The translations under genes were made by a program, and so were the position numbers. The notes beneath the pieces were generated by a model, which saw nothing but the letters and a program-made list of their open reading frames with translations, ran no database searches and was not told the origin of the DNA. From assembly GCA_942159475.1 (NCBI GenBank), contig OW804102.1:28898873-28962872 (forward strand): a DNA stretch of 64,000 nt. The letters run 5' to 3'. Position 1 is the stretch's first letter. Each line of letters opens with the position of its first letter. Of this stretch, positions 1 to 64,000 are shown in pieces. The DNA comes from Sthenelais limicola. Lineage: Eukaryota > Annelida > Polychaeta > Phyllodocida > Sigalionidae.

Positions 1-300
1 CATGTCTGCTACCAAGGAGTCATTCTCCGTACATACAATATAGGTATAGTGACGTATTCCTGTCAAAGCGGATTAGCTCGGTTGGCTACCAAAAAGTCAC
101 ACCCAATACATATATCACGTCTGCTACCAAGGAGTCATTCTCCGTACATACAGTTAATATAGGTATAGCGTGAGGCGAGAAGCCTTTCTGCTAAAACAAA
201 ATCTCTCGTTAGGCTACCGAAAGGTCATCCTCAATACATATAGTATGGTGTCTGCTACCAAAGAGTTATTCTCCATACATTTAACTCATATAGGTATTTT
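1..300. repeat. Tandem repeat, about 118-bp unit, 2.5 copies
   Basis: The phrase TCTGCTACCAAGGAGTCATT recurs at about 4, 119 and (diverged) 240. Each copy is followed by TCTCCGTACATAC and an 'atataggtatag' block. A related GGCTACC..AAGTCA half-unit lies between them. The array probably continues left of the window. Confidence 0.8.
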
Positions 301-2763
301 GAATTAAATATTTCTAGTCAGAGTAATAAACCTGTTTCAAACGATGAGAGGGTACGATGTAAACAAAAGACATTACTTCAAAAACTGTTTCTATGTGTTT
401 TTGACTGAAATGAATCCTAAAATAATTGACATGAAGATTTTCCACTACTCTCAATTCTTACCCAACAGATCGAAACTAATAGTATGAATATTTTTTTCTG
501 TATCCAACAAGTGTAACCATGACACAGGTTAGGGTATATATGTACTATTGATTGAGGATTCTGGAAATAATATTGACTTTTAAAAATCATCTGATATAGT
601 CATGTGTGGTATTAGGTGATAGCTCAAAATGAGGAGAACTCACAAATTTATCATTTTGAAATTGGGTCAGAACTGACGTAATTTAACTGTTGAATAATTT
701 AGACTTTAGACTTCAGCATACAAACACAAATAATGATCCTACTTAAATAGTTAAATTCGAAAATTCAATACTGGGGTATCTTTTACCATATTTCTGCATA
801 ATGGTATATTCCAATAAATCCTGCAGAGGTGCTCGATCAGAGTTAGCTATAGGAGCACAAGGCGTTTCCAAGGTAACATCTATGGAACAGCTGAAGTGTT
901 TAGTATTAAAATGTTCCAAATGATGAGACCAATCTTGATTTTACCTATTTAGATGATATATATGTCCCTATGGGTATATCAATGGGACGCCGGTGGCGCC
1001 ATCTACCACCCAGCTGTAGCAATAGCTGGCAGTCTACTATGTATTCAGTCGTCACCAATCTTTCATTTGGACTATATATATGGGACATCTTAACACAGTA
1101 ATTACACAATTTAGGGTATAAAAACCCAAGATAAACTCTATCAACTCATTGCCCCTCAATAAGCCCACTGAGAGGTGACAATAATGGACCGGCAAAGAAA
1201 AATAAAATAAAAAAATCGAAGATGACGACTTGAGTGATTTATTTCCATGACCGAAGGTTTCCTTATAATAATTTACATTTCCTGGTGAATGCCGCTACCC
1301 GCCTCCCACACTTTCAGCAACGTTGCTTGTTTTCAGTGTGTATAGAGTCGTATTGTAACGCAAGTGTAATATTAATATTGATGCGTCACAGAAAAATGAG
1401 TCTTAAGTAGACAAAATTTTATTTTGAGGTACCATCATATTTGAGAAAATTATTTAACATTGATTTAGACATAAATGAGGTTAGATACAGTTCAATATAA
1501 CCAAACAGATTCAGAAGAAAAATCAAGACAATGCAAAATACATTCAGATATATATAATACCTTGTATTTATCATTCATGAATGGATACCCAAAGATAAGG
1601 AAGGCTACAGAAAATGTACTCAACCAAAGTGTATCAGACCGAAGAACCTAGCTAAGGCTTAAAAAGACTTTTAGAATAAGATTCCCCACATTTGAACCTA
1701 TAATGATATTTCAATTTGGGGGGAAATTTAAGAAATTGAGTCAAACGGTTGCTGGCGTATACCTCCAGAAATTGATATACTACTCGTTTTAACTAATATA
1801 CTAATTTAGAAGTAATGAAAGTCTTATTTTAATGCAATTCAATTCAGAATATTATTTATTCATACCTCAGGGCGACGCAAAGCATTTATCTTCGAACTTT
1901 GAAGTCAGATATACATGTACGTATGTCAAGTCGTTTCTCTTCTGAGTAGTGGTGAAGATATGTTGACTCTTTAAACTTTTATATTAATATGCTGAATTCG
2001 TGGTGATGATTTCCTGAAGGCTCTGCACGGATTTACCTAAACTTTAAACAAGACTATAATTATAGTCCCCCTAAAACCAAGATCTTTGACAAACAGACAC
2101 CATGCATTGTTTCTGATAAGTTTATATATCTAAAACAGAATTTGATAACACGATTTTTTGTCACCCCTCTGAAAAAAAAACCTCTTAAGATAAGGGGTTG
2201 TTCAAAATAGAGCACTAAAATTATGTTCATACAATGAAAGAACCTTCCATGATGGATCTATTGATAGGTCTAATTATTATTATTTTATACATATTTTTAT
2301 AAAACTATAAAATTGGAGCACGCGCACATTTGATATAATGAACTTCAAGGATGGTGAGGAAGAAAGGTTTAGGCATCAAACAAGAAGGAAAAAGTTGTAA
2401 CATGTGTGATCTGATAAGTACAAAATTAAAAAGTAGCCTACTGTCTGTAGGCCTAGGCCTATGCATTCATCATAATCCCTTATCCTGGGCTAACCTGTTA
2501 GGCTTTGTTGAAACTGACGTAGTCTATAAATGATAACATTTGTTTTGATCTAAATGATAGATCATAACAAATGTATAAAAGTTTTCCAATTGGGCTCCAT
2601 GAGATTACCATTGTATTTCGAAAAGGAACTGGACTAAATAAAAATTTTCTAAAAAAACATGATAACATCGATAGAATATGATTCACGGAATCGTATTCCA
2701 TCAAGAATTAAATCACGACATGTCTATTAATAAACCTGAATCCATAGCCTACTAGATCGTTCC
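301..2763. other. Upstream region with no recognised gene
   Basis: AT-rich sequence 5' of the Ig receptor gene. No long open frame, tRNA or clear transposon terminus was seen. Short reading frames such as the one at 2351-2533 have no recognisable protein features. Confidence 0.5.
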
Positions 2764-2850
2764 AGTGCCCCGCCCCCTCCAACACTCTCCCACGCTTACT
2801 CATGGCCTGCTTTATGACGTCACAAGTAGGTCACCCACTGACCTACTTAC
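2764..2850 (+). promoter_or_regulatory. Candidate core/proximal promoter of the Ig receptor gene
   Basis: A GC-box-like CCCCGCCCC lies at 2768-2776. A perfect palindromic CRE (TGACGTCA) lies at 2815-2822. A perfect inverted repeat of AAGTAGGTCA and TGACCTACTT lies at 2824-2848 with a 5-nt spacer, an IR5 arrangement of AGGTCA half sites. These sit 75-160 bp upstream of the ATG at 2927. No TATA box is evident. Bases are seen directly; factor binding (CREB/ATF, nuclear receptor, Sp/KLF) is inferred from known consensus sites. Confidence 0.5.
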
Positions 2851-2926
2851 TGAGGCTGTACACACGGAAGTTCAGCAGAAGGAGAAGGAGCACACTGGAA
2901 GTTAGACCAGTTGGATTATCGCAGAA

Positions 2927-2996
2927 ATGGAGGGATTTACCACACAAATTCTACTTTTAACACTATTTCTATTGTTTCGGGGGACTTTAGGACAAG
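2927..2996 (+). CDS. Receptor exon 1: signal peptide
   Basis: ATG at 2927, then a short polar start and a Leu/Phe-rich core (residues 8-17), ending RGTLGQ before a CAAG|GTAGGT donor. This is the usual signal-peptide exon ending in phase 1 that precedes phase 1-1 Ig exons. No upstream in-frame alternative looks better. Confidence 0.85.
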
Positions 2997-5900
2997 GTAG
3001 GTGGATTGAATATGAGTTTGATGTAGGGATATTTGACTAGCCTAAACTAAAAGGATGTCCGAAGTGAGGTCGACTCGGAGACGGAGGGGCAACAAGTGTT
3101 CTACTTCTAGGTAAACACAGTAAATTTCGTGGTGTAGGCCTACCTTTGTTAATGTTGGTGTGCTGTAATGGATGGTGTAGATCTTAAAGCACAGAGATGC
3201 CAACTTTTTGAGTCAGGCTTGCGGGACACTATCCCAGCAATTAAGGCGTGGGGTCTGGGGCCCGCCTAGGGCCCCAGAAGCCAGAGGGTTTTCTTTGCTC
3301 TCTGGTGCATTTTAAGCATTTTGGGGGGTTAAATATTGTCCAAATGATAATATAAACTCCTTACTATGATTCGCATAAAAAAATAATATAGACTTTTACT
3401 TTAACAATTTTTTAGTTTTAGGGTTTTAGGAGTCATTTTCACGAAATGCAGATTGCAGTTGAAAGAACGTCAAAAATAGAATTGTTCATATATTGCTGAT
3501 TTTTCTTGTACATATTATCATAGTGTTTTTTGTAGTATATCGAACTTGGGTAGTGTGAGACGGAAAAACACTACAATAGTACTTAGCTGTAATTCTGCGA
3601 AATTCGGCAGCTTAATCGTTAATAATTAGCCTTCAGTGGCCTGGCAAAGTTTTCCTCCTCTTTCATGCCATATACACTGCCATCACCGTACATCACGCTC
3701 AATATTAAAATGTTTAAAGTAGCATTTCATCAATCTGGTAGGTTCATTTTAATAGTTCTCTTTTTCTACCTTCAAAAACCGGCCTACTTATTCAGATTTC
3801 TATAGCAATTTGATATTTTTATGATATTAAGTATAAAATGTTCCTAAACTCTTGCGTTTTTTAATTTCCAATTTTCTACGTTTCTGACACTCTAACTAAC
3901 AGATTGCATTTACTGTAATTTCTCCTTTGTATTATAACGTTTGAAATGTATACCATCAGTTATAATATGAACATCATAAAAGTAGGGTTCCCTGGATAGA
4001 TTTCAACACGTTTTACCCAGCCATTTCCATTACCATTAGGTCCGTCATAATTTTAAATGTGTTATTGCTCAAAAACCGAAATGCCTAACAGTCGTGAAAA
4101 TCGGTCTTATACATCATTATGGACAATCACTTGGAGGCAGTTGTGAGAAAATTAAAGTATGCTGCCTTACATTTGTCCATGTTCCCACTCCCAACCCCCA
4201 CACACTTCCAATGATATACATGGATCAATTATATTTTGAATATTTTGTAATTATTATAATTGTGATTGGAATTTCGTTACTTCCTTTTAAATTTGTGAAC
4301 ATGGGCTTTGTGATGACAACTTAATTTTACTGTATCTCAATCCATGAGGCGTGGGGTCTGGGGCCCGCCTAGGGCCCCAGAAGCTAAGAGATTTTGCTTG
4401 CTCTCTGGTGCATTTTAAGCATTTTTAGGGGTTAAAATATTATCTGGTCAAAATTACATTTTTCCGGGACAAATATGTCTGCGGGCGGGACGCGGGACAC
4501 AGGGCTGATTTCCGGGACTGTCCCGGACAAATCGGGACACTTGGCATCTCTGTTAAATTAAGCAGCCAAGATTTTTACCAAGAAATAATACTGTTATACA
4601 AGTACTTTAATCAGGTACTAAACAATTGTTTTAATCTAAGGATTTTTAGACGTAAGACGGTACCCGTTTTAGTGTCGCATAAGAATGATAAAAAGAACAT
4701 TTATGGGGGAAATCGTCAGAAAATGTACAATTGGCCTTCACCAATCCTCTCATAATCCAAATTTAAGTAAAAAATCAGGTACAAAATACAGTTCAACATA
4801 ACAAAATAGACAATTTGAATCAAGGCAATACCAAATATATTCAGAAGATATACCTAGTGTTGACGATTTTCCAGTTTGATTTAGCAGAATTTACTAAATG
4901 TGTTGATCTGCCAATTCAATTGTACATTTTCTGAAGATCTGACCCTTATACAGTCCTTAGTACATGGAGTAAATGATCTGATTCCTCTGGGATTATCCCT
5001 CGCTTGTCTACCTGCATGATTTATTGTTTGAAACATTGATGCCTGTGAACAATCGGCTATTCAATAAAAAGCAATTGTGATTTGAAAAGAATATCTCAAA
5101 ATTGACGATACAAAAATGAAAAGATTAATTAAATAATGATCCCAGGAAGCAATGATGACGTCCTGTTCTTAATGTATAAGTCTTACTGATCTTCAATTTT
5201 GAGGGTTCTCTGAATCTCTAACAATCGATATTGTATGGAAAGTATACACCCAAATGTAGTCTGAATATCAGCGATTTTTCTGTATGTGAGATATGCAATT
5301 TAAATGCCAAGATAAGACAGGGGGATATTTCCCTAGATGTAAGATGAGATTAGTATTGTAAGATTTTTAATCAAATTATGGCTGCTACACTACAAAAGGT
5401 TCCAGACGAGAACCCTGTGCTGATAATAATTTGTAATTCGAAGATGATTCAGGGGTTTATGGCCGTTTTTACATTCACAATGTGTTTGTTTTAGGGCTTG
5501 AGACCTCGACAGACCCAGTGGCCAGGGAGGAGAAAAACGACGTCACCTTCAAGTGTCCCCCTACTGACCAATCCATGGATTATATTGCTAGAAAATGGTT
5601 GCGATTTGATGTGGCGCTCAATGTCTCTGTTGAACTCTTCGCTCAAGTAAAGGGAACTGCGGTTGCAATAAAAGACGGTGCCACTGCTAACATGAATGTG
5701 ACCAACGATTTTCAACTGATCATCACTGGGGCACTAGTTAAAGACTCTACCACGTATACATGTTTAATCGCTACGCAATCTCAAGAAACCAAATACAATA
5801 CCAAGTTGACTGTTTATGGTAAGTAAACACTGGGTATAAATATTATTTATTATCCCCTATGTACCAGTTGACTGACAAATCGTTATGCATGCCTGTTGAA

Positions 5901-8900
5901 TATTGACTGAGAAGATTATATGACATGAATGACATTACCGTGTATGATAGAACCTGACGAGTAGGTATTATCACCGTATTATTAGCAATAGTATATGTGT
6001 CCTCGTCAAATCTTTTCCATGGCAGCATGAGCCCGATGTGCATGCTGTTATGTGAAAATATTTGACGAGGACCCATGTCCATACCTCTCGTCCCTCCCCT
6101 ACCACCATGGAGGTCACAGGCATGTAACTTTGTGGTATCATTGTCAAAATTTAAATTGATACTGATGATCCCTAGGAAATTTAACTTTCTTTTTTTTTCA
6201 TAATAAATTTTTCAACAGATTTATTATTAAACACTATTGATGACATCTATAGGGAGTCTCAGATATTATAAAGATATATCATGTAAATGTTTAGGCTAAA
6301 GGGGGTCTGAAACTACTGGGCAGGTGGAATTTTGGGTTCTAGGTGAATAGCCACCTGGTAAAAAGCCACCTGGCCACTAACCCACCCGGTAAAGAGCCAT
6401 CCGGTAAAATGCCACCCAGTCAAGTGCCACCTGGTAAAAAGCCACCTGGAATAAAGCCATCCGGTAAAGAGCCACCCTAGGTAAAAAGCCATCCCGGTAA
6501 TAAGCCCCCATAAAGACCTAAATATCATTTGTGTTGAGAAACAATGTCAACGCCAATATCCGAGTTGTATACACAATACACTTTTGTAATTTATACTTGA
6601 CATTGAAAAGAAATAGAGACAATATACAAGCACAGATAGCATGTGCCTCTTGACAATGGTTTCAGTCATTGGCTTATTTGGATGTATCTAATATGGATAT
6701 ATATCTAATACTATGTTTTGGAATTTGGTACATGCTCTGGCATGGGGTAGCACTTAATTCACGATGCAGAGCGCGGCCGACGTTCGAACATAAATAACTA
6801 CAACTAGATCAACTAGAAGAGTGCTATGTCAGATAGCAAACGATTTGGCATGATATAACAAATCCGATAAATTTCATTGCATGAGAATCGGAGTATAATT
6901 CACTGCTCTGTGAGTATTTTCCTATGAACAGGTGGGTTCCTTGCAGTGAGCTAGCTTATACAGTGGGAGCGACCTGAGCTGTGCGCATTTCTATTAAATG
7001 ATATCCTTCAGTCCGAATAAATATGGCTTAGATATATATTTTTTCCAACAAAAGAATAATAGCTAATATCATATTCGAAACACATATGTCCCTCATATAT
7101 TTCCTAAATTATTTATGCTCAAATGCAATTTGTTACTTTTTTATAGGCTGTTGAAATGTGTTCCTGGGATGACGCTCCTACTACACAAAATTGAGTAACA
7201 CATCTCTGTTCAGATATAGAAGACAAATTAGTTCGAAATTCTTACTTATTTCCAGCTCCACTTAGCATGCAACGATTTGAATATTTTTTTTTAAAATTTA
7301 GACCCACATTTTCTCCAAATGTATATGTATGCTTTAAGTTCCCCGCCACGCTTTAAAAAGCAGCGTTGCTATGGGCAACTGAATTCAATCTCATCTGCTG
7401 GTCTTTGCAGTTGAACATTTGAGAAAAAACAAATTTGTTGAGTTTGTATCTAAAAGTAGGAATTAACAGATGCATGAACGAATTTAGTCTTAAGATCATA
7501 TCTATCATTGTATTGCTCTTTTTTTATAAGGTTCTTACAACGAAATGACAGGGGAAATACATATACCTGAATGCCATGTATATTAATTCCGATTTAAAAA
7601 TAATATTGTGTAATTCTTGGGTGAATTACCCAGTAATTATGCCAGCAAAATTAAGTGACGAAGTCAGACCTAGGGGATAGATGTTAGCAAAAAAAGGCCT
7701 GGTTGTACTGGAAAGTTTAATACCTTTTTGTCAAAATATGAGTTTATTAAGGATGCGAGACTAAAAACTAATTATTCTATTAGTCTGTTAATATGTCGAG
7801 AATCCTTTCTCTCATGGCGTTTTTTTATTTAGATACTAGTGTGTATACACACGAACGATGTGTCGGGTCCGATTTTCAGAAAGTGTACAATTGAACTTTC
7901 CCAATCTTTACAAATAACCCGAATTTCAGACGAAATAAAGTTTAAAAGAAAGTTAAACCTAACCAAACCAATTGGTAGAATGAATGCAATGCCGAATGTA
8001 CTCCAATTTAGTCGAATTTACGTATTATTTACCAAATTAATTAGAATGTAGATTTGCCAATGCTACAACTTTTCAAAATCTGACCCGTGTGATTTACGAG
8101 ATTAACAGCAGAGCACGTGGTACTTTGTTGACATTTCCACTTGGTGGTGGCTCAGTTTGGCTTGGTGGTGGCTCGTGGCGGTAGACCGGAACGTGGCGCG
8201 CAATCTGATACCCTCTCTCTGTTGTATGTGATGTGTTTCAGGAAAATGAGTAACTGATGTGTTTCAGGAAAATGAGTCACATCGCATATACTCTGATAAT
8301 TCATGCATGGCAAATAGGTTTGGTTGTGCTGTTTGATCCTCCTTCCACTGGTATGGGTCATTAAAAAAAATGTACATTTGGTGAAAGTGAATTGTACATT
8401 TTCTGAAAATCTTACCTATGGAGGTGTGAGCACAAAGCTGCTAGGGGGGTCTGGGGGCATGCCTCCCAGGAAAAAATTGATTGGTGAAAGTGAATTGTAC
8501 ATTTTCTGAAAATCTTACCTATGGAGGTGTGAGCGCCGATGGCACAAAGCCTGCTAGGGGGGTCTGGGGGCATGCCCCCCCCCCCCCCCCCCCAGGAAAA
8601 AAAATTTCAGACAATTTTTTTTCGAATAACTTTTTTTTCGACTAACTTATTTTCGACCAACTTTCGAGTTATTTTCGACCAACTTTTTTTTCCGACCTAC
8701 TTTTTTCCCGACTTACTTTTTTTCCGACCTACTTTTTTCCGACCAACTATTTTCCCGACTTACTTTTTTTCCGACCTACTTTTTTTCGACAAACTTTTTT
8801 TTCCGACCTACTTTTTTCCGACTAACTTATTTTCGACAAACTTTTTTTCGACTAAGTTATTTTCGACCAACTTTTTTTTCTGACCTTTTTTCGACCTACT

Positions 8901-11900
8901 TTTTTTTCGACCTACCTTTTTCCCGACTTACTTTTTTTCCGACCTACTTTTTTTCGACTAACTTATTTTCGACCAACTTTTTTTTCCGACCTACTTTTTT
9001 TCGACTAAGTTATTTTCGACCAACTTTTTTTTCCGACCTACTTTTTTTTCGACCTACTTTTTTTTCGACCTACTTTTTTTTCGACCAACTTTTTTCCGAC
9101 CTACTTTTTTCCCGACTTACTTTTTTTTCGACCTACTTTTTTTCGACAAACTTTTTTTCCGACCTACTTTTTTTCGACTAACTTATTTTCGACCAACTTT
9201 TTTTCCAACCTACTTTTTTTCGACTAAGTTATTTTCGACCTACTTTTTTTCCCGACCAACTTTTTTTCGACCTACCTTTTTTCCGACCTACTTTTTCCCC
9301 CGACCTACTTTTTTCCCGACCAACTTTTTTTCGGACCAACTTTTTCCCGACCAACAGTGCGTAATTCTGTCATGTTGATAAATGAACAAATATGGTTGGA
9401 ATTGTGAGAAATTTGCTGATTTGGATTTGATTCTAAGCCTTATACACATTGCCACACTCGGCAGACCTAAATACCATATTATCGCCCACTGTTAAAAACG
9501 ATCGTTAAACGATAAACCTTTAAACTCATCTCCTGCCCAACTTTTTGCTTCAGGTTTACTGAAGGCTTTAGTCGATTAATCAAAAATAAACGTTCTCAAT
9601 CTATAAACTTAAAACCTTCCTTGTCTTATTTTACCTTGTTCAGTCTATACTGTAAAGTGGTCATTCCTCTATGTACATTATTTCAAATTAAAAGAAATTT
9701 TCCACTTTAGTAATAATGCAATTTTCATTTTCGGGTGATTACACCTTTCTCTTATAAAAGGTAGTTAGAAAACTGGAATATTCCTTAGATGAGATAATTC
9801 CCAACTAATTCCTCTCTAAATAATTTCAGTGGTTACAAAATATTCCTATTATAAATGTCAATATTTAAATATAAACTGTATCAACAGGGTTTTTATTAAG
9901 GTTGGATTGGGGGGATTTGTGTGGTAGTAGGGGGGACCATATTTTCTGAGACATACATGCCCTGTTTCCTAGGGCGCTGCATAAAGCTGCTGGGGGCAGT
10001 ATACAAATTGGTGGCTTCTGGTGTATTTTCAGCATAATTCTCAGATTTCAGTGTTCAAATTGTATACATGAGGGTAGGGTGCAGGAGGGGACCAGCCTTC
10101 TGCTGTGGTTGGTGTTGGGGGGCACACCCCGAGAAATATTCACCTTAATTTTTCCAATTTTCCTGGGGATTACCCCTGGGTTCCCACTCCCCAATAGGGG
10201 GTCCAGGGGGTGCAATCCCTCTCCACTACCTAGGTAGAATTGTCTATCAATTGTAGGCTATAGACACAGCTTTTGACCGAAATTTTAAGTACCCCCGAGT
10301 GTACCTCAAGTGTACCCCCCATTGTATCTTCAGTGTACCCTCAGTGTCCCTCCAGTGTATTTATAATTAAATCAATGGACTAATTTGACTGATTGACAAT
10401 TTCGACTTTATGATTGGCTTTCTGACTTTACTGTTCGTATAAAGGAAAAATTAGACAAATTAGTACCGGTCTCGCATCCTTGTGCCATTAGGCACTCAAT
10501 CTAATCAACTTCCAACTATCAACTAAATTGTACTAATCAACCAATCAGCTAATTATTGCTTTCTTGTTTCATATAATTACTGTGCTAATATAAAATAATC
10601 TGTTTATATCTAATAATTATGGCATAACGGCTATGCTGTAGTGATAATGGCCACCTCCCAAGAAATGCTCACTGCAATTCAATAGCATCTGCATCATATC
10701 TATACTTCTTACCAAATTCAGGCAGGCCTAAACAATTAATAGAAATGGTGAAATTGCATGAAGTTATATTTCATTTTATATTACCAGTATTTAGGATTGG
10801 GAGAATTACTCTTATGCAACATGGGTGGGTTTTTACCTGGGTGGCTCTTTACCAGGTGGCTTTTTACCGGGTGGCTTTTTACCGGGTGGCTTTTTACCGG
10901 GTGGCAATTCGCCTGACACCGTTCGATTTTTCAGTCGAGTTTTGTCATATTCTTGAAATTAGACGATATTTGATAAGACTGATTTGTAAGATTTTGATAA
11001 AAACATCATGATGCATACTGAACGATTCAATAATCCATCTTTTTTGTTTAAAACAGGTTTCAATCGATCACATGATGATCGTAGTGATGATCATTAGCCC
11101 ATACAGGGTTATGCAAAAGTCTTGTTTTAACCAGCCCCTAAGTGAGTGCGATAATTTGTGGAGAGTTATAGAATTTTGTAACCACTCACTATGGCAGGAA
11201 AATGAATGTTTAATACTATGTGTTACTTTTAAAATGATAGATGCAAGCCAGAGTTGAAAAAATCACATGAGGACAACCACTTTTCTAAATATGGTTGGAT
11301 GTTACACTACTAACTGAACTTGAAATCCGTTTGACTTGTTGATTTCTTGTTGCGTGGAAAAACGATGGATTCGTGGGTTTGGAATTCGTGATTTTATTGT
11401 GCCCAACGTTTCGGTGCTCTTTGCACCTTCTTCAGGGGTGCCGTATACAAATCTAAATATGGTTGTCCGCCTGGCTGAAATAGGTGTTGCAGACTAGTCC
11501 AGGACGCAGGATTTTTTCAACCCTGGAAGCCAATTAATCCACAGTAGACAATGTTGTCAAACAGCAAAAAAAGAGAGGCTTCAAAGCGGCCATTTTATTC
11601 ACACCTGGTTGTAGATTTCTGCTTCTGGTAAAATGGCAAAAAATACCTCGTCCGTGGCCGTTTTTGTCTCAGTTCAAAGATTTAAATAATTATATCCACT
11701 GCATTTATGACATATGCAAACACTAGTATATAATTGAAAGTAAACTTCTACATTCTAACTTAATGTTATATTAAGGATACTTTTCCTTTTTTGTCACAAC
11801 AGTACCACCAGTAGTTGAGCTCAAAGTTCTCCCAGAAGAAGCTGTGAAAGTTGGAACAACAGTGGATGTTTCATGTACGATATTGAGGGTGTTTCCCAAA

Positions 11901-14900
11901 CCTGCATCCATTCAGTTCAATGGGAGAAACATGGACACAAGTCGGCCCATGAATAATAGTGACCACAGTTATAAATATGCGTTAACAACACCCTTTCCAC
12001 TTAAGAAAGAGGACAATGGGAAGCGTGTACAATGTACTGTGACACCAGAATCCACTTATGGAATTCCTGAAGATAAAGAAGTGGTGTTTAACGTCTTATG
12101 TAAGTATAATTCTTTATTACACCTTTCTAGCGGACAATATGGAAGGCCATATATGCTACACGATTGCATGTTCTGCCAAATTGCTGGACAACCAAAATGT
12201 CAGTCTGAAAATAAACTTGTGGATACTCGTCGGGCAACCAACTTCACACACTATATTTGTTCTTAGACAATTACAAAGGGGCATGTGGGTCTTTTGCTTT
12301 GTTTGGAGTTAATGTTTATTCTGCTAATCCTTCAAGCATAAGTGGTAGGATCACATTGAGAGTGAAGAAATCTGATGCATCTTAAATTGTAATAACTTAT
12401 AAACTAGCATCAGGCATCTCTGTGTTTTATGTGTTAAGAGCAGTTATACATATAATCCTTTCTGGACAATATCAAATGGCCAAGCCCCAGCTCCCCTTAC
12501 TTCCACCAGGGAGGTATGTAATATACTATATTAGATATACCTCCCTGTTCCCTCTGTTCTTCTCTAACCAATACAACTACTATTAAATCTTTGTCTTAAA
12601 TATTTGATGTACTATAATACAATAAGATAGACTTAAAATAAAAATTACGTTTTGGAAGGAGTACTCTTGTGACGTTGGGCAGTATTCTATGATTAATTAG
12701 CCTTTATTTTAGTTTTGGTTAAGAATATATGATTATGCATCACCAAAAGCTCTCAGATTTCTGATATAATTATATGATGCAAATATGGGCCCTGAATGTA
12801 CCGTTTCTCCTACTTAAACATATTTCCGGGTTGGGGATGGGGGTTTGAGGGACGAGGATGCCCCAGGATCCACCTCTAGACATCTGTTTCTGGAAATCAT
12901 GAATGCTAATGATAGCCCAAACTGTCTTTTGCCATTTTAGTTATATTATAGCTTTTCTCTTCATTGTACTTTTCTGTCCTTTCTTTATAACAATGCTGTT
13001 GAAGAAACTGATTATACTAAAATATTAAACCTATTTATTGATTCCCCCCCCCCCCCCCCCAATATAACTCGGAGGGGGGGGGCGGCTGCAGAACTATTTG
13101 GTCATACACGTAAACAAAACTTTAGATTAGTGCAGTTAAAACTAATGAAACCAATCCGACAAGTGAGTTCTCCCGATCTACCATGTTACATATGTGTACT
13201 CCATATAACTTTGTCTCTACCTCTCCCCCTTTCTCTGTTTAACTATTTATCTCGACATCTGCTATCTCTATAATATAATTCAGAAAATTAAAATATTATT
13301 TTAATTTTCTGAATTTTTCTGGAATTTGAAGAGGAACAAAGGACATTGCATCGAGCGCATCACATGCCTTACTCTAGTACTGTAAGATGTCATTTGTCTG
13401 AGCACTGTATACAAATTCTAAATTAAAAAAGAAGAAGAATACAACAGTTACTGATATAATTATATAATATAACCATCTCTATTCAGAGTCCAGAATACTA
13501 CAATTATCTCTTTCATCATTCTTCTTTACCTGTATTCTGAGGTTGACTCCTTTCTCTCAACTTCCCTGTCTTTCTTCATGTTCTTATCCATCGCTGTTTT
13601 CTTCTGTCTTTAAACGTATGTACATGTATAAAAGTTGGTGTTTTTTATTCAGGTGTAATCATTTTACAAGCCTTGTAATATTCTCAGTTTAGGACATATG
13701 TGGAAATGGTGGATTGACGGGAACTGTCATTTTAATTACATGCTGTCACTTCTTCAGACAAACCCGAAGGACAACCGTCAGTGTCACCTGGTACCCAAGA
13801 AGTATATCTTAAAGACAGTGTAAAGTTAACGTGTGAGGATGGGGGCATTGAGGCCGGCAACCCACCTGAATATACATACACCTGGTACAAGGATGCCCTT
13901 GTGGTGGACTCTGAGATAAGTCAAACCTATTCCTTCACTGCCACAGAAGATACAGGGGGTAACTACAGCTGCATGCTAAGGAACACTGAAGGATCTAGCC
14001 TACAATCAGACAGTGTTGCTATCACAGTCAGGAAAGAAGTTGGTGAGTTAGTAGCTTTTACTAGTCCTGAAATGGTCTCTTGCAAATACATGAGAACTAT
14101 TACTTGATTTAAGGCCCTTGTCCACTAGGCCAACTGATTCTGCAAATTCAAAATATAATTGCTTAGAAATAGCAGAAATATATTTTGTTAAAATTGTCTA
14201 TAAAATAAGCATTTATCAATCAAATTGAATTTAATCCAGCTCAGATCCCATATCGCCAATGTTCACCTATTTTTCTCTGGCAGATTAAAGTACAGTAGAA
14301 TCCCACAGAAGGCATGATTATCATTATAGATTTCATATATAAAATTGTGATTTTTTTGATTTTTTTTTATATACTTTTAAAATATACTATAGGCAATGTC
14401 GGAAAACATCTGTGATAGATAGACTGTCTTTTCTCTATCAGTTAAATGTATATTTAGCCTTAAATGAATAAAAAAAGAACGACCATGTCGGCAGTGCGAC
14501 CAAATTAAGTCCAGTCTCCAATAAAGGCGATAATATAAGAGAAGATATCCGGTAAACGGACCAACCCGCTATGCAACAATAAATTGCTCAGTCCCAAATG
14601 CGGTCGCCTAAGCTGAACTCTAAAGTACTAAAGGACACCATTGTTTGAAATTGTTTGAATGAAAAAGTCGTTTTATAGAAAATAAAAGTTATCAAATTTT
14701 TTTATATCTGTGTACTTATGGGACATTTCTTTTCCTAGCTCCGACATCAAGTCCTCAAATGTCAGTGTTGCCAGCCGCTGTAGGAGGAGCTGTTGGGTTT
14801 GTCCTGGTGCTCGCCATCATCATTGGTCTCTGTATATTCTGCCAAAAGCGGAAAGCCAAGCAACTGGATAAACAATGTAAGATATCTTTCTTTATATGAG

Positions 14901-14964
14901 CCATGAACCTTTGACTATTGATTTGATTCCTCAGCCCCACCCTTCCACAACACACACTAGCCCT

Positions 14965-15006
<42 letters not shown>

Positions 15007-18000
15007 ACTCTCCCTCTCTCTTTCCTTCTCGCTCTCTTTCCTCTTCCCCCTTTCCATACTTAATTAAAAGCAGGCATTATCAATTTAATTAAGATTGCAC
15101 AAATAATTACTTACATTAACCATTTCCCAACTGGCTCAGAGTTTGCTTTTAATGTTTACTATGCAGAATAATTCGCTCCATATAAACAATAGCTAAATTC
15201 ATCACAAGCAATATTTAAGAATTTCTATAGACCATTTGAAGTGTTAAGTTTGAAAACACAACTTCTTATTCTTCGTATATAAATGCATTTAATACCATTT
15301 GATTAACAAACGTCCCATGGTGTGTTTTTCTCTTCTTCAGAGAAGAATGATGATTAGTTGTTAATTCATTTTCATCTATTTCTTCAAATGAGATTTATAT
15401 TTTATTTATCACTTTTTTTGTCATTTTACCATTTATTCCATAAGATGTTTACCGAGGTATGGAACATGCGGAATTGGGTTCTATTTACATATTTCTATCT
15501 GTTAAGTGGGTCTTAAGAAGAGATAAGAGATATAATTTAAGCTTAAAAATGATGTAGAGGACAGCAGCCTGGACTTCTTCTATGAGCATCATTGCTACAA
15601 TCGTTCTATGCAGACAGACATAGCTTTCATTTACGAGTATATGATAACAGCATTTATGGCATCAAGGACAACATTAGGGACCTCTGACAGTATACACAAG
15701 CTTGTAGATTGCATTCATTAGAGCTTCAAAATTGTCTTTAGCTTTATATATGTATTCACTTGGTATTCAGAAGACATTTAACACAGTTTAAACGTTCCTG
15801 AAAAGGACTCGATCTTCTACTGCGTAGCTCTTTGATATGAATGCAAGAACTAGTTTGCGTACAAAGCCTTGAAATTCAAATAGAAGTGAAATTAGTGTAA
15901 GTTACCTAAGGGGAATAGCATTGCTTTACATTGCATTGTATTTCATAATAAACTGATAGATTTCTGGTTAATGGGATAATTTGTAAGAGCTTTCAGTAGC
16001 CTTGTGTTGAGTAGATCAACATTACTGGTATGCTTGTTGGCTAGTGTATTTAATAGTTAGCTGGGATGGTTATTGATGTACCTAGTAATGATAGAATAAT
16101 TAATTTACATCGATTCAATAATCAGTCATGTTGACATTTCTATTAGTCCCTCTTCTCTGGGGAGTATTATAAATTAGTTATTATATACCTAGGTGTTTTT
16201 CTGACCTTCTGAGTCTTGGATTGTGTAAAGAGTTTGACCCAGTTAGCTCTAGGATAGGGTAGTTTGTTAGAACCTTTCAAAACGATTGGCAGGCTCCTGG
16301 TAAATAAAATATATGTACAACATACTCACCCATCAACCCTATTTGTGTGTATTTACCAGTTAGCAGTTAGTTTATATTCATAACCAGCTGGAAGACCTAC
16401 CCCTGGTTTAAAGGCCAAGTCCCATTTCTATTTATGAATGATAAAAAGAAATACAATAATAATAATAAATAGCAGATCCCACCCTACACATGCTAACCAT
16501 TGCTACCATTAAACATGATGTTTAAACTTTTATAGTGGGTAAATGATCTAGATAAAAGTTATGAAAGCCAATCTTACCATGTTCCATTTTCATGTACTAT
16601 ATATCAGCTTTATTTCATATTTTGTAGCTGGAGGATCAACGGCCAAATTAACAAGGTAAGATAATTGTATTACTCATCCAAATCATCCATACCCAGGGCC
16701 ACTCTGCCTGCATAAAAAACCAATATTTTCGAAGTATCATCTAGTACTTGTATTAAAGGTAAATATAAGAAGGAGAGACTCACACCTTCTCCACTTAGCA
16801 TATGAGATGAGTAGTGACAAAAGATACCTTGACAACAGAAAAATCAATCTGCGAAGTCTGGCAAAGAGTAAAGTCCTAAAAATACCAATGACAAAAACAG
16901 AGAGGATCAGAAAATCATTTATTGTACAAGCCCCAACCCTTTTCAATAAAATTCCACCAGCTGGGAGAAACTGCCCAACACTGGTTGAATTCAAAATATA
17001 CCTTGAAGAAAACTTCTTCTCCCACATGGGATAATGGAGAGACCCCAACATCGATCTCTATCGGGCAGGCCGTACAAAACATTACTAAGCTAGTCGAAAA
17101 TACTTATACAAATTGTGAAGGATGTGGATGCAAATTGGGGCCAGTGTTCGCCAGAATGTTACCCCACATGCATCTAGACCCTCTAGTCATCATAACATTT
17201 TAAAGAATGTAAAAATATATAAACAGCAGTCAACGCAGTGTTCGTAAGAATGCCAGGACATAGCTGATTTTGAAAATGGGATACACTACCTGTACAAACA
17301 CACAACCCATTTTCTCTCATTTTATCCATCAAACTTAAATTAACCCAAATTTAACAAAAGGACGGCGTCCACAAAATTATACACAAGGAAACCCAATACC
17401 ATGGGTCACACCTTGATACAGATATAGCTAGTGCATCCCATTGCAGTAGTGTAGGTAACTAGTCACTTTATACCTCTATATACCGTAACTTGTAATTTAA
17501 AAGTCTAGTCTAAGGGACCCTCTGGAAGAGCTGTGGCTGCCACAGAAGAGGACTGACCCATTTCCGATGTATATTATCGTATATTTTTATCATGTACTGT
17601 TTTCGGAAATAAACAATATACATACATACATAACGTTGATAATTGTTCCTAGCAAGTGGTACAACTGGAAGACATGTAGAAGCCTATTCTATATAATATA
17701 TCAATGATGGAAATTAAAACATTATAACAATAATAATAATATTATCACCGAAATTGTATCTAGACAAATTATTTTGAACTTATACGTTTAAGGCCATTAC
17801 TTCTAGTCTTGTTAAGGATGATGAAGGTTTGGTCTAATTGGTTACCACATAAATTTGCCCATCAATCAATTAGGGAACCACGTCTTTTGCATAGTAGCAG
17901 TGAAGCAGGACGGAGGATCGTTTTACCACGACGGGTATATTAAGACAACATTATATATGTATGATATAGTTTAGATCTCGGAAAGTAAAAGTCGAGGTAA

Positions 18001-21000
18001 AATTCCATTCGGTATACTTACCCACTTTTAACAAAATATTGTTATTACTTTACAGAAATGGAAATTTAGAAAGAGTAGATATTCCACCACAGTCGGATGG
18101 TATGTATGAACTTGATTGATGTAATCTTAATCATGCTGTATAATATATAATGCCTTGGAAAAACAAATTCATTTCTCACTCATCAGAATTAAAATTCGAT
18201 TAAGTTGGATTTATTACTATTCATGACTGATATCCACTTAAATCATATCCTATCCGATAAAGTTTTAAAAGCAATTTCATTTTTAATCATTACTTTGCAC
18301 TGAATTTTGATTCAAAATCGTTTTGATTGGCAATTGTTAACATTTGTTATGCTTGTGTGAAGAATCATTTGGAAAACTCCCGAGATTGGGAAACAAAATA
18401 AGACTTAAATGCACTTATTATCACGGTACAAGGAATTATCACACATTAAGACATTATATAAGTTACTTTTCTTACTATTTGATATCTTTAGATAGAATGC
18501 ACTGAGTGGTTGTTCTGCATTAGCGTATCAGACACACACAGAGTGTAAATGAATGTATCATCAAGAGTGTTGAAGCCACAAGTGATCATGCATACATTTA
18601 CACTTCAATTGTGTCTGATACACTATTTCAGAACAGCCAGTTCAGAGTTACATTCCATATTAAATCACAACTACCATGTTTTAATGATGTTAAAATGGTG
18701 AAATTATCTTGTGCGATCATTCCCCAGACATTGTTTACATAAAGGGGGTCTCCACTGGCTGCGGTAAGCTCTGCGGTAAGCCTTGCGATGGTTTGTGCTG
18801 GTTCTGTAGGTGGTGAGGAATGACGAGGTCCTTGCCTACATGGTCAGTGAATGATGTAGGCCACTCCTCAACAACACAGCACCATCGCAAGGCTTACCGC
18901 AGCGCTTGCCGCAGCCAGTGGAGATCACCCTTAAATCTACAAAATTATCAACACCTTCGCATCTCTGCAACGCACATCAGTCTGCAGAAATCCATGTGTG
19001 TTTTTTAAAAAAAACAATAACCTAGCGTGAATCATCTAGTCGCGGGGTTGGTAACATGTAAAGTGGTAATATAAATATATAAGATCTGTCAGTTGTAACC
19101 AACCATACTTTCTTTGCACTTTTTGGGATGTTATTAATGTGCAGTTTCTAGTGTGGCTAATGAGGCTGGCATATACTGTGATGTGGGGTGACCGAGTGGT
19201 CTAAAGCGTGGGGTCGGTTCAATGGCATGAGTAACATGTTGAGGGTTCGAACCTGGGTGCAGCTACAGTTTCACCTCATTGCCCAGGTACTAGAGGAAGA
19301 CCACCATTAAGATGATCTAGTCCTGGTAAAAAATGTAAAAGAAAATGCAAAACAAATGGTATATCTGCGTTGTTGAGACCGCTCTCCATTAAAACGCCTA
19401 CATTGAGGCATTTTCAAAAAGATTTCAAATGTACAATGTACATCAACATCCACTGATCATTGTACTTTGAATTTACTTTTCTATTTAGATGCCTTAGTTA
19501 ATAAACGGCGGTCTCAACGTCGCCGGCGTCATATAACCCATCGTGACAATTTGCTTGTGGGTGTTCGTTTTGTTGCTGAACATTTATGCAGTAAGTTAAA
19601 TTAATGAACTTTGCATTGGTGTAATTATTAAGCGACTTGTGTAATGCGAAGCAGATATAGTGAAGATAAACGTTCTCTTTGCCTAACTAGAAGCTTATAT
19701 AATGGATAAGTGATTTGAACAAATGATACACCCAGGTTCAATGGAGAAAAGCGATTATTTTATTGTAATATTCTTGTAGAAAAACTTTTAAATACAAAAA
19801 TACGACCTAAATACACCATACATCACGCATAACACAGATGCCCATATTAGATCTATTTTAGGCGTCTGGCTAAAAGGTGTAATTAAAATCATTGGAATGA
19901 ATCAAAACCAATGATCAACATACAATATATCAATAGTCGAGAGAACTTGGACGTTTCTTAACAATGGTGTAAATTTGAAAGGAATTACTTTTAGTACCAA
20001 TAATAGTTAAAAATTCCATTGAAATATAATCCTGTATAGAAACTACTGGAAAACTGTTGCACTTAGATAATGATTCAGAGGTACCGAGAGCTGTCCCCGT
20101 TAGTCACATAAATAAACAGAAATAAAAAGGAATAACAATAACAAGAAGAAATGAATTAAATAAACTGAGTGTGACAGGCCCGAGTGTATACCGGAACCTT
20201 GTGGTCAGCTGGTCTATTTCCTCTCTATTATATTACGACAGAATTGCTGGTATCTATCGACCATGTCCGTAATGTTGTTGATAAGGGGATTAGATAGAAA
20301 GAGAGAGGTATCTGGCTATTTAATCAATGCTATAGGTTGGCCTCGCTACATATTATATATGTACAAAACCAGGCGTGATCCACATCCAACCGGGTCTCAT
20401 TTAACTCTTTGTTTGTTTATTTATTCGTACATTTATATTTTCATATACATATTTGTTGATGACTGTTAGTCCCCGATCCATTCCCGGGTCTTCGTAAGCT
20501 TCTAACTGAACTATTAGACCAAACAAATCCATGAATTCACATCTTACTTTGACATGCATTTGACAGTACAATGTATAACATTTTCTCGGTATATTTCTAA
20601 ATTTTCTTTTTAGTAATACTCTTAATGTGTTATTACAAAATTGATTAATTAAAGTATAATTTTCTACTAATGAAACTTCTAATTTCTAAGCTCATACATG
20701 TACCACTTTATAGTAGCCTAAAGCTAGCATGCTTAGTATTACATGCGTACACTGGAAGACCTGCGCTTACTAACACAGCATGCAATAACTTTTACTTAAA
20801 AGTACGAATAAACTTTAAGAATTCCAATAGTAAATTACTGCTAGTACTACTGCTAAGTACTGCTACAACTAAAACATGATAATTGTAAAAAGCCAAAATG
20901 TTATTAGAGTAACGAGGATGTTATTACCAACAAATGTGAAATATCTTCCACGGTTACATGACATGACAACTAGTACTCTTTCTTTGTAAAGTTTGTAAAC

Positions 21001-24000
21001 ATGTTATTGTTTATGCTCATGAAGTTAACCCTCCTGTGCCAGTTGAAAACCCCGCAAAAGGGGATACTGTAAACTAAGGGAAAGAAGTATTATAAAATTC
21101 AATAATAAATTCAATATTAGAACTTTCATGAAACCCAAAAAAGGGGATACTTTAAACCCAGGGAAAGAAATAGTATAAGATTAAATAATAAATTGAATAA
21201 TAAACGTATTATGAAACCTCCAAAATGGGATACTGTAAACCCAGGGAAAGGAAAAGAAAATCAAATAATGAATGAATAATAAAACTATTACAAAATTATC
21301 CAAGAGGCCAAGGTTAGAGCCTGTTTCCCTCCACACACACCTCCCTGGCTGTCCATCACGAGGCATATAATAGTGTATGCAGCCCGGCTAATACAGAGAT
21401 ACCGATAAGCCTAATGTGACATAGCAGAGTTACTGGGCAGCTGTGTGCATGGGGGAGGACACCAGAATGTGTACAACTGGAGTTTGAATAATAAGGGTCT
21501 TGCATGAGCCACTGCGCATGACTGTTGCAGTGCATGCTGGGATGGATTAGGTTAAAACCCAGCGATCAATTTTTAGCAGCACTTTTTTTTTTATAAATAG
21601 TCAAAATAAATTCACTAACATTGCACTACATACAAATGACCTATAGACCATATAGTTATGCAATACATGATGTGGTGGTACAATTCTTGATGTTTCCTAC
21701 CATGTATAAATTGGAGCACTGAACAATATTCCATGCTGATCATAAGTTGTTTTCTGTAGCTTTTACACTGACATACAACTCCTATAATTCCTTACGACAT
21801 ACAACTCATCCCATAATTTCATTTAACATTCAAAATGACGTACATGCAAGTCTCTTGGTGAAATCCTGATGATGTATGGATAGGGTACAATGTAGGGTCA
21901 CATTCAATTTACAACTTTATTCATTTAAAAAATCATTTATAGGATTGGAATATTGCACATTTAGAGTACGGTAATCTTCTCATTTGTTGCGACCACAAAT
22001 CTATGTATTTAGATTTGGACTATACATTATTGAAATTACATTAAAATAGTTTACGTCTCAGCTTTAAAATAGTTCCAAATATCAGACACACAATGCTGTT
22101 CAGTTGGTATAAATGTGTAGCAAACCTAACTGACCACATTTTATTGCCCTGGTCCATATAAAAAAGCCTACATACCATGCACATATATCAGACTCTGTAA
22201 TTAGCCCATATCAGTCCATATCTCTCTGTCGATTACCTACCCCTGTATAGTGCACACAGTATTCTACTCGAATTGTTCGTACATATCCCTGAATATTAGC
22301 ATATTCCTTCATGATTATACCTACTTTTGTTTAGATGGTAGGATTTGTCATGTCAAAAATAAGAAAAACAAATTTAAATTAGGCAGATTTCATTTTTTTT
22401 TAAATATAATGTTAGATATGTTTTTCCAACTATAGACAGCCCAAGACAAGAGGGACAAGCTGGGTACTGTTGTGTACTGTTGAGTTTATTTATTGGGATT
22501 TAATTGAGACATTTGTAAATATGCAATTCATGTTTTAAACAATGTTTCCTTACATTAATCTTACATTAATATAAGATGTAGGATTTAGCAATATGGTTGG
22601 GGTAGTAACATTGAAATGGTTCTCAGGAAGGAACTGAATCAGTGATAAAAAGATACATCAACTTTCTTTTGTACAATATTTTTATTCAGGTAAATCTAAA
22701 CAGTTTCACTCTCACTTTAAACATGTGTTTTTCGTCGTGTCCTGTTACGTATCAAATTAGTCACAACTCCTCCTTGACTCTCTCACCTCTAGAAATGCAT
22801 TGAAGATAGATCTCAAATCCTTATTTTTTTTCATCCTCATCATTTCTTATATCATATGTCCATCATGTTTTGATAAAACAACCTCTAGTATTGTATAGCA
22901 TAGATGTAATTCTAACTTTGACACAGATATTATTATGCCATAAATTGATTTAAGTGCAGAATGCCTATAAAAACGCTTATTGTCAGCGGCGGTCATCTCT
23001 GCAATTTTTCTGAATATGTCGTAGGAAATAAAAACTTTAAAAAAAAAATATATATATACTACATGATTGTACGGGGTTGATGTTCCCGGCTATTAATAAA
23101 TTGATTACTAAGTGTTGAAGGTATACCTTTCCGTGGAATAAATCTATCCATAGGGAGAGGTTGAGCTGAATGCACAATTCAACTTATCAAAGACTAATCC
23201 CCCGCTGATACAACCCCCTTACATATATCTGATGGTCAGGGATGCCAGTATTTAGTATTTGTACTGAGATCAGTATTTCTTTTAACTTCCAGAATTTGTC
23301 ACACCTCCCCCAAATTCCACAATTTATAACCAATTTTCCAAAAGTTATCTAAAACTGATTGGCTAAATTTTGTCAATATTTTTAAAAAAAATAATCAAAA
23401 TTCTCAATATAAAATATATTGTATACATATATTTTTTTTCTCTTGTGCCCGAGAACATACTCAAATCATGCTCCCTCATACTCCTAGTCATAAGAGTGGT
23501 TGTCGTTGTGGCCTGAACTGGCATACGTTGGTTTACATACATGGTTGACCCGGTTTGTATCCTTTGTTGGTGTGTTGCACTTTATGTTTTCATTATTACG
23601 ACGCCATAAATAGAAGGCGGAAGCCTTATACATCGGGAATTACCGTCTAAAGCGGACTCGTCCAGGAGGTCCAGGGTGAATGCATATATTCCGTCGATCC
23701 GTGAAGAAAGTGCTGACAAAAAAGTATTTTATTTCATGATCTTGCCCTCCGAAACAATCTCCTTTTCACAAAAGTCCACATTGGAGAGGGACAATACTTG
23801 TTGTAAGAATTCGTACTTTCCCGGATCATAGATATGTACCTTGTATAATCTGGTCTATACCGGAATACTTCGATACCCCAGGAACCTGCGAGTCATACGT
23901 TTAAAGGACATATATACTTTAGACGTAGGTCCGCTTTAACTGGGTGGAATATGGGGACAGGAATGTTAGGCCGGGATGGGTGTAGGGGTGGGTGGGGGTG

Positions 24001-26008
24001 GCTCCTTTATGTAACCGGGCAATCTTAGCTAACTAACCTATGTTCCTGACCTTCTAGGTTTAAGTATTAGTCAGAACTCGATCAGGAATTGAAGGAAGCT
24101 TCGTAACGTGATGAACTAAAGAGCACATTTAAATATTAATTCATACATACAGAACAGAAATGGACAGATGTAGATACATGTTTGCCTACCTATACAATAT
24201 AATACATGTAATGGAACAAGTAAATAAATGCGCGAACGTACGTAGTAAATAAATGCTAGATATTATCGATAAATAATACTAAAAAGATGAATGAATATAG
24301 ATTAGTTGATCATATATTTTAGTGACATTGAAGACACCCTGTTCTAATGTACTGACAACTACACTTACAAATTAATAAGTTAAAGTTATAAAACAGACAA
24401 TATACTAATATTTTCATGGCATATAAAACCCCCTCCTCAAGCATACTTTGGTAACTAATCTTTAGAAAAGGTGGAGAATTCCGTGTTACATAGATTGCCA
24501 ATTGAAACGATAATGATAATACAATGTTAATACTTATGAAGCAAAACTGTATACTTCAATTTACACAAAGCCCCTTGTCTACTGAGCCGATTATACTAAC
24601 GGGGGGCAGTCAGGGGACCAGGGGCTTTACAACCAAGGAACCAAACCAGTTTCCTATTGCAGAGAGCGACTTGGCTAAATTGACCCTAGTGCTTTCATTA
24701 TACATGTTTTAACATTGTTTAGGAGACGGTCAATATAGTGAAATATCGCAGCCTCAGCGACAAAAACCCATCCCTGCCAAACGCAGCTTTAAAAAACCCA
24801 AAGCGGAGCCCATGTACTCAGAGGCTCGGCCGGAGTGTAAGTTGTTATCTTTGTGTTTCAAAAATTATTATAGTAGACTCCCGCTAAGGCGACCACCTTT
24901 TGGGCTGAGCTATTCCTTAATAACGGGTTGGTCGTATTACCGAGGTGGTCGTTATGCGAGACTCTACTCTACTTAAATTCTTTTATTTTCTACTCTTCTA
25001 GCTTTCTTTTTAGATCTTTTATTTTACAATATTTTTAGAATGTTTTAATCAATATCTTTTCCCCATTATTCTATTGTTTATTAGTTGAATCCGCAATCGA
25101 ATTCTATCCATTTTTTACCGAGCTTTTCTTTTCATAGCTGTCAGGATTTTTAGTCAATGTCTTATTCTTATGTCATTGCACATTTTGATTTGGAATAAGA
25201 GTTTGGAACCAATACTTCTTTAAGAGAAATTATCTTTTCACAAGCACACCTTTTGCACGTTTCTCTTTTACTTAGATCATCTTTTTATACATCATTTTGG
25301 ATTTTATTTGACGAAATTGCTTCAGTTTTCTTTAATATGGTTCTTTAACCAGATAAATATATTTAACCTGTGGCTTGGAGCAATGAATAGAGCTATTTCG
25401 GAGTTAATCCAGACTAATTGATAATCCTTGGATTCCTAATGCTCCTTTTCTCGAATATTTACTATTGCCATTACATGTTTGTATTATTTCGCTTCATTGT
25501 TGAGTGATATCTGTCGTGCCTTTCAGATTAATTTCTTGTGGAATGTCTTATTGACATTCTCCTATCAAACCAGCATGCCAAATCTGTATAAGTATTTCGG
25601 AGAAGTGTACACGTTTAAGCTACATAAAGAGAGGCTTATTTCTATATTATGTCATTTTTCATTTGTAAAAATAAATAACACTCCTAGGGCATGTATGCAT
25701 TGTCTCTCCTCTGTCTTCGTATCTTGATCTCACCCTTCTCTTGTTCTCTTGATTTTCTTTCTTTGTTTCATTATCTGATTGTCTATTTCTTTCTCTTTCT
25801 GAAACTTTAATTTTTAATTCAGTTCCTTCTGTTTTACTTGCTTTCTCCCCGTCTCTCATTTTCTCTCCTTTCATAACCCCCTCCCTTTCTCTCTCGCTCT
25901 CCCTACCCCACTCTCTCCTCTATCTTTCTCCACTCTCCCTCCCCACTCGCTCTACCCCTCTATCACACACCTCCCACACTCTCCTTCCCTCCCTCCCTCC
26001 CTCCCTCC

Positions 26009-26048
<40 letters not shown>

Positions 26049-26750
26049 CCCCTTTCTCTCTCGCTCTCATGTCAACTTGACACAACATATAAATACCTGA
26101 AGCCTATGATACCATTGTCTAAAATGTGTCTAATATGTTTAATATGCCCCTGTATGTGTTACTGCCCACAGACCGGGGTATCAGTGGTCCTGCAGAGCAG
26201 CCCTACGCTAACATGGGGGAGTCGCTGTATGACGAGGTGAACGACAGACGCGGCATACGTCCTGACGTAGCCAACAATAATGACACAAATGTAAGCATGA
26301 CCACTCAATTCTAGAAATTCTGACGTGTCTGATGTTATTTCATTTAACATGTTATTTAACCAGTAAGCAACAATTTGAGTGGCCTTTTAGTTGATATACC
26401 AGTGGAACCATGATATCAGCACGGAAAAGGATAGGTTTGCTTTTCAAAAAAACCTCTTTGGTTCCATTTAGACCAGTTTAGTGCCGGACATATTTACAGG
26501 AACTCTTGAAGTTGTTCTTTAGCTGATGTAGGAATTAAAAGATTTTTCTTGTATATTTAGCTGAGAAATGCAGCGTTTATTTATGAATATTGTTCTATTT
26601 GTGTTTCAGAACCAATTAGTATACGCCCAACTGGATCTGCTGTCCCCTAAAAAGAACAAAAACCAGAACCAGAACAAGAAGTCACCAGCGGCTCAAAGGA
26701 GAGAGGCACCGACTGAATACGCACACATAGACTTTAACAAAACTGGATAA
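2927..26750 (+). CDS. Ig-superfamily inhibitory-type receptor with ITIM/ITSM tail (11 exons, 553 aa)
   Basis: Exons: 2927-2996, 5495-5818, 11803-12099, 13758-14042, 14739-14876, 16628-16655, 18056-18099, 19489-19590, 24723-24836, 26172-26290, 26610-26750. All introns are GT-AG, phases agree, and the frame is open to TAA at 26748. The protein has a signal peptide (1-23), Ig domain 1 (24-131), Ig domain 2 (132-230), Ig domain 3 (231-325), a membrane segment (about 337-360), a KRKAK stop-transfer and a tail of about 190 aa. Tail tyrosines: Y434 (GQYSEI), Y461, Y468, Y479 (PYANM), Y487 (SLYDEV), Y512 (LVYAQL, ITIM) and Y544 (TEYAHI, ITSM-like). In known families such motifs recruit SHP-type phosphatases and SH2 adaptors after Src-kinase phosphorylation; that role is inferred here. 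Skipping exon 8 leaves a 519-aa form in frame. Orthology is not identified; a cell-adhesion Ig protein is the main alternative. Confidence 0.87.
3192..4552. mobile_element. hAT-like non-autonomous DNA transposon in intron 1
   Basis: It begins CAGAGATGCCAA (3192-3203) and ends with the exact reverse complement (4541-4552). Flanking octamers TTAAAGCA and TTAAATTA agree at 6 of 8 positions, fitting a decayed 8-bp target duplication. The CAGRG-type terminus and 8-bp duplication are hAT hallmarks. Inside, an 85-bp GC-rich block (3245-3330) is repeated directly at 4347-4432. No transposase frame was seen. Confidence 0.7.
4712..4945. repeat. Dispersed TIR repeat R1, copy 1
   Basis: The left end GTCAGAAAATGTACAATTGG is mirrored by a right end reading CAATTGTACATTTTCTGAAG. 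Body landmarks such as CCTTCACCAATC and the CCTAGT block are shared with the copies at 7865, 32801 and 34165. It lies in intron 1. It is probably a small foldback (MITE-like) family; no coding capacity. Confidence 0.7.
5495..5818 (+). CDS. Receptor exon 2: Ig domain 1 (V/I-set-like)
   Basis: Phase 1-1 exon of 324 nt. The first core cysteine lies in VTFKC, the core tryptophan in ARKWLR, and the second cysteine in the canonical D-x-x-x-Y-x-C context (KDSTTYTC). N-glycosylation sequons NVS and NVT are present. Acceptor TTTTAG at 5494; donor GTAAGT at 5819. Confidence 0.9.
5999..6072. ncRNA. Candidate pre-miRNA-like hairpin in intron 2
   Basis: A 74-nt foldback 181 nt after exon 2. The outer 13 bp (GTCCTCGTCAAAT, 5999-6011) pair perfectly with 6060-6072. 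Inner segments TTTTC, CAT and CAGCATG also pair, with two G-U wobbles, one mismatch and one bulged base. The loop is about 11 nt. Size and shape fit a microRNA precursor, but a tiny foldback transposon would look the same. Expression is unknown. Confidence 0.4.
6349..6506. repeat. 15-bp minisatellite, CCACC orientation (intron 2)
   Basis: About ten degenerate copies of GCCACCYGGTAAARA. The array is homologous, in inverted orientation, to 10822-10905. The adjoining flank (GGTGAATAGCCACC) also has an inverted match there, so the arrays are true inverted copies. Confidence 0.8.
7865..8086. repeat. Dispersed TIR repeat R1, copy 2
   Basis: It starts GGGTCCGATTTTCAGAAAGT and ends with CAAAATCTGACCC in inverted orientation. 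The body aligns loosely with copy 1 (CCAATC..AAATAACCCGAATT). It is a diverged copy in intron 2. Its 70-codon open frame (7839-8051) is incidental. Confidence 0.6.
8383..8580. repeat. Local direct duplication of about 105 bp
   Basis: The block beginning GGTGAAAGTGAATTGTACAT recurs about 100 bp later with the same downstream GGAGGTGTGAGC and GGGGGGTCTGGGGGCATGCC. Each block contains an R1-type terminus (GTACATTTTCTGAAAATCTT). Confidence 0.7.
8605..9356. repeat. Pyrimidine-rich tandem array (TTTTTTCGACCTAC-type)
   Basis: About 750 bp of 14-18 bp units built from T-runs followed by CGACCTAC, CGACCAAC or CGACTAAC. The + strand, which is the receptor's sense strand, is strongly T/C-rich. A 114-codon frame crossing its left part is low-complexity and not a gene. 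Confidence 0.85.
9357..10821. other. Intron 2 remainder
   Basis: Mostly AT-rich. A G-rich stretch at about 9890-10240 carries repeated GGGG blocks and may be an old repeat, but no termini or coding potential were recognised. Confidence 0.4.
10822..10905. repeat. 15-bp minisatellite, GGTGG orientation (intron 2)
   Basis: About five copies of GGGTGGCTTTTTACC, the reverse complement of the array at 6349-6506. Both lie in the same intron about 4.3 kb apart and could pair in the transcript. Confidence 0.8.
11285..11465 (-). mobile_element. Short Penelope-like fragment with hammerhead-type core and 13-bp target duplication
   Basis: Flanked by perfect 13-bp direct repeats CTAAATATGGTTG (11285-11297 and 11453-11465). 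The minus strand of the 155-bp insert contains CUGAAGA (11435-11429), a GGUGC/GCACC stem and GAAAC (11412-11408). That is the CUGANGA-stem II-GAAA order of a hammerhead ribozyme core. Such motifs are known from Penelope-like retroelements of marine invertebrates. A matching stem I/III and cleavage triplet were not found, so activity is doubtful. Confidence 0.6.
11803..12099 (+). CDS. Receptor exon 3: Ig domain 2
   Basis: Phase 1-1 exon of 297 nt encoding a VPPVVEL start, core cysteines in VDVSC and RVQCTV, and an NNS sequon. The core tryptophan is absent (IQFNG at that point), so the fold call rests on the cysteine pair, exon phase and neighbouring Ig exons. Acceptor CACAACAG; donor GTAAGT. 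Confidence 0.85.
12100..13757. other. Intron 3
   Basis: AT-rich. It includes a small inverted repeat at 12509-12545 (GGGAGGTAT/ATACCTCCC), a poly-C/poly-G stretch near 13045-13082, and a perfect 17-bp-arm palindrome with a 3-nt spacer at 13278-13314. No exon or transposon ends were seen. Confidence 0.5.
13758..14042 (+). CDS. Receptor exon 4: Ig domain 3 (I/C2-set-like)
   Basis: Phase 1-1 exon of 285 nt. Landmarks are SVKLTC, the tryptophan in YTWYKD, and the D-x-G-x-Y-x-C signature in EDTGGNYSC, with an NYS sequon at the end. This is the clearest Ig fold of the three. Acceptor CTTCAG; donor GTGAGT. Confidence 0.92.
14043..14738. other. Intron 4
   Basis: AT-rich. At 14111-14140 it carries a fragment like the terminus of the GTCCACTA foldback family (see 29999-30109). 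Nothing else was recognised. Confidence 0.4.
14739..14876 (+). CDS. Receptor exon 5: stalk, transmembrane segment, stop-transfer
   Basis: A Pro/Ser/Thr stalk, then about 23 hydrophobic residues including AIIIGLCIFC, then QKRKAK. Phase 1-1, 138 nt. The basic cluster sets the C-terminus in the cytosol. Juxtamembrane cysteines could be palmitoylated (inference). Confidence 0.9.
14966..15045. repeat. Microsatellite (CT)n
   Basis: A C-run followed by a long CT dinucleotide run and mixed CT-rich sequence in intron 5. Confidence 0.85.
15046..16627. other. Intron 5 remainder
   Basis: AT-rich with no exon, RNA gene or transposon termini recognised. Confidence 0.4.
16628..16655 (+). CDS. Receptor exon 6: cytoplasmic micro-exon
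   Basis: A 28-nt exon encoding about SGGSTAKLTR, bounded by TTTTGTAG and GTAAGA. It enters in phase 1 and leaves in phase 2, matching exon 7 exactly. Confidence 0.75.
16735..17632 (+). mobile_element. 5'-truncated non-LTR retrotransposon (CR1/Jockey-type 3' end)
   Basis: The open frame ending at 17034 encodes RRRDSHLLHLAYE, then TERIRKSF and a final FKIYLEENFF segment. This is the pattern seen at the C-terminus of CR1/Jockey-like reverse transcriptases (homology by recollection). Roughly 600 bp of 3'-UTR-like sequence follows, ending in AATAAACAATA and the short tandem (CATA)n at 17616-17632, typical of these elements. The catalytic RT domain is missing. It is inserted sense in receptor intron 6. 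Confidence 0.7.
18056..18099 (+). CDS. Receptor exon 7: cytoplasmic exon
   Basis: A 44-nt exon encoding RNGNLERVDIPPQSD. It has acceptor TTTACAG and donor GTATGT, enters in phase 2 and leaves in phase 1. No tyrosine. It can splice in frame to exon 8 or directly to exon 9. Confidence 0.75.
18500..18646. mobile_element. Foldback (MITE-like) element in intron 7
   Basis: The left arm from 18505 includes GCGTATCAGACAC. It is mirrored by GTGTCTGATACAC in the right arm (18611-18634). TGTAAATG/CATTTACA in the middle also pair, giving a long imperfect hairpin. No coding potential. Confidence 0.7.
18742..18932. mobile_element. Near-palindromic foldback element in intron 7
   Basis: The termini AAGGGGGTCTCCACTGGCTG and the inverted right end differ by about one substitution and one indel. 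TAAGCCTTGCGATGGT and its reverse complement continue the match, so nearly the whole 191 bp folds on itself. The 62-codon frame at 18820 is incidental. Confidence 0.8.
19183..19345 (+). mobile_element. tRNA-derived SINE in intron 7
   Basis: The tRNA-like head has an A box (TGACCGAGTGG, 19189-19199) and a B box (GGTTCGAACC, 19244-19253), the internal RNA polymerase III promoter. A body with ACTAGAGGAAGACCACCATT and an A-rich tail follow. The body recurs alone at 27649-27704, proving dispersal. The head is followed by non-tRNA sequence, so this is not a functional tRNA gene. Confidence 0.8.
19489..19590 (+). CDS. Receptor exon 8: candidate arginine-rich cassette exon
   Basis: 102 nt, open throughout, phase 1 in and phase 1 out, with acceptor CTATTTAG and donor GTAAGT. 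It encodes a basic stretch KRRSQRRRR followed by a less charged segment ending AEHLC. Because it is symmetric, exon 7 can also join exon 9 directly. The Arg cluster could be a nuclear-type or lipid-binding motif (inference). It starts 144 bp after the SINE. Inclusion in mRNA is unproven. Confidence 0.6.
21043..21295. repeat. Tandem repeat, about 85-bp unit, three copies
   Basis: GGGATACTGTAAAC (or GGGATACTTTAAAC) followed by AGGGAAAG and an ATAATAAAT-rich spacer recurs three times. Confidence 0.75.
23648..23938. mobile_element. Small TIR element in intron 8
   Basis: TAAAGCGGAC at the left is mirrored by GTCCGCTTTA at 23929-23938. About 290 bp, non-coding. Only about 10 bp of perfect terminal inverted repeat supports this. 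Confidence 0.4.
24723..24836 (+). CDS. Receptor exon 9: first tyrosine motifs
   Basis: 114 nt, phase 1-1. It encodes DGQYSEI (Y434), a proline/basic linker with KPIPAKR, and EPMYSEA (Y461). These YSE tyrosines fit SH2-type sites loosely but miss the ITIM consensus at -2 or +3. The linker may be an SH3-type ligand (inference). Confidence 0.88.
24872..24967. mobile_element. 96-bp foldback element in intron 9
   Basis: AGTAGACTCCCGCTAAGGCG at the left pairs imperfectly with the right arm ending GCGAGACTCTACT. GACCACC/GGTGGTC lies inside. MITE-like, non-coding, 35 bp past the exon 9 donor. Confidence 0.65.
25729..26068. repeat. CT-rich microsatellite tract
   Basis: About 340 bp of nearly pure pyrimidine on the + strand, including (CCCT)n and a long (CT)n at 26010-26043. 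It lies about 100 bp before the exon 10 acceptor. Frames in it are low-complexity. Confidence 0.85.
26172..26290 (+). CDS. Receptor exon 10: YANM and S-type ITIM
   Basis: 119 nt, acceptor CCCACAG, donor GTAAGC, phase 1 in and phase 0 out. It encodes QPYANM (Y479), which fits YxxM (PI3K p85) and YxNx (Grb2), then SLYDEV (Y487), which fits (S/I/V/L)xYxx(I/V/L). The tyrosines are 8 residues apart, too close for one tandem-SH2 protein to bridge comfortably. Confidence 0.9.
26345..26618 (+). repeat. Intron 10 segment duplicated at 43490-43761
   Basis: Near-identical to 43490-43761, with scattered substitutions and small indels. The match runs through the 3' splice site into the first nine coding bases (AACCAATTA) of exon 11. 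Confidence 0.85.
26610..26750 (+). CDS. Receptor exon 11: ITIM plus ITSM-like C-terminus
   Basis: 141 nt including TAA (26748-26750). It encodes NQLVYAQLDLL (Y512; LxYxxL is a full ITIM), a Lys/Asn/Gln spacer, and PTEYAHIDF (Y544; TxYxxI is an ITSM). The 32-residue spacing suits tandem SH2 domains of SHP-type phosphatases. The ITSM-type motif sits 9 residues from the C-terminus, as in PD-1-like tails; this is similarity of layout only. Confidence 0.93.
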   Translation, partial: NQLVYAQLDLLSPKKNKNQNQNKKSPAAQRREAPTEYAHIDFNKTG

Positions 26751-27560
26751 GGTTACCATGGAAACACAAAAGTATCAGTACACATACAGCGTCTGGCATA
26801 CCCTCACAGCAGAGACAGCTCGTAACTAAGTGGATTATAACTTCCTTCTGTCTCGCTAAGGATTCAACTGCACTGGATACGTTACTTTACATTAACAAAC
26901 AGGATTCTGGACTCTGATCATGTTACCTTGGATATTAATACTCTTTTCCTAGCAAACTGTTTGTGACTTTGTACTGACATTGTTTTTCCAATGAGTCAGC
27001 ACGCAACCGCTACCTACCGTCAAGCGTGAGAAGTAATCGAAGGTTCATACTGTGTTTCAAATGTCGTCTGCTGTTTTGTGAAGGGGCAGACGAGATTTAT
27101 GAATACTTGTTCAGGTCCGGGAAGTTCCACTAACTACCTACATACTGCAAAGATAGCAATAGCGTCTCGGGGAACAATATCCATGCTCCTTGGGCTTAAC
27201 TAAACAAGTCTAGCTTTGACAACTGTTTCTGCAAAGGAATCCCTCTGCCATTTCTAGAAATATTTATAAACATCAGAAGATACGTCCAATATTCCCATGC
27301 TAAATTGCAGCTACATTCAGCTGCAAATTTCCAGGATAGAGTAACATTTGCGACACAGGGACAAGATGATAAAGTGAATAATTAGGAACGACAACGTGCC
27401 CAGGGTTGGGCATGGGCAGTTGGCACAGGTGCAGAAAGGAACGCATTTACTGTGGCCAACAATAGCTGTGTTTCCGATTTATATAGCTGAAAACATTTTA
27501 ATCTTTTTTAGGTAGCCACCTTCCAGGAACTAAAATAAATGTCTTTCGTGACAATACTTG
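26751..27560 (+). other. Probable receptor 3' UTR
   Basis: Non-coding sequence after the stop. An AATAAA hexamer at 27534-27539 would end the transcript near 27555. Not proven by transcript data. Confidence 0.5.
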
Positions 27561-27648
27561 TTTTAAACAAGAGAAATGTGCCTTTTAACGGTTCATGGTT
27601 AGGAAACTTATTTTCTGCTTCGTACTCTCTCCCCCCCCCCCCGTCCCC

Positions 27649-27704
27649 CAGGTACTAGAGGAAAACCACCATTGCGGTGATCTAGTCCTGGTAAAAAATG
27701 TTTA
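27649..27704 (+). mobile_element. SINE 3'-body fragment
   Basis: CCAGGTACTAGAGGAAAACC and the following CTAGTCCTGGTAAAAAATG match the body of the full SINE at 19183-19345. The tRNA-like head is absent and a poly-C run lies just upstream. Confidence 0.75.
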
Positions 27705-29998
27705 GGAAAAAAAGGCACCAAAAATAATTAGGCATGGTTAATTATTTTTTGACGGAGGCGGAGGGTGGAAGAGTAAATCGGAAACATACCCAATTTTGTT
27801 GTGCCTGCTCTGAGAATTTTTTATACTGCATCGTTGGTTTTTAATAGGAAAAGTTTAATTAGAAATCCTTGGCATTGAAGTGATGACAATCTAAGATGTA
27901 TTGCCCCATACTTCCATGTAGTTAAAATTCGTGATAAATTACATGGAATATGTCTCAGATAGCCGCTAATCAGCATTTTTAGAAAGTCCCATGATCGTTC
28001 ATAATTATAATGGGAAATTGTAAAGAGCTACATTACTACTATAAGGTATTTATAATTTTTATAAAGGCCTCAGGAAGGGAAGCAAAAGCTTGTAATTGAT
28101 ATTCAATGATGCATAGTTAATGTGTGTATTGCTAGCTTTGTATATTTAGATTTGTGATTAATTATATTATAACAACATTGTAAAAGAAATCCGGGAAGTA
28201 TAAATATGATGTATTAGTTGGTAAAGTGTCGGTTACCATTGTGAATTTAGATATACGAAGAATTATATGTCTTGAGTGCTGAGAACAGATACAAGACACA
28301 CTTGTAATATATCAATATGTAAAATGAAATGATGTTCTAAGTAGGATAGAATATGAATATTAGACCTTTCCCATTTCGCCAGTTTGCATGTAACAAGTTA
28401 TTGCCAACAATTCTAACATGATTATTTTATTTTGGTTTTAATTCAATCCCATTTGGAAATCACTCGGATGGAAAATATCGATGGTGTCGAAACCATTTTA
28501 TATAATTTTATTGGCGTGCCAGAATATGGATTGACGGAGTGGAAAGTTCCTTTAGGGACTGAGGGTCAAGAAGACTCGTAGAAGATATATTTTCCATTGT
28601 CCATTGAATACAAAGCTTCCTGGTATCAATACAGGTATTAATACAGGGAAGGTGCGTTTTACTTCGTTTTCTGTTCTCTTGAACCTTTCTAAGAAGAATC
28701 TTTACACATAATAAGGACATATACTATGTATAGGGCAGATCAGGTCATCGAGATGAAAACAATAGGGGAATTGCATACTCCTACGCCATCTTGAATCTTG
28801 TTTGGCATAGAATTAAGGGAAATTTTATGTCCGAGTAACACAAGGCAAAACATTCCATGTTTAACGTGGAGTATCTATAGTTATTATACCCACGTTTTTT
28901 ACACCCCGTGATAGGAAGAGAGGTCTTTATTTTCCCATCATACATTTGGGGTTTGTGTCATTATCATTGGTAGTAATGTTGACTCATTATCATTATCTTT
29001 ACTAATAGCTTTTACTTTCATCACAGAATAGTGTGTTTGGCTTCTTCAAAAGCGGGTCTTTCGGCCAGTGTTCAAGATTTTAAAAGATGAGAATTTATTG
29101 CTTGCTTGGTCATGATAAAAATACAGCAAAATATTTGTATGGTCAGTTAGGATTGTATCCCATAATGCTCTGCAAACGACACATGCGGTGGCATATGCCG
29201 AACCCCCTATGGGATTGTAGTTAACATTTTCTTGAGTTTTTACCCAAAGTATTTTTTGAACTTGGTGAAATTTCTAATTGCTCATATCTTAGTGCATACT
29301 TGTCAAATATTAGGCCTAACTTGGACTGGTGACAATCATCATTTATGGTGCTTTAAAGGGGTCGTTTTTATTTCGTTGATCGTTATTAGTTTTATGTATT
29401 TTTTAAAATTTCGATATGTGGCATCCCTTTGCACCTTGAAAATAATTCTGTTGAAATATGAAATTATATGAAAATATAAAATCATGAAGAAGTTATATGT
29501 AAATTGCCAAAGTATATACTTCTCGTTAATTTGTCCGCACTACTCAGCATCCTATGAAAGGTCTTACTGCCGCAAAAACTCACCAAATGCAAAAAGAAAA
29601 TATTATAAGCTCAAAAGAATTAGAAGTTGAGCATTACTTTACACTACTCATTTATATTGTAAATATATTAATCTGTCATTACGTAATCGTACATTTAACA
29701 TGATGTCCATTTCTGTGTATTGGACACCATCAGCGCTATTTTTGTACTGTTTGTATTCTAAAACGTCCAACAATCTGATGTAAATACCTGGTACTGATGA
29801 TAATTAGTTTTAATCTTTCCTGCGACTTAATACTCTCTTACTTACTCTGAATGACTCTTTTCATTCATATTAGTTATTTTTAGCATTCTTTTAATGGAGA
29901 CGTTTTCCCTGGTTCAGATATTCTGCACAAATACTCTTAACCTAGAATCTTTATATCTATGTTTATGACTCCTCCCCACGACTAATGTTTGTTGTGTA
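27705..29998. other. Intergenic, nothing recognised
   Basis: AT-rich. Short frames such as 28508-28720 and 29232-29471 show no domain-like features. Confidence 0.4.
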
Positions 29999-30109
29999 AA
30001 GGGCCTGGTCCACTACGCCGATTGTCATGCGATTCTCAGAGAAGTTAGTGCAAAAGAGTCCTCTTCGGCGCAAACCCGCATGAGAATCGGCTTAGTGGAC
30101 AAGTCCCTT
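29999..30109. mobile_element. 111-bp foldback element with 33-bp TIRs (GTCCACTA family)
   Basis: Bases 29999-30031 and the reverse complement of 30077-30109 agree at 29 of 33 positions (core GTCCACTANGCCGATT). Related termini occur at 14111 and 24566. No coding capacity. Confidence 0.85.
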
Positions 30110-32285
30110 AAGGTTTACTATTTTAATTAAGTCTGATCAAAATACTGATTGTTATAGTCCTTGCTTTGATACTCTCAACTCATTTTTAATTAATTGCTTT
30201 TACAATCACTTTACTCTTTGGTATAACTCCCTCACGTCATAACATATCACCCTGTCATCGCTCTACTGTTTATAACAAATTATGTAAGTCTCCTTAACCT
30301 AATATGTAGAACTGAAAAGAGGAAATACATTCCTAATGTCAAATACAATTTGATTCAATACAAAAAATCACATGTAGGCTTACGTGGGCCATATAAAAAT
30401 GTGTATTATTTTCTTCGAGGGGAGGGGGCAGGGGGTTCCAGCTCCCAACATTTCTACATGTTCGGTTAAATCACAGTGGTCCAGTTAAAACCCTATCAGG
30501 GCGAGTAGTGCATTTATGCACTATTATTTGGGTCATTTTCCCCATAATATTGCCTATAAGACATGCTATTCATTTAATAAAACCTGCTATTTTACCCTCT
30601 TCCTCCTATGTCAATGTGTTCCAAATGTTGTAAGGACCAATAATCAAAAAAAAGTTCTTGTGCCTGGTAGATGCAGAAAATTTGGTGTCTATAATAGATT
30701 GTGGCTAAATTGGAAGAATTATAACTCTATTTATGCAATATTCATTCTTAAATTGGAAAAAAAATAAATCTAAATTTATTTTTTTGAAAAAATGCCATTC
30801 ATTCAGTTTTTCATGCTGAATAAAATGAATGGTCGTAAAAGTTGATGGATTTTGAAAATGGTTCCTTTAGAATGGTTTCCATGGCAACCAAACAGCCCGT
30901 TTTTTTCAATTGAAAAGGTGTATATCTGGTAAATGGTTGCTATGGTGACATAAAACATGAAATTTCTAAATTACAACTCATAACAAGTAGAGCAGAAAAT
31001 TTAGGTTCATGTGCAATTTACTCAGTACAAATCGCATTTCTTACAGCAAAATGGTGATAAAAAGACCATGTGGCATTGTCCTGATTAATTTTCACTGTCT
31101 GGACATCATTGCCTTTTACATCATCTATCTCCTTTTAAAAAGTCACTTAGGCTAAGTAGTTTAGCTCAAAATTTAACAGGCAGGCAACTTTGAAAGACTA
31201 TAACTTCACTAATATTTGGAGTATCACAAAGATTTTTTCGTTTTTATAATGCTTGGTACGGCCACAATAAGGGACAATTTAAAAGACAACCTCCCTTATC
31301 AGACCCTCTGCCCTTAAAGGGTTAATTACATTGATTGTAAAAGTGTTTGTAAAAAAAAAGATTTCTTTCTTCTGTATCGACCAAAGGCGCTGGTTTGGTA
31401 GTCTAGGCCAGGTATCATTTACATTGTGTGATTAGGAGGATAACATATATTCTGTTCTTTGTTGGTATGTTTGGAAGCCAACTTTTTTACTGAATCCAAT
31501 TAGTATCTACTACGACTAATCACTATAATATATCTTTGAATATCAGTCCCTTTCTCATAATGAAATTAGTCCTGTCTTTATCATCTCAATTATGCTGGGT
31601 ATGTATTCAGCATGGTCTTATACAGTGGGACCAGTGGAAACATAATTAGAATGTCTGTGTGTATAGTTTATGGTTTTTCCTGCTATTATGTTATGTAAAT
31701 AACCTGTGTAATCGCACAATATTCCAGGTATAACATGACCCCGTTGGCTAGGTATGTATGCCCTAGGGTCTGATCGCTAACATATCTAAAAGGCCTGTCA
31801 CACACGATTTTAAAAAAAATATCACTAAAATTGAATCTGATATTGGTATTACAGGTGAATACTTAGAGCTCATGTCAAAATCAAATAAAGCTGACAATAT
31901 CTTGATTTATATTATAGTATTTTATATACATGTATAAAATATATATTGCAAGAATTTTTCAATTTAAAAAAGGCTAAAATATGAAAGGTTTGACTAATTG
32001 TACATATATATTGGTGGCTTTCTTTCCACCTAATCGCCAGCTTCCCTATATCTAATATTTACAAATCTGAGTGTTGAATATGTACAGAATGCTCTGAGCG
32101 TTGTACAGAAAGGTTGGACAAAATTATAGGAAATTCTATTGTGTATGCAATCATTGAAGGTAGCTGGCATTTTAAAATGGTTAAGACCTTCTTTCACCAG
32201 TCCCTTTCTACTATATATTTTGGTTGTGATGGAAAGATATTTTAGATGTTAGATGTAATGGCAAATGTACAACTTACAACCATTA
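30110..32285. other. Intergenic, nothing recognised
   Basis: AT-rich. A perfect short palindrome TAGTGCAT-tt-ATGCACTA lies at about 30505-30522. A mildly GC-richer block with ATGGCAACC-type phrases at 30780-31320 may be an old repeat without defined ends. Confidence 0.4.
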
Positions 32286-32558
32286 AGGGCCTTATCCACC
32301 ACGACGTAAAAAATCGCTTCAAAATTTTCATGGGGAAGAAAAGGCTTTTTGATTCGCGCTTTAGCTCTATTTCTTTTATCTAGATCACCATATGATCTTA
32401 TCGCGCCAAACCAATATCCACTGTGTTGCGATATTGTAATTTTATCTAGATAAAAATATTTGTCGATGAAAATAAGCTTGAGTTCGAAAGCAAACGCCTT
32501 TTCTTCCCCTTAGATGATTTGTCGTGAGGTTTCACTAGGTTGTGGATATCGGCCCGAG
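32286..32558. mobile_element. Foldback element
   Basis: TTAAGGGCCTTATCCACCAC at the left and a degenerate inverted match (GTGGATATCGGCCC) at the right. Internal arms GGGGAAGAAAAGGC and GCCTTTTCTTCCCC pair exactly. The 44-bp segment at 32575-32618 just right of it recurs at 33373-33420. Confidence 0.6.
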
Positions 32559-32800
32559 GCGAATTTGTTGTACATGTTGACGTTGCTAGATGTGTGGAGA
32601 TTTGAATCGGTTTCAACTTTAGAAACAGATGACATGGTGTCAATCATTCAAGGCAAATGGACTGCCTATACCCTATTATAATGTTACGAGGAAACATTTG
32701 CTACTATTGTGTAAAATCACTAGGGATACTGATTAACCACCAGCACCTGATTTGTATTTGAATACATGATGTTAATTGTGAAGATGACAATCCAAAAAAA

Positions 32801-33096
32801 GGGTCAGGTCGTCAAATAATGTACAATTCGCCTTCACCAATCTTCTCAAATAACCCGAATCTAAGTTCAACATGTCATGAAAATACAGATCGTTTGAATC
32901 AATGCAGTACCAAATATTGGGACTAAGGGCTGAAAACCTACCATTAGCTGGAGAGCCCCCTTACATGGCAACCTCTTTGCAATAAAAGTTTTCAAAAAAA
33001 TCAAATTCAAATATACTCAGATACACCTAGTATTTTTAGCCTGATTTATCAGAATTTGTAGACGTGCCGATTGAACATTTTATGACGATCTGACCC
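32801..33096. repeat. Dispersed TIR repeat R1, copy 3
   Basis: It begins GGGTCAGGTCGTCAAATAAT and ends GACGATCTGACCC. The body matches copy 1 (CGCCTTCACCAATC and the ACACCTAGTATTTT block), with about 80 bp of extra sequence near 32925-33005. Confidence 0.7.
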
Positions 33097-33705
33097 AAAA
33101 AGGAATTCAAAGATGGATAGTGTTCTGCTATTCAGGCCAAATAGTTCAACGAGAATGAACATGTCAATTGTGTTGACATTTGAAACTACTCATCAATCTA
33201 TTTTACCAGCCCTTTTGAGCCCTTTAAACGTGACCAAAGTCAGTCCACCTGACTGTGGAGTAGTTGTGAGGAAACGTGTATTAACATTCTAACAAATAAA
33301 CCCAACGTTGACGTTTTTAAAGTAGAATGTAAAGTGCGGTTAGCGTACTGGAATATTTATGTATACAAAGCAATGTTGACGTTGCTAGATGTGTAGAGAT
33401 TTGAATCGGTTCAAATACCTTTTATATTATGGAGGTAAAATCCATTGCTGCGATATACTTGCGACACAATTCGAATTAGTGGAGTAGCATTTGGTGGGAC
33501 ATGTTTTATATCGCATGTGCATGTGAAAGCCTTGCGATTTTTCTGAACCAGGGTTCATAGTTATCGCATCGTTTTTGTGTCGCACCTTTATCGCAGTTAA
33601 TCGCTCCAATGGAGCACGACCTTTAGAGTTAATAACACAGATGTTGTGTCTTGAGTATTACATTGCTTATCACTGAGGGTCGATCATTTTGAGTTAAGAC
33701 AACTT

Positions 33706-33737
<32 letters not shown>

Positions 33738-34164
33738 TTTACTTTTTGAAAAAATATATCACAGTCGTATGTTGGTTAAGGTTCCATTTCCCCCCGACTC
33801 ATTTCAAGTAAAGGAAATATATAATGTTCTATATGATTATGCCATCCCCTTTTTATTGGCAGTTCCACTAACTTTGTCATTAAAATATTTCTTTGGTATT
33901 AAACTGTTCATTTACACAAGTACACAGTCCGTCTTGTTCTTATTTATCTTGTTTTTCTGCCTAACTTGATACGTCGGTATTCTGGGTATCTATGTTTACT
34001 AGTCATTCATTTATTTTAATCCTAAGGAAACAACTATTTATTCTTTGCTACTTCAATCGAGATGTCATACTCGATAAAAGGAAGATAAACATTTATCATA
34101 TATTTATTATTCCAGAATTTTAACAGATTTCGTATCCCACTACGTGGTGGCAACTAACAAATAT
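33097..34164. other. Intergenic, nothing firm
   Basis: Contains a (CTTT)n microsatellite at 33703-33738 and a patch with GCGATA/TATCGC words at 33440-33605 that may be another decayed foldback element. No gene recognised. Confidence 0.4.
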
Positions 34165-34960
34165 GGGTGAAATCTCCAGAAGATGTACAATTCGCCTTCA
34201 ACAATGCTCTTAAGGATGACCGCGGGTATTTCCCAAAGTAAATAGATCAGCCTGATTTTTTCACACTTTGTACTCCAAATCATGCTGATTTCAAATATAA
34301 TTTTTTTAAGGGGGGTCCCCAGACTAGATTTTTTGCTATTTCCGTTTGAAAATAAAAAGTTATTTAATTAATTTAATATGGCCGTCTATGGAGAAAAGGG
34401 CGTTTTTGAAACGTTTTATCCATTTTAAACAATAAATTGTAATTAGAGTTGGCTAATTTTTTAGTATATCATAGTTTAAGGGATATACTTTCTGAAAATA
34501 ACAAAAAAATGGGTGGTCACCAGATTACTTTAGGAGCTGGAGGCCCCAGAACTTGACAGTGCAGTGAGTGAGAGCTGGACTAGCTTTGAATTTCATGTAA
34601 ACAAGGTGGCTTACGGTGTAGTAAAACAATAACAAACAAGAAAAAAAACATATACTAATCTGTTCAAAAGTCAGAAGTTTTTCTTTTTAACTACTGAACA
34701 TCACTATTCAAAGAAATGATACAAAAAATAAAAAATATCAACATGGTCAATGTCGTAAAACCCCTGCCGTTTTTGGCAACAGAGAAATACCCGCGATCAT
34801 CCTTAATTCAAATAACCCAAATTTAAGCCTTTAATTCAGTTAAAATTAAGTTCAACACAATATTGAATCAACGCAATACAACATATAGTCAGACTAGTAT
34901 TTTTCATTTATCATAATTTGCTAAATGTATAGAGCTGTTAATTGTATTTTCTAGACGACC
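34165..34960. repeat. Dispersed TIR repeat R1, copy 4, split by a nested element
   Basis: The left part (34165-34213, with GATGTACAATTCGCCTTCAA) and right part (34803-34960, AAATAACCCAAATTT to TTTTCTAGACGACC) together match copies 1 and 3. The break coincides with a TTAA-flanked insertion. Confidence 0.7.
34210..34806. mobile_element. 589-bp TIR element with TTAA target duplication (piggyBac-type MITE?)
   Basis: TTAA at 34210-34213 and 34803-34806 flank an insert starting GGATGACCGCGGGTATTTC. Its end is the inverted copy with one difference in 19. Comparison with other R1 copies shows the uninterrupted site had a single TTAA. TTAA duplication is typical of piggyBac, though the TIR does not begin with the usual CCC. 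No transposase frame. Confidence 0.75.
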
Positions 34961-34988
34961 ATACACTCCCCCCCACCGTATCCACGCG

Positions 34989-35145
34989 ATACGGAGCGAC
35001 AAATTTTGTCCCCTTCATTGAGACGTTGTTTGTCTTCAGAGCACCGCAAACGCTACTGGTGAACTGTGGAGACGAAATTGTGCGAACATCTGAGACGAAA
35101 AGCGGTCATTTGAATCACGGAGACGAAATTTGATACGCTCCGTAT
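34989..35145. mobile_element. Small foldback element
   Basis: ATACGGAGCGACAAATTTTG at the left pairs with AAATTTGATACGCTCCGTAT at the right, with small indels. About 157 bp, non-coding. Confidence 0.55.
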
Positions 35146-35370
35146 TTGTATTTGTTTTTCGTATTAAAATCGGGACTTGTTTGTCCTGATGTTTGTTACA
35201 ACCCAGGAAGCATAGCAACTAATATGTGATAGAGAATGTTGTGGGCCTCATTATTATTAAACACACATGTATGCATGGGGTCCTGCATGGGGTACATAGT
35301 CCGCTTCCTTTTATAGCATCTATAGTATTTATTGAAATATTATAACGGGAGGTGTAACCTAGGTTGGGGT

Positions 35371-35951
35371 GGTTTGTAAAGAACTGAATTCTTTGGGTCA
35401 AGCTCCGACCTATTTAGCCCTGATCATGGTCAGGGCATGCACGCCACTCATGGCCTGGCCAGGAGGGGAGGGGGGATGAGCTACTCAGAGCTCACCCCAC
35501 CACCCAGCCCGACCTAATTACTGTATCCACTGCTCTGGGTTGATCAAGAGGGGGGAAGGGCTAAGAGGGAGGGGGGGCAGGCACAAGCCTTGGGATCTAA
35601 GAGTAATGGGTGGGAGGGGGCAAGGTTGAGGAGAGGGATCCAACTTGCATGTGCACAGCTCATGGCCTCGGCATGGGGAGCAGAGGTCAGTGTGTGGGCA
35701 AGGAAGATCCTCTCTCTCCCTCAACCAATTAGAGAGAGGGGGAAGAGCAAGTGGAATAATTCTTGGGTTTGATTCTATGAATAATTCATGTTTCTGGAGT
35801 ATAAATAAATGGATGGGTGAGGTCTTGGGTACTCGCTGAGTCACTCCTGCCTAGGCCGAACCCAGACGAACTGCTGCTACATAAGACTCTTGTCTCACTT
35901 CTTCTCAACACTGAACCTATGGGCTAAAACCCTTAGACTTCTTTACAGGTT
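35371..35951. mobile_element. Solo LTR (573 bp, 35375-35947)
   Basis: It starts TGTAAAGAA and ends TTCTTTACA, giving the TG..CA termini and short inverted repeat of LTRs. It is flanked on both sides by GGTT (35371-35374, 35948-35951), a 4-bp target duplication. A TATAAATA box lies at 35800-35807. The block is clearly GC-richer than its surroundings. No gag/pol or second LTR is nearby. The family is not determined; Ty3/gypsy is most likely in invertebrates. Confidence 0.75.
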
Positions 35952-36221
35952 ATTCAGGAGGGGGTTTGGTCAAAGCGTCCAACAGTCAAAGCGTCCCGCC
36001 CTATAGTCAAAGGTGACTAAGTGATATGGTTTATAATTATGGTACTATATTATTTAATTGTGTAAGGCATATGAATATAGGCGAGAGATGGCCAAACATA
36101 TTTACTAAATATCATAGGCAATTTAATTAGAGGCTAATTAATTAAACCTCTACACTACAGTCCAACCCACCCTCAAGGGTTGGCCTACAGGGCACTACAG
36201 GGGTATAGACCCTACCGATTC

Positions 36222-38225
36222 CCCTCAGTACCCTCCTCCAAGAACCTCCCCCAGAAACCTCCTCCAGTACCTCCTCCAGTAACCTCCTCCAGTACCCACC
36301 TACAGTAACCTCCTCCAATAACCTCTTCCAGTACCCTCCTCCAGTACCTCCTCCAGTAACCTCCTCCAAGTACCTCCTCCAGTACCCTCCTCTAGTAACC
36401 TCCAGTAACCTCCTCCAATACCCACCTACAGTAACCTCCTCCAATAACCTCCTCCAATACCCTCCTACAGTAACCTCCTCCAATACCCTCCTCCAGTACC
36501 CTCCTCTAGTAACCTCCTCCAGTAACCTCCTCCAGTACCCTCCTACAAGAACTCCTCTAGTAACCTCCTCCAGTAACCTCCTCCAGTACCTCCTCCAGTA
36601 ACCTCCTCCAGTAACCTCCTCCAGTAACCTCCTCCAGTAACCTCCTCCACTTATCTCCTGCAGTACCCTCCTCCAGTAACCTCCTCCAGTAACCTCCTCC
36701 AGTAACATCTTCCAGTAACCTCCTCCAGTACCCTCCTCCAGTAACCTCCTGTAACCTCCTCCAGTAACCTCCTCCTGTAACCTCCTCCAGTACCCTCCTC
36801 CAGTAACCTCCTCCAATACCCTCCTCCAGTACCCTCCTACAAGAACTCCTCCAGTAACCTCCTCCAGAACCCTCCTCCAGTAACCTCCTCCACTTATCTC
36901 CTGCAGTAACCTCCTCCAGTACCCTCCTCCAGTACCCTCCTCCAGTATCCTCCTCCAGTACCCTCCTCCAGTAACCTCCTCCAGTACCCTCCTCCAGTAC
37001 CTCCTCCAGTAACCTCCTCCAGTACCCTCCTCCAGTAACCTCCTCCAGTACCCTCCTCCAGTACCTCCTCCAGTAACCTCCTCCAGTACCCTCCTCCAGT
37101 AACCTCCTCCAGTACCCTCCTCCAGTAACCTCCTCCAAGAACCTCCTCCAGTAACCTCCTCCACTTATCTCCAGCAGTAACCTCCTGCAGTAACCTCCTC
37201 CAGTAACCTCCAGTAACCTCCTCCAGTACCCTCCTCCAGTAAACTCCTCCACTTATCTCCTACAGTAACCTCCTGCAGTAACCTCCTCCAGTACCCTCCT
37301 CCAGTAACCTCCTCCAGTACCCTCCTCCAGTACCCTCCTACAGTAACCTCCTCCACTTTAATATCTCCTGCAGTAACCTCCTCCAGTAACCTCCTCCACT
37401 TATCTCCTGCAGTAACCTCCTGCAGTACCCTCCTCCAGTAACCTCCTCCAGTATCCTCCTCCAGTACCCTCCTACAGTAACCTCCTCCACTTATCTCCTC
37501 CAGTAACCTCCTCCAGTAACCTCCTCCAGTACCCTCCTCCAGTAACCTCCTCCAGTAACCTCCTGCAGTAACCTCCTCCAAGAACCTCCTCCAGTAACCT
37601 CCTCCTGTACCCTCCTACAGTAACCTCCTCCACTTATCTCCTCCACTTATCTCCAGCAGTACCCTCCTCCAGTACCCACCTCCAGTAAACTCCTCCACTT
37701 ATCTCCTACAGTAACCTCCTTCAGTATCCTCCTCCAGTACCCTCCTACAGTAACCTCCTCCACTTATCTCCTCCAGTAACCTCCTCCAGTACCCTCCTCC
37801 AAGAACCTCCTGCAGTAACCTCCTGCAGTAACCTCCTGCAGTAACCTCCTGCAGTAACCTCCTGCAGTAACCTCCTCCAAGAACCTCCTCCAGTAACCTC
37901 CTCCAGTAACCTCCTCCAGTACCCTCCTCCAAGAACCTCCTCCAGTAACCTCCTCCAGTAACCTCCTCCAGTAACCTCCTGCAGTAACCTCCTCCAGTAA
38001 CCTCCTCCTGTACCCTCCTACAGTAACCTCCTCCACTTATCTCCTCCACTTATCTCCAGCAGTACCCTCCTCCAGTAAACTCCTCCACTTATCTCCTACA
38101 GTAACCTCCTCCAGTACCCTCCTCCAGTAACCTCCTCCAGTAACCTCCTCCAGTAACCTCCTCCACTTATCTCCTGCAGTACCCTCCTCCAGTACCCTCC
38201 TCCAGTACATCCTCCAATACCCCCC
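36222..38225. repeat. 13-bp minisatellite array, about 2 kb
   Basis: Roughly 150 tandem copies of GTAACCTCCTCCA and variants (GTACCC, AGAACC, CTGCA). It is interrupted at ten or more points by the longer variant CACTTATCTCCTGCA. On the minus strand a 13-nt unit open in all frames gives long Gly/Glu/Trp/Arg-rich frames (up to 340 codons) that are repeat artefacts. The minus strand is GGA-repeat rich. Confidence 0.95.
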
Positions 38226-38392
38226 ACGTTTAGTCCAATCTGCTAAAATGTGTCATGAATAATTTTGGAAAAGTGTGGTTACTCCAGGGCTGGGAATGCC
38301 ATTAAAACATGCACTATCCCCCATATGTTCCAGTGCTCACCAAAAATAATGATAAACTAATAACACTGGTGTCTATTGAGCCGTGTCTATTG

Positions 38393-38625
38393 AGCATCCA
38401 TTCAATCCTATACAAACAAAAAATAGTGATGTGAGAATTAGCATATAATTCAATGGGAGTTCCATTCAGCCCTATGCAAACTAAAAATTGTGCAGTGAGA
38501 ATTAACATAGGATTGAATGGGAGGCCCATAGAAACCTATGCAAACAAAAAATTGTGCAGTAACAATTAACATAGGACTGAATGGGAGTTCCATTCAAACC
38601 TATGTTAACTATTTTTTGTGCATAT
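38393..38625. repeat. Tandem repeat, about 64-bp unit, 3.5 copies
   Basis: TTCCATTCARNCCTATGCAA followed by AAAAATTGTGCAGTGAGAAT and TAACATAGGATTGAATGGGA recurs with small changes, ending in (TA)n at 38623-38633. Confidence 0.8.
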
Positions 38626-38639
38626 ATATATATAGGTGG

Positions 38640-39070
38640 GCATTAGGCGACATGGTAGGGTCAGTCAGGCTATAGGGAGGCTCAGTCGGCAGTGGCAGTT
38701 GATGAGAGATAATTCATTTGGCCAGTTCCCAAACATCAGAGGCCATACTTCATTTAATTCAAGGCAAGTTGTTTTCAATTTTTCCACATTCCAACCGTGT
38801 GTTTAGCAACATGATACATGCCATTGTTTGAGGATAGACTCAGACTCATAGAAAAGGATTAGGAAAATAAGACAAAATGGATAACTTATGTGGTAATATG
38901 AACTTCCCCATTATGACATTGTAATTGTCACTATAATTGTAGGCATAGTTTGTGTAGCATCTTTATCCTTATCCTTAGTATGTATGGATTCCTTAGAATA
39001 TGCCGCATAATACAAGATACTGCTTTATTTTTTTCAACATTGTTTCATTTCATTTATTGACCATTTTCGT
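38640..39070. other. Intergenic, nothing recognised
   Basis: AT-rich single-copy-looking sequence without coding or transposon signals. Confidence 0.35.
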
Positions 39071-39078
39071 TTTGACCG

Positions 39079-39807
39079 TTCCATACGAATACACACAAAA
39101 GTAAGAAAAAATAAAATAACCAATTACTTCTGTATGGACCTTGATGTTCCATATTAAAGAACGTTTCTGCCCCTATCAATGCAATTTTTTAAGTTTTCAG
39201 ATTGGCTTATATTTTCGTCCTTGATGAGAAATGCTATTTTGGCTAAAATAAAACGTTCCAACAAATACATCTTCTAAGTACTACAAAAAGAAAACATGAA
39301 TATTTGATCAACTCTTTTTTGCATTTACATTTAAAATCGTTAGCATAATATCCAGAACAAATCTCATAATTCCAACATTATTTCTCAATCAGTAAATAAT
39401 AATTTTATGAAAAGAATCCATACGAATACACGATTCCGACGAATACACGTTCAAAAACTGGTTGGAAAATATACATTTTGTATTCCCATTGTCTCCTAAC
39501 GAAAGGAATTACTATACATTTCATTTATATTAAGGTATTTTATTCAGAAAGGATGTACCAACAAATACACAATTCCATACGAATACATCATTGAACAGAT
39601 GTATTTGTATGGAATGGTGTATAAGTATGGAATGGTGTATTCGTTGGAAACACTTAAGGGACTTAATATTTAAGGTGCTCATGCTTTGAACATATATTTG
39701 CAAGAAAGGGTATTAAAATTCCACATCTTTATAACTGGATTATTAATACATTGGGTTATAAAGGAAAAAAAAAAGATCCATACGTATACATGTATTCGTA
39801 TGGAATC
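39079..39807. mobile_element. Element with repeated TTCCATACGAATACA motif in both orientations
   Basis: The motif TTCCATACGAATACA occurs near 39079 and 39568. A related CCATACGAATACACG lies at 39420. Inverted TGTATTYGTATGGAA-type copies occur at 39600-39650 and 39790-39805, including a 28-bp near-palindrome at 39777-39804. The outer copies face each other, as in a foldback element of about 730 bp. The 121-codon minus-strand frame (39679-40044) overlaps it and looks non-coding. Confidence 0.55.
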
Positions 39808-40801
39808 TTTTCCCAGGCTCCAATGATTTGGAGGCTTGTATCTGGAAAAATAATTGACCCAGGTAGTGGCAAATTGATAGACATATAGCCCGATGTAACT
39901 CCTTTCTTCCATATAAGTATGAAGACAATCAAAGTATTTTTTTATTTTTACCCAAAATCTTAAAATCGCACTAAAATTTCTGGAATCGACCATATATATA
40001 AATATTATTCCTATGTATTGCAATTGTTTTATAAACAATTGCAATCCCAGGGTTGCAATCTTTGATAGCCTTTATATGTAGTGGGAGTTGGTCCCATAAT
40101 TGTCTCCCTTGCTAATACTGACTACTTATAAATCTTTCCGACCTCGGCCTGTCTAGATATACTTTGGGATTACCCTCTGCTCTAAGGCCATGCTGCCGTA
40201 CTCATATGCATACAATATATTCATCTTTTCTACTGTCTATGAACTTTAACATTGCTGTATTTCTGCATTGTCAAGCTTGCATAGCAACCCCTTACTTGCT
40301 GTGCCTCTCATATTGTATCTCATATTCATAAATTTGCTTTCATTAAAATGTAACTGCCGTATGCACCTAATATATTATGTCTATTTTTTCTTCACAGAAG
40401 CTGGAGAGAAAGGAACACTTTTGAAAAGAAAATGATGAAATTATGAAAATAAAAGGAAAATAAATGTATTACTCCTCACACTAATATTCAAAGAAATAAA
40501 ATCAGTAACATTTGATCGATCTGATAACCCAGATCTAATAATTCCTAATCAATCATGAATAATCGCAAGCTATATATAAATCCCCCTGCCCCCCATCAAC
40601 CCCAAAAGCACCCACCCCACCCCACCACAGGTGTGAAAACTAGCGCTGCAATACAGCATGTCGACGGCAACTGCTGCGCGAACCGCGTATACGAAAAACG
40701 CTGCGCGAATACGTTGTTACGAAAAAAATCGTATCAAAAGTGGGGACAAGAAATTCGTATCCAATTTCATATCGTGCGAATACGGTGTCGCGCACAGTGT
40801 A

Positions 40802-41025
40802 AGGCAGGGCCCCACCAGTCCACATGCTTATTGTGGCTAATATGCGGTTTGATAGTTATTGTCATGTATTAATTATTATAAAAAACCTATATTATAAAGA
40901 TGTTGCACACCTTATCAATAATCCCCTCTGACCAGCTCCATTTGTTATTATATTCGTATTGAGAATGCACTGGAGAATGCAACTGCAACGACCGCAGAGG
41001 AAAACAAAATCAGCGGAGGCAAGCC
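40802..41025. repeat. Tandem duplication, copy a
   Basis: The block from about GGGCCCCACCAG through TGTGGCTAATATGCGGTTTG to GGCAAGCCTTTA is repeated immediately downstream with moderate divergence. Confidence 0.75.
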
Positions 41026-42985
41026 TTTAGGCATGGCTCAACCAGACCGCATGCTTAGTGTGGCTAATTTGCGGTTTTATAGTTATTGTTATTTATCAAT
41101 TATTATAAAGAGCATGTATTGCACAAGCTATCAAGGATGTCCTCCGACCAGCTTCATGTGTTATTATATTCCCAGCTAGGAAGTGAGCTCATGTAGATCT
41201 CACTATGAGCTCAAAAACTTCTCACACATGGGATATCAGAACGGTGAGGTCTGGGTGAGGTTTTTGTGATCTTGCATATGTGATCTCACATGAATGGTTT
41301 CAGTGTGATCTCAGTGTGAGTTCACAAGTTCTAGCTCACATTTAGCTAACAGCTGTGATATCTCAGTGATCTCAGAAACTTCTCATAGATGTGAGATCAG
41401 AACGGTGAGGTCTGGGTGAGATTTTTGTGATCTTGCATATGTGATCTCACATGAATGGTTTCAGTGTGATCTCAGTGTGAGGTCACAAGTTCTAGCTCAC
41501 ATTTAGCTAAAAACTGTGATATCTCTGTGAGCTCAGAAACTTCTCATAGATGTGAGATCAGTACTATGAGGTCTGGGTGAGATGTTTGTGATCTTGCATA
41601 TGTGATCTCACATGAATGATTTGTCAGATTTTTGGACATTTCCAAAAAACGGAATGGTCGATTTGACCAACTTTAAGGCAGCTAGGGCTTAGCTGTTGGA
41701 GTATGAGATGCAGGGGGCCCTGTTATACCCGAGTGCCAAAGGAAATTCCATTCCAAGCATTCCTTCATTTTCCAAAAAAAGTATTCGTTTGACATTGCAA
41801 AGTGGGTTGCAAGAATTACACTTTTTAGGCACATCTCTATGGCAAAAATACTGAAAATGTTGACTTTTTTCTGGCAGCCCCTAGAAATTTTGTGAGATGT
41901 TGACCTAGTCTAGTTTTTTCTCCTCTTTTCAAATCTGGCCTCCAATTTCTTCTATTGGCATTATTGGCGGCGTTATCGGCAATCCGACTGTTTTCACCAG
42001 GTGGCAGTACCATAGAACTTGGTTTTCACTAGGTGGCACCAAAGGTTACTGCATTACATTTACACTTTCTATTAGAACAAAAGTCTCACTAGTAATACTT
42101 ATATGAAGCATTTATACTTCATAGATATTACACATCATTAACTTGGGAATATTGAAAGCAAGGAACTTGATAGTTTATTTGGATAACTTACCTGCTTGAT
42201 GTTGAAAAATGTTGGGAAGAAAGCACCCTTATAATTCTAATATTCTTACTATAAGTATACTGAGTGACCAAGATTGTCTAACACCAACTCGGAATGGATA
42301 CCTATGGCAGCTACAGGAGAGGATTGTATTAAGGGTAAGTTTAAGTGATGGAAAGGGATGAGGAACTTTGAAAAATTCAAGCAAAGGGACCATGCAGTCT
42401 CTCCTTGAATGCTCTTGGGTGAAATGCTTCTGTGGAGAAACTTTCTACCTTAGCACTGAGCACAAATCTGCTGTTTAGAAGCTGATCAGTAGTGCTAAAA
42501 ACAAGTCTAGTCTTGTCATCTTATTGATCAATAAGAGTGAGATTGTGTAAGAGTATACTGTTAGTTCACATTATGAGGCCATTGTGACATTAGATATTGA
42601 CCTCACCATGAGATCATAGTATGAGTATACTGTGAGGTCACATTGAGAGATCATATTGATGCCACTGTGAAGTTACACTTTGACCTCACCCGTGAGGTCA
42701 TACTATGACCTCACAGTGAGATCATACTTATGACCTCACAGTGAGATCATAGTATGAGTATACTGTGAGGTCACATTGAGAGATCATTTTGATGCCACTG
42801 TGAAGTTACACTTTGACCTCACCCGTGAGGTCATATTATGAGCTCACTGTGATAAATATTGTGAGCTCTCAGTGAGCTCACTGTGATCACACATTCTTAG
42901 CTGGGTTCGGAATGAGAATACACTGCAGAAGGCGACCGCAGGGGGAGGGGGGGGGGGGGATGTCGGTTGAGGCAAGCCTATAATT
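41026..42985. repeat. Tandem duplication, copy b (41026-41170 plus 42906-42985)
   Basis: It matches copy a (GTGGCTAATTTGCGGTTTTA). The match stops at TTATTATATT and resumes at 42906 with GAGAATACACTGCAG to GAGGCAAGCCTATA. The interruption is the transposon at 41171-42905. A poly-G run lies at 42941-42959. Confidence 0.75.
41171..42905. mobile_element. 1.74-kb non-autonomous DNA element with internal TGAGATCACA-type arrays
   Basis: The termini CCCAGCTAGGAA and inverted CCCAGCTAAGAA differ at one base. The left third has three direct copies of a unit of about 165 bp (each with GTGATCTTGCATATGTGATC). The right part has two copies of a unit of about 130 bp (GAGGTCACATTGAGAGATCA). Both are dominated by TGAG-GTCA/GATCTCA words. 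The exact insertion point is defined by the split duplication; at most a 2-bp TT target duplication is visible. No transposase frame. Confidence 0.7.
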
Positions 42986-43011
42986 ATATGGGAATATACT
43001 CGAATTTACCT

Positions 43012-43095
43012 AGTACTGACCAAATTACAGCCTAATTTAGAAGACTTAATAAATGTGTGTATCTGCTAATTGTACATTTTCTGAAAATCTGACCC
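43012..43095. repeat. Dispersed TIR repeat R1, right-end fragment
   Basis: TACCTAGTACTGACCAAATT followed by GTACATTTTCTGAAAATCTG and ACCC matches the right half of R1 copies. The left half is missing. Confidence 0.6.
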
Positions 43096-43115
43096 ATATA
43101 GTGAGAGAGTAAGGA

Positions 43116-43354
43116 TTTATTCCAGTTTGGCCCAGTTAGCGGCTGTGCGTGTTGCGGTAACCATACCGTGTCAACATCTTTTCTCCTGCCAGAGCCTTTA
43201 TATCGGGCTCATCCCAGGCCAACACCTTGTCTATCACAGAGTTCACTGTATTCACGATGTTCTGTAATAAATCTATGAACAGTTTTTTGCTTTGAATTAA
43301 CTTTTGGTGGAAATTGATTAGGTGCGTGTGATTTGCCAAGATCGTAGAGAAAAC
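43116..43354 (-). pseudogene. Unrecognised coding-like segment with a poly(A) signal after its stop
   Basis: The minus-strand frame ends at a stop (43138-43136), with AATAAA (43121-43116) 14 nt beyond. The roughly 70-residue peptide has normal composition: a helical, Leu/Ile/Val-rich stretch (DLLQNIVNTVNSVIDKVLAW) then DEPDIKALAGEK. It is open from about 43354, with no convincing acceptor or start at its 5' side. It could be the last exon of an unseen gene or a truncated retrocopy. Function is not recognised. Confidence 0.4.
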
Positions 43355-43489
43355 TCTATTTGTGCTGTTCTGATCATTGAATTATTTTGTTCTGAAGAAT
43401 GAGGAATTGAGTATTCATTTCATCGTTCAATTGTATCTACACAGAAATGGGTCGCTTCACATTTGACAACAGTGATTCTTATATTTCCT

Positions 43490-43761
43490 TATTTAATGTT
43501 ATTTAACCCCAAAGTAACAATTTGAGTGGACGTTTAGTTGATATACCAGTGGAACCATGATATCAGCACGGAAAAGGATAGGTTTGCTTTTCAAAAACAC
43601 CTTTTTGGTTCCATTTAGACCAGTTTAGTGCCGGACATATTTACAGGAACTCTTGAAGTAGTTCTTTAGCTGATGTAGGAATTAAAACATTTTTCTAGTA
43701 TATTTAGCTGACAATACAGCTTTGTTAATAAATATTGTTCCATTTGTTTCAGAACCAATTA
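43490..43761 (+). repeat. Second copy of the receptor intron 10 / exon 11 boundary
   Basis: It aligns to 26345-26618 almost base for base, including the polypyrimidine tract, AG acceptor and AACCAATTA. Divergence begins right after these nine bases. An outward GTGGAACC-type inverted pair (43548, 43844) raises the alternative of a mobile repeat. Confidence 0.85.
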
Positions 43762-43803
43762 ATAAGAGGAAAACAATTTGGGACTGAAAGAAACTTGTCT
43801 TAA
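43753..43803 (+). pseudogene. Possible alternative receptor last exon lacking ITIM/ITSM
   Basis: After the duplicated TTGTTTCAG acceptor the frame (phase 0, compatible with exon 10) reads NQLIRGKQFGTERNLS and stops at TAA 43801-43803. Splicing from exon 10 would need a 17-kb intron. The product would keep YANM and SLYDEV but lose LVYAQL and TEYAHI. Without transcript evidence it is best treated as a partial exon pseudogene. Confidence 0.35.
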
Positions 43804-43937
43804 TAGATGGGAGGATTGGTCTCTATAAAGATGTGGTCTTTATGTGAGGTTCCACTATATCAGTAATTCTCTGGACCCACCCCACACTTTATATATTAGC
43901 CATCTGGTGTTGTCACGAACTACCTCTTAAAGTCTGG

Positions 43938-44122
43938 CATTCGTGCTCTTCCTTATAAGTAAAAATTGAATAAAATTGATCAAACAGAGGCGACATTTGG
44001 GCGACAACATTTATTAAATTTTTGTTGATAAAATATTTTTGAAGTTGTATAATAAAGTATGAATAGATAAGAAGTATTTATGTTTATTTTAAAGTTAAGT
44101 TGAAAGTTGAAAATAAATATCG
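43938..44122 (-). repeat. YR element repeat B2 (3' end)
   Basis: 185 bp, identical by eye to 44418-44602. It starts at CATT next to host sequence GTCTGG and forms the 3' terminus of the element. Confidence 0.9.
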
Positions 44123-44267
44123 AGATATGGGGGGATAATTATATAATGATAGGGGAATTATTAATTATACAATATGAGTTAAAAGATAGTAATTAAAAAT
44201 GTTGATAAAGATTTTTATGCGCCGAGGTAGTGCGAGGTATAGGTAGGTTATTGGGAGGGGCGGGTGG

Positions 44268-44421
44268 GAAAAAATTTCCGAACAATAGAGAGTAGGTAAT
44301 AGTGGTTGAGTAGTAGGAGAAGAAGGAAGTGTGAGGGTTTGTGGGTAGAGCAGCTACCTGGCACATGTGGAAGGTGGAGCCACCAATGCCTAGGAATTAT
44401 CTATGAAATTCCTGCAACATT
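44268..44421 (-). repeat. YR element repeat A2
   Basis: 154 bp, identical by eye to A1 at 49322-49475. It overlaps B1 by the shared CATT (44418-44421). Confidence 0.9.
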
Positions 44422-44602
44422 CGTGCTCTTCCTTATAAGTAAAAATTGAATAAAATTGATCAAACAGAGGCGACATTTGGGCGACAACATTTATTAAATT
44501 TTTGTTGATAAAATATTTTTGAAGTTGTATAATAAAGTATGAATAGATAAGAAGTATTTATGTTTATTTTAAAGTTAAGTTGAAAGTTGAAAATAAATAT
44601 CG
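44418..44602 (-). repeat. YR element repeat B1
   Basis: 185-bp internal copy of B2. Together with A2 it recreates the circle junction A-CATT-B that the recombinase would use. Confidence 0.9.
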
Positions 44603-44978
44603 CCAAGCCCCAAAGTGCCTCTTGTTTGTGATTGAGAGCTGTGAAGCAGCATGGTGGATAAGTTTATAATGATAGTAATGTTTTATAGAAGGGCGAGGCC
44701 CGTTGATAAAATTTTATATTTTTAGGGTGAGACCCTATTATATGAATCCATAGCGGATGAGATATATTAAAATTAGTTAGGGCGAGCCCAGGTTAAATGA
44801 GTATAGGCAAGGTGTATGACCGAGTCTATTTGTTTTGCAAGGCCGAAACCGAGTCTCTGTGTTGGGGATCGCAGTATATGATAGGGTTATTTTAGCAAGG
44901 ACAATACCAAGTCTCTGATTGAATTTTAGATCTTGCGTGGAGATCTGTAATGCTGTGGCGTTGGGTCGAGGACCTCGA

Positions 44979-45983
44979 TTAGCCTGCAGATATGTTCTTG
45001 AGAAGTGCTGACGTAACCTTAGATGCAGCTTTTGTGGTGATATACGTTTTGTATGCCTGGCTGGACCAGGATCCAAATCTCTGTATGTCCATCTCAGACA
45101 TGTTTAGCTGGAATGCGTGCGTGGCCGCTGTGCGGCGAATGGAGTGAAGAGAGAAAGTTGTCTCGTCTAGGCCCATGTTAGTAATAGACCATTTAAAATG
45201 TCGGGCTATGTCCACAGTTGTTATCGGCTTATACGTCTGTGGGTATACAAGTAAGGGCTGGCCTTGGTATCTTGTTGGTGCTTCTCTCATGGCAGCTTTG
45301 TAAGCGCGTAGTGGGCAGACCTGTGGGTCTGCTGCTGATGGGATTGTTAGAGTTCTTCTCTGGTCGAATTTCTGTAAATTCTTTGCCCATTTCTGGGTCA
45401 CTGAGAGCTGTTGATCGACTATGTATGTGTCCTGTCGGGTTATGTGTCTAGTCAAATCAAACTGCTTCTCTGTATGCGGGGCCACCTCCGACTGCCTGAA
45501 GCCCAGGCAGTACATTATCAAGATCGCGAGCCTATACTGCTCTGGAGCAGGGAAGTGGCGTGCGTCCTCTAGTATGCGTTTGAGTTGTTGTGTTTGTAGT
45601 GGTTGCTTTTGCGAGATTTGATGCGATTTATCGCGCATTGTTGCGTCGACTGCTAAGCGAACTCGGTGTGAAGTCAGTGCTGGGACCTGTATGTCCAGGC
45701 GTCGATAGTACTCCCTAACTGCTGCCAGGTAGTTGGTGACGGACTTCGGGGATTTAAGATAAGATCTTAAGTATTCAATGTATGCGCAGACTTGGGGTGT
45801 AGTTAGATTATCGTGGTCCAGTTTATATCTATGGATGAATGCAAAGTATGATTTCAGTGCTGTTTTATGATTCTGATTGGTTCCTGCTGCTCTAGCTTGG
45901 ATCTGTGCCGTTTCCGCTGCCTGGAGGAGTGTCTGGAACTCAGGGTCTGGAAGTTGAAGAGGTATATTTATTAAATGACACAC
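44979..45983 (-). CDS. Tyrosine recombinase of the YR retrotransposon (334 aa)
   Basis: It would integrate the circular cDNA by strand exchange at short core sequences. The catalytic set is visible: Arg163 (GFRQSEVA), the H-x-x-R box (His280, Arg283 in SLHSIRR), a Trp in the second His position (GSWSS, 306) and the nucleophile Tyr311 (SQAYKTY). An N-terminal SAM-like core-binding region spans about 15-110. Length and order suit DIRS/Ngaro recombinases. Its start overlaps the end of the RT frame by 13 nt in another frame, implying coupled translation or a polyprotein shift. No frameshift or missing residue is seen, so it may be active. Confidence 0.92.
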   Translation of the reverse strand: MCHLINIPLQLPDPEFQTLLQAAETAQIQARAAGTNQNHKTALKSYFAFIHRYKLDHDNLTTPQVCAYIEYLRSYLKSPKSVTNYLAAVREYYRRLDIQVPALTSHRVRLAVDATMRDKSHQISQKQPLQTQQLKRILEDARHFPAPEQYRLAILIMYCLGFRQSEVAPHTEKQFDLTRHITRQDTYIVDQQLSVTQKWAKNLQKFDQRRTLTIPSAADPQVCPLRAYKAAMREAPTRYQGQPLLVYPQTYKPITTVDIARHFKWSITNMGLDETTFSLHSIRRTAATHAFQLNMSEMDIQRFGSWSSQAYKTYITTKAASKVTSALLKNISAG

Positions 45984-48271
45984 AGTGGAGCTTTAATTAT
46001 TGGGATGTAGGTATTTTGTCTTTGCACTAGACTTTTGAGTTCTCGTTCGTCAACTACTGTGAATACCATTCTAATATATTCGCGCGCTTGTATGAGCCAG
46101 AGGGTTCTGGCGCCATTCATGTATTTTTCGTTGTTTGATCCATTTGCCAGTACTTTTGCGGTTTCGTTGTCCGTTGTTTGTATTTGTATGGTTTTTGCCT
46201 TGTCTGTTGGCTGGAGGAGTGTGTTGACTAAATCTGGTGCCGCGTCGACCAGTGCTTGTGTTTGCTGTGCATCTGTATGTGGTGTGTCGTACTTCGCCTG
46301 GCGTTTGCCATCAGTTGCTGTTGGTACGCCTTTTATGAGCATGATTGATATCTTTGTTGTCACCTGACGGCTTGGTATCATGCTTATTCCGTTCCATGCC
46401 TCTGTACAGACGACCACCCATGTGAGATCCTTTTTCATTGATTCGGTTACAGGCATATGTTGGTTTTTATTGCCTCTAAGGCCCTCAAGGAGGCGCCTTA
46501 CGAATATTCTCGCTGGTGCGACGCACTTTGATAGATGTAGGATTTTACCTATTATTGACTGTAGCTGTTTTCTGGTCGACGTGGTCTTTTTTCTGAACTG
46601 TTTCGCTTCTTTTCTCACTTCCTTTAGCTTGTCCATGGGGATTGTGAGGGTCATAAGTGCGGTGTTGATCACAATACCTAACCATTTCACTTCAGTGCAT
46701 GGTGGTTGGGTTTTCTCTTTTGCTGTTGGTAAACCCAGTCGTTCGAGCAGTTCAAGTGCGTCCGCGTAACTTTGCTGTGCTTGTGTTCTCGTGTCTCCCC
46801 AGCCCAACATGTCGTCCAAATACATGAGACCCTCATGGCCTCTCGTATGCATAATAGCCATGATCGCCTTGGCTATATTCTGCATGTGAATGCTGCTTTG
46901 GCGTGCCCCGAACGGCAGGCTAATGTCCAGATAGTATTCTCCTGTCCATCTGAACATCAGTAGTGGCCAGTCGCCGGGGCACGCCCTGAAGTTCTTATAA
47001 GCGCGCTCAATATCCAAAGTATACAGGTATTGGGTGTTTTGTTGTGCTGTAAGGTGTTCTACGAGCATATCGACAGTTGGCAACCTGTGTTCTCTTGTTC
47101 TCCCCATGACGAAATTTTGTTTTATATATGCATTGACAGATAACTCGAGTGGAAAGGACAGGTCCAGTATTATTCTGCGTTTGTCAGGGGTGGCTTTCGG
47201 TCTAGTCATTATCGGATTGACATGGGCCCACTCCACGAAGGGGATGTCGGAGTAGGGTCCATATACTGCCTCTCTATTTATCTCAGTATCGATATATTTC
47301 TGTACTTGTTCCGGGTATTGTATGGCTGAGCTGTGGTTGTCGATGTCGGCCGTGTCGGTGACAGGGCCCATGTACCCGAGGGGAAAACCGTATTTCACTG
47401 CTTGCAATAGTTCGTACTCCTGTATTGTATTCGTCAGATGGTACTCCCATGCAGGTAAGCGTAAGTTGGAGGGTATATCTCTCTTAGCTAATAACATGTT
47501 TGGCAGGCCAGACTTACGTGTCTCCTCGTATGCTAGTAACAACGATGGGTCGAAGATGTTTATGTTGGCAGAGGGCCAGTTCTGCCTTCGGTGTGTTGCT
47601 AGGTCGTACTGGTTCGGGACCCACTTGTCCTCTATTCTTCCGGGTTTTGATGCACATATGGCGAGTATTATACTAAACTCGGCCTGTCCCATGTTATCAT
47701 AGTCCATTACCCAGCTTTGTGGGTGTAATTCCTGCTGTTCATGGCCATAATCGTACTCATTACACAATTCAGATGTCACATTTTCACTCACTGTACGCTG
47801 CGAGATGGGCGCCGCCATCTTGGTGTCTGTGTCGACAGGCGTGATTGGCTGTTGACAGTTCTTATTTACTACAAGAGCTCCTATTGGCCCGTGGGCTTTT
47901 GGAGGTGTATGCTGGCATCCGCTTCCGGTTGCTCCACCACAACAATAACATAAACACGTGGTGTTGTCAGCGTGAAGGATCTGAGAACATATATACACAT
48001 CATCCAGTCTTTCTTGGATGTAATCTTGGGAACACAAATCTGTACTCACATCTTGTATCAAATGTTGGTGTTCCCGCGAGTTGTGTCCCGCGGGTACCAC
48101 TAGTTTTTTGGCGCTGTCTGGTAATAGTTGTGCTGTTGGTGCTGGGGGCGTGGCACGTATGCACCTGCATGTTGCTGCTGTGCGAGCGGTGGTGGTGGGT
48201 ACGCGAAGTGGTGTGATTGTGGGCTCGGTTCCCTGCTCTGTGGCTGTCGTGCCCGCTGTCTTTTCATGCAC
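45971..48271 (-). CDS. Reverse transcriptase/RNase H of the YR retrotransposon (766 aa frame)
   Basis: It copies element RNA into DNA. The RT palm is clear: motif A TLDIERAYKNF (Asp420), LPFGARQSS, and the catalytic YLDD (484-487) in GLMYLDDMLGWG, followed by the WLGIVI motif. This is the DIRS-type RT signature. The C-terminal third has ATDGK and TTDNET, probably the RNase H acidic residues, though that domain is not sharply defined. The first 172 nt overlap GAG in another frame, so the true N-terminus is uncertain; the first 160 residues are low-complexity or Cys/His-bearing. No internal stops. Confidence 0.9.
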   Translation of the reverse strand: MHEKTAGTTATEQGTEPTITPLRVPTTTARTAATCRCIRATPPAPTAQLLPDSAKKLVVPAGHNSREHQHLIQDVSTDLCSQDYIQERLDDVYICSQILHADNTTCLCYCCGGATGSGCQHTPPKAHGPIGALVVNKNCQQPITPVDTDTKMAAPISQRTVSENVTSELCNEYDYGHEQQELHPQSWVMDYDNMGQAEFSIILAICASKPGRIEDKWVPNQYDLATHRRQNWPSANINIFDPSLLLAYEETRKSGLPNMLLAKRDIPSNLRLPAWEYHLTNTIQEYELLQAVKYGFPLGYMGPVTDTADIDNHSSAIQYPEQVQKYIDTEINREAVYGPYSDIPFVEWAHVNPIMTRPKATPDKRRIILDLSFPLELSVNAYIKQNFVMGRTREHRLPTVDMLVEHLTAQQNTQYLYTLDIERAYKNFRACPGDWPLLMFRWTGEYYLDISLPFGARQSSIHMQNIAKAIMAIMHTRGHEGLMYLDDMLGWGDTRTQAQQSYADALELLERLGLPTAKEKTQPPCTEVKWLGIVINTALMTLTIPMDKLKEVRKEAKQFRKKTTSTRKQLQSIIGKILHLSKCVAPARIFVRRLLEGLRGNKNQHMPVTESMKKDLTWVVVCTEAWNGISMIPSRQVTTKISIMLIKGVPTATDGKRQAKYDTPHTDAQQTQALVDAAPDLVNTLLQPTDKAKTIQIQTTDNETAKVLANGSNNEKYMNGARTLWLIQAREYIRMVFTVVDERELKSLVQRQNTYIPIIKAPLCVI

Positions 48272-49308
48272 TCGAGGGCGTTATGTCCATGTCTGTTAGC
48301 AGGATTAATGGCACTACAATATGAACAAATATGATTACATATGGCCGATTCCAGCACATGGCCATCCTTCAGTTTACATGCTCCCTTATTATTAAATGCA
48401 GGGCATGGTATACTAGATGTCTCCGTGGTTGCTATGGCTGTCTGGGCTAGGGAAATTCTCATTCTCTCGTATTGCACTATATCTGCCTCCAGGCCACTGA
48501 TTTCTCCTCGTTCTATTCGGTCGAACATGAGATTCGTCCATTTCAAGACGTTTTTCCAGGGTCTCTCTTTTGAATCCTGGGCTATTTGCTGGAGGTGTCG
48601 AAGGAGGGGTTGGCGTAGCTCCAGTTCGACCATGTGCTCATCTAGCATCATAGTCGTGTAAGCTTGGACAAATTCGTGGTAAGTTATAGTTTCCTTGGCC
48701 TCCATTTTGTCTTTCACTGTAATTACCCCTTCTCGTTCCAAATACATGAATGGCTTGGCAATGCGTTTTCGAATTCGTGGGTCAAATGTTTCATTACCTT
48801 TGTTGTCTGTCTGGAGAAACATCGGGCTGCTGAACTCCAGCTGTTGCTCGTAATATGCCTTTGCGATCTTGTCTTTCATTATCTGGGACGGGTGTGGGTA
48901 GGTATTGTCCGGCTGGGGGTGTCCATGGGTGGCCGCCGGGTAGTGGGGTAGCGGGTTTTCAATGGCGGGTGGCTTGTCTTCGCTGATTTCCTCCGTCTTT
49001 TTCTGTTCACCGATCTTCGACATTGCATTTGCAACTGCGGTTGCAATTGATGCTGTGAGGGTGTCTGTAAGACCTGATACTACCTCCTCCAACTTCTCGA
49101 TTCGCTTTTCTGTTTCGCTCATTTTGCATGTGTAGGTCTGCAAATGGCCGGCGGTTTGTTTCTCCGGCTTCGGCTTGTGCTTTGGATTCTTAGCCTTCGA
49201 AATATGAACTTCTGTCTCCTTGTCTCTCCTCTCTTTCACGACCGATTTTTTCTGTGTGGGGATTTCTTCCTTGTTTGAGTTTTTTGTCGTGCGTTGGGCA
49301 CTTTTCAT
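48100..49308 (-). CDS. GAG-like protein of the YR retrotransposon (402 aa)
   Basis: It probably packages the element RNA. ATG at 49308, 14 nt inside the element from repeat A1. A Lys-rich N-terminus (1-60) and a short coiled-coil-like segment (EKRIEKLEEVVSGL) are followed by a helical middle domain. A Cys/His zinc-binding-like cluster (CPAFNNKGACKL..HICSYC..ALEC) lies near residues 305-355, with a Gln/Pro-rich end. The Cys/His cluster and position fit DIRS/Ngaro GAG. It overlaps the RT frame by 172 nt. Identity rests mainly on position and the cluster. Confidence 0.75.
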   Translation of the reverse strand: MKSAQRTTKNSNKEEIPTQKKSVVKERRDKETEVHISKAKNPKHKPKPEKQTAGHLQTYTCKMSETEKRIEKLEEVVSGLTDTLTASIATAVANAMSKIGEQKKTEEISEDKPPAIENPLPHYPAATHGHPQPDNTYPHPSQIMKDKIAKAYYEQQLEFSSPMFLQTDNKGNETFDPRIRKRIAKPFMYLEREGVITVKDKMEAKETITYHEFVQAYTTMMLDEHMVELELRQPLLRHLQQIAQDSKERPWKNVLKWTNLMFDRIERGEISGLEADIVQYERMRISLAQTAIATTETSSIPCPAFNNKGACKLKDGHVLESAICNHICSYCSAINPANRHGHNALECMKRQRARQPQSREPSPQSHHFAYPPPPLAQQQHAGAYVPRPQHQQHNYYQTAPKN

Positions 49309-49321
49309 GCCTTTGTGCGTT

Positions 49322-49475
49322 GAAAAAATTTCCGAACAATAGAGAGTAGGTAATAGTGGTTGAGTAGTAGGAGAAGAAGGAAGTGTGAGGGTTTGTGGGT
49401 AGAGCAGCTACCTGGCACATGTGGAAGGTGGAGCCACCAATGCCTAGGAATTATCTATGAAATTCCTGCAACATT
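49322..49475 (-). repeat. YR element repeat A1 (5' end)
   Basis: 154 bp, identical by eye to A2. It forms the 5' terminus and presumably carries the promoter. It ends ..CAACATT against host GCCTTATATC. Confidence 0.9.
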
Positions 49476-49484
49476 GCCTTATAT

Positions 49485-49521
49485 CAACGATCCTATAGCT
49501 TCGCCAGCTATAGGATCGTTG
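49485..49521. repeat. Perfect 16-bp inverted repeat (hairpin)
   Basis: CAACGATCCTATAGCT (49485-49500), 5-nt spacer TCGCC, then the exact reverse complement (49506-49521). It begins 10 bp from the YR element's right end. Confidence 0.85.
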
Positions 49522-52500
49522 CTTATATGGTGATAGGGAGTATAACCCTAGGCTATGATCATGTATTCCAAATCACAGAACATCCATCGATGAATACAGA
49601 ATTAGGAGAAACTCTCACCAAAATAGTGTTAAACAATCGAAGAAATTTCCAACGAAGGGGCACTTTTGAAAGGAGATAACAAATTGAGAAAAGGAGCGAG
49701 CTGATTGGACGATGATCAGATATAATAAGAGACCAATCCTTTTATACATTTAATACCGGTATAAGAGTAATCAGTTATAAATGGACATTAATATTAAACT
49801 ATTGGCACATTCTCTCAAACAACAAAACGCAAAGATAATTCATAACAAAGGATGAGCTTATATTCATTGAATTTTATTCACGTTGCGTATTTTTTCTCAA
49901 TATTTTACATAAAAACATCACCTTTCCTTTTCAAGTATACTGGTGAAGAGACGTCAAGCCAATACTTTATTTCAGTAGATAAGGCACGCGTAGAAATATT
50001 GGGTAACATTATCAGTGATTTCTCATTGGACATAGCCAGCACGATATAACATCTGTAGCTCGGTATCTCAAGGAAGATCATGGCAATCAGTGAACAACTG
50101 ACAGAATCAACATTGGCCGTGGTGTAGAGATGTGAACAGTAATATAATTTTCATAAAATCTAGCGAATCGTTGTGAATATTTCAGAGCACGTTCACAAAA
50201 GCGGGTATTGTTGTGTTAAACAGTTTGTATGCGAGTAATTAGTAGAATCTACTAACCTTGCTACGTTTGGTGACGTAGATTCATGATTATTGGAGGAGAG
50301 TGCCATACATTTTGTACCAAGTTTCAATCCCAACTTTTTTTGGGCATTATTCGTTATATTTGTGACATATGTTGGGCGACATAATATGATTTCAGCACAC
50401 CCTGGCAATGGTGAACGCAGTCAAGAATGGACACTTATTTAAAATAGATGTAGAAGGGAGCAGCCATAAGGACAACCAGCTAATTCCATGGAAATATTAA
50501 AAGCATAATGAATGTTTTCATCCCAAAGAGACTGAGGAAACCTTCTGGAAATTGTTGCCCGGCATCATGAATTACATTGAATTTAATACTGCATTAATAA
50601 TTGCTCGGGAAATTGTAAGCAACTTTGCAAGATAGGCAAGCCATGGAAATATGCACATGGGGAATAAGTAGTTTGTAAATATTCAAATTCCATCAGATTG
50701 AATACTATAAAAAATTTGATCAAATCAATAAACCACTGTGACCATTTCTAAAATGTTAATTCAAGTAATGCTTGTAAATTTATGCATACCACCGCTGGAA
50801 ATCAGTGTTAGGGCCCACTGCCCTTGGTATTCGTAATCGCATCGTTAACTGTACCTGATCGTAATCGTAGTTATTAAGGCAAGTATAGCTATCGTTATCT
50901 GTAAACAGTGTACCAGTATTATATTATGAAAAAAGAATTGTTTTTGAGCATGTCTGATCTTAATCGTTATTAACGATAACAAATGTATGTATACTCGTTA
51001 GCATAACGAAACGAGGAACAACCTCACATTTGATGGGTTAATTATCACGTACCTGGACTGATTCTCACATTTTCAAGATCAAAATACTGATGGGTTAAAT
51101 TCGTACAAACCACAATTACTTGTATAAAATATACACCAATACATGTAATCAAGTATAAAAATGTAGAAATTGATTAAAAAATTCTACAATAAAAATAGTA
51201 AGTGCTTTACTTCCTGATGTAATTTAATTCACCTGGGAATTGATGAAAATCGACTCTCATGTGCAAGTGTGACTTTCCCCCCAAATCTTTAGAGTATGTT
51301 CAAGCATTTTTAGCCCGTTTCCCCATGGCTTGCATATATACATACAAACTATAAAATGGATACATCAGATTGTCTGCTTCATCCAAGGCACCAGGAATAT
51401 TCCAAGTTCTTACAGACCGTTCTTGCTTACAAAGTACAATCACTGACACTTTAGAGGGCAAGGTCATATTGGTGACCTTCATAGGACCACATTACAAAAC
51501 CATTATATACCAGGTACCTCAACCAAACCTTCGATGGTAATTTTAAAATATTTTGTAGTTTTATGTAATCCCAAAATAAAAATAAAAAATAAAATGACCA
51601 TCGAAGTTTGACCCAATGTAAGGGTCACACAGCGATGACCATTATATGGTCGAATCATTGACCATTGTATGGCCATATGGATGACCATCAGCAGTGACAG
51701 GAATGACCATTAAAGGGCCATATTAACACCCAGTATAGGGGCAAGGTAAACAACCCGGTGCCATACTGCTGATAATATTGGATTCAAATGAATAAGAAAA
51801 ATTAAAAAGGCACCTCCACTTCGAGCTTTTTGATTTGCATCCAAAGGCACTTTGAATGTATGAGATGTGGTCGCAAAATGGATAATATCTAAAGTATTTG
51901 GTACGAGACACTGTTGGGTTGGTTTTTTTTCGGGGGGATTTCTGGTACAACTGAAAACAATTGAGTGCTCCATTGGACATGTTATGTGGACTAAGCTTTC
52001 TTCCAAATTTCACAGAAATCCTCGGAAAATAAACATTAACATTGGGAATATTCCTGGGTATTTGCGATTGTACGTATGCACCTAATAATGGTCCTATGCA
52101 CCTATGTACGTACGCGTGTTATAGAATAAATAATGAATATATCAATCTTAACTTTTAGTTTAAACTATTTAGTATCAGGGGAGCAGGAGCTTGAAGAAGC
52201 TCGGCGCGATGGGCACCAGTCAGTAGATAACCTTAATAGGCCTGGTTTCACAAACCATCGCAACCAAATCTGCTCCAGATTAAAATCTTGGGGAAATTTA
52301 AGAAGAATCTATTATCAGGGTATATAGTACAGTCTTACAAAGATTTCTAGAAGCACTTACATTGTACTTCTCTATTCATTAGATTATAAGAGCAGAGATA
52401 AGATTTCTCTAAGGACCACCAAGTAGTCGTTACTGAGCACAGATGTAATTATATAGCCACAGATACCAATATCCATCGATAGAAACTCTTCATTCGAGTA

Positions 52501-52753
52501 CGCGTTGACAACACCCCCGCACAGTAGACCCAGGACAGTTTTAGCAGAGGGCAGTCAGGGTACTAGTCACATAGCAAGAAATGTAGATTATAACGCCGCA
52601 GATGCCAATATCCACTACATAAGCGGAGTTGAGGTGGTAGCCATATTCGCCAATGTAACGTTTATTAGACGACAGTTGCTAATTGATGCCTTCACTTAGT
52701 ATAGACACTAGAAGTTTAGTGGATCACAGGTGTTCTTGTTAATTAAGCCACAG
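49522..52753. other. Intergenic region downstream of both genes
   Basis: AT-rich with no gene assigned. It holds a cluster of GACCAT/ATGGTC words at 51595-51720, an AGGACCA..TGGTCCT inverted pair at 51483 and 52088 that may bound an old element, and short frames at 52133-52327 and 52505-52699 that are unrecognised. A TTTATT (AATAAA on the minus strand) at 52661-52666 could end the E3 transcript. Confidence 0.4.
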
Positions 52754-53560
52754 TTGATGATATTTTCACTTGGTATAGCCACTATATCTGATGTTTTCAC
52801 TTGGTATAGCCACTATATCTGATGTTTTCACTTGGTATAGCCACTATATCTGATGTTTTCACTTGGTATAGCCACTATATCTGATGTTTTCACTTGGTAT
52901 AGACACTATATCTGATGTTTTCACTTGGTGTAGACACTATATCTGATGTCTCACTTGGTATAGCCACTATATCTGATGTTTTGATTTGGTATAGCCACTA
53001 TATCTGATGTTTTCACTTGGTATAGCCACTATATCTGATGTGTTCACTTGGTATAGCCACTATATCTGATGTTTCCACTTGGTATAGACACTATATCTGA
53101 TGTTTCCACTTGGTATAGACACTATATCTGATGTTTTCACTTGGTATAGACACTATATCTGATGTGTTCACTTGGTATAGACACTATATCTGATGTTTCC
53201 ACTTGGTATAGCCACTATATCTGATGTTTTCACTTGGTATAGACACTATATCTGATGTCTCACTTGGTATAGCCACTATATCTGATGTTTCCACTTGGTA
53301 TAGATACTATATCTGATGTTTTTACTTGGTATAGACACTATATCTGATGTGTTCACTTGGTATAGCCACTATATCTGATGTGTTCACTTGGTATAGACAC
53401 TATATCTGATGTTTTCACTTGGTATAGACACTATATCTGATGTGTTCACTTGGTATAGACACTATATCTGATGTGTTCACTTGGTATAGACACTATATCT
53501 GATGTTTCCACTTGGTATAGACACTATATCTGATGTCTTGACTTGGTATAGACACTATAG
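52754..53560. repeat. 31-bp minisatellite, about 26 copies
   Basis: Unit TTCACTTGGTATAGMCACTA plus TATCTGATGTT. Early copies mostly have GCCACTA and later ones GACACTA, with a few 1-2 bp length variants. Diverged monomers (CTTCACTTAGTATAGACAC at 52690) precede it. It ends 54 bp from the E3 gene's stop codon. Confidence 0.95.
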
Positions 53561-53613
53561 AACCACAGGTGACGACCGCCTGACTGACCAACAAGGCAGA
53601 GAATGATACCTAC

Positions 53614-53976
53614 TCAGCACAGGGCCGGGTACTCGTCAGGCAAGAGGCTGTGTTTCTGACACAGAGGGCAGGTACTGTTCTGGTTGAACCAGCGGCGGAT
53701 GCACAGGTCATGGAACTTGTGCTGACAGGCCAGAGTGATGTTGACTGCCATGTTGATCTCCTCCAGACAGATGGTGCACGGTTCTTCCTCGGGGGCAAGC
53801 ACCATAGCAGCGGCGGCATGGGCGGCTTGTGCAGCGGCAAGGTGGGCAGCAGCAGAGGAGGGCTGCTGCTTAATCTTCAGCTTGTGGCTGTGTGACTCTG
53901 TGACTTGGGGTAGGGCTACACTACCTCCTCCCCCTCGTTTGGACCCTGCCAGCGTCCAGCCAGCATCTGGGTTAGC
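53614..53976 (-). CDS. E3 exon P (last): RING-H2 finger and stop
   Basis: 363 nt including TGA (53616-53614). An Ala-rich helix precedes EEEPCTIC. Ligands are C-x2-C-x13-C-x-H-x2-H-x2-C-x10-C-x2-C, a complete RING-H2 set. The IRRW tryptophan after the fourth cysteine and the Pro in CPLC are the usual E2-contact positions. It ends LLPDEYPALC. Confidence 0.93.
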   Translation of the reverse strand, partial: ANPDAGWTLAGSKRGGGGSVALPQVTESHSHKLKIKQQPSSAAAHLAAAQAAHAAAAMVLAPEEEPCTICLEEINMAVNITLACQHKFHDLCIRRWFNQNSTCPLCQKHSLLPDEYPALC

Positions 53977-56900
53977 CTGGTAGAGAGGAAATAGCTGTTA
54001 GATTAGTTTTCGGTTGTTTTACGCCGTTAGCAACATTTACTCATTTCAAGGGCGGGAAAGTGAGGGGACTGATCATTTTGTGAATTCATTTAATTACTAC
54101 CATCTCATCATGTGTGGTGGTTACGCACAATAACTCCTTCGTTAGACCTACATTGTTATACATTACATAGTTTGGCTCAATCTTTACAAGAAAGGTTGAA
54201 ATATATCACTATAAATACATGCATTTACTAAGAAAGTATGAGCATGAACTTCAAATACATGAATTTTCTAAGAGGATGGTTCTAACTTAGCAGATAGCCT
54301 TGAAAAATGCTTACTTGTTAGCGAAGTGTTATTCCTGCATTTTTCTGTCATGTACGAAAATAAAAACCTTCAAAAAACCCCACAAACTTACCACTGTGCC
54401 GTCGTGTAGAGCCCTGTTGATGAGTCTCTCCATGCTATCCTTCACTGCCATGAGGCTGAGGCCAGACAGGGACCCACGCTCTTCTCTCAACTGTTTCAGG
54501 AAGGCCGACATGTGAGTCCTACAAACACACAGCACAATGATATAGGATAAATGAATGCAAATAGGATAAACTAAGTCTCTAATTATCAGTGCCTTACATA
54601 TTATATCCAGATAGTTATATTTATTCAATACATCGAATTTTTATTTCCATCAAAATATATGTAGGCCATTGTTAAAGGTCTTCTAGATGATACAGGTCTA
54701 GGTCTTTCTGATTAACTTTACTTGTTTTATTACGTTTCGGATAGTAGCCAATTTACTTCTAAACAATATATTTTGGATAGACTAAATCTATAGTTGGACA
54801 CTATATCCTTGTGTTTATCACCATAAGGGGTGACGTCAAAATAGGGCCGCGACAGCCACAAGGGCAACAGGATCACCACCGGTGTGGCCAGATTTCAGTG
54901 AAATAGTGATACCTGAGTGCTGCCCAGGACCTGCCTGTGATCTGGTTGTCATTATATATTATTTTTTTAATATTTCAGTTTAAGGCCAAGAACATGTACA
55001 GTTGTACTGGTCTCTGCGCTGGACGCAACTAGGATTCCACTTCAGACGCGACCCTATTTTCTATAATATTTTGACGCGACCCCTGAGTAACAAATCAAAT
55101 AGCCAGATAATTATAAAGTCTCACTTGTCAAACTGCGGGTACTGGGGTAGGAGTGTGTCGAGGAGTTTATCAAAGCTGTTCTTCTTGCTGTCCTGTGACT
55201 GTGTTGGCTGCTGCTGCTGCTGTTTGGACGGGGCTCCCATGCCCGGCGGCCGCCCAATACCGGCGCTACCTACTGCAATGGACGGCACAGAGTTTTGATA
55301 AGCACAGGTGTTTTTTCCCCTTTTGTCTTGGTATTCGTAGTGGTGAGTATTTAAAGAGATATGTAGATACAATGTATAGCTCTGATATTTCTTAATAAAA
55401 GCTCCCTCCAATGTGAGGTAAATTTGGTAACTGAAATCAACATTCCCTTCTCTGAGAACTCATACTTCAACCATGTATTGATTAGGAAGGTGTATACAAA
55501 TACATACGATATGTTGTCTAATGATGTTTGCCCTTTTTTATTACTATAAATTAATACGCTTGATATGACAGGAATTGGTTGCACATTCGATAGAACAGCA
55601 GGAGAGCCAACTTCAAAATAGGGGTTACCGTATATACAACATTTAATCCATTAAGAAATTCATATTTTTGTTATCGATACTCGGTGATTTACAGTGTTTC
55701 TCCTATTTCAGATTGTTAGTGAGTGAGAACAACTTGTCAAAAATATCGGCAACCCAACGCCGCTACTACTACAGACCTGTTTTGTTCACTTGGAGCCCAT
55801 TAGATGTCGCGGGAGGGCGGGCGGACGCTACTACGTCAGCCACAGTGGGTTTGCTTCTGGTGGTGCCACCTTCAACGTGGTTCGGCATTACACCACTGGG
55901 TGGCGGGGCAGCCATCTGGGACCTTGAGGGATCCATTCCTGGACCTCCACGACCCGTCATGGCCATCGCTAAAGATCCCATCTACACAAGAATAGAACAA
56001 GATTGCAGTCGTTAGAAATGAAGGAGTGAATAACAAAGTGGAGAAATTGGTGAGTGAATAAAATGCATGGATGAATAACTGAACGAGCGAGTGAATGAGT
56101 AAATGAATTTATTATTTGCACAAAAAGGAAGCCTACATTTGGTAAGGAACTAGGTCTTCCAGCACGTGATGGGGAGGGAGATTGGTTGCTTTACGCCCTT
56201 ATCAACACTTTGAAGTGTTATATCAAGGGCGGGAGAGCTGAGAGGGAGGCAGTTTATGATCATACCCAGGAAATAGAGATAGAGAAGAAGGGAGAGAGAG
56301 ACAGAGAAAAGAGACAGAAAGGCACTTTAAGGTCTTACCCAGGACCCCAGCACGTGATGTATAGGCTTTAAATTAACAGTAATATTTTATGATTCAATCA
56401 TGGCAGCTCACAGTGTATTTGTTTGTACAGGGAAATTAAGTAAATAGGCCTACGTGGCATTAGATGCGGGTTTCAGTAAACGATTGAAAACTATTTTAGG
56501 ATTAATGATACATTTCTGGAAGGCTGGTGCATAATCCCTCACTTTTGCCTCGGGATTATGTACAATCAATGCACCAGCAGTCCAGAAATGGATGCCACTA
56601 ATCCCTTTAGTCTCTTTAATAGCTGTGCAATAAATGTGACTGACCTGAGCGCGTAGATCTGGTGGGGGCGGGGGACAGGGGATGTCCAGCATGGGCAAGC
56701 TCGACAACTTCTCTCCCTGGTTCACTCGGCGTATCTGCTCCTCAAACACCGCCTGTCAACAAGAACAAGGATTAAGTAACCCCAATATATTATATTATTT
56801 ATAAGGACATCTTGTCAGTAGACCAGCAAAAGGTTCGCCCTTGAGCTGAGACATCATGCCTTTTGTGAGTATTTTAAACATATGTGTACAATATATATTG

Positions 56901-59900
56901 TCAAAGACCATCCTCCAAGCAACGAGGGATCTATTTGTTACCAGTCAAATTATATGTATACTCATAATAAACCTTTATTAAAAAATATAATGGTTACAGG
57001 TTTGTGTGTTACATTTAACAATGGAGGGAGTGTATTGTCTCTTATTACATTATATCACTAACCATTCGTTTTATCAGATATTATCAGACAGATAATGTAC
57101 AATAAAATTACTCATTAGTTGCTATCGTTTTTATATTCCAGGGGAGGAAACCATGGAATTCAAGCAAACATTTTCACAGAAAGCAAGTCACTTACCGTAG
57201 CCTTATCACGAGTCTTGAGCACCTCCCCTAACGTTTTCTTCCACTCTTTCTCTATAAACTTTAGAGGCTCAACGGCCTGGTAGTTCCCTCCATACGATTG
57301 GCACCTACACGAGAGCAAGGTATAGAACTTTAGTCAGCACATAGTTCTGGAGCTGGTTTCCCAATCGCAAATATTATCTCAAGGCAAGGCCTCTCAGTGA
57401 AATTATTATGCTCATTATATTTCATCAATTGCACGCCCAATGTTACTATTACCCCGAGGTTATATCTGTAAGCGTTTATACTTGAATTGTTATGTGATCC
57501 AATACACTCGGGAAGAAGACTAGGTTTTCTTTGTTTATTGATTTGATTTACATTTATTTCTTCTTGCTAAATTGTACATGATGCAAATAGACACACGCCC
57601 ATGGGAACGTTGTTAAAAAAAAATTATATTGATTTTGCTGTAGTCGTATAGGCGATATGTTATCGATAATGTATTATGAAGTAGAACTAGAATTCATGAA
57701 GCTACACAATGATGGTATATTTTTGTAAAAATATGTAAATGAAAATATAGGGCGATTTCACTTCTGTTCTATATCAGAATTTGTTTGACCAGATCTACCG
57801 TTAAACTAAAGGCATATTTAGATAATCCAATTTAGATTTCACGTAGGTAATAAGTACTACTTGAATCGGACAAGGTTATGAAATATTTCCTTACTGCTGA
57901 ATTTCCTTTTGCCGTTCTGATATTTGGGCCTCGGCTTCCTTCGCTGATCTATTTATTATTTTTAAACCTACATCGAGTTTAATACGTAGCTGATTAATCT
58001 GAAATACAAATTGCACACTTGAGATACAGTACCACATAGTGTAGAATGATTTATGATAATAACATGTATCTATTTTTTCTATTCTAAAGGTCTGTAGACG
58101 GCAGGACAGGACGGGAGAGTATAAAAGAATTTTGTTTCTGGCCCCAAAAATATTACGGAGAACACCCAAGCAGACAAAGAATACCGAAGATCAATCCCAC
58201 AGATATAGACAGAAAACCCAAGACAAACTTCAACACCCTCTGATTGATCGAAATATCCCTGGCTCACACAAATTAAACAACGACAATGACTAGACTGACT
58301 TATCTTTTTCTTTTCATCATAACTTATCATAGCTAGGAACATCTATCAAATTTCTTCTCAAACCAAGATGTGTCACTCATGCATCCCTCCGTTCTACCTT
58401 TCTATCATAACACTGCATTAATAACAGCCCTTGGCGGAAGATCGTGGATAATACTACAAGTAGATGTTAGTTTCTGTAAGCCTTGTAAATCCTTCTAACA
58501 TAAGAATTGTTTATATAAATATGTTAATTAAAAAAATCCAAGACCAAGCACCCAGATATAGTCAGGTATATGGTGCTCACCTCCGCAATCTGAGCGCGTA
58601 GTTTCTCGTCATGGTAGTTACTCTCCAGTTCTCCTCTAGACCGGTTGTGCTCTAACAGCTCCTCCTCCCGCTTCATCTCAATGTTATGTCGCCTCTCTCT
58701 GTAAAACGATGCAATGTTTTACTCAAGCAACATAGGGTTATTACTACGACAACCTGGCCCTAAGGGAGTGGGTTATGGAGAGCTATTATACAATGCAGCA
58801 TCGATATAAGGGTAGTATAAAGAAGTTAAATTTCTTTTTTTTTTTAAATATTTTTATTGACCAGACATTTAACAAATTAATGATTTAATGTTAAATTCAT
58901 CTCGATATATATTAGTAAATTCTGAATTCTGAATAACTTTACCCTATCTTTGAATGAAACGTATCACTACCGTGAAATTTCACGAAACAAAATTTGTTAA
59001 ACAAAAATAATCACAGAAACCATGACATGAAAGACATATTATGAATTCAAGACTTACTTCTCCGCTTTTAACTGTGAGCGCAACTCTTTTATTTCTGCTT
59101 CAGCTTTTGTTAATTTGTCACTGGAAAAAAACCCAGGGAAATTAGTTACTGAAAACAATGTGCGCAAGCAATATGACGATTTCTCCCAGGCTATAACCAG
59201 CGTTATGAATAAAACAGTCATACAGAGTCTTAACTATGTGCAGCCGGACCATGTACAATCAGAGACATGACTATACACACAAATCCAGCATAATTTTACA
59301 AATTAACAAAATTATTGAGTTAGTATGAATCAGTATAGAGATTAGAACACATTTAGACATAACTAAATGGATAATCAACCTTAAAATCATCGATATAATT
59401 CATCATTATTTATTATAAAATTGTACACTTCGTGTCGCCTTCACTCATCAGCACTTCACCTACTTCTTTGTAAGTTGAAGAATTTCCTTTTTAAGCACAT
59501 TTATTTCTCGATTTTTTTCTTCAGAATCTGCTTCGTGATTCTCTTGCTGCAGATCAAACCGCTTTATCTGTTCGTCGCGTTCTACTAACGATTTCTGGAG
59601 AACAAAAGGAGAGAAAAAGATTTAGTTGAAACATTTTAGCATTTGGATTCTTTTACACTCAAATAACCATCTAACAACACATCCTCAAATGATTATACTG
59701 TTGAGAGGTCGTCTACTCCCTAGAACCTAAATAGATGAGTCAATTTAGGCGATGGACATTATAGTGCTCCTCCTCACAAGCAGCTAGCAATCCACTCGCA
59801 AGAGTTTCGCAGGTTGATCGCCAGTACATATGAGGATGTCGCTGAGCCCTAGTGATCAAATCATGAGTTTTTATGTTTTAAATTTAGAATCCTTAATCTA

Positions 59901-62900
59901 AAAGATATTAGGATGAAAGCGATGGAATTCAGAGGAAAATGGGAAAATAATTAGAATTTCAAAATTACTGATTTCAGTAGAAATACCGAAGACTCTCATC
60001 CCTGCCATGAGGCAGATTAAAGGCAGCCAGAAGTACGAACAATGGAGAACTGTACCTGATATAAACTATTAAGCTTTTGGTAAGACTCGGTAAATTTCTT
60101 CCGCTCCACTTCCAGATCGTCCCTCTTCTGTTGCTCTTGACTTGCCTGTATTCTGGCATTATCCAATTCTTTCTGCATTTTGAGAATATAATCAAATACA
60201 GTTTATTTTCATTGGGAAAGCAAAGCATTATGTCACACGATTGTTTGGCGACTCAGGCCCAGTCCGAAAGAGCGACTGGTTTTGGGGCCACACCGATCTA
60301 ACTCTCCAAACGAAAAGGATAATCATAATGTACAAAGTAAGGTGTATCTTCTGTATATTATGGGTATATATTTTCTGCACATGGAAGTTACAATTTCTCC
60401 CAATGAATACATATGGATTAAAACTAACCTTAAACTGGGAGACTTGGGCCAGGATCATCTGTTTCTCTTGTTGTAATTGCTGACACATCAGCTCACTGGC
60501 GCTCTCCTTCTTTTCCATCAATCCAAACAACGAGTGGTGGCTATTGGACAGACTAGCTGGTTGGTGGGGTGAAGCAGGGGAGGGGGCGGGGCCAAAGCCA
60601 TTGTGATTGGACCAGATAGAATGACTGGGCAGTGATGCTGGGGGCATGAAGTAGCTGTGTGCTATGGAGGAGAGTGTAGGGGTGGGGAGGAGGGGGGAGG
60701 GTAGTAAGGGGGAGGGGGTCGTGGAGGAGTGGGTGTCACTGGAGGAGCGGTTAGCACCAATAGGCCCAAGCCCTGGAGGGGGTTTGGAGACAGGGATGGC
60801 AGGGATGGGCGCTCCCTCCAGTAGGGACAGGGTCTCGGGGTCCCTGGTAGCCTTCTGACCCAGTATGTTGAATATGGGGAAAATGGCCTGGAATAGAAAA
60901 ATTATCAACTTAATGCAACCATAATTGTTGTTCTATAACAAAGATTAGCTGGTCATCTTCTTTATCACGTCCCGCCCTGAACAGAACACTTATAATCTCC
61001 TGGACTGTACTGTTATGTCCGCTGCACCCCAAAACTCACTCATTTAATGATAAATGGTAAAAATAAAAATAAAAATAATACAAAAATACCAAATAAATTT
61101 ATGAAATGGTGTTAACAGGTCTCTAAAGGTAACCCAATTTTTTCCTAAAACCTACAAATAGATATAATATAAGAAATAAATCCAACCCACCTTCTGGATG
61201 TCGACACTGGCACGGAAGCGATCACTGCACTGGAATATAAAGTCAGCCGCCCGCTTTACATACACAAGTGCCTGATGTTTGAGCTGGTCGTTTACAGGCA
61301 GGTTCTCCACCCGAATGGTGCTGAAGTCACCAAACATGAGGAAGATGGCCACCTTGGGGTTCCTACCCACTTCTGGTCCGGTGACCCACTCCCACCGTCG
61401 CCCATCAGCGGAAGTCTCACCGACACCGAAGAAGTAGATGTCAGCACCGTCGGCGTGGTAGTTCCGGTGTGAACTCTTCATGACGAGGTTTATGGCGTCC
61501 TGGGGAACAGGAGAAGAAGTTGTTTTAAAGAATGTCCTATTAAAAGTCACCTTGACCTTAAGCTTAAATTAAGTTAATGTCAAATATTGCATTTACTTAA
61601 AATAATTTTTTTTTACCATGATTTTATTTAACATTGCAGAGAACAGGTAAAACCTGTCAGCTAAATATTCATTCCAACATATACTTGAGTGTAGAATTTA
61701 CCAGGAGTAAATTGACAGCTTTTTCTCGTGCCTCTTGTGAGACACCATCAGTGAGCCCGTCAAAGGCCTTCCAGCCGTAGCGGAGTCTGACCTCGACCCC
61801 GAGTGGGATGTTGAGCGAGAGCGCCAGCTTGCCCAACTCTACTGCCACGTGCAGTCTGTTCACCCCCAGCAGGTACTGGTCCAGCACCGGGTTCCCTGAT
61901 CCCTGCAACATATACATATACAGCATTTTTATTATATGTCCATGGCAATCAAAGCTGCACTCTCAAATTATTGTTGGTGAAAAAATAAATATTTTCTACA
62001 TTTTCTTCCATTCTTTTCAAATCCATCCTAAAGTCATTTGACCGAAATTTGGGGGAATTCTGTTGAGTTGTTCTTGCTACATGGCTGCTAAAACGTCCTT
62101 CTTGGTACTTGTAGGACCCGCCCGAATCCTTTCTTATGATGACTTCCCTTATTATCGCTCACTTGCGGCAGTTTTAGCTTAACTGTCTCTTAAATTTTCT
62201 TTTTGCTAAGGGTGCATGATACAATGTGACAGGCCTTATGTAAAAGGTGGATGCCCCAACAATTTGTATACAACTCGGTGCATACTATGTGAGAATATAC
62301 TTAGCATACTAGATATGGCAGATAGGGTTGGTCACTTCTGTGGGTACCACCCACCCAACCTTCTCCCATTAGGCAATAACTGCTGTCTACTTCTGCAGTT
62401 ATATGTAAAGAACGGCAGCCCATTAAATTTAGAATAAAGCTAGGATTACATTGCACAGTTCACTGGGTCCGAATAATTTTTCTTTCACAATATAAAAGAA
62501 AAGGGTCCCTGAATATCACCATATTCTGAAATTATTCAGATGAAGCGTGGTGACAAATCCGATTTATCGGCTGTATGAGGCCTCGTAATTTCAATCGTGG
62601 GTATACAGGTTGGCTTAATAAAATGGGTAATGTCTCGAACACGAAACGCACCACACTAGGCACACATACTTGTATAACCGATTATAAACTAAATCAATTA
62701 AGGACCTATTCATGTTGACATTGAATCTTTTTTATTGCAATAACTTATTGCCAATTAAAGAGGATCTCTCCAACATTGGGGAGATAATTGTGATTACATT
62801 TTTCTGAGGTAGTCGGTAGAGTAATAATATCATCTCAGTCATAGACTGTCAATTATTCTCTACAGATTTTCAGTTGAAAAGTTTTTTTATCAACAATGTG

Positions 62901-63906
62901 AGATGTGCCTACCTTAACTGATAACTGATTGGTGGACTCCCCGGCTGGAATGTTGAGGGACATAAGTTGTGGCGGAGGGTGGTGCTGTTGGTGGTGGTGT
63001 GGTGGCACAGGTGAGGGGGCACCACCGCCAGCACCACTGGGTGGCAGAGGACTAGAGGACCGCACATTGTGATGGGTCTCTACCGGTGTACTGGGGGTAC
63101 ACTTGCCGGTACTGACAGAACTACTGGTCTCCGGGGTGCCCTCCCTCCCCTCACTGCCCACACTGGGGCAAGGAGATGGGGTACTGCTGGGCAGCACCAA
63201 CACCGGCTCTGGCACCGGCTTCTCTACCTGGAAAACAGAGTGGAAACAGGAGATAAAATAAGGCTAAAAATATTGAGTTTTCGAGGGGAAAAGAGTGGAT
63301 TTTTATTATTTAAGGTTTCTACTTCCTGTGCAGAACATGATTAACCGATTTAAAGACCAATATTCTAATGACCCAAAACTCGTATTTTCAGAATTTTGAT
63401 TTAGAAAAAACACTTCAAGAAATTTGGGGGAGATTTGACAACTTTTGGATGTTTTCAAAAATTGATTTCAGTACTCATACTGAAATATTAAAAAAATATC
63501 CGTCAACAATTAGGATTTTAGGGAGCAAGCAGGCATAAGACCATTTCACGAACAATTTAAACATTGGGCAAATCTGCTACGAATAATAAGATACCACAGT
63601 ATAAAACTATATATAAAACACATCGGACCATTACAATTTAACATCTACAATATTCTAGGCAATTTTAAGAAATAATCTGCACAGGTATGTAACTGGGATC
63701 ACTGAGAAAAATGATGTATGATCACAAATACCCGGTAAGATGCAGCTCAACTTTTGGATTAATGTTCACAAGCAATCAATTAAACCAACCTTTTTGCTAC
63801 TTTCTCCACTTGTCAACGCGGATTTCTTTTTACTAGCACCTTTCTTCTTGGTGGCCATTTTTCGTAATTTTGCGGCGTCTTTCAACAACCCCACATGGTC
63901 ACTATG
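53614..63906 (-). CDS. RING-H2 E3 ubiquitin ligase, DZIP3/TTC3-like, 3' part (16 exons, 997 aa seen)
   Basis: Exons 5'->3': 63906-63790, 63227-62913, 61902-61702, 61499-61191, 60887-60429, 60172-60056, 59594-59464, 59120-59058, 58698-58581, 57998-57895, 57304-57196, 56752-56645, 55981-55777, 55272-55125, 54518-54392, 53976-53614. All introns are GT-AG and phases close. It is expected to transfer ubiquitin to substrates. Local residues: Lys-rich 1-39; Pro/Ser/His-rich 40-144; unrecognised globular part 145-330; Pro/Ser-rich 330-430; coiled coil about 440-660; Ala/Pro/Gln-rich 718-800; RING-H2 944-983 with CTIC, CQHKFHDLC and CPLC. The LLPDEYP tail after the RING resembles DZIP3/TTC3 as recalled, not searched. 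Introns look plain AT-rich. The start lies beyond 64000. Confidence 0.85.
54392..54518 (-). CDS. E3 exon O
   Basis: 127 nt, phase 2-0. It encodes THMSAFLKQLREERGSLSGL and SMERLINRALHDGTV, an amphipathic helical region before the RING exon. Confidence 0.88.
55125..55272 (-). CDS. E3 exon N: Q5 run and LLPQYPQF motif
   Basis: 148 nt, phase 1-2. (CAG)5 encodes five Gln, followed by FDKLLDTLLPQYPQFDK. Confidence 0.87.
55777..55981 (-). CDS. E3 exon M: Met/Gly/Pro-rich
   Basis: 205 nt, phase 0-1. Low-complexity with SKPTVADVVASARPP near its end. Donor GTCTGT is a weaker match than the others. Confidence 0.8.
56645..56752 (-). CDS. E3 exon L
   Basis: 108 nt, phase 0-0. It encodes VFEEQIRRVNQGEKLSSLPM and a CPPPPPDL proline run. 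Confidence 0.87.
57196..57304 (-). CDS. E3 exon K
   Basis: 109 nt, phase 2-0. It encodes CQSYGGNYQAVEPLKFIEKE and KTLGEVLKTRDKAT. Confidence 0.85.
57895..57998 (-). CDS. E3 exon J: coiled coil
   Basis: 104 nt, phase 0-2. It encodes INQLRIKLDVGLKIINRSAK and EAQISERQKEIQ. Confidence 0.83.
58581..58698 (-). CDS. E3 exon I: coiled coil
   Basis: 118 nt, phase 2-0. It encodes MKREEELLEHNRSRGELESN and a following RAQIAE. Confidence 0.85.
59058..59120 (-). CDS. E3 exon H: coiled coil
   Basis: 63 nt, phase 2-2. It encodes DKLTKAEAEIKELRSQLKAE, a textbook heptad pattern. Confidence 0.85.
59464..59594 (-). CDS. E3 exon G: coiled coil
   Basis: 131 nt, enters phase 0 and leaves phase 2 (donor GTAGGT). 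Glu/Lys-rich with LKKEILQLTK. Confidence 0.85.
60056..60172 (-). CDS. E3 exon F: coiled coil
   Basis: 117 nt, phase 0-0, heptad-like charged sequence (QEQQKRDDLEVERKKF). Confidence 0.85.
60429..60887 (-). CDS. E3 exon E: Pro/Ser-rich linker into coiled coil
   Basis: 459 nt, phase 0-0. Starts AIFPIFNILGQKATRDPE, continues with a Pro/Ser/His-rich stretch, ends CQQLQQEKQMILAQVSQFK. Confidence 0.88.
61191..61499 (-). CDS. E3 exon D: globular segment
   Basis: 309 nt, phase 0-0. Landmarks: SHRNYHADGADIYFFGVGE, RRWEWVTGPEVGRNPKVAIF and FGDFSTIRVENLPV. Composition and codon use are typical of a conserved folded domain, but none is recognised. Confidence 0.9.
61702..61902 (-). CDS. E3 exon C: globular segment
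   Basis: 201 nt, phase 0-0. It encodes GSGNPVLDQYLLGVNRLHVA, a Leu/Val-rich helical part and RYGWKAFDGLTDGVS. No family recognised. Confidence 0.88.
62913..63227 (-). CDS. E3 exon B: Pro/Ser/His-rich linker
   Basis: 315 nt, phase 0-0. Low-complexity with a PPHHHQQHHPPP run, ending TNQLSVK. Acceptor TTTTCCAG, donor GTAGGC. Confidence 0.85.
63790..63906 (-). CDS. E3 exon A (first seen): Lys-rich
   Basis: Acceptor CATTGCAG, donor GTTGGT, 117 nt in phase 0. It encodes LLKDAAKLRKMATKKKGASK and SGESSKK. The internal Met (63858) could be a start if the upstream part is UTR, but the open, charged sequence before it suggests an internal exon. Confidence 0.7.
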
Positions 63907-64000
63907 CTGCAATGTAGAATGTCAGATGGTACAATCCGATTAGGTTACTAATATCAAAATAACTTTTGAATGTTCTTAAGCCATTTGAGGATTATTATCA

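Follow-up and report, generated by a model that had tools for sequence, protein, structure and literature searches.

Inhibitory receptors of the immunoglobulin superfamily (IgSF) that bear ITIMs constitute a kind, not one homologous family. Receptors similar to the one described here are already known from oysters and sea squirts, and the annelid gene is a further example, not a new kind. In Crassostrea gigas, the IgSF members IgIT and CgIgIT2 are called inhibitory in the titles of the papers that report them (J Immunol 2020, on haemocytes; Dev Comp Immunol 2023). CgIgIT2, known here from that title and a review description, has five Ig domains according to the review, against three in the annelid protein, and the review labels the motif as an ITAM, at odds with the word 'inhibitory' in the title it cites. 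The fester co-receptors (FcoR) of Botryllus, 520-610 aa long, are described as Ig receptors that bear ITIM, hemITAM and core YxxI/L/V motifs, and at some loci splicing can exchange the motif; unlike the annelid protein, they carry a sushi domain. Hydractinia alr candidates are listed in the same source with ITIM/ITAM motifs (PMC12065747), and amphioxus BbLcLRR is reported to act via ITIM or ITIM-like tyrosines. Because ITIM-type or inhibitory receptors are on record in oyster, Botryllus, Hydractinia and amphioxus, the statement in an initial annotation of this DNA that they are poorly described outside vertebrates was too strong.

The annelid gene lies in a 64,000-nucleotide stretch of the Sthenelais limicola genome (GCA_942159475.1, contig OW804102.1, 28,898,873 to 28,962,872), hereafter the window, to which all coordinates refer. 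All features are on the forward strand. Our own assembly joined 11 exons between 2927 and 26750 in frame into a protein of 553 aa. All ten introns are GT-AG, every donor has at most one mismatch to GTAAGT, and the frame is open throughout, ending at 26750. Exon 1 (2927..2996) holds the start codon, in the context GAAATGG with an upstream in-frame stop at 2903, and a predicted signal peptide with the hydrophobic core ILLLTLFLLF, before a GTAGGT donor. Three phase 1-1 exons follow, each encoding one Ig domain: exon 2 (5495..5818, residues 24-131), exon 3 (11803..12099, residues 132-230) and exon 4 (13758..14042, residues 231-325). Exon 5 (14739..14876) encodes the stalk, the transmembrane segment and a basic CQKRK. 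The juxtamembrane tail is split between exons of 28 nt (exon 6, 16628..16655) and 44 nt (exon 7, 18056..18099), whose joint skipping preserves the frame; then come an arginine-rich segment of 102 nt (exon 8, 19489..19590) and the 114-nt exon 9 (24723..24836). Skipping exon 8 gives an intact protein of 519 aa and skipping exon 9 one of 515 aa, and both are possible cassette exons; exon 8 is the least certain of all 11. Exon 10 (26172..26290) and exon 11 (26610..26750, from an AG acceptor to the stop codon) coincide exactly with the interval 26172..26750 first annotated. That exon 11 is spliced to the exons for the Ig domains is a prediction from splice signals and phase. A single AATAAA/ATTAAA in a scan of 26751-29000, at 27534..27539, is a possible polyadenylation signal.

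Pfam identified three Ig regions: a V-set at residues 31-130 (28.1 bits, cut-off 26; Cys44 and Cys113), a C1-set-like domain at 140-214 (26.2 bits, cut-off 21; Cys156 and Cys209) and an Ig_2 at 238-321 (E = 4.3e-15; Cys256 and Cys302). The sole 19-residue segments with a mean hydropathy above 1.6 start at residues 332-347, with a peak of 2.89 at residues 342-360 in exon 5. Exon assembly, Pfam and hydropathy reproduced the earlier prediction of a 553-aa, three-Ig, single-pass protein. Together with tail sites of the form (S/I/V/L)xYxx(I/V/L), an Ig ectodomain and one transmembrane segment make this, as judged from its sequence, a candidate ITIM-bearing IgSF receptor. Among the protein candidates searched there was no orthologue (4 weak matches out of 7999 scored, 0/54 and 0/393). 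A fish CD22-like protein matched weakly (E = 0.035), and a PDB search with the whole protein returned NEGR1 as the top match (E = 1.1e-5) and also CD22 (E = 1.2e-5). The resemblance of the Ig part to CD22 may be generic to Ig domains.

The tail has seven tyrosines, four of which (Y434 YSEI, Y461 YSEA, Y468 YRGI and Y479 YANM) had been omitted in the initial annotation. Exon 9 encodes Y434 (24734-24745), Y461 (from 24815) and the first base of the Y468 codon. Exon 10 carries the rest of this codon, YANM (26204..26215) and SLYDEV (Y487, 26222..26239), and exon 11 carries LVYAQL (Y512, 26616..26633) and TEYAHIDF (Y544, 26712..26735). Y512 and Y544 are 32 residues apart, with 9 residues C-terminal of Y544. 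The location and residue numbers previously given for SLYDEV, LVYAQL and TEYAHI were correct, as were their names of S-type ITIM, canonical ITIM and ITSM: they fit the definitions (S/I/V/L)xYxx(I/V/L) and TxYxx(V/I) quoted from PMC12151841. Two of the tail sites look similar to the brakes of vertebrate immune receptors. The tail is of mixed type, because YANM, at once YxxM and YxN, fits a PI3K/Grb2-type site and SLYDEV is, by its residues, also a nephrin-type (YDxV) Nck site, with the core of two nephrin Nck sites. Given these two sites, and a Drosophila SHP-2 orthologue, Corkscrew, that acts positively in growth-factor signalling, the label 'inhibitory' first given to the protein can be no more than probable, and the haemocyte setting suggested with it is conjectural. 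A regular-expression scan of the tail found neither an ITAM (YxxI/L x6-12 YxxI/L) nor a hemITAM ([DE]GYxxL), in contrast to the hemITAM of FcoRs.

We compared the 194-aa tail with 100,000 shuffles of itself, using tests picked after the motifs had already been noticed. In these tests, Y-x-x-[ILV] occurred five times against 0.96 expected (P = 0.00075), and both the two [ILVS]xYxx[ILV] sites (P = 0.014) and the one TxYxx[VI] site (P = 0.015) were in excess. Two ITIM-type sites and one ITSM arose jointly in 17 of the 100,000 shuffles (P = 0.00017), whereas the strict [ILV]xYxx[ILV] alone was not significant (P = 0.12). The residue at +3 is I/L/V in five of the seven tyrosines (I/L/V/M in six); the binomial P for 5/7 is 0.0009 at the I/L/V frequency of the tail (0.139) and 0.0065 at 0.215, an assumed proteome-wide value.

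A 'PD-1-type layout' had been proposed for this tail. PD-1 has one Ig domain, and the three Ig regions found by Pfam depart from the single V-set of the PD-1/CD28 family. What stood of the proposal is the order, an ITIM followed by a near-C-terminal ITSM, which both tails share; what did not is the number of Ig domains and the tyrosine spacing, 32 here against 25 between Y223 and Y248 of PD-1 (PMC12151841). We scored the sites against consensus sequences drawn from the same source, (T/V)EYATIx(F/Y) for the PD-1 ITSM and (I/V)(D/E)Y(A/G)(E/V)L(D/E)F for its ITIM. TEYAHIDF agrees at 6/7 scored ITSM positions including the tyrosine (5/6 without it), the mismatch being His at +2, and its score was equalled in 2 of 100,000 shuffles. 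LVYAQLDL agrees with the ITIM at 4/8 positions, as did 11,143 of 100,000 shuffles, and so is not specifically PD-1-like; Y544 fits that consensus better (5/8). Given the three Ig regions, the ITIM score of 4/8 and the spacing of 32, we rejected a PD-1 homologue. A SLAM-type ITSM receptor was also rejected: SAP 'switch' binding is described as needing TIYxx(V/I), with a hydrophobic residue at -1 (PMC12151841), where TEYAHI has Glu.

The reading we favour, with a probability of about 0.5, is a single-pass Ig receptor with a tail that acts, through its phosphotyrosines, as a docking platform for a SHP-2/Corkscrew-type phosphatase, with a modulatory, probably inhibitory role. Here we infer phosphorylation, partners, signal direction and cell type. 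A ligand would cluster the receptor and a Src-family kinase would phosphorylate its tail. The tandem SH2 domains of the phosphatase would bind the C-terminal pair, Y512 through N-SH2 and Y544 through C-SH2, or alternatively would bridge a receptor dimer by taking one Y544 from each partner, on the model put forward for PD-1, and the docked phosphatase would reset signalling nearby. YANM would recruit PI3K/Grb2-type and SLYDEV Nck-type adaptors, the net output being modulatory and probably inhibitory, as for SIRP-alpha or CD22. With T at -2, A at +1 and I at +3, Y544 has residues tied in PMC12151841 to C-SH2 of SHP-2, and its F at +5 suits the extended groove of SHP-2 that PMC7337045 describes. 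Y512 has the hydrophobic -2 residue and L at +3 given as N-SH2 preferences (PMC7337045, PMC12151841), but its Ala at +1, a C-SH2 rather than N-SH2 preference in the latter source, argues against this role. The canonical spliced model, the three Ig domains, the ITIM and ITSM excess, the weak CD22-like similarity and the precedent of oyster Ig receptors called inhibitory in paper titles count for the docking platform; the lack of an orthologue in our searches, a Y512 that is not specifically PD-1-like and the adaptor-type YANM and YDEV count against it.

These last two sites could instead be the main ones, in a nephrin-type adhesion or cytoskeletal receptor that would bind Nck at Y487 and PI3K/Grb2 at Y479 and organise actin at contacts (phagocytosis, fusion, neural), with ITIM-like sites that play a lesser part or are bound by Src-family SH2 domains. 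We regard this as unlikely, if worth keeping in view: YDE[VPD] arose in just 0.4% of tail shuffles, NEGR1 heads the PDB matches, and the mouse nephrin tail has YDEV twice (Y1191 and Y1208), both within its three Nck-binding tyrosines, and recruits p85 PI3K as well (PMC3237483). Yet the annelid protein has a single YDxV site and three Ig domains, and its strongest statistical feature is the C-terminal ITIM/ITSM pair.

Drosophila Corkscrew is the SHP-2 orthologue, with a positive role in growth-factor and receptor tyrosine kinase signalling. Such a phosphatase, together with Grb2/PI3K at YANM, could promote Ras/MAPK in an activating or dual receptor whose ITIM-like pair is not inhibitory. YANM has the Asn at pY+2 of the Grb2 rule and a Met at +3 like p85 sites, but p85 is said to prefer pY-M-x-M (PMC7337045), against Ala at +1 here; single YxxM (6.9%) and YxN (46%) sites are not rare in shuffles, and a tail free of strict ITAM or hemITAM makes this reading rather improbable. 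The motifs are short and degenerate, strict ITIMs arise in 12% of shuffles, exon 8 is uncertain and the searched candidates gave no orthologue to show constraint, so the sites might be there mostly by chance, in a tail that happens to hold tyrosines, or the exons might be misjoined. The excess of YxxI/L/V, the joint ITIM and ITSM test and the canonical, in-frame junctions make this very unlikely. More speculatively, a non-vertebrate receptor might have arrived independently at an ordered tandem dock for SHP-2, in which an N-SH2-type site precedes a C-SH2-type site of near PD-1 grade with Phe at +5, the pair following a PI3K/Grb2-type YxNM and a Nck site of nephrin type. The tyrosines furthest upstream would sit on a frame-neutral cassette exon, so that splicing could tune the one receptor between braking, co-stimulation and actin coupling, a scenario to which we give little credence.

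If the tail works as a docking platform, this would be one more Ig receptor outside vertebrates with a brake of SHP-2 type, its ITSM-like site being near that of PD-1, and would be relevant to the question of whether the docking of SHP-2 in tandem is ancient or evolved repeatedly. The YANM, YDEV, ITIM and ITSM sites of one tail make a compact, directly testable phosphopeptide set.

SIRP-alpha spans the membrane once and has three Ig domains, the distal one a V-set; near its C-terminus lies a pair of LxYAxLD and xEYAx[I/V] type that binds SHP-1/2. Its four tail tyrosines form two pairs and are not known to include YANM or YDEV. The likeness lies in the three-Ig layout and the C-terminal tyrosine pair, at the level of layout rather than of sequence homology. 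CD22 and the Siglecs have a mixed tail of ITIM and Grb2-type sites, on a number of domains that differs from the three found here. Nephrin has a larger ectodomain. Compared from Tyr to +3 of each site in the table of PMC3237483, mouse nephrin has ten listed tail tyrosines, three of them Nck-binding, against seven and one YDxV site in the annelid tail, which thus lacks the multiple Nck sites of nephrin. SIRP-alpha and CD22 appear nearer in layout to the annelid receptor than PD-1.

The receptor gene (2927-26750, + strand) was reassembled from the genomic sequence itself as eleven exons (2927-2996, 5495-5818, 11803-12099, 13758-14042, 14739-14876, 16628-16655, 18056-18099, 19489-19590, 24723-24836, 26172-26290 and 26610-26750), supported by frame and splice sites. 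Spliced together, they give a single uninterrupted reading frame: 553 codons and a stop. The coordinates and residue numbers of the initial annotation agreed exactly with this independent assembly. All ten introns are GT-AG, and every donor hexamer has at most one mismatch to GTAAGT. The ATG at 2927 is preceded by an in-frame stop at 2903, and a single AATAAA/ATTAAA occurs within 26751-29000, at position 27534. Each Ig domain occupies one exon with a phase-1 intron on either side, an arrangement that is frequent in Ig genes. Intron 2 carries a T-rich tandem array (8612-9355; overlapping rows, periods of 16 and 47 bp). A tandem duplicate of the gene within the window was ruled out by tblastn, which matched the gene's own exons (exon 1 is too short); the other matches were an overlap with exon 6 and its intron (E 1.3) and one minus-strand match at E 9.9, which is at chance level. 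We also looked for additional Ig exons in ten of the many ORFs listed (nine intronic, one upstream of the gene), and none of these had an Ig match.

The ectodomain has three Pfam matches above their cut-offs: V-set at residues 31-130 (28.1 bits, cut-off 26), C1-set at 140-214 (26.2 bits, cut-off 21) and Ig_2 at 238-321 (56.1 bits, cut-off 27). Cysteine pairs 44/113, 156/209 and 256/302 are consistent with three Ig disulphides, four N-glycosylation sequons lie at residues 66, 91, 182 and 299, and C-terminal to the Ig domains is a single strong membrane segment. Comparison with PDB gave 142 distinct sequences at E ≤ 1; among the best 60 of these, the top matches were weak (neuronal growth regulator 1, E 1.1e-5; CD22, E 1.2e-5), and we would not assign the receptor to a family from them. 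When the Ig domain of exon 2 was modelled from its single sequence, the mean pLDDT was 45.9, too poor for a fold search.

The cytoplasmic tail contains seven tyrosines: Y434 (GQYSEI), Y461 (PMYSEA), Y468 (PEYRGI), Y479 (QPYANM), Y487 (SLYDEV), Y512 (LVYAQL) and Y544 (TEYAHI). From one to the next they are 27, 7, 11, 8, 25 and 32 residues apart, with nine residues left after Y544. The initial annotation had described an S-type ITIM, an ITIM and an ITSM-like motif at Y487, Y512 and Y544, respectively; these are indeed present, and the other four tyrosines had gone unmentioned. Chance levels were estimated by shuffling the 194-aa tail 100,000 times, with tests picked once the motifs had been seen and with a procedure that leaves out real tail evolution. 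The five YxxI/L/V sites were equalled in 0.075% of shuffles, two [ILVS]xYxx[ILV] sites in 1.4%, one TxYxx[VI] site in 1.5%, and at least two ITIM-type sites jointly with one ITSM in 0.017%. One strict ITIM occurred in 12%, YDE[VPD] in 0.4%, YxxM in 6.9% and YxN in 46%. Five of the seven tyrosines have I, L or V at +3 (binomial P 0.0009, or 0.0065 under assumed proteome-average frequencies). Because of these shuffle and binomial figures, the motif set exceeds chance and several single motifs do not. No tail match with E ≤ 10 turned up among PDB chains of at least 20 residues; the first residue of the query was Gly, as when exon 8 is skipped, instead of the Arg present in the full model.

We compared these sites with the ITIM and ITSM definitions and the PD-1 ITSM consensus, (T/V)EYATIx(F/Y), in the accessible text of PMC12151841. 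According to the same text, the N-SH2 domain of SHP-2 favours Leu at +3, and C-SH2 favours Ile at +3, Ala at +1 and Thr at -2; the portion of PMC7337045 available adds a hydrophobic residue at -2 for N-SH2 and use of the Phe at +5 of PD-1 peptides. Since their residues meet these preferences, Y512 is N-SH2-like by sequence (L at -2 and +3, but with Ala at +1, a C-SH2 preference) and Y544 is C-SH2-like (T, A, I and F at -2, +1, +3 and +5). This site order is that of PD-1. TEYAHIDF matches the PD-1 ITSM consensus at 6/7 positions, tyrosine counted, which only 2 of 100,000 shuffles equalled. LVYAQLDL matches the PD-1 ITIM consensus at only 4/8, a score reached in 11% of shuffles; Y544 scores 5/8 against it. 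By its number of Ig domains and its ITIM sequence, the receptor does not qualify as a PD-1 family member. Its layout is presumably nearer to that of SIRP-alpha or CD22 than to the PD-1-type layout proposed initially. SHP-2 may also act by bridging the ITSM tyrosines of two receptors, a mode that PMC7078208 supports as far as its available text goes, so that Y544 alone might suffice. A SAP-type switch at Y544 was considered and rejected: Glu at -1 is argued to make such switching unlikely (PMC12151841, in the part accessible), and TEYAHI has Glu there.

Other sites resemble adaptor-binding motifs. In mouse nephrin three tyrosines bind Nck, and two of them have the same YDEV core as SLYDEV (PMC3237483, accessible part). 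YANM at Y479 conforms to the Grb2 rule of Asn at pY+2 and, like p85 sites, carries Met at +3, without the +1 Met that p85 prefers. An ITAM or hemITAM was sought in the tail and rejected, as none was found. The tail would best be called a mixed docking platform, which counts against a plain brake. By frame arithmetic, omission of exons 6 and 7 together, 8 or 9 preserves the frame, and each of the tested forms of this kind retains Y512 and Y544. Isoforms of the tail that lack the arginine-rich segment (exon 8) or Y434 and Y461 (exon 9) are therefore possible (19489-24836). Omission of exon 9 also removes Y468, because its codon spans the exon 9/10 junction; omission of exon 10 throws exon 11 out of frame.

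Relatives were searched for in a database with fish UniRef entries among its contents, among proteins sharing 5-residue words with the query and having 0.55-1.75 times its length, so distant orthologues may be missed and a lack of matches carries little weight; a protein sharing at least half its residues with the receptor would probably have been found. The whole receptor gave four matches at E up to 10 (7999 candidates scored), the best a fish CD22-like protein at E 0.035. There were none for the tail (429-553) at E up to 10 among 54 candidates, and none for Ig2-Ig3 (124-333) among 393. No literature on the gene itself was found within a coverage that excludes most subscription journals.

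Elsewhere in the window, a minus-strand retroelement (44979-49407), which we take to be DIRS-like, encodes a reverse transcriptase (45971-48280; RVT_1, E 1e-12), a tyrosine recombinase (44979-45992; Phage_integrase, E 4.4e-10) and an upstream ORF of 435 aa with no clear family. A minus-strand RING-finger ORF (53614-53997; zf-RING_2, E 4.9e-12), presumably resembling the DZIP3 RING, is possibly part of a larger gene on that strand extending to about 63 kb; it adjoins a 31-bp tandem repeat (52758-53559, about 26 copies, 94% matches). A 13-bp minisatellite (about 154 copies) spans 36226-38216, and GC skew is -0.44 over 36001-40000. By eye, stretches at about 19190-19340 and 27645-27700 are similar around CTAGAGGAA..ACCACCATT..GATCTAGTCCTGG, with a tRNA-like box ahead of the former, and look like a SINE. 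Over the window, ARAGORN detected no tRNA and Rfam (gathering thresholds) gave no matches.

The view that such receptors are poorly described outside vertebrates is not borne out. In the accessible text of PMC12065747, ITIM and ITAM- or hemITAM-type motifs occur on the Botryllus fester co-receptors (FcoRs) and on candidate genes at the alr locus of Hydractinia. In transfected Jurkat cells, the amphioxus leucine-rich-repeat receptor BbLcLRR inhibits signalling by the T-cell receptor, acting via three tyrosines of ITIM or ITIM-like type (PMC8211107, available portion). For the oyster receptor CgIgIT2, a review, in the part available, ascribes an ITAM, which is hard to square with a title calling the receptor inhibitory. 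With these oyster, Botryllus, Hydractinia and amphioxus cases, receptors of this sort are already known outside vertebrates. The Sthenelais receptor most likely works like an SHP-2-docking regulatory receptor; its kind is already known, and it has an unusually good ITSM-like site together with the mixed tail.
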